The position numbers and the translations under genes were made by a program. The notes under the pieces were generated by a model that was not told the origin of the DNA, did not search any database, and worked only from the letters and a program-made list of their open reading frames with translations. 26,253 nucleotides of DNA from an uncultured Aquincola sp. (lineage in GTDB: Bacteria > Pseudomonadota > Gammaproteobacteria > Burkholderiales > Burkholderiaceae), in the NCBI GenBank assembly GCA_937883885.1, contig CAKZXL010000699.1, positions 1 to 26,253 of the forward strand, in the 5' to 3' direction. Shown one piece after another: positions 1 to 26,253 of this stretch. Position 1 is the first letter of the stretch. Every line of letters starts with the position of its first letter.

Positions 1-37
1 CGGCGTCGCAGCGGGCAGCGGGCAATGCAGAGTACAT
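1..37 (-). CDS. Possible start of a divergent gene, cut by the window edge
   Basis: A minus-strand ATG at 37-35 opens a frame that stays open to the window edge (12 codons visible, reading MYSALPAARCDA). It is preceded on the minus strand by GAGGA about 7 bases upstream, a good ribosome binding site position. Nothing in 12 residues identifies the product. It may be the next ICE gene or simply a chance ATG; if real, 38-266 is a divergent promoter region. Low confidence. Confidence 0.25.
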   Translation of the reverse strand, partial: MYSALPAARCDA

Positions 38-266
38 GGCGCGGTCCTCGTTCGGTGGCTTCAGGATCTGAAGGCCGTGCTCTGTCGAGCGCGTGACCGA
101 AAGGGTAGGAGCCGGCCGCTGCCGCAGCGCCGCGGAATGGCGCGTTTGCGAGGGGGGTTTCGGGGTTGGTCGGATAGTTGTGCGGCGTCGCCGGGAGCGC
201 TGCAAGAACCGTCTAGACTCTGTCAGATACATTTCCCGCAGCGATGTAGGGGGAGGGAGGGACGCC
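38..266. promoter_or_regulatory. Presumed upstream control region of the dpdE-dpdD operon
   Basis: This stretch lacks convincing coding content. The frame upstream of dpdE is open from a GTG at 93, but its translation is arginine-rich and low in complexity, as is common for noncoding GC-rich DNA. It must contain the promoter for the 18-kb plus-strand operon unless transcription enters from outside the window. I see no clear -35/-10 pair; AT-richer bases around 222-240 are the most likely place for a -10. A purine-rich ribosome binding site lies at its end (252-260). Confidence 0.35.
252..260 (+). promoter_or_regulatory. Strong Shine-Dalgarno that selects the dpdE start
   Basis: GGAGGGAGG ends 6 bases before the TTG at 267. 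This is the best ribosome binding site near the beginning of the operon. The GTG at 93, which would give a longer protein, has only a weak GAAGG some 18 bases upstream. The site therefore favours TTG 267 as the dpdE start. Confidence 0.55.
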
Positions 267-3200
267 TTGGTCACCACCGGCGAAAGGGTCGCCCTAGGTG
301 CGTTTGTCGTTGTCGGAGCACAGGCGGCACGTGGCTTAGGGATCGGAAAAATCGTTGAGCTGTCGGGCCGCAGTGCAACGGTGGCCTACTTCGACGTGCC
401 AGGCGACGAGTCGGCGCTCCAGATCAACGTCCCCGTCGAAGAGGTACGAGTTGTTTCGTTGCCGGAGCAAACCCGTGTCTTCCGCCGCGATGAGGACACC
501 GGTCGCTGGCAGGTGGGTCGAATCGCCGACGGCGATGGCCCGACGTGCTTGGTGGCGTTCCCAAATAGGGTGGTCGCCAACGTGCCCCGAGAAGAACTGC
601 AGGTGCGTTGGCGCAGACCTATTGCCAACCCGACCGAATTTCTGATCCGCCACGTCACAGAAACCCCTCTCTTCGCAGCCGCTCGATCAAAGTTCGTGCG
701 TGCTGTAACTGCCCAACGGGCCGCTTGCCGCGGCATCGGCGCACTGCTGTCCTCGTCGGTCCAACTGGCTGACTATCAGTTCAACGTCGTGCGAAAGGTA
801 CTGCAGGACCCAGTTCAGCGCTACTTGCTGGCTGACGAGGTGGGTTTGGGCAAGACCATCGAGGCTGGCCTGCTGATTCGCCAGCACACCCTGGACGTCG
901 CCGACGCGCAGGTTCTGCTGATCGTGCCATCGTCGCTGGTGACGCAGTGGCGCAACGAACTCATTCAGCGCTTCGGACTGCGTGACTGGCTCGACGACCA
1001 CGTTTGGATCGTACCCAACGATGACTTGAGCGGTGTCAACGAGCGAATCCAGATGGCGGGGATGGTCGTCATCGACGAAGCCCACCACCTGTCTCGCAAG
1101 TCCGCCGATACCACTCACCCACTGTACGAACTGCTGCGGAGGCTTGCGCCATCGGTGCCTCGGCTGTTTCTACTGTCCGGCACACCGGTGCTCGCAGACA
1201 CGGAGGGCTTCTTGCGGATCCTCCATCTTCTCGATCCTGTCGTCTTTCCGCTCGACGACTTGGCGGGGTTCGAGCGGCGCGTGCGATCACGGCAACTGGT
1301 GGCGGAGATTGCAGCGTCGCTTCAACCTGAGAACGTGTTGGCTATGGAGGACGACCTCGACCGATTGCGTGACACCTTCGGTGACGACTCGACTCTCATG
1401 AAGCGCGTTGACGCCTTACGGCCCATCGTGCAGTCGTTGCCAGAGGAAGATGACGAGCACTTCTTAGCTGCATTGGGCGATCTTCGTGCGCATCTGTCGG
1501 AGACCTACAAGTTGCACCGGCGGGTTCTCCGCAACCGACGCAAGGCGGTTCCTTGGGCCACGCCGCAGCGAAAGGGACTTCAGACGCTGGGCTACGGCAG
1601 CCACTGGCAATCCGAGCGCCACCGGGTGATCGACGACTTGCGTGTCTATCTGTTGAATGCGAACGAGTCGCCAGTTGCTGCCCAAGCTCTCTTCTCGAGC
1701 GCCGTGCACGCAGGGAGTTCAGAATCGCTTGAAAAGACGCTCGTGGCCCTGGGGATTTACGACACGCGCGCTCGGGATCTGGCGCAACAGGCCGACGAGC
1801 TTAGGCGTCGGGCAGATGAAGCCGGAGAGCGCGATCAGGTCACCCACGCGGCCATTCGCGATTGCCTGTCGACGCCTGGCCTTCAAGTGGTGGTGTTCTG
1901 CGACGAGTCCGGCACAGCCGATCGCCTCGCCGCCTCCCTCAGCGCTGCGCTGAGCGAGACCGTGGAAGTTCTTAGGCATGAGTGCGCCGCCAACGAAACC
2001 GAAGCCGATGAGGAAGACGACGGTGAGGCATGGCGACGGTTTCTCAGCGAACCTGATCGATGCCGCGTACTGGTCTGTGATGCCCGAGCCGAGGAGGGCC
2101 TCAATTTGCATGGTGGCCACAAAGTGGCCTTCCACTACGACCTTCCGCCGGCTCCCAATCGAATCGAACAACGCCTTGGACGCCTAGATCGGTTTGGCGT
2201 AGGCAATGCGATCCGATCCCTGGCTCCGGTCTGCAGGGACGATGCCGCAGAAATGGCGTGGGTCGAATGTCTGGCGGAAGGCCTGCAGGTCTTCAACGTT
2301 TCGATAGCCAGCCTTCAGTACCTGGTCGAAGGTACTCTCAAGACAGCTGTTCAAGACTGGTGCAACGAAGGCGTTGGCGGATTGCTGCGGTGGCGGGACC
2401 AGTTGGCGGGTTCCTCGGGTTGGGCCGCGCGGGAGCGGCGCCGCATCGACCAGCAAGACAGCCTCGATGCGATGGGTGATCCCCAGAGCGAAGAATTTGA
2501 ACACCTTGAAGACGTCGATAGCCAGTGGCGGGACTGGAGATCCGCTTTTGACGGCTTCGCCTTCAATGCGCTGCTGTTTCATAGTCGCCCGGAAGCTTGG
2601 ACGGGAAACCTGCCTGAAGGCGAGCGGGTTTTCCGTCTTAACTACACCCGCGACAACAGCCGCCAGACTCTGTTGTCTCTGCCGGACTTTGTCAGTCAAT
2701 TCCTTGGAACCATTGATACCGAGTCACGACACAGCACGGCGAGATCGCCCCTCACTTATCCCTACGCCTACAGCCGTCACACCGTGATGTCCAAGCAAGG
2801 GCAATCAAGAGGACTCCGATCGCTCCGATACGGCGATCCGCTGGTGGAGTCATTGACGACGTTCTGTCAGTCTGACGACCGCGGACGGGCATTTGCAATG
2901 TGGCGCTATCGGCCCACTTTCGAAGCGCGCGACGCGAGCGGGTGTGATCTTTGGTTTCGCTTTGACTTTGTCGTTGAGCCTAACCTCACAGAGTCCGACG
3001 ATGACGCCGCACGTGCCCTGAAGCGCAGAGCGGAACAGCATTTCGCGCCCCAGTTCTACACCGTGTGGGTTAGTGCGGCGGATGGCGCCACATTGCAACC
3101 CCCGGATGTTCTCTTGGAGGACTATCGCAATTCGGATCACATGCACGGTCGTGACTTCAACCTCAATCCCCGGCGGTGGCAGACCTTACAGATGCAAATC

Positions 3201-3527
3201 GACTCGGTGCCCTGGTTGCTAGAGTGGAGGCGCCACTGTCAGAACGCCTCGGCCAGCGCTCTGGCCTACATCAACGGCCACGATCTCGTTCACCAGCAAC
3301 GGGCCCGAGGCCTGGCCTCTTTGAGGAATCAGCACGCGACGCGCGTTGCACAGATCGAGTCTCGGCTGACACGGCTCACGGGTGTGGCCCAGGTCGTGGA
3401 ACAGCGCGACCTGGACGATGAAGAAGTGTTGTTCGCACGCCTGAGCGATGCGATTCGGGTGCCCTCTGTACGCACAGACGTCGCTGGCGCCATTTTCGCG
3501 TCGGCGAGCGCACCGTTCGTCCAATGA
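267..3527 (+). CDS. dpdE: DpdE, RapA/HepA-like SNF2 helicase of the Dpd restriction module
   Basis: Predicted ATP-dependent DNA translocase of the Dpd restriction half. From TTG 267 the protein has 1086 residues. The first ~115 residues form two short beta-rich repeats resembling the N-terminal Tudor/SH3-like repeats of RapA (GLGIGKIVE, then GRWQVGRIADGD). The helicase core follows: ADEVGLGKTIEAG with the Walker A lysine near 196, DEAH at 270-273, SGTP at 304-307, and motif VI (QRLGRLDR) at 635-642. The ADEVGLGKTIEAG block is typical of RapA-type SNF2 enzymes. The last ~400 residues have no motif I recognise. The start is uncertain: GTG 93 would add 58 arginine-rich residues but lacks a good ribosome binding site and extends beyond the conserved region. 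The stop overlaps the dpdF start by ATGA. The Dpd assignment rests on the helicase type and the neighbours. Confidence 0.9.
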   Translation: MVTTGERVALGAFVVVGAQAARGLGIGKIVELSGRSATVAYFDVPGDESALQINVPVEEVRVVSLPEQTRVFRRDEDTGRWQVGRIADGDGPTCLVAFPNRVVANVPREELQVRWRRPIANPTEFLIRHVTETPLFAAARSKFVRAVTAQRAACRGIGALLSSSVQLADYQFNVVRKVLQDPVQRYLLADEVGLGKTIEAGLLIRQHTLDVADAQVLLIVPSSLVTQWRNELIQRFGLRDWLDDHVWIVPNDDLSGVNERIQMAGMVVIDEAHHLSRKSADTTHPLYELLRRLAPSVPRLFLLSGTPVLADTEGFLRILHLLDPVVFPLDDLAGFERRVRSRQLVAEIAASLQPENVLAMEDDLDRLRDTFGDDSTLMKRVDALRPIVQSLPEEDDEHFLAALGDLRAHLSETYKLHRRVLRNRRKAVPWATPQRKGLQTLGYGSHWQSERHRVIDDLRVYLLNANESPVAAQALFSSAVHAGSSESLEKTLVALGIYDTRARDLAQQADELRRRADEAGERDQVTHAAIRDCLSTPGLQVVVFCDESGTADRLAASLSAALSETVEVLRHECAANETEADEEDDGEAWRRFLSEPDRCRVLVCDARAEEGLNLHGGHKVAFHYDLPPAPNRIEQRLGRLDRFGVGNAIRSLAPVCRDDAAEMAWVECLAEGLQVFNVSIASLQYLVEGTLKTAVQDWCNEGVGGLLRWRDQLAGSSGWAARERRRIDQQDSLDAMGDPQSEEFEHLEDVDSQWRDWRSAFDGFAFNALLFHSRPEAWTGNLPEGERVFRLNYTRDNSRQTLLSLPDFVSQFLGTIDTESRHSTARSPLTYPYAYSRHTVMSKQGQSRGLRSLRYGDPLVESLTTFCQSDDRGRAFAMWRYRPTFEARDASGCDLWFRFDFVVEPNLTESDDDAARALKRRAEQHFAPQFYTVWVSAADGATLQPPDVLLEDYRNSDHMHGRDFNLNPRRWQTLQMQIDSVPWLLEWRRHCQNASASALAYINGHDLVHQQRARGLASLRNQHATRVAQIESRLTRLTGVAQVVEQRDLDDEEVLFARLSDAIRVPSVRTDVAGAIFASASAPFVQ

Positions 3528-6085
3528 ACTCAGCGCACGGTGGTGACTTCGACGTCGCCGCACTGATGAACGTGTGCAGCCAGTGGCCTGCACTCTCGGT
3601 GCCGACCCTTCCCGCGAGGGACCCGCTCCTTGAGCGACTGAGACAGGTGCTCCTGGCGCTGGGTCGGCACCCGGCCTCGGTTTCCGGGACCGACTGCATC
3701 GCCCTGATTCGGCATGTGCTGCTGCGTGTTGCGCCACAGGATGGCCAGGCGCCTTGGCTGCGAGTGCCCCTCAGCGTCGGATGGCCCACCACAGAACAGT
3801 GGCGGCATGCTCAGTTCGAGGTACTGCCCGGCCCCGCCTCGCTCAATGTGCAGCCGCGATGGCCTCGTCTGAGTTTCCTGGGCACGCAGGCCGACCTGTT
3901 TGACGACGTCTTTCAGGCCATCCAGTCCCGCCCTCGACACGAGGTCGCCGCCGATCCCGTGCTTTTTGAGTCCATGGGCCTGCCCAACTACACAGGACAA
4001 GGACAGCGAGAAGCCGTGCGTGCCTTGCTGCACCTGCCTGAAGGGCACACGCTCATTGCCAATCTGCCGACGGGCAGTGGCAAGAGCTTGCTGGCGCATT
4101 TGCCCCCATTGATCGAGCAGGAGGGTCAGATGACGCTGGCCATCGTGCCGACGGTCGCACTGGCGATGGATCAGGCTGCGCGGATGAGGGAATTGCTTCG
4201 GCAGCGGTTTCCCTACCGGGAGTTCCCGCCACTGGCGTTTCATGGCGGTCTGACCAAGGAGGAGCGGAGCCAGGTCCACCAGGCGATTCGGCAAGGCACG
4301 CAGCCGATCCTCTTCGCCTCACCCGAGTTCGCTGTCGGCAGCCTGCGAGAGGGCCTGGAGCAGGCCGCATCGGAAGCCCGCCTGTATCGGGTCTTCATTG
4401 ACGAAGCCCATCTGGTCATCGGTTGGGGCAATGGATTCCGCCCGGCGTTCCAGTTGCTCCCCGCATTGGTCCGCATGCTGCGATCCCGTGCCAGTCACAA
4501 CGGCATCCGCGTCGTTCTGGCTTCGGCCACGCTCACTGACACCACGCTCAGGGACCTGCGACAGTTGTTCGGCCCTGTGCACCAAGTCCATGTGGTCTCT
4601 GCGGTGCACTTACGCCCGGAGATCCGCTATGCAGGCGTGCCTTGTGCTGATCTGGATCGGGTTGATCGGGTGCTCGAGGCCGTGGTACTCGCCCCAAGGC
4701 CCTTCATCTTGTATGTCACACGTCCCGACGAAGCCGACGCCTGGCTGCAACGACTGCGCCAGGCGGGCTTAAAGCGGCTGAGCAAGTTCACGGGAGCCAC
4801 ACCTCCCGATGAACGCAAGCGGCTCCTGGAGGCTTGGGGATCGAACGAACTCGACGGCATGGTGGCCACGTCGGCGTTTGGCCTGGGCGTGGACAAGAGT
4901 GACGTTCGGACCGTCATCCATGCCACCTTGCCGGAGTCTCTCGATCGGTACTACCAGGAGGTCGGGCGGGCGGGCCGAGACGGTAGGGCAGGGGCTGCGC
5001 TGCTGCTTCACACCCCCAGCGACGAAGAGCAGGCCAGCAGTCTGGCATTGCCCAAGCTGATCGGCGATGAGAAAGCCTTCGAGCGCTGGAGCAGCATGGT
5101 CGATGCAGCCCAACCTCACCTCAAGATCCCGGAGGTGTATTGGGTCGATCTGACGCAACTGCCGTCCCATCTTCAGGTCAAGTCAGAAGCTAGCGTGGAT
5201 TGGAGTGTTCGCGCCCTGACACTCATGGCCCGAGCCCAACTCATCGAGCTGGTGGCGATGCAATCCAGCCAGGCGATCGAGGACGAGACCCCGCTGAACT
5301 TCAGCGATGCCACCCGTGCGGCGGTGCGGATCCTGAACGATGGCCATCGGCATCCCGGCGTTTTTGCTAGAGCGATGGCACGTGCGCGTGACGAAGTCCG
5401 ACGGGCGTCGCTGCGGGGCCTGAATGCCATGCGAGATGTGGCCGCGGGTCGCCTGGAGATCTCCGTGGCCCTCAACCAGATGTACTCGGTCCATGGAGAT
5501 CCGTGGGTACCGGTCACGAGATGCTGCGGTGGATGTGCCTTCCATTGGGAGAACCGTCGCGAGACCGTTCACTATGCAGCGCCTGTTGCTGCACGCCTGC
5601 CGGTGTTCGCTCCTCGTTCGCTGGTCGCCCTGGATCGGACGACTCAGATGCGAGCCATGGGCAACCTGCTGGTGATCGCCGCACCGCGAGACAAGGACTT
5701 CACGCAGAGCTGCTCCCAACTGCTCGCGATAGTGGCGCCTCTGGTGGCTTGCCATACCGTCGCATGGGACCCTGACTTCGCCGCGACAAGCGCACCCCTG
5801 GTCAAGCAGCATATCCCCACGGAACAGAGGCTTCGGACCTTCTTCGACACGCTCCCACCGGAGGCCTTGCGTCATCTGATCTCCGGTGACGGCGAAGTGC
5901 GTATCCTGATCTGGACCCAGAATGACACCGCTGAACTCTGGAATCACCTGAAGCTGTCGCCCGCCCAACTGGAGATCCTGGTGATTCCGGCAGACTTGCC
6001 CCATCCCCATCACCCGATGCGCCGACTGATAGACACCACGCCCTACACGACCGCCAGGGACTTCCTGCAGATCCTGAATCCATGA
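3524..6085 (+). CDS. dpdF: DpdF, RecQ-like DEAH helicase
   Basis: Predicted superfamily 2 DNA helicase of the Dpd restriction module, 853 residues. Visible motifs in order: Walker A PTGSGKSL at 182-189, DEAH at 293-296, SAT at 334-336, FGLGVD followed by QEVGRAGRDGRAG near 475-489. The QEVGRAGRDG motif VI and spacing are those of RecQ helicases. The N-terminal ~150 residues are family-specific. In the C-terminal half, C667, C668 and C671 (CCGGC) may be what remains of a RecQ-like zinc site, although a full four-cysteine arrangement is not obvious. Its ATG overlaps the dpdE stop (ATGA), and its own stop overlaps the dpdG ATG in the same way, implying translational coupling. Confidence 0.9.
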   Translation: MNSAHGGDFDVAALMNVCSQWPALSVPTLPARDPLLERLRQVLLALGRHPASVSGTDCIALIRHVLLRVAPQDGQAPWLRVPLSVGWPTTEQWRHAQFEVLPGPASLNVQPRWPRLSFLGTQADLFDDVFQAIQSRPRHEVAADPVLFESMGLPNYTGQGQREAVRALLHLPEGHTLIANLPTGSGKSLLAHLPPLIEQEGQMTLAIVPTVALAMDQAARMRELLRQRFPYREFPPLAFHGGLTKEERSQVHQAIRQGTQPILFASPEFAVGSLREGLEQAASEARLYRVFIDEAHLVIGWGNGFRPAFQLLPALVRMLRSRASHNGIRVVLASATLTDTTLRDLRQLFGPVHQVHVVSAVHLRPEIRYAGVPCADLDRVDRVLEAVVLAPRPFILYVTRPDEADAWLQRLRQAGLKRLSKFTGATPPDERKRLLEAWGSNELDGMVATSAFGLGVDKSDVRTVIHATLPESLDRYYQEVGRAGRDGRAGAALLLHTPSDEEQASSLALPKLIGDEKAFERWSSMVDAAQPHLKIPEVYWVDLTQLPSHLQVKSEASVDWSVRALTLMARAQLIELVAMQSSQAIEDETPLNFSDATRAAVRILNDGHRHPGVFARAMARARDEVRRASLRGLNAMRDVAAGRLEISVALNQMYSVHGDPWVPVTRCCGGCAFHWENRRETVHYAAPVAARLPVFAPRSLVALDRTTQMRAMGNLLVIAAPRDKDFTQSCSQLLAIVAPLVACHTVAWDPDFAATSAPLVKQHIPTEQRLRTFFDTLPPEALRHLISGDGEVRILIWTQNDTAELWNHLKLSPAQLEILVIPADLPHPHHPMRRLIDTTPYTTARDFLQILNP

Positions 6086-6981
6086 GCCTGCTCAACCTTA
6101 CCAGCGACGGTCTGCCCAACATACTGGTCGTGCTCTACGCGGCGATCGCCAAGGCACGCGCGCCGATGACCGCTAAGGAGTTGATCGAGGCTATTGCACC
6201 GGAGTCGGTGGTCAAGGATGCGCGAATCGCCAGAACCACTCTGAATCGTTGGACCGACCTGGGCCTGTTCAAGGAGGATCCCGACACGAAGGGACTGTCC
6301 CTTCACCGACCCCCTCCCACCGACATGAAGAGCGAGGTCGACACTGTTCGGGCGGTGCGGATAGAGGCTCGCCATGTTGCGCTGTCTGAGGCGAACAATG
6401 GGGACCTGTGGGCACGCGAAGAGGCCCGAGCGGCCGATCTAACACGATCATTGGCTTGGCTGATGGCCTTGGATGTCTACCGCCAGGGCGCAGAGAACCT
6501 GTTTTCACTTGCGAACGACCACATCCAAGGGACGGGCCTGACCCTGATGCAGAACCAAGAACGCGTTGTTGGGCTCAAGCTTTGGGGGTACTTTCTGGGG
6601 TTCGTCCGTCACCCCAAAGCGATCGACATCGATCCGACGGTGGCCATCTCGGAAGTTCTGCCGGACTGCATCGGCCCTGGCGAGGAAATGCCCGCCAGAG
6701 ACCTGATCGAAAGACTCGCCCATGCCTTGCCTGTCATTGACGGAGGCCGCTATCGCCAGGCCGTGTTGGACAAGTTGCGGGAGAACGCACTGCCGCCTCT
6801 GCAGGCCACCCAATTGTCGACTTCGTTGTCTCGGGCCCTGCATTGCTTGATGGTCAACCAGACCCTGCACTTCAGTTCTCGGGCGGATGTGGGCAGCAGC
6901 ATCCTCCTGACGGGTAGGGATGGGCCGCAGACGAGCCATCGCTACACCTGGGTCAAGCGACCGCGCAGGGGGGCGCAATGA
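6082..6981 (+). CDS. dpdG: DpdG, small winged-helix-like Dpd protein
   Basis: A 299-residue protein of unknown biochemical role, assigned DpdG from its place between the RecQ-like helicase and the P-loop ATPase. Residues ~10-60 (LYAAIAKARAPMTAKELIEA, then a second helix and RTTLNRWTDLGLF) look like a winged helix-turn-helix, suggesting DNA binding or a partner contact rather than catalysis. The rest is mostly helical without catalytic motifs I can name. It overlaps dpdF and dpdH by ATGA at both ends, so it is probably made in proportion to both. An adaptor that couples the ATPase to DNA is a reasonable inference, not shown. Confidence 0.8.
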   Translation: MSLLNLTSDGLPNILVVLYAAIAKARAPMTAKELIEAIAPESVVKDARIARTTLNRWTDLGLFKEDPDTKGLSLHRPPPTDMKSEVDTVRAVRIEARHVALSEANNGDLWAREEARAADLTRSLAWLMALDVYRQGAENLFSLANDHIQGTGLTLMQNQERVVGLKLWGYFLGFVRHPKAIDIDPTVAISEVLPDCIGPGEEMPARDLIERLAHALPVIDGGRYRQAVLDKLRENALPPLQATQLSTSLSRALHCLMVNQTLHFSSRADVGSSILLTGRDGPQTSHRYTWVKRPRRGAQ

Positions 6982-9900
6982 CTTCACTCAGTGACTTCTG
7001 GCCCAGTCCACAGCACATCGCCGAGTGCATCCGGACCGAGGCCGAGGTCGTCGACGACGCGGTGCTGCTGGCGGTTCATGAACCCGGACCGTTGATCACG
7101 CGGACGGCCAATGGCGCGGTCGAGCGACCCGCCACCGAGGCGGATCTGCTGGCGTCCCTCATGCGAGACGCCAGCGATGGCAGCGCCGTGCTGGTGGCCA
7201 TCACCGGTGAGTCGGGTGTTGGCAAGTCCCACCTTGTCCGCTGGCTACATGCGCAGCTGATACGTCACCCCAGACGCGACCAGTTGGTGATCGTTCTGGT
7301 CCCCAAGACTGCGAGCTTGCGCCAGGTCGTCGAGCGCATCCTGCAACCGCTGCAGGGCGAGGCCTACTCGAAACTGCTGGTTGAACTCAGCCAGACGGTT
7401 GATCACCTCAGGCCGGGTCACGCAGCCGCCATGCTGTGCACGGCGCTTAGCCTCGTGCTTGAGCAGAAGTTCACCGAGGGCATGGCCTCGCTGAAATCAA
7501 CCGATCGCGAAGACCGGGAACTGCGCGAGCGACTGGCCCTGACTCGTGTTTTGCGAGACCTGATCCGCGAGCCTGAAGTCTTCGATCAATGGTTTCGCAC
7601 CCCCCTCGAGCGCATCGTCCGCCAGACGATCGAAGGGGGCAGCGAACAGCAGACGGGGGAACAGCGCCGCTTCTTGCCAGCCGATCTGGATCCGCCAGAG
7701 TCATACACACCCGATGGCAGTCGCCGCACGGTTCAGGCGGCGCTGCAACAACTGACTCGCAATGACGGCGCCAGTCGGCCTCTGGCCGCCGAGATCCTTC
7801 AGGAAGCCCTGGACCCGGCGCTGCGGGATGTCTTCCAGTTCTCTCGGGCTCTGGGGCAGCGCACGATCGAGGAGATAGTCGACGGCATCCGCCAACAGTT
7901 GCTCAAAGATGGCAAGGAACTGGTGCTGCTGATCGAGGACTTTGCAGCCCTGGCGGGCATCCAGCAGCCTCTGCTCAACCTGATGATCGCGGAAAGCGAT
8001 CACGGTGGGGTGCGCGTGCGGGCCCCCATTCGGACAGCCCTGGCGGTCACCGACGGATTCTTGCCCAGTCGGCAGACCATCCTGACGCGTGCCAAACGAG
8101 AGTGGCTGATCCCCAATACGGCGGCTACGCCTCAAGCCATCATCGACCGCATGGTGTCGCTGGCAGGCCGGTATCTCAATGCCGCTCGCTGGGGAGCAAA
8201 GGCCCTGCGTGAGCAGTTCGAGGTCAATCCGGCCGGCGAGATCGAAGGTTGGGTTAAGCCGTTCCCCACAGCATTGTCCGACGACGACCTTCACAGACTC
8301 TCGGCGTTTGGCGATAGCCCCCAGGGCTACCCGCTGTTCCCACTGTCTGCCCTTGCCATTGAATCGATCGCACGCCGCGAACTCAGTCCTGGCGGCGAAC
8401 TTCGCCTGAATCCTCGAGCTTTCATCGACACGGTCCTGCGCCAGACCCTGTCGCATCGCTCGCTGTACGAGAGCAGGGCCTTTCCGCCGGCCAACTTCAA
8501 GGGGGCCGCTCCCAACGCCACCGTGCAGATCGCGCTCAAGGCCCGCGGGATGCCGCAGGAGCAACTCGAGCGGCTCGCGCCCGTGCTGGACTACTGGGCT
8601 GGCAATCCAGGCAACCTCAGCGATGCGCCGCGGGCCGCCAAGGGCGTGTTCGAGGCTTTCGACCTTCCCTGGCCCTTCGACACCCCTTTGGATATCGCGA
8701 AGGATCCGGCCAAAGGCGGTGGCAAGGGCTCGGGCCGGGCGCCCGTACCGCAGCCCGTGTCACCACCGCCGCCTCCGCCACCGCCACCCCCGGCGCCCGA
8801 ACTGGAGTACCTCAATGCCTGGTCCAAGGGCAGCATCGATCAGAGGTATGCCCGGCGCGTTCGAAACTTGCTGGCTGAAGCACTGAAGGACCGCATCGAT
8901 TGGACCGTTCATCGTCTCAAGTCGAGGTCCATCGAAGCGGCTCACCTCTGGTTGCCCTTTGCGAGCGTCGGCAACCCGAGCAACGAGCCGAAGTTTGTGG
9001 TGGCCGCCGAAGCAAGACCCTTGGATCCCGTGCTACTGGCGGGCCTGGCCGCGTTGGAGCGTTGGAGCGACAACAAGAAATCGTGGGACTACACCAACGC
9101 CGACGCGGATTACCCGATCGCTCAGCAGTTACTCGATCGCATCGAGGTACAGGCCATCGCTTGGCATACCACTTCGGCGGAGCAGCAGGCCGGCGTCGCC
9201 CTCAAACTCCTTCAACGCCAGGCGCTCCTGCTGCGCTTGAGTCGCGCTGTCGAACCCCGTACGCCACCGCTGTCCGATTACTACGCCGGTCTGCCCCAAC
9301 CTCCCTGGGAGCCAGACGCTGCGGACACCCAACCCGCCGCGGTGATCGCCCGGGCCATCAGCCGTGCCGAGGCCGCCCGCGCTACAGTCTCCACGATCGT
9401 CTCCAGGTCCGTAGGGTGCTTCCAAGGTGACGGCGACACCGTCCAGGCCATCGACCTCAGACGAACCAAGTCTGCCTGGCGTCAGCCCTTGCCGGAAGCC
9501 GGGACGATGCTCATCAGCATGCAATTGGGCGACTTCAAGACCGCCGCGGATGAGACGTTCAATGCATCCCGCGTCGAAGGACTCCTGAAGCGGTACTCAG
9601 CGGCGACGACCCACGTCCTGCCGACGATTCGCGAACGTCTCAGCGATTGGGAGGGCGCCGGCCCTGCTACACAACTGCTGGAACAACTTCAGCAAGCCCA
9701 AAAGGCCGGCCTGTTTGCCTTGATCACGTCCGGCAGTTTCGAGCAGTCCAAGCGGGCGGTCGAGACGCTGTCCGGTGAAGAGGGCCGCCAACTGATCCGT
9801 CAGGCACTGGCGTTCAAGGAGCCCGACCCCCAGTCATCGATCGAGAGCCGTCTGCTGGCCTGGTCAGCGCTGAACATGCGGCAACTCGTTGCCGTCAGCG

Positions 9901-10049
9901 ACGCCTTGGCTTTGCTCGACAGAGTTTTGCGGGACCTGGATCGGGCAGCCGACTCGCAACTAAGCACGCTTGGCGGCGCGGACATCGGGGCCATGTTGAC
10001 AGGCTTGCAGACTGATCTTGAGGCGATCACCAAGGAGTTCGGGCAATGA
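6978..10049 (+). CDS. dpdH: DpdH, large P-loop ATPase with poly-proline linker
   Basis: A 1023-residue protein with a Walker A motif GESGVGKS at 77-84 and a likely Walker B, LVLLIEDFA, with acidic residues E320-D321. The layout resembles large AAA/STAND-like ATPases of defence systems such as BREX BrxC, but this is analogy only. After about residue 580 comes a Gly/Ser/Lys-rich stretch and then ten consecutive prolines (596-605). A second, helical half follows with no motif I recognise. The two halves are thus probably separate modules joined by a rigid rod. Translation through ten prolines should depend on EF-P. ATGA overlaps join it to dpdG and dpdI. Probable role: nucleotide-driven sensor or motor of the restriction complex. 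Confidence 0.85.
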   Translation: MTSLSDFWPSPQHIAECIRTEAEVVDDAVLLAVHEPGPLITRTANGAVERPATEADLLASLMRDASDGSAVLVAITGESGVGKSHLVRWLHAQLIRHPRRDQLVIVLVPKTASLRQVVERILQPLQGEAYSKLLVELSQTVDHLRPGHAAAMLCTALSLVLEQKFTEGMASLKSTDREDRELRERLALTRVLRDLIREPEVFDQWFRTPLERIVRQTIEGGSEQQTGEQRRFLPADLDPPESYTPDGSRRTVQAALQQLTRNDGASRPLAAEILQEALDPALRDVFQFSRALGQRTIEEIVDGIRQQLLKDGKELVLLIEDFAALAGIQQPLLNLMIAESDHGGVRVRAPIRTALAVTDGFLPSRQTILTRAKREWLIPNTAATPQAIIDRMVSLAGRYLNAARWGAKALREQFEVNPAGEIEGWVKPFPTALSDDDLHRLSAFGDSPQGYPLFPLSALAIESIARRELSPGGELRLNPRAFIDTVLRQTLSHRSLYESRAFPPANFKGAAPNATVQIALKARGMPQEQLERLAPVLDYWAGNPGNLSDAPRAAKGVFEAFDLPWPFDTPLDIAKDPAKGGGKGSGRAPVPQPVSPPPPPPPPPPAPELEYLNAWSKGSIDQRYARRVRNLLAEALKDRIDWTVHRLKSRSIEAAHLWLPFASVGNPSNEPKFVVAAEARPLDPVLLAGLAALERWSDNKKSWDYTNADADYPIAQQLLDRIEVQAIAWHTTSAEQQAGVALKLLQRQALLLRLSRAVEPRTPPLSDYYAGLPQPPWEPDAADTQPAAVIARAISRAEAARATVSTIVSRSVGCFQGDGDTVQAIDLRRTKSAWRQPLPEAGTMLISMQLGDFKTAADETFNASRVEGLLKRYSAATTHVLPTIRERLSDWEGAGPATQLLEQLQQAQKAGLFALITSGSFEQSKRAVETLSGEEGRQLIRQALAFKEPDPQSSIESRLLAWSALNMRQLVAVSDALALLDRVLRDLDRAADSQLSTLGGADIGAMLTGLQTDLEAITKEFGQ
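8763..8792 (+). repeat. Ten-codon proline run in dpdH
   Basis: Ten consecutive CCN codons encode P596-P605 of DpdH. All four proline codons are used in mixture, so the run is not a simple mononucleotide or trinucleotide slippage repeat; this suggests that the amino-acid sequence is selected. Confidence 0.9.
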
Positions 10050-10771
10050 CCACTCTCGTGCAGCGTTGCCAGACCTTGGAAGCCAAGATCAAGTCCCTGG
10101 CACAGGCCAAGAGCCTTGCCACCGACTTGAAACACATCCAGCAGCGCACGGGGGAGTGGCAGGCCCGCCACTCCAAGCTGATGAATCTGCGTGCTCAGAC
10201 CGCACCCTTGACCCTAGCGAGCCAAGATGCGGCAACTTTGGCCTCGAAGAAGGGCGCGCTTCGCCAGAATGCGCAGAAGGTGCTGTCCCGCCTGCTCGAA
10301 AAGGATGACATCAAGGAACTCACCCGCGATGCGGCCTGGACGCGCCTGCTCAATGCCTGCGAAGGCTTCACCGATGAGCTCGATGCGGCTGGTCGCAGGG
10401 CCTGGCGGGCCCATCTGGAGCAACTCGGCACCCTTGAGAGTCCGAACACCCTGCGCTTGCGTACGCCGCCGATGCCCTCCAACGACGATGCGTTGCAGGC
10501 CTATCAGGTCAGCTACGCCGCTTTTTCAGCGATCGCACGCTTGGAACTGCCCCGATCCCCTGACGACCTCGTGCAGATCTCTGCCCATGTGGCGTCGTGT
10601 CGACAGGCCTTCGCTCGACTTGCATTCGACTTGCCGGACGAGGTCAAGGCGTTCTATGACGCCATCTATGCAGGCACCGCGACCCTTGCTCACGTCACCG
10701 CGACCGTCGCGAAGTGGCTTGACGAGAAAGGGCAGTTGGATCGCTTCCGCGTTCGGAGTGCCCATCAGTGA
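10046..10771 (+). CDS. dpdI: DpdI, small helical protein between DpdH and DpdJ
   Basis: A 241-residue protein, mostly helical, assigned DpdI by position. Residues 1-50 have the heptad-like pattern of a coiled coil (LEAKIKSLAQAKSLATDLKH), and no catalytic motif is visible. Its ATG overlaps the dpdH stop (ATGA), and its TGA overlaps the GTG start of dpdJ (GTGA). The likely role is structural, connecting DpdH and DpdJ, but nothing in the sequence proves it. Confidence 0.75.
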   Translation: MTTLVQRCQTLEAKIKSLAQAKSLATDLKHIQQRTGEWQARHSKLMNLRAQTAPLTLASQDAATLASKKGALRQNAQKVLSRLLEKDDIKELTRDAAWTRLLNACEGFTDELDAAGRRAWRAHLEQLGTLESPNTLRLRTPPMPSNDDALQAYQVSYAAFSAIARLELPRSPDDLVQISAHVASCRQAFARLAFDLPDEVKAFYDAIYAGTATLAHVTATVAKWLDEKGQLDRFRVRSAHQ

Positions 10772-13700
10772 GTCTTGCACCTGACCTGGCGCTGGCCGAA
10801 GCGGCTCTTGATCGTTTGGAGCGACTGGAAGTACGCGTTCTCGTCTGGGGACTGGTCGACAGCGCGCTGAGCGCGTCAGAGGTTGAAGAAACGCTGCGAG
10901 ACGTCCTGAACGAACGCCAGGATATTGCCGCCGATCCGAAGTGCACGATCGACACGGAAGCTGCGCTCCAGAAACGCCTGATCGAACTCGGTCACCTGTT
11001 CGCTGTTCCCGGACGCCCGGCAACACCGCCGAGGTTTCGGACACGCATGGCTGAAGGCGTTCGCTTGTTTGCCCGCCTGCGCCAGATGTTTCCGCGCCAG
11101 CACGAGGGACCGAACTGGGTGAGCGCCGCCACCCTGGTTGCCGACTACCGCTTACTGTGGCGCCCTCGGAAGTACCCCGCGCGCAATCTGACGACCGCCG
11201 CGTCACGGGAGATCATCGCGGCGCGCGTGTCCGATCCCAGAGTGCTGACCGCCGTTGCCACGTGGTTCGATGGTGGCAGTCCAGACTGGAAGTTCGCGCG
11301 CTTCCAGATCGACGCGGCGGCCCGCATTCTTGAAGGCCTGACGGGCCGTGGCGCACGAGGCACGCTGGTATCGGCGGGAACGGGTAGCGGCAAGACGCTT
11401 GCCTTCTACTTGCCGGCGCTGACGTGGTTGGCTGCTGAGCGAAGAGCCCAACCCGGCGCTCGCGGAGTTCGGGTCCTGGCGCTATACCCCCGCAACGAAC
11501 TCTTGAAGGACCAACTCGCCGAGGTCTACCAGCAGGCGCGCAAGTTTGATGCGGATCTGGGCAAGGTCGGGACCACGCTCAGCATCGGCGTGCTCTACGG
11601 GGACACCCCTGAAACGCTGAACTCGATAGAGAAGAAGTGGCAAAAGACTCGAGGCGAGTGTCCCTTCTTTCGCTGTCCACAGCGTGGCTGTGGCGGGGGC
11701 CTGCGTCTGGCAGGCGCAGGCGGCCCTGAGAGCCAGGGCCGCCTGACCTGCGTCACATGTGGGCACATCGTCGAATCACTGCACCTGCGGTTCACCCGCA
11801 GGTCGATGATCGAGGACCCCCCCGACATCCTCTTCACTTCCGTGGAGATGATGAACCAGCGGCTCGCCGACTCGCAGATCAGACACCTCTTTGGTCTGGG
11901 GCCCAGAGCCTCAATGGCGCCTGCGCTGATGCTGCTCGACGAGGTGCACCTCTACACAGGGACCTTTGGTGCTCAGACGGCTCACCTGTTGCGGCGGTGG
12001 TCGCACCTCAGTCGCCGTCAGACCCAGTTTGTCGGGCTGTCCGCGACCATCGCCGACGGGGCTGCATTCTTCGCTTCGCTGGTCGGCCTGGACCGCAGCG
12101 TTGTCGAAGAGATTGCGCCCAACTCTGAGCACATGGTCAGTGAGGGCGCCGAGTACATGCTGGCCTTGAGAGGCGACCCTGTATCCCAGGCTGCGCTTCT
12201 TTCGACATCGATCCAGGCCCTGATGCTCGCCTCGCGCCTGCTGGACACCCGGGAAGGCTTCACCAAGGGAGTCAAGCCTTTTGCCGGCTGGCGCAGTTTC
12301 GCTTTCACGGACCAACTGGACGCAACCAACCGCCTCTTCTACGACCTCCGGGATGCGGAAGGCCGCACAGAACAGGGACACCCCGCGAATCGCCGGCACC
12401 CCAACGGCGGCCTGGCCCACTTGCGCCGCGCCGGTGCGAGCCTGCGCCGCTATGAGGGGGGACAAGATTGGAGGGCTCTCGAAGCCAATGGCCATGTACT
12501 GTCCACCCGGCATCGCGTGGAGAGAACCACGGCGCTCGATACCGGTGTCTGCCACGACGCCGAAATCGTCGTCGCTACCGCGGCGCTGGAGGTGGGCTAT
12601 GACGACCCGGCAGTCGGTGTCGTCCTGCAGCACAAGGCCCCTCGAGACATGGCGCAGTTCCTGCAGCGCAAGGGCCGGGCAGGCCGTACGCGGCATGTGC
12701 GCCCCTGGACCATCATGGTGCTGTCCGACTACGGGCGCGATCGCTTGGCCTATCAGGCATACGAACAGTTCTTCGACCCTGAACTGCCGCCCCGTGAACT
12801 GCCCCTGAGCAACCGCTACATCCGGCGTATGCAGGCGGCCAATGCGCTGATCGACTATCTCGGCGTGGCCATGCAGCAAGGCGAGCCTGCAGGTTCAGTG
12901 TGGCGGGACCTGTCTGGACCACAGTCCACCCGCTTGGAGGGTTGGTCGCGTCCGGCGGAGGACCAGATCAAGCAGAACAAGGCGAGCTTTCCGCTGAATC
13001 CGAGTCAGTGGAAAGCAGTCAAGAGTGAGGCGATTCGGATCGGCCCTGCAGGCGAACATAAGTTTGCTGGTAGCAACTGGCTGCAGGATCGCCTGCGTCG
13101 AGCCTACCTCACGCAGCAGTTGGTCAACCTGCTCAAGGATCCGGCCAAGCTAGAAGACCTCACACGCTTTCTCGTTCAAGCGCTGGCACTTTCGCGCGAG
13201 GAGGTGGACACCCTGCTGTGGGAGCATCCACGCCCGCTGTTGCTGACCGTCGTGCCCACAGCCTTGAGACGCTTGGCTACCAACTGGCGTTCCCATGGCC
13301 AGCCGGCCACCGATCGACGAAACAGCCATCCGCTTCCCGAGTTCATGCCGGGAACGCTCTTTGCAGACCTGTCTCTGCCAGAGGTCCAGCTTCAGGGCGG
13401 TCCATTCGATGACGTGGCCTTGCCCGTGCTGCAGGCCTTGAACGAATTGGCCCCGGGCAAGGTCTCCCGTCGTCTGGACCAGCCGCTGTGGATCGGACTT
13501 TCAGACGCTGAGCTTGCGGCCGATCTCGCGGCCGTGACGACGACGCGTGAGGTTGACGTCGCACTCTGGTACGACCTCGATCCCCAGTTCGACTTTCATC
13601 GTTCCGAAAACGGACAGGTGAGCGCCTGCGCTGCCTTTCGCCCCGCGGCAATCCGACTTATCTCGCCCCCACGGCGGCCGGAGCTGCGTGACACCTCCAA

Positions 13701-15483
13701 CGCGCGACTGATCTGGCGGACCCAACTGTTTGGGGGTCGCGTGGGCAATGTCTTCGAGGCTCCTTCGGACCGAGTCGGCATCGCCCGACTGGTGCAGCGC
13801 GTCTCTGTCCACACCCACGCCAGCCAGTCGGCAGCTACGGTGCGACGGTACGCCGTTGCCTCCAGCGTCAATCTGCGCGTGGCGACAGGCAACCAAACAG
13901 TCGACCACACAGCCTTGTGGCACTTTACCCAGGGCGGCAAGCCCTGCGGCATCGGATTCGAAGTCGAGGCCGACGCACTGTGCCTCCACATGAATCTTCC
14001 AGCGTCCCCGAGCGCAACTCTGCTGCAGGAGGACGCCTCCATTCTCCGCGCCGCCCGCAGCGCGCGCTTTCAATGGGAAGCCCAGCATGGCCCGGCGCTG
14101 GCCGGCACGGTGGGCAACGTCTTCCTTCGAGGCTGGCTGGCCCAGATCTTCAAAGTGGCTGCGGTAGCCCTCGCTCAGGAGCGCGAGATCACACTGGGGC
14201 AGGCGATTGACCTACTGCGGCAACCGGCTGAGCAACCCAGACTGCGGGACGTCCTGGTCACGATCTTCCAGTCCCCAGATGCGCCTGACGACGACGACCA
14301 CCCAGTACCGGGAAGGGAACCCCGCCTCCGTTCCAAGTTGAACGACGCGTTTGCCGACGCTGTGACACGCGACGCCCTCGCCACTTTGGCGCACCAGATC
14401 CTGGCCGAGCCCATTGATGCCGCTTGGGATGACTGGCTCCGACGGGCCCAACTGCAGACCTTTGCGGCGGCCCTCATGGACGCCATCCAGCAAGCTTGCC
14501 CCCAGGTGGACCCGGACGACCTCATGGTCGACACCGATCCAGGTCCAACGGAGGAAGGCAAGGAGCGAGCTGAAGTCCAGTTGTGGATCTCGGAGGCCAA
14601 CCCGGGCGGCAACGGGCTCATCGAGCAGGTGGTTGAGGCTATGGCCACTCGGACGGATCACTTCTACCGCCGCATTGAAGCCGCGCTGGGGCCCTCGGAG
14701 TTTGAGCAGATCGACATCCAGTTGCAGGACTATCTCCAGCGAATCGGAGGCCCGACGCCCGAGACCGCCTGGATCGATGCAACCCAGGCGGTCCGCTCGG
14801 CCTCGTCCACTCAAGAGGCTCAGGCAAGCCTGCTGTGTTTGCGACAGTTCCTGGCGGCCCAAGGCCATGGTGTATTCCACGGCTACGTTTCAGCGATCAG
14901 CAATCGACTGCTTCGTCCGAACAGCCCTCCTGATCTGGACCAACTCCTTGCTGAGTTGCTGCAGGCTTGGGAGGCCCTGGAGGCGCGACTGGGTGTCGAA
15001 GTCGATGCACGCGTCATGTGCGCCGTGTTCAGCCAAGACCCCCGTATTGATGCGGCATTTGCGGCCGCTGACTTCCAAGTCCCTTCCGCTCAACTCGTGA
15101 CCTGGCGGTTCAGCATGCTGCTGGGCGTGCTCTGGGCCCGGGGCCACGGACTGCGGGCCCATGCCTTGCCGGTCACAGAGCGGTTCGCCGAGGCGCCCAT
15201 GACTACGGACCGCCTCCTGTTGGCACCGTGGCTGTCGCCACCCCAACGTGCCTTGGCCGCCGATGCCGCCGATCTGCAGGAGCAACTGCACCATCAACTC
15301 AAGCAAACCGGTCAGGCCATCGTTTCGGCGGGCCCCGACCCGGCGCAGATCCAGCGAGTGATGTGCCTGGCCGCCACGGTGCCCGTGCAACTCGAGTACC
15401 TGAATGTCTATCCTCGCCTGACGTCCGTGGTCCGTGCACTGGGATCCGTGGCCCTCCACTTTGAGTTGGAGGCCACGGCATGA
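10768..15483 (+). CDS. dpdJ: DpdJ, giant DEAD/DEAH-type helicase with cysteine cluster
   Basis: Predicted superfamily 2 helicase, 1571 residues, starting at a GTG that overlaps the dpdI stop. Motifs: Walker A AGTGSGKT at 203-210; DEVH at 391-394; GLSAT then TAALEVGYDDP; motif VI QRKGRAGR at 633-640. Between motifs I and II sits a cysteine group, C298, C303, C308, C328 and C331, that looks like a zinc-binding insert. The ~900 residues after the helicase core carry no named motif. The ALEVGYDDP and QRKGRAGR motifs recall the DrmA/MrfA-type helicases, and the next gene is a PLD-like protein, as in DISARM (DrmA with DrmC). ATGA overlap with dpdK. Confidence 0.9.
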   Translation: MSLAPDLALAEAALDRLERLEVRVLVWGLVDSALSASEVEETLRDVLNERQDIAADPKCTIDTEAALQKRLIELGHLFAVPGRPATPPRFRTRMAEGVRLFARLRQMFPRQHEGPNWVSAATLVADYRLLWRPRKYPARNLTTAASREIIAARVSDPRVLTAVATWFDGGSPDWKFARFQIDAAARILEGLTGRGARGTLVSAGTGSGKTLAFYLPALTWLAAERRAQPGARGVRVLALYPRNELLKDQLAEVYQQARKFDADLGKVGTTLSIGVLYGDTPETLNSIEKKWQKTRGECPFFRCPQRGCGGGLRLAGAGGPESQGRLTCVTCGHIVESLHLRFTRRSMIEDPPDILFTSVEMMNQRLADSQIRHLFGLGPRASMAPALMLLDEVHLYTGTFGAQTAHLLRRWSHLSRRQTQFVGLSATIADGAAFFASLVGLDRSVVEEIAPNSEHMVSEGAEYMLALRGDPVSQAALLSTSIQALMLASRLLDTREGFTKGVKPFAGWRSFAFTDQLDATNRLFYDLRDAEGRTEQGHPANRRHPNGGLAHLRRAGASLRRYEGGQDWRALEANGHVLSTRHRVERTTALDTGVCHDAEIVVATAALEVGYDDPAVGVVLQHKAPRDMAQFLQRKGRAGRTRHVRPWTIMVLSDYGRDRLAYQAYEQFFDPELPPRELPLSNRYIRRMQAANALIDYLGVAMQQGEPAGSVWRDLSGPQSTRLEGWSRPAEDQIKQNKASFPLNPSQWKAVKSEAIRIGPAGEHKFAGSNWLQDRLRRAYLTQQLVNLLKDPAKLEDLTRFLVQALALSREEVDTLLWEHPRPLLLTVVPTALRRLATNWRSHGQPATDRRNSHPLPEFMPGTLFADLSLPEVQLQGGPFDDVALPVLQALNELAPGKVSRRLDQPLWIGLSDAELAADLAAVTTTREVDVALWYDLDPQFDFHRSENGQVSACAAFRPAAIRLISPPRRPELRDTSNARLIWRTQLFGGRVGNVFEAPSDRVGIARLVQRVSVHTHASQSAATVRRYAVASSVNLRVATGNQTVDHTALWHFTQGGKPCGIGFEVEADALCLHMNLPASPSATLLQEDASILRAARSARFQWEAQHGPALAGTVGNVFLRGWLAQIFKVAAVALAQEREITLGQAIDLLRQPAEQPRLRDVLVTIFQSPDAPDDDDHPVPGREPRLRSKLNDAFADAVTRDALATLAHQILAEPIDAAWDDWLRRAQLQTFAAALMDAIQQACPQVDPDDLMVDTDPGPTEEGKERAEVQLWISEANPGGNGLIEQVVEAMATRTDHFYRRIEAALGPSEFEQIDIQLQDYLQRIGGPTPETAWIDATQAVRSASSTQEAQASLLCLRQFLAAQGHGVFHGYVSAISNRLLRPNSPPDLDQLLAELLQAWEALEARLGVEVDARVMCAVFSQDPRIDAAFAAADFQVPSAQLVTWRFSMLLGVLWARGHGLRAHALPVTERFAEAPMTTDRLLLAPWLSPPQRALAADAADLQEQLHHQLKQTGQAIVSAGPDPAQIQRVMCLAATVPVQLEYLNVYPRLTSVVRALGSVALHFELEATA

Positions 15484-16010
15484 GCGGCACCCGCAAGATA
15501 TACAAGGGCGCGGTGACCTCGCAGCATGCCGTCAGGGAAGTGTTGACGATGGTGTTCGCCCAGGAGCTATTGGCGCCCAGCAGAGAAGTCTTCATCGTCG
15601 CGCCCTGGATAAGCAACATCGTCGTCTTCGACAGTCAAATCGGCCAGTACGCCACCCTCAATCCCGAGTGGGCGAAGCGCGAGATTCGTCTGGTTGAGGT
15701 CTTGGTGGCCATCGCTGCCAACGGCACCACACTTCACATCCACACCCGTCCGGACGATCACAACAGAGTCTTCAAGCGCCGCATTCAAGAAGCTCTCGGG
15801 GATGCCGGTCTGCTCGATCAACTGCGCTGGAGCGATCGCAATGCACTGCTGCACACCAAAGGCGTCTGGACAGACCGGGTTCTGATCGACGGCTCGATGA
15901 ATCTGACAGAAAGCGGTATAGCGCTTAATGAAGAGTCCGTGACGGTCTCGTTCGATCCTGAGCAGGTCGCTGCAGCCAGAGTGCACTTTGCCCTATATGA
16001 GCAGCACTGA
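15480..16010 (+). CDS. dpdK: DpdK, phospholipase D-like nuclease candidate
   Basis: A 176-residue PLD-superfamily protein. It has one complete HxKx4D motif (H125, K127, D132 in HTKGVWTD) followed by GSMN at 138-141, the usual GSxN of the family. With only one motif per chain, an active site would require a dimer, as in Nuc and BfiI. It is the only recognisable nuclease motif in the restriction operon, so it is the best candidate for the DNA-cutting subunit. There is no signal peptide, so it is probably cytoplasmic. Its ATG overlaps the dpdJ stop; its end overlaps dpdD by 14 bases. Confidence 0.88.
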   Translation: MSGTRKIYKGAVTSQHAVREVLTMVFAQELLAPSREVFIVAPWISNIVVFDSQIGQYATLNPEWAKREIRLVEVLVAIAANGTTLHIHTRPDDHNRVFKRRIQEALGDAGLLDQLRWSDRNALLHTKGVWTDRVLIDGSMNLTESGIALNEESVTVSFDPEQVAAARVHFALYEQH

Positions 16011-18225
16011 CACCCTAGTCCACCGTCAGCGGGCTGCGGCACTGCAAGCCGCGTTCTTTGCGTCGCCCAACTGCTGCAACTTCGCGACCATCAGTGACGA
16101 TCCGCAGGCGCAGAGCGCGCTGCAGACCTGCTTGAAGGGCCATGCTTCAGGCGCTGTTGACCGAGGCGTGCTCTTACCTTTCCGGGAAGCGGCCGCCGGA
16201 CCGACGGCTTGGTTTGTCTGTGCCAGTTCGATGCAGATGCTGCGCGCGCTCCAGGACGAAGTGCGCGCCTTCATTGGTCCGAGTTTTGCCGAGGAGAGGG
16301 CGCAGAGCCGGCCGCTGGACACGGCGGACCAGCACGCATTGCCTCTGATCGAAGCGGCAGGGTGGTTTTCTTTCCGCCTGGACTCGCCTGATCCGCGCAG
16401 CGACACCCGGCTGTTGAACCAGTGGCGACTCTATGGGGACCTGCTCAGCCGCCGTCCACGGGCTCCGTCGTACGTACCCAGTACGTTTCACCAGCTTCGC
16501 GCGTCGTTCGATCGCGCCTTGTTGGCACGCAATGAAGTCGCTGCCCAGGCCGCCATGGCTGCCCTGCGCGAGAGGTTCGGGGTCTCGGCAGAGAACCGCC
16601 TGTACCTCGAGATTCGGTTGGCCGCTGCCTTTGAGCGCTGGAATGCCATCTCTCAGCATCCGCTGCTGCCGAGGTTGATTCACCTTCAATTGCCACCCGA
16701 GACCTACGGCGATGTGATGGAGGCGCTGTACCGCGCGCACGCCCAGGCGTTCGAGGCTGGCCCCACCCTCGAACCACTTCTTGATCAGTTCCGAACCGAG
16801 ATCGGCGTACCGGCCCTGCCGCTCTTCAAGACCCGCCGTACCTCTCGCCGCCCCGCGGTTCTCAAAGCCTTTGTGCTCCACGAACTGCTACAGGACGAGC
16901 CTCAATGGGCGGTCTGTGAGCGATTCCTAAAGGAGCTGCCAGTTGGCGCGTTCGGCGCGGTCGACGCCCTGGTGCGCGAGCGATGCGCAAAGTCACCCCG
17001 AGCGGCTGACTTTGAAGCCGCCCGGGCGGCACTTGCGAACGAGGAGTTCGACCGAGCTTGGGAGTTGCTATGGGTCCTGCCGGACAGCGTTGACGTGTTG
17101 CGGGGCCTCATCGCGTGTGCGCGGGAGTCGGCTGACCCCGACAAGGCCGCAGCTGTCCTGACTCGACTGGACGCTTCGGAGACTGCCGTCCGGTCGAGCG
17201 TCGAGTCGGCATCGGCCACGCGCCTGGCGAATCTTCGCGCCAGCTACCGCCCGCCTGCGGGACCATCTGAGAAGGCCTCCCCCTTCGTTCGTTGGACGGA
17301 CGAGCCCGAAGAGCGCTATGTCGAACGCTGGGCGGAGTTTGTGCGCTCGGTCGAGCCGACAGCGCTGTTGGCGCACAGGGACGTAGTCAAGGTGGCCGTC
17401 GAGTGTCTGATGCACCTTGCCGTCGACGACCCGGCTCTGCTCGAGCGGCTCTACCCGCTGTGGCACGAGTTGTTCATCGAGCGTATCGATCCCACCCCGC
17501 TGCTTGTGCCGGTCTACCTGGAGATGCTGGAAGCACTTCGGGCGCGCGATGTGTTTCAGCGAACGGATCAGGAATTGATACATCAGATCCTTGTGACCAT
17601 CATTGAGAGCGGTGACGACGCATCGTATCGACAGGCGGTGGACACCGTGTCCAAGGTCTTTGGGGCAATTCGGTCCCCACATGCACTGGGCTGGGCCCTC
17701 GATGTCTGTGACTCGTTGTCCCAGCGGCGGGTCCGCGATGCCGACGCGCGCCTGAGGCTTCTCACCCAGGTCATCCAGGCGTGTCAGGAGTTCAGTTCCC
17801 GACTAGACCGTCTGCAGATCCATCAACTGCGCCTGCTCGCCAAGGAAGCCCAACTCGAATCGCCCGAGTTGCCCGAGGCCACTCCTTTAGCCGACGAGGA
17901 GACGCAGGCGCCCGACGAGACACCCTACAGGGTCGCGATCTACAGCCTCGATGAAGCCGCCACACGGCGCGCCGTGGAGATCTTGAAGTCGCTGCATCCC
18001 CACTGGGTCATAGACACCAACGCCGACCAAGTCTGTACCGATAGGCTCAAGGCCTTGGCCCACAAAGCCAACGTGTTTGTCTTCGCCTGGCGATGCAGCA
18101 AGCATGCCGCCTACTACTGTGTGAAGGCCAGCAGCCAGAAGGAGAACCTGGTCATGGCCCGCGGCGTAGGCACCACCAGCCTGGTGGCCGCCGCCGTCGA
18201 ATTCCTGCGCGGACAACCGGCCTAG
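15997..18225 (+). CDS. dpdD: DpdD, large helical Dpd protein with DUF2325-like tail
   Basis: A 742-residue protein from ATG 15997; a TTG nine bases upstream would add three residues and is less likely. It overlaps dpdK by 14 bases, the only junction in this operon that is not a 4-base overlap. Residues ~1-630 are mostly alpha-helical and may contain helical repeats; no catalytic motif is evident. After an acidic linker, residues ~643-738 form a compact alpha/beta-looking domain (YRVAIYSLDEA, ANVFVFAWRCSKHAA, GVGTTSLVAA) that resembles DUF2325. The Dpd assignment is from size, position and the rest of the cluster being accounted for. Its TAG shares CTAG with the queE stop on the other strand. 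Confidence 0.78.
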   Translation: MSSTDTLVHRQRAAALQAAFFASPNCCNFATISDDPQAQSALQTCLKGHASGAVDRGVLLPFREAAAGPTAWFVCASSMQMLRALQDEVRAFIGPSFAEERAQSRPLDTADQHALPLIEAAGWFSFRLDSPDPRSDTRLLNQWRLYGDLLSRRPRAPSYVPSTFHQLRASFDRALLARNEVAAQAAMAALRERFGVSAENRLYLEIRLAAAFERWNAISQHPLLPRLIHLQLPPETYGDVMEALYRAHAQAFEAGPTLEPLLDQFRTEIGVPALPLFKTRRTSRRPAVLKAFVLHELLQDEPQWAVCERFLKELPVGAFGAVDALVRERCAKSPRAADFEAARAALANEEFDRAWELLWVLPDSVDVLRGLIACARESADPDKAAAVLTRLDASETAVRSSVESASATRLANLRASYRPPAGPSEKASPFVRWTDEPEERYVERWAEFVRSVEPTALLAHRDVVKVAVECLMHLAVDDPALLERLYPLWHELFIERIDPTPLLVPVYLEMLEALRARDVFQRTDQELIHQILVTIIESGDDASYRQAVDTVSKVFGAIRSPHALGWALDVCDSLSQRRVRDADARLRLLTQVIQACQEFSSRLDRLQIHQLRLLAKEAQLESPELPEATPLADEETQAPDETPYRVAIYSLDEAATRRAVEILKSLHPHWVIDTNADQVCTDRLKALAHKANVFVFAWRCSKHAAYYCVKASSQKENLVMARGVGTTSLVAAAVEFLRGQPA
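18222..18225. other. Shared CTAG: stop codons of dpdD (+) and queE (-)
   Basis: The palindromic CTAG gives TAG for dpdD at 18223-18225 on the plus strand and TAG for queE at 18224-18222 on the minus strand. The two convergent operons therefore meet with no intergenic base and no room for a terminator outside coding sequence. Confidence 0.95.
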
Positions 18226-18863
18226 CGAATCCCCAGCATCTTGTGCGTCTGCAGCGACAGTCGCCACTGAGGATGCGCTTGGCAGTACGCCACCGCCTTC
18301 GCCGTATTGCGCGAGGCCTCCAGCCCATCCATCGGCTGCAGCAGGAAATGGTCGAACTGCAGTTCCGACCAGGGCAGTGCGTCAGGCATCAACCCCGGCT
18401 GCGGGAACACCAGCTTGAGTTCATGTCCCCGTCGCTGCACCCACTCGGCTCCCGCCTTGGGACTGACGCACACCCAGTCAATGCCTTCGGGTGCTGCAAT
18501 CGTTCCATTCGTCTCAACCGCAATCCGAAACCCCCATGCATGAAGCGCATCGATCAGTGCACGGTCGACCTGCAGCAGTGGTTCGCCGCCGGTTGCCACG
18601 ACCAGCCGATGCCGCCTATCGCCCTCAGGCCACAGCGCCGCGATCTTGTCAGCCAAGCGTTCGGCCGTCTCGAACTTGCCGCCCAGGGTCCCATCGGTCC
18701 CCACGAAGTCCGTGTCGCAGAAGCGGCAGACCGCCGACGCCCGATCCGCCTCGCGCCCCGTCCACAGGTTGCAGCCCGCAAAGCGGAGGAATACTGCCGG
18801 CATGCCCATCTGCAGACCTTCGCCCTGCAGCGTGTAGAAGATCTCCTTGACCGAGTACGTCAT
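18222..18863 (-). CDS. queE: QueE, 7-carboxy-7-deazaguanine synthase (radical SAM)
   Basis: Radical SAM enzyme that converts 6-carboxytetrahydropterin to 7-carboxy-7-deazaguanine, the second dedicated step to preQ0. The 213-residue protein has the cluster-binding cysteines C31, C46 and C49, the CX14CX2C form found in many proteobacterial QueE proteins instead of the classical CX3CX2C. Also visible: the N-terminal FYTLQGEG, ATGGEPLLQ (the GGEP motif of radical SAM enzymes) and VETNGT. It starts 3 bases after the queD stop. Last gene of the minus-strand operon. Confidence 0.95.
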   Translation of the reverse strand: MTYSVKEIFYTLQGEGLQMGMPAVFLRFAGCNLWTGREADRASAVCRFCDTDFVGTDGTLGGKFETAERLADKIAALWPEGDRRHRLVVATGGEPLLQVDRALIDALHAWGFRIAVETNGTIAAPEGIDWVCVSPKAGAEWVQRRGHELKLVFPQPGLMPDALPWSELQFDHFLLQPMDGLEASRNTAKAVAYCQAHPQWRLSLQTHKMLGIR

Positions 18864-18866
18864 GTC

Positions 18867-19976
18867 CTACACCGGCAAGGCAGGTCCCGCCAAGTCCACG
18901 CCCACCAGCGAGCCACAGCCCTCGGACTCGAACAGGTCGACCCGGGTCAGTTGGGGCAGTTCGCGACGGGTGCGCTCATGCAACCAGCGCGCAATCGTCG
19001 TCGTGTCGCCGTCGGCCAGGACCGCCTGTTCATGCAGCGGGTGGTGATCCAGCGACTTGAAAATCGGATCGAACACCGCCTTCACGTCCCCGAAGTCCAC
19101 AGTCCATCCCATGACTTGGTCCAGCGGTGCCCCCAGATGAAGCCGCAGCGTATAGGTGTGCCCGTGGACCCGATGCCTCGGATCACTGGCCGGTGCGTGG
19201 CGGAATTGCACCGCGCTGTCGACGGTGAAGTCCTTCCAGATCCGGTAGTTGGCACCGTCGTAGGTCGCGCCGCACGAGGCCGTCTCGTAGACCGTCACCC
19301 AGGACATCGCGGGCAGTTCAGGTTTCAAGCGCTCCCACAACCATGACGAGATCATCTCGCTGGTGGGATTGGACAGGCCCGGGATCTCGTTCAGGCAGCG
19401 GTAGTTGACCTGCGCCGCGATCGGCGCCCAGAGGTCGTCCAGGTGGTCATAGTCGATGCTCAGGTCGGCTCCCGCCAGATCCTGGTCGGCATGGATGGTG
19501 ACTTCGAAGCCATGCCCATGCAGGCGTCCGCACTTGTGGCCCAGTGGCACATGCGGCAGGCGATGGGCCGCCTGGAACCGGTAGCGCCGCCACACATGCG
19601 CATGATCAAGGGCGTCGACCTCGACGCCCTGATTTGGGGTGCTTTGCACGGCCACTCGATCAATGCCCGGGGCATCCAACCTGCCACGAATCCACCGCGC
19701 CAGGTTTTCGTCGGTCGGTTGGGCCACCTTGTCGTTGAGCAACCCGTAATTCAGCAGACCGGCGCAGCGATCGATCTGTCGTTGCAGGGCCGCCACCTCG
19801 CCGCCGGGGTAGGTCACCCAGTCCGCCGGCACGCGGGCACACGCTGTGGCCGTAAACCCATGACCGTGCAGGTTGCGGCATCGATGCCCGGCCGGCAGCA
19901 TGTCGACCTGCCGGGCGGCCTCGAACCGGCTGCTGGCGGCATGCAGCACCGACAGCGAAAGAGGGGTGGTGCTCAT
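18867..19976 (-). CDS. queD: QueD triple-domain fusion, 6-carboxytetrahydropterin synthase
   Basis: Makes 6-carboxytetrahydropterin from dihydroneopterin triphosphate. Normal QueD has ~120 residues; this one has 369 and consists of three tandem QueD domains (about 8-118, 127-240 and 246-360). Compared with E. coli QueD: domain 1 keeps the catalytic Cys (C33) and HGH (37-39) but has R22 for the first zinc His, N76-Y77 for Asp-His, and S112 for the pterin-binding Glu. Domain 2 keeps all zinc His (H138, H153, H155), C149 and E231, but again has Asn-Tyr (191-192) for Asp-His. Domain 3 keeps D310-H311 and E350 but has V256 for a zinc His and R267 for Cys. In this family Cys and Asp-His of one site come from different subunits, so domains 2 and 3 could form a whole site. 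The ATG at 19976 overlaps the queC stop (ATGA); an open 67-codon extension upstream is inside queC and rejected. Confidence 0.92.
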
Positions 19977-20689
19977 GCGGCCTCCGTGGCGTTGAAGATC
20001 TCGTAGCCCTTGCGCCGCAGGTCGCAGGCAGGACACTGCCCACAGCCATAGCCCCAGGCGTTCTGGGTTGTGTGGTCGCCCAGGTAGCAGGTGTGGGTTT
20101 CCGTGCGGATCAACTCCACAAGCGCAGCACCGCCCAGATCCTTCGCCATGCGCCAGGTCTGGGCCTTGTCCAGCCACATTAGGGGCGTCTCGACGACCAT
20201 CGGGGCGTCGAGCCCCAGGCTGATCGCCACCTGCAGTGCCTTGAGCGTGTTGTCACGGCAGTCCGGATAGCCGGAGTAGTCGGTCTCGCACATCCCGCCC
20301 ACCAGCACCGACAGACCACGCCTGTAGGCCACCGCGGCAGCAAAGGTGAAGAACAGCAGATTGCGCCCCGGCACAAAGGTCGTAGGCAGTCCGGATGCCG
20401 CGAACTGGATCTCGCGATCCTGGGTGAGGGCGGTGTCGCTCACCTGACCCAGTAGCGCGAGGTCAAGCATGTGGTCGGCGCCCAAACGCGGCGCCCAGGC
20501 CGGGAACTCCGCCTTCAACCGCTCCAGCACCACCTTGCGGCAGTCCAGTTCCACCGCATGGCGCTGCCCATAGTGAAATCCGACCGTCTCGACCTGGGCG
20601 TAGCGATCCAGGGCCCAGGCCAGGCACGTGGCCGAGTCCTGACCTCCGGAAAACAGCACCAGCGCTTTGCGTTCCATGATGTCATCCAT
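19973..20689 (-). CDS. queC: QueC, 7-cyano-7-deazaguanine (preQ0) synthase
   Basis: ATP-dependent enzyme converting 7-carboxy-7-deazaguanine to preQ0, the base that DpdA inserts. The 238-residue protein has the PP-loop SGGQDS at 14-19 and the four zinc cysteines C201, C216, C219 and C222 (CGQCPAC). Length is normal for the family. Two starts are possible: ATG 20689, which overlaps the dpdB1 stop by 8 bases, or ATG 20677 (MERKALVL), which is closer to usual QueC N-termini. It overlaps queD by ATGA. Confidence 0.95.
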
Positions 20690-21761
20690 TGGCGATGCGA
20701 CGCGGCTTGCGCAGCGCCTTCTTGAGGGAGCTGACGAGGTAGCGCGTCAGCAGATCGATGTCGCTCGGCGTGTTCTGGATACCATTCCACGGACGCGTAT
20801 CCCATGGCTCCAAGGGCCACTGGCCGCTGGTCCAGGCTGTGTGTGGCGCTAGCAGTCGCAAGCCCGGTTCGAACTGGTCCCGCTCTGTTGCCCCTTCAAG
20901 GCTGTACAGGTGGTCCATGACGAAGCCCATGGCCACGATTCCGGCGCCGTGCCGCAGTCGCGAGAAGCGCGGGGCCATGCCATACCAAGCCGAGCCGTAG
21001 ACCTTGGCCACGGCATGAAAGAACTCGTTGACCAACTGAAACGCTCGCTCCTCGCGGTCATCGAAGTGCATCAGGCTGCGAATTGCACCGTCAGAGGCCG
21101 AGTTCATGATCAAGCGCTGCATCGCGGTGTCGCTGATCATCCCTGTCGGGTTCGTGTGCTGCCGTACCTCGCCGTGCAGCGAACTCCCGCGCGTGAAGTT
21201 GAGCATGTCGACGATGCGCGCCGAGAACTTGCGCTGAGTGAATCGCTCAGGCAAACCCTCCACGTTCGGCAGCAACTCGTAGATCAGAGTTTTCGGCAGA
21301 GGACGCGTGTTGTTGATCAAGACGAACTGCTGGCGTAGCTCGTTGTAGTCCTTGCAGACCAGAGCCGAAACGAATACTTGGAAGCCCGGCTTATCGATAC
21401 CTGCCAGCGCCGAAAGCCGCTGCTGCCCGTCGACGACGAATCCCGGGGGTTGGTTCTTCGGTACGTCGATCTGGACCTGCACCAGCCCATCGGAAAGGTC
21501 TCTGACGGTCACGCCGTCAATGAAGGCAACGATCACGGCGTTGGGCAGTAACGCATCCTCGCGCGTCAGGTAGTCGCGGATGTCGCGAATGTGAGAGGCA
21601 ACCTGATGCCGCTGAAAGCCCTTGAGCTGCCCATCATCGGCCCGTGCGACACGCTCGATCGCAGCAAACGTCAGCACATCGGAAGGGGCGGCGGCAAACA
21701 CAAACACATCGTGGCCTGGCGCCTGCTGTGCCCGGACTGCTTTGAATCGGTATGTGGTCAC
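20682..21761 (-). CDS. dpdB: DpdB (copy 1), DGQQR-type partner of DpdA
   Basis: Partner protein needed with DpdA for insertion of preQ0 into DNA; DpdB is reported to have ATPase activity in the founding system. The 359-residue protein shows LKGFQR at 46-51, DGQQRLSAL at 111-119 and [20 protein letters not shown] at 146-165, the pattern of the DGQHR/ParB-like family that also includes DndB. It starts at GTG 21761, whose GTGA overlaps the dpdA stop. It is the shorter of two clearly related but divergent copies; the other is at 23055-24206. Which copy corresponds to the single DpdB of other clusters cannot be told here. Confidence 0.88.
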
Positions 21762-23053
21762 GCGGCCTCCTTGATAGTTTTGCTTAGGTGACGGTGGTAG
21801 ACGCCGAGGTTGTGCATTCCCCGGCGCTTATTGCGGTTGCTGGACCGAAAGATGATCACTTCGACACCGATATCACGGCACACCGCGCAGTCGCAGTCTT
21901 TCCACGGCTTGTGTTCCAGTGTTCGCTGCACAAGAGCAGCGGTTTTGTGCAGCGCTTTGTCCTGCTGCGCGGCGCCTGTACCGTCGCCGCGCAGCAGGAA
22001 CTGGTGATAGTCCATCACGGCATCCAGCGTTGCCTCCGCCGAAGATGCCCCACGGTCATATGCCCGTACCTCATGCAACGCTCGCCGCTCTCGCCGCAAC
22101 AGGTCTTCTGCGCTGAACTGACCGCGCTTGATGCCTTGCATCAGGCGTGCGTTCTCCGTGGCTTGAGGAATGCGGATAGCGGTGTAGTACTCCAGTCGAC
22201 CGTCTGAGCCTTCACTGTAGTAGTTCGCCTTCTCGTCCTTGAATGCACGGATCAGCGGTGAAGTCGAGTCGAAACTTGTGATTCCGAAGCCCGTGAACTC
22301 TTGGATGCTGTCGGCTTTCGCAAAGCCAAGCAGATGAATGTCAGTCTCTGGGCGAATCCGTTCTCGGATCGCTGTCAACACGGCCTTGATGGCGTCGACC
22401 TTCAAGGGAACTAGGCCCCCGATGGCCAAATATCGGTACCCCATCCGCTCGAGTCGATGTGCCGCCTCGGCCATGCTCTTGGGTGACCACCCCTGCACGG
22501 GTCCGAGTGGCTCGAAGGGCATTCCCTCGCGCTTGACAAGTCCTAGGAATACCTCGGCGTTGGCCAGCGTGATGGCAAACCGCTGCCGGATCGCGGCGTC
22601 CACCGCACGCTCCGAAGGGTTGGCGAGGTCGCAGTCAAAGATGATGTGGTCCGGGGAAATGCCGTGGGTAAACCCGGCTTCGGTATAGAACTCCACTACC
22701 TCCTCGGGAGCGTAGGCTGGCACCGGATGCTCCACGTAGGCAAAGGCGCCGCAGTCACCCAGCAGCATTGCGTCCTTGAACCTCGGCCCACCATAGCGCA
22801 AGAACTGCCGAGCGCCATCTCGCAGCAAGCGCTGCTCCTCCCTTGTGGAGTAGCGAACCTTTGAAGCTGCCACACCTGTGGCCTGCCGCACGGCGCTCAT
22901 GGACACCAACAACCCGTCATAGGGCGCTGGGTCCATGAACTCATGCGCATAGACGTCGGACCAGTAGCGCTCACGGCCAGGACTGGAGCGATCGTTCAGG
23001 AAGTCGTACCCAGGGTCGACATAGTCCTGAGTATCCGAGTACAGGAACTTCAT
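21758..23053 (-). CDS. dpdA: DpdA, DNA-guanine transglycosylase (TGT relative)
   Basis: Exchanges guanine in DNA for preQ0. The 431-residue protein from ATG 23053 shows the TGT plan: LLGDCGAFAYV, with D100 corresponding to the DSGGFQ aspartate; AIGGLVPLK like the TGT GGLAVGE loop; SFDSTSPLIR, with D262 at the position of the nucleophilic aspartate of TGT (FDCVLPTR); and a zinc site CxCx2Cx21H with C387, C389, C392 and H414. The start is 1 base after the dpdB2 stop; an open extension of 12 residues (MPMPPARSPRSS) runs into dpdB2 and is less likely. Lies between two dpdB copies, with both of which it is closely coupled. Confidence 0.95.
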   Translation of the reverse strand: MKFLYSDTQDYVDPGYDFLNDRSSPGRERYWSDVYAHEFMDPAPYDGLLVSMSAVRQATGVAASKVRYSTREEQRLLRDGARQFLRYGGPRFKDAMLLGDCGAFAYVEHPVPAYAPEEVVEFYTEAGFTHGISPDHIIFDCDLANPSERAVDAAIRQRFAITLANAEVFLGLVKREGMPFEPLGPVQGWSPKSMAEAAHRLERMGYRYLAIGGLVPLKVDAIKAVLTAIRERIRPETDIHLLGFAKADSIQEFTGFGITSFDSTSPLIRAFKDEKANYYSEGSDGRLEYYTAIRIPQATENARLMQGIKRGQFSAEDLLRRERRALHEVRAYDRGASSAEATLDAVMDYHQFLLRGDGTGAAQQDKALHKTAALVQRTLEHKPWKDCDCAVCRDIGVEVIIFRSSNRNKRRGMHNLGVYHRHLSKTIKEAA

Positions 23054-23054
23054 G

Positions 23055-24206
23055 CTACTTCGAGGCGATCTTGCTGGCGGCATAGGCACGCACCAACGTG
23101 TCCTGCAGCTTCTTTACGTGGGGGGGAGTGTTCTGCAGTTCGTTCCAAGCCAACCCTAGCGTCTCCCACGTTCCCTTGGTCCAACGGCAAGACGGCGCAA
23201 CCTTCTCGAGTTCGCGCTGCACGGCAGCTACCTCCGAGTTGGGGGGTAGTCGCGCATAGATCGCATCCATGAGCAAGCCCATGGCCATCAAGCCAGCGCT
23301 GTGCATCAGTCGACTCTGCTTCGGATCCTTGCCCCAAGCGTCGGGAAATACGGCCTTCACCGCCGACCAGTACGTTGTCAGGATGCGATACATCCCGGCG
23401 ACATCACCGCCGCCCTCCCGTCCGACCGACTTGAACGGTGCCAAGGCCCCCAGCGGATTTGACAGGCTGCTCTTGATCAGGGATAGCAGCGCGGTATCCG
23501 TGACCACTGCCTCGGACGTCCCGCGGTCCGAGGCACGCTTGACCAGACGGAAGAACGGCGATGCCGGATCCTGGTTAAGGGTGCTCACCAGTTCCGCAGG
23601 CACCTTGCGCGCCACCAGATCCCGCGGAAGAACGAAGGTCGCGGTCTCGGGCAACAACTCATTGATCAAGCGCGTCGGCAGGGGCTTGGCCTTGTTCACC
23701 AAGATGAACTGCTCGCGCTGCACTGAGAGCCGGTCGGACACGAAGCCAATCACAGGTACCGCCAAATCCTTGTGTTGCGCCTGGGATAGCGCAATCGATC
23801 GCTGCTGACCATCGACGATCCAGGCAACGCGCTGGCCCTCTGCATAGATCGGCAAGGTCAAGGTGCCACTCTCAGACACCCTGGTATCGCCCGCAGGCTT
23901 GCTGCCACGCGAAGCAGCGAACTTCACGTCTGGCGCAAGTGCCAGGATGATGGCGTTAGGAAAGAGGACGTCGCCCTGATTTAGGTAGTCCACGATGCCT
24001 TTGACGTGCTGGCGAATCTCTGGACGTTGAAATCCCTTGAGTTCATCAGCCGCGTCACGCTCGATGCGCGAAATGTCTGCCACTCGGACAATGTCACCGC
24101 CCTTGATGAAGAACGCGTAGACGTCCAGTCCTTCGCCCTGCGTGGTGTGAAGCGCGCGCACAACCAACTCTTGTCGACCGGTGGTCGTCTTCTTGACGGC
24201 CTTCAT
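23055..24206 (-). CDS. dpdB: DpdB (copy 2), second DGQQR-type protein
   Basis: A second DpdB-like protein, 383 residues from ATG 24206, 2 bases after the dpdC stop. It carries the same landmarks as copy 1: LKGFQR (56-61), DVLFPNAIILA, DGQQRSIAL from 132, and FILVNKAKPLPTRLINELLP. It is longer, mainly through a Ser/Gly-containing insert before the DGQQR motif (around residues 98-122). Outside the motifs the two copies have diverged widely, which argues against a recent duplication. They could form a heterodimer around DpdA or recognise different DNA. An alternative start 12 codons upstream would overlap dpdC. Confidence 0.87.
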   Translation of the reverse strand: MKAVKKTTTGRQELVVRALHTTQGEGLDVYAFFIKGGDIVRVADISRIERDAADELKGFQRPEIRQHVKGIVDYLNQGDVLFPNAIILALAPDVKFAASRGSKPAGDTRVSESGTLTLPIYAEGQRVAWIVDGQQRSIALSQAQHKDLAVPVIGFVSDRLSVQREQFILVNKAKPLPTRLINELLPETATFVLPRDLVARKVPAELVSTLNQDPASPFFRLVKRASDRGTSEAVVTDTALLSLIKSSLSNPLGALAPFKSVGREGGGDVAGMYRILTTYWSAVKAVFPDAWGKDPKQSRLMHSAGLMAMGLLMDAIYARLPPNSEVAAVQRELEKVAPSCRWTKGTWETLGLAWNELQNTPPHVKKLQDTLVRAYAASKIASK

Positions 24207-24208
24207 CT

Positions 24209-25120
24209 TCACGCTCGCAGTTGTGCGGACAAGCCCTGCCAAAGTCGGCTGAACCGCTTCTGTTCGCAGGAGATCCGAGCTTCATCTCGCAGATAGCGCA
24301 GCAGTTTTGTGCTGCTGCCCGAGTGCCGGGTCCACTGTGCTTCTAGGACTTTCAGAATCTCGTCATCGGTCATGCGCTGACCCGTCGCACGATGTCGCCG
24401 CCGACGGTGGGCGAGGCTCGCTGCCACAGTCTCATGAGACTCCTCGAGCGGCATCTCCGTCGCCTGGAGAACTTCCACGAAGTGACGTAAGGCGCGCTGA
24501 GCAAAGTCCGATCGCGTGCCTGCATAGCCGCGCACCGACTCAAGACGGTCGTCATAGGGCATCACACAGCCCTGCAGGTGGCGCGGCAAGCACTGGACAC
24601 CAGCAGCGGATGTGAAGATCCGCAGGGATCTGGCCCTGGCCGGTGTGACCTGTGCCAGGTCGTCTTGCACCAACCGCAAGTAGCCGCTGGGCAGCGCCAA
24701 CAGCGTCGGCGCCTTGGCGATCAACCTGGACAGAGGAGCCGGCGAAGTTTCGGTCAACGCGTTCCACCACTGCGGCACATGGCATCCCACCGCTCTCAAC
24801 CGGCGATCCAGATCCGTTCCCGCCGCCACGGTGCACTCATAGGCTGGGACGGGTTGGTCGTGGCGGATCAGCCCCAGGCCTGCAGACACCACATACCAAG
24901 GAGCGCCCAGGGCTGCTGCTGCGGCCGCCGTGTCCACGATCGATCTACCCTGGTAGAGGCTTTCAGCTGCCATGTCGGCACTGGCCGTCCCGATAGCTCG
25001 ACGCCAGGCCTGTGCCAAACGAGGCAGCGAGGCGCACTCAGGCAGCACTGCCACGTCTACGCGATGGCGGCCAGCCTTGCGTTGGGTACAGCTGGTGACG
25101 ATGGCGACAGTTACAGTCAC
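24209..25120 (-). CDS. dpdC: DpdC, converts preQ0 in DNA to the amide (ADG)
   Basis: In the founding Dpd system DpdC converts DNA-borne preQ0 to 2'-deoxy-7-amido-7-deazaguanosine. This 303-residue protein starts with VTSCTQRKAG, where C11 begins an SCTxRK motif, followed by LYQGRS (55-60) and VVSAGLGLI (77-85), the pattern of DUF6884/YaaA-like proteins to which DpdC is related. The C-terminal ~100 residues are basic and helical (a cluster of Arg/His around 238-246), possibly DNA-binding. It begins at GTG 25120 with no clear Shine-Dalgarno, and is the first gene of the minus-strand operon. An upstream start in the open frame cannot be excluded. Confidence 0.85.
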   Translation of the reverse strand: MTVTVAIVTSCTQRKAGRHRVDVAVLPECASLPRLAQAWRRAIGTASADMAAESLYQGRSIVDTAAAAAALGAPWYVVSAGLGLIRHDQPVPAYECTVAAGTDLDRRLRAVGCHVPQWWNALTETSPAPLSRLIAKAPTLLALPSGYLRLVQDDLAQVTPARARSLRIFTSAAGVQCLPRHLQGCVMPYDDRLESVRGYAGTRSDFAQRALRHFVEVLQATEMPLEESHETVAASLAHRRRRHRATGQRMTDDEILKVLEAQWTRHSGSSTKLLRYLRDEARISCEQKRFSRLWQGLSAQLRA

Positions 25121-25357
25121 GGCGAGTGAGGACGAGATGCAGTTGTTTGGGGCCCTAGGTAGTGTACCGGATGCAGTTATTTTGCTTCCGGGTGACCTGG
25201 AGCGAGCACTTATCCAGGCCCGCCAGCGGGCGCGACCCGATGGTTCGAGGCCTGCAGCCCCAGAGGCCTGCGACTCAATGCATGCCCGGTGCTGAACTTA
25301 CCTCCGGGAGGGGCGCCCGAAAGTGAGTTGGCAGGTACTGCTGAAGGACCGTCGAAC
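25121..25357. promoter_or_regulatory. Noncoding gap between dpdC and the ICE genes
   Basis: This 237-base gap is the only noncoding stretch right of the Dpd genes and should hold the dpdC operon promoter and the cargo/ICE junction. On the minus strand a weak -10-like TACACT lies at about 25168-25163 without a good -35. There is a 9-base direct repeat GATGCAGTT (25136-25144 and 25170-25178) and another, GAGGCCTGC (25247-25255 and 25263-25271), in which each AGGCCT is palindromic so the pair could form a hairpin. No T-run follows, so I do not call a terminator. Confidence 0.45.
25136..25178. repeat. Direct repeat GATGCAGTT upstream of dpdC
   Basis: Two copies of GATGCAGTT, at 25136-25144 and 25170-25178, start 34 bases apart, just upstream of the dpdC GTG. 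The 34-base period is near three helical turns, so both copies would face the same side of the DNA, as expected for an operator. Two short copies can also occur by chance. Confidence 0.3.
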
Positions 25358-25981
25358 CTACCCACGCCGATGAAAGTGCGCAATGCTGCGTCCCCAGAGA
25401 ACAGCGAGAGTTGCCACGACGGCGGGGCTGACCAGCGGATGCACCCCGACCGGCAGCACCAACGCAACGACGGCGGCGCAGGCCAGCAGGATCGACACGG
25501 ATGCGTACAGCGCGAAGCGCTCCGGATCGTGGTGAAGGAACTCCTTGGACTTGATCACTCTGCTGATCGCGCCGTCCGCGACCGCCGCGGCAAGGAACGC
25601 CGCCATCCAGGGCAGCCACTCCAGCATCGCCGACAACCTGAAGGCGGCCAGCAGCACTAGCGCGTCGATCGCGCGGAAGTAGCTGTTTCCGAACAGCCGC
25701 TGGTTGACGGAAGCCATCTCCCGCGCCACGGCGCTGTCCACGCCGCTGGCCGCCGACGCGCTGGCGGTCGGGGGCACAGGCGTGGCCTCCCGTGCCGCGC
25801 CCTGGAGGCCCAGCGCTCGGTCGAGGATCCGCAGCGCGGGCGCCTCGCCCCAAAGCGCTTCCATGGCCTGGTGCTCGCTTCGAATCTGCGCCAGGAACCG
25901 TTCCGGCGGATTCGCCGAGGGCAGGTAGAGCACCAGCACCAGCAGGCACAGCAGGGCGGCGATGCCGACGATACGGATCAC
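25358..25981 (-). CDS. DUF4400-type ICE membrane protein
   Basis: A 207-residue membrane protein. Hydrophobic segments at about 4-21, 106-120, 123-138 and 158-198 (the last probably two helices), and an Ala/Pro/Ser-rich soluble loop around 60-85. The arrangement, the sequence style (FRAIDALVLLAAFR, EWLPWMAAF) and the position directly after a TraD-like gene match the DUF4400 family (integrating conjugative element membrane protein, PFL_4697-like). Its role in conjugation is not established. It starts at GTG 25981, overlapping the TraD-like stop by GTGA. It is read in the same direction as dpdC, with 237 bases between. Confidence 0.8.
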   Translation of the reverse strand: MIRIVGIAALLCLLVLVLYLPSANPPERFLAQIRSEHQAMEALWGEAPALRILDRALGLQGAAREATPVPPTASASAASGVDSAVAREMASVNQRLFGNSYFRAIDALVLLAAFRLSAMLEWLPWMAAFLAAAVADGAISRVIKSKEFLHHDPERFALYASVSILLACAAVVALVLPVGVHPLVSPAVVATLAVLWGRSIAHFHRRG

Positions 25982-26253
25982 GACGGCTGCCCCGTCATCG
26001 CACCTGGAGTCCGGATCGCCATCGGTGGCGCCGAACGTGTTGCTCTGGGCTCATCCGCATCCGGGTCGAGGATCGGAAACCGCCCCTTGATGATCCGCCC
26101 GCCCGACACCGAGGCGAAGTACTGCAGGTTGGGCAGCTTGCCCAGCACGTCGGCCGGCACCATCTCCTCCAAGCTCTCGGTGAGCTGCGTCGAGTAGCTC
26201 GACGAGAAGTCGCCCAGGTGTGCGTCGGCGCCGCTGCTCAGGCCCACGCGCAC
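25978..26253 (-). CDS. traD: C-terminal part of a TraD-like conjugative coupling protein (partial)
   Basis: Only the last 91-92 residues are inside the window; the frame stays open to the right edge. The end of the protein, LPNLQYFASVSGGRIIKGRFPIL, split here into LPNLQYFASVSGG and RIIKGRFPIL, followed by a short charged tail, resembles the C-terminus of ICE-type TraD coupling proteins (SXT/TOL and PFGI-like group). The ATPase domains would lie beyond the window. Its neighbour DUF4400 supports this, since the two usually go together. Confidence 0.65.
   Translation of the reverse strand: MRVGLSSGADAHLGDFSSSYSTQLTESLEEMVPADVLGKLPNLQYFASVSGGRIIKGRFPILDPDADEPRATRSAPPMAIRTPGAMTGQPS

Follow-up and report, generated by a model that had tools for sequence, protein, structure and literature searches.

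QueD contributes to the synthesis of modified bases in both tRNA and DNA, and the locus described here raises the question of how such an enzyme could operate when three QueD domains share one polypeptide and the catalytic residues are divided among them. The window—the whole stretch of 26,253 nucleotides analysed, from an uncultured Aquincola sp. (contig CAKZXL010000699.1)—encodes a chain of 369 amino acids (aa) in which three PTPS/QueD domains are joined end to end. This protein is termed tri-QueD in what follows; annotation conceals its kind under the plain name '6-carboxytetrahydropterin synthase'. The gene, its domains (D1 to D3) and the codons of interest are located as follows.

18867..19976, minus strand: tri-QueD gene, ATG at 19976, 369 aa, three PTPS/QueD domains (PF01242, TIGR03367)
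19608..19952, minus strand: domain 1 (D1), residues 9-123, half-site incomplete, with R22 in place of the first zinc His and S112 in place of the Glu
19251..19607, minus strand: domain 2 (D2), residues 124-242, zinc/Cys/Glu half-site complete
18897..19250, minus strand: domain 3 (D3), residues 243-360, with Asp-His, without the first zinc His and the Cys
19563..19565, minus strand: H138 codon, zinc ligand by homology
19530..19532, minus strand: C149 codon, catalytic Cys by homology, CxxxHGH motif
19512..19520, minus strand: H153-G154-H155 codons, zinc ligands by homology
19044..19049, minus strand: D310-H311 codons, catalytic Asp-His by homology

An earlier note on this DNA had read three QueD repeats in the chain, and PF01242 bore this out by matching in three stretches (E 8.1e-56; 187.7 bits, cut-off 22.4). 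The QueD equivalog TIGR03367 gave 140.5 bits (cut-off 89.25), a whole-protein score in which the three stretches are summed. All family matches were of the PTPS/QueD type, which places the protein outside the QueF family, although it may function in an analogous way. One PTPS domain per chain is the usual QueD architecture, though no part of the definition of the enzyme by its reaction, and here there are three. An alternative GTG start extends the frame to 20177; the ATG start fits, because most of the listed relatives are 364-369 aa long.

The genes around tri-QueD belong to the Dpd system, which inserts 7-deazaguanine into DNA, and are arranged as follows.

18222..18863, minus strand: queE (7-carboxy-7-deazaguanine synthase, Cx14CxxC type), TIGR04508 345.9 bits, cut-off 240
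19973..20689, minus strand: queC, overlapping the tri-QueD start, TIGR00364 199.1 bits, cut-off 150.3
20682..21761, minus strand: DpdB (second copy), NF041060 374.1 bits, cut-off 300
21758..23089, minus strand: DpdA, Dpd-system transglycosylase, NF041059 539.9 bits, cut-off 200
23055..24242, minus strand: DpdB (first copy), NF041060 450.2 bits, cut-off 300
24209..25120, minus strand: DpdC (DUF6884-like), PADLOC DpdC 2.5e-85, no NCBIfam match
93..18225, plus strand: Dpd restriction operon (DpdE, F, G, H, I, J, K, D), in which all but DpdI exceed their NCBIfam equivalog cut-offs

The window thus carries a full Dpd island: DpdA and DpdB exceed their cut-offs, and DpdC is present together with the restriction genes DpdD-K, among which DpdI matched below its cut-off (64.9 bits vs 150). 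On the minus strand, the order is dpdC-dpdB-dpdA-dpdB-queC-triQueD-queE, with genes that overlap or almost touch. DpdA is flanked by two DpdB paralogues (20682-21761 and 23055-24242), and the dpdB-dpdA-dpdB order is also annotated in Skermanella rosea. FolE had no match among the window proteins scanned. According to a survey, QueD (PF01242) occurs in 78% of dpd islands (PMC11888242).

Aligning the window's domains with single-domain QueDs fixed the residue register. Read in the order D1/D2/D3, the first zinc-His position holds R22/H138/V256, the Cys position C33/C149/R267, the other two zinc-His positions H37-H39/H153-H155/H271-H273, the Asp-His position N76-Y77/N191-Y192/D310-H311 and the Glu position S112/E231/E350. 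A second Glu position, which we take to be the PTPS pterin-anchor position, is occupied by E90 in D1 and E207 in D2, but by T326 in D3. Every residue that the earlier note had named proved correct in this alignment, to which the retention of E350 in D3 can now be added. The CxxxHGH motif is a typical PTPS-I signature (PMC5445326).

The breadth of this pattern was assessed in relatives gathered by two routes. Three protein-set searches (E <= 1e-10, length 0.55-1.75 of the query) returned 2588, 2313 and 2524 proteins—not necessarily all three-domain—of which the best 120 of each were listed; source names among the relatives include Alicycliphilus, Pusillimonas, Caldimonas, Nitrosomonas, Ferrovum, Magnetococcales, Competibacter, Thiorhodovibrio and other Chromatiaceae. 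A genome scan with two peptide patterns found 324 relatives in 339 matches; the best 80 of the 324 were used as loci, most of them titled Burkholderiales or genera of that order. Combining 361 proteins (the window's included) with the translations of 94 loci, and dropping identical rows, left 449 sequences, a set that is nearest to the three queries rather than a random sample. Their lengths span 321-430 aa (360-370 aa in 408), and their identity to the window protein has a minimum of 46% and a median of 60%. Three of the loci, L011, L022 and L023, bear titles (Rhizobium, Actinomycetales and Bordetella parapertussis) at odds with their places in the tree and may be MAG contigs that were misbinned or mislabelled.

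A three-domain match at E <= 1e-144 was present in 14 of 398 evenly drawn genomes of the phylum (centre genome G004 included); the next matches, at 1.3e-38 and weaker, were single domains aligning to domain 2. Within the order of the centre genome, tri-QueD occurred in 14 of 200 genomes at E <= 1e-100, again counting the centre. One scan of viral contigs with six peptide patterns gave no relative, and the 167 and 6 matching records in plasmid and phage collections included none in which one place spanned 80% of the query. A 292-aa frame in Solimonas (G006), with two weak PTPS matches (3.2e-7 and 5.2e-7), is a supposed two-domain intermediate.

Across the 449 distinct relatives, the split of catalytic residues was invariant. 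Defining the D2 half-site by six residues (H138, C149, H153, H155, E207 and E231), we found it complete in D2 of all 449 sequences, each of the six positions being kept in all of them, and complete in D1 or D3 of none. D1 keeps the second and third zinc His (H37, H39) in 448 sequences each, the anchor Glu (E90) in 435 and the Cys in 111, with the first zinc His and the Glu in 0; D3 keeps the second zinc His (H271) in 441, the third (H273) in 442, the Glu (E350) in 385, the anchor Glu in 2, the Cys in 1 and the first zinc His in 0. The Asp and the His are found in 337 and 36 sequences, respectively, in D1, in 112 and 139 in D2, and in 449 and 449 in D3, and the pair is complete in 36, 81 and 449. 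Gaps were scored as misses in these counts, and the eight D2/D3 columns contain none. D2 plus D3 is the only domain pairing complete in every sequence, such that each chain holds the whole QueD set (three zinc His, CxxxHGH, Glu and Asp-His), divided between D2 and D3 (449/449). The expectation that other QueDs of about 370 residues would have lost the same residues in each domain was therefore upheld. A sequencing or assembly artefact was rejected as the source of the split, which is common to the 449 distinct relatives.

Canonical QueD/PTPS-I enzymes (E. coli QueD, PDB 4NTK/4NTM/4NTN; P. aeruginosa, 2OBA) have one PTPS domain per chain and all eight residues in that domain, as seen in 18 of our 21 single-domain control rows, whereas tri-QueD spreads the set over two of three domains; the other three rows lack both the Cys and the Glu. 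All 16 rows from the phylum search—the best single matches of that search—keep the eight residues, and among five further single-domain QueDs, those of Sinorhizobium and Euhalothece keep them, whereas those of Caulobacter, Skermanella and Aminobacter are without Cys and Glu. In the latter three (Caulobacter sp. S6, L113:1606-1977; Skermanella rosea, L118:9014-9391; Aminobacter plasmid, L114:2510-2881), the Cys is replaced by Ser or Phe and the Glu position is Arg; the zinc His, the other Glu and the Asp-His are still carried.

We consider it very likely that tri-QueD functions as a QueD and that its chain is a covalent pseudo-trimer whose one active site is built from D2 and D3; ring closure, the D2-D3 contact and catalysis are inferred. 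A QueD trimer ring would have become one polypeptide, its three domains fused without a free linker into a pseudo-threefold T-fold ring, and one of the three inter-domain clefts would be catalytic. D2 would give the zinc site (H138, H153 and H155), Cys149 and both Glu residues (E231 and E207), D3 would give Asp310-His311 to the D2-D3 cleft, and D1, mainly structural, would close the ring. In canonical PTPS, the Asp-His is contributed by another subunit; the title of a 1995 paper by Burgisser speaks of an 'intersubunit catalytic triad'.

The residue counts bear on another reading, in which D2 alone is the enzyme, with the Asp-His of another D2 or with none, while D1 and D3 do no more than scaffold the fold. 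D2 does keep its own Asp-His in 81 of the 449 relatives, and of the three domains it matched E. coli QueD best in the structure comparison. Yet a complete Asp-His is missing from D2 in 368 of 449, and D3 preserves it in 449/449 despite an incomplete zinc site, which makes this reading quite improbable.

The composite site formed by D2 and D3 within one chain also agrees with the predicted fold. Structure prediction yielded one compact body: the single-chain AlphaFold models were compact for both the window protein and a relative 54% identical to it (pTM 0.90). In superpositions of the models, adjacent domains, D2 and D3 among them, pack as the tandem T-folds of urate oxidase do. The domain junctions are of fixed, near-minimal length. 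Mean-field direct coupling analysis (449 rows, effective 276) gave no support for ring closure: the D3-D1 map correlated at 0.011 with the average of the two maps for D1-D2 and D2-D3, and the transposed control scored higher (0.052 vs 0.011, null standard deviation 0.009). Two inter-domain pairs from this analysis, K148-D303 and K148-I328, adjoin the site but were dropped, as several of the top pairs, judged by eye, only separate deep clades.

Apart from a loop in D3 (residues 287-291, window 19104-19118), no run of at least three residues has pLDDT < 50; the loop ends at W291, conserved in >=99.5% of the 449 sequences, and its counterpart is also weak in the model of the second relative. This loop may become ordered upon substrate binding or in a dimer of chains. 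Such a dimer is likely in any case, because PTPS is described as a dimer of trimers (PMC7546909). The same description lends some weight to a composite site lying between chains, with D2 of one and D3 of another brought together by domain swapping or in an open multi-chain assembly; the low pLDDT of a conserved D3 loop, as might be seen in a loop requiring a partner, and the lack of coevolutionary support for closure within the chain point the same way. We nevertheless regard this arrangement as unlikely, since the fixed, near-minimal junctions and the confident single-chain models of two relatives favour a self-contained chain.

That the single within-chain site would be enough for the cell is suggested by the genomes of relatives. 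PF01242 was searched in 23 genomes, mostly isolates, from 24 loci picked out of the 80. In 18 of the 23, the matches were the three domains of one tri-QueD and nothing more; G003 and G023 have two tri-QueDs each and no other PTPS-family protein, and a separate single-domain QueD accompanies tri-QueD in G002, G005 and G006 (3/23). No PTPS-family protein other than tri-QueD was thus found in 20/23 genomes, an absence that may also reflect assembly gaps, while tgt, queA and queC exceed their family cut-offs in 23/23. One active site should therefore suffice, since 20 of the 23 genomes showed tri-QueD alone and all possess tgt, queA and queC. Of the 80 loci, 70 have a gene for QueE immediately downstream of tri-QueD (query, the window's QueE), separated by 1-499 bases in 56 and by none in 14; the loci without an adjoining queE are L006, L007, L009, L025, L034, L040, L050, L068, L074 and L077, some of which are close to the end of a contig. 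In L006, tri-QueD (6834-7952) sits on a long branch within the window's clade, and no dpd, queC or queE neighbours were found on its 15.9-kb contig; it is perhaps an orphan.

These contexts argue against tri-QueD being a related pterin enzyme or binding protein rather than a carboxytetrahydropterin synthase. Functions do vary among the PTPS subfamilies, which similarity separates poorly (PMC5445326), and no activity is reported for a three-domain member in the literature searched. But D2 carries the PTPS-I signature, queE adjoins in most loci, tri-QueD is the sole PTPS-family protein found in 20 of the 23 genomes searched, with tgt, queA and queC alongside, and a single-domain QueD takes the place next to queE in three other Dpd islands; we judge a different function very improbable. 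The one composite site that the earlier note had proposed for D2 and D3 is supported by the invariant split, the compact model and the lone PTPS-family protein found in most genomes.

Within the window, tri-QueD would supply the Dpd DNA-modification island with preQ0, whereas relatives outside Dpd would serve as the QueD of the queuosine pathway. A dpdA or dpdD match was found in 13 of the 80 loci and in none of the other 67, the former number being a lower bound given that some contigs are short. A tree of 94 rows, built by a quick search and without bootstrap, shows 6 changes of the Dpd label, at least 4 of them via starred branches; tri-QueD and Dpd have therefore joined or parted more than once. 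Both results led us to reject the idea that tri-QueD is specific to Dpd. In Ramlibacter alkalitolerans (L049, G016), no PTPS-family protein was found other than the tri-QueD adjoining dpd genes, and the genome also has tgt and queA; this island could also provide preQ0 for tRNA. The plasmid Dpd islands of the alphaproteobacteria Caulobacter sp. S6, Sinorhizobium americanum and Skermanella rosea resemble the window in that QueD adjoins queE near dpdA/dpdB; their QueD is a single domain of 118-125 aa, and queE comes first, the reverse of the window order. The Caulobacter and Skermanella island QueDs are those without Cys and Glu, and the Skermanella rosea island has no queC listed. An Enterobacter Dpd island showed no QueD within 6 kb.

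The picture of D1 drawn by the earlier note, as a structural domain without a full zinc site or Glu, fits the data. R22 and S112 agree with it, as does a mean entropy of 1.48 bits over the 449 sequences that makes D1 the most variable domain (D3, 1.26; D2, 0.97). Judged by their conservation, the half-site residues left in D1 and D3 appear to exceed the need of a purely structural role, and a second role for D1 is possible because H37, H39 and E90 are kept almost throughout. That the two dead clefts of a one-site trimodular T-fold ring are kept for another job is a tentative idea, which we hold to be doubtful. In such a case, H37, H39, D89, E90 and S112 of D1, together with H271, H273 and E350 of D3, could serve to bind a regulator or another pterin molecule, or to pass the product on to QueE, whose gene so often adjoins.

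As to origin, a domain tree was built from 16 tri-QueDs cut into domains plus 21 single-domain rows, over 121 columns only. D1, D2 and D3 each formed one clade (100/100, 99/100 and 100/97), and D2 grouped tentatively with the single-domain rows (82/82). D1 lies on the longest branch, and long branches that meet were flagged in the tree. The result agrees with a single fusion event after which two sites decayed.

Tandem T-folds are known from other enzymes. Bimodular QueF (V. cholerae and E. coli) has T-folds arranged in tandem by duplication, as does tri-QueD, but it is a two-domain nitrile reductase, whereas tri-QueD has three domains and a zinc site; the V. cholerae enzyme is without a central tunnel. 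In bimodular QueF, the motif and the Cys/Glu reside on separate T-folds and meet in one site (PMC5372742), so the principle of a split site is already known. Urate oxidase and GTP cyclohydrolase IB pack successive domains as in tri-QueD, but, as the superpositions indicate, have two T-folds per chain rather than three. The active sites of urate oxidase are formed at dimer interfaces, to which the partner subunit contributes Thr57*/Lys10* (PMC2490695), and they require neither metal nor cofactor. Neither a three-domain QueD nor such a self-contained one-site ring was described in the literature searched on QueD, PTPS, tandem T-folds, Dpd and the triad, though an earlier mention is possible; InterPro is said to list 18 domain architectures for the PTPS family (PMC5445326), among which a three-domain one may be included.

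Tri-QueD offers a natural example of gene fusion turning a symmetric ring enzyme asymmetric, with two of its three sites broken in every member examined. With mutations placed in one domain of a single chain, it allows a test of the claim that the Cys-Asp-His triad of PTPS is assembled across subunits; a homohexamer permits no such test. If our reading is true, the QueD step of queuosine synthesis would, in a good number of Pseudomonadota, be run with one site per three domains, and the same kind of enzyme would also perform the QueD step of Dpd DNA modification in some islands.
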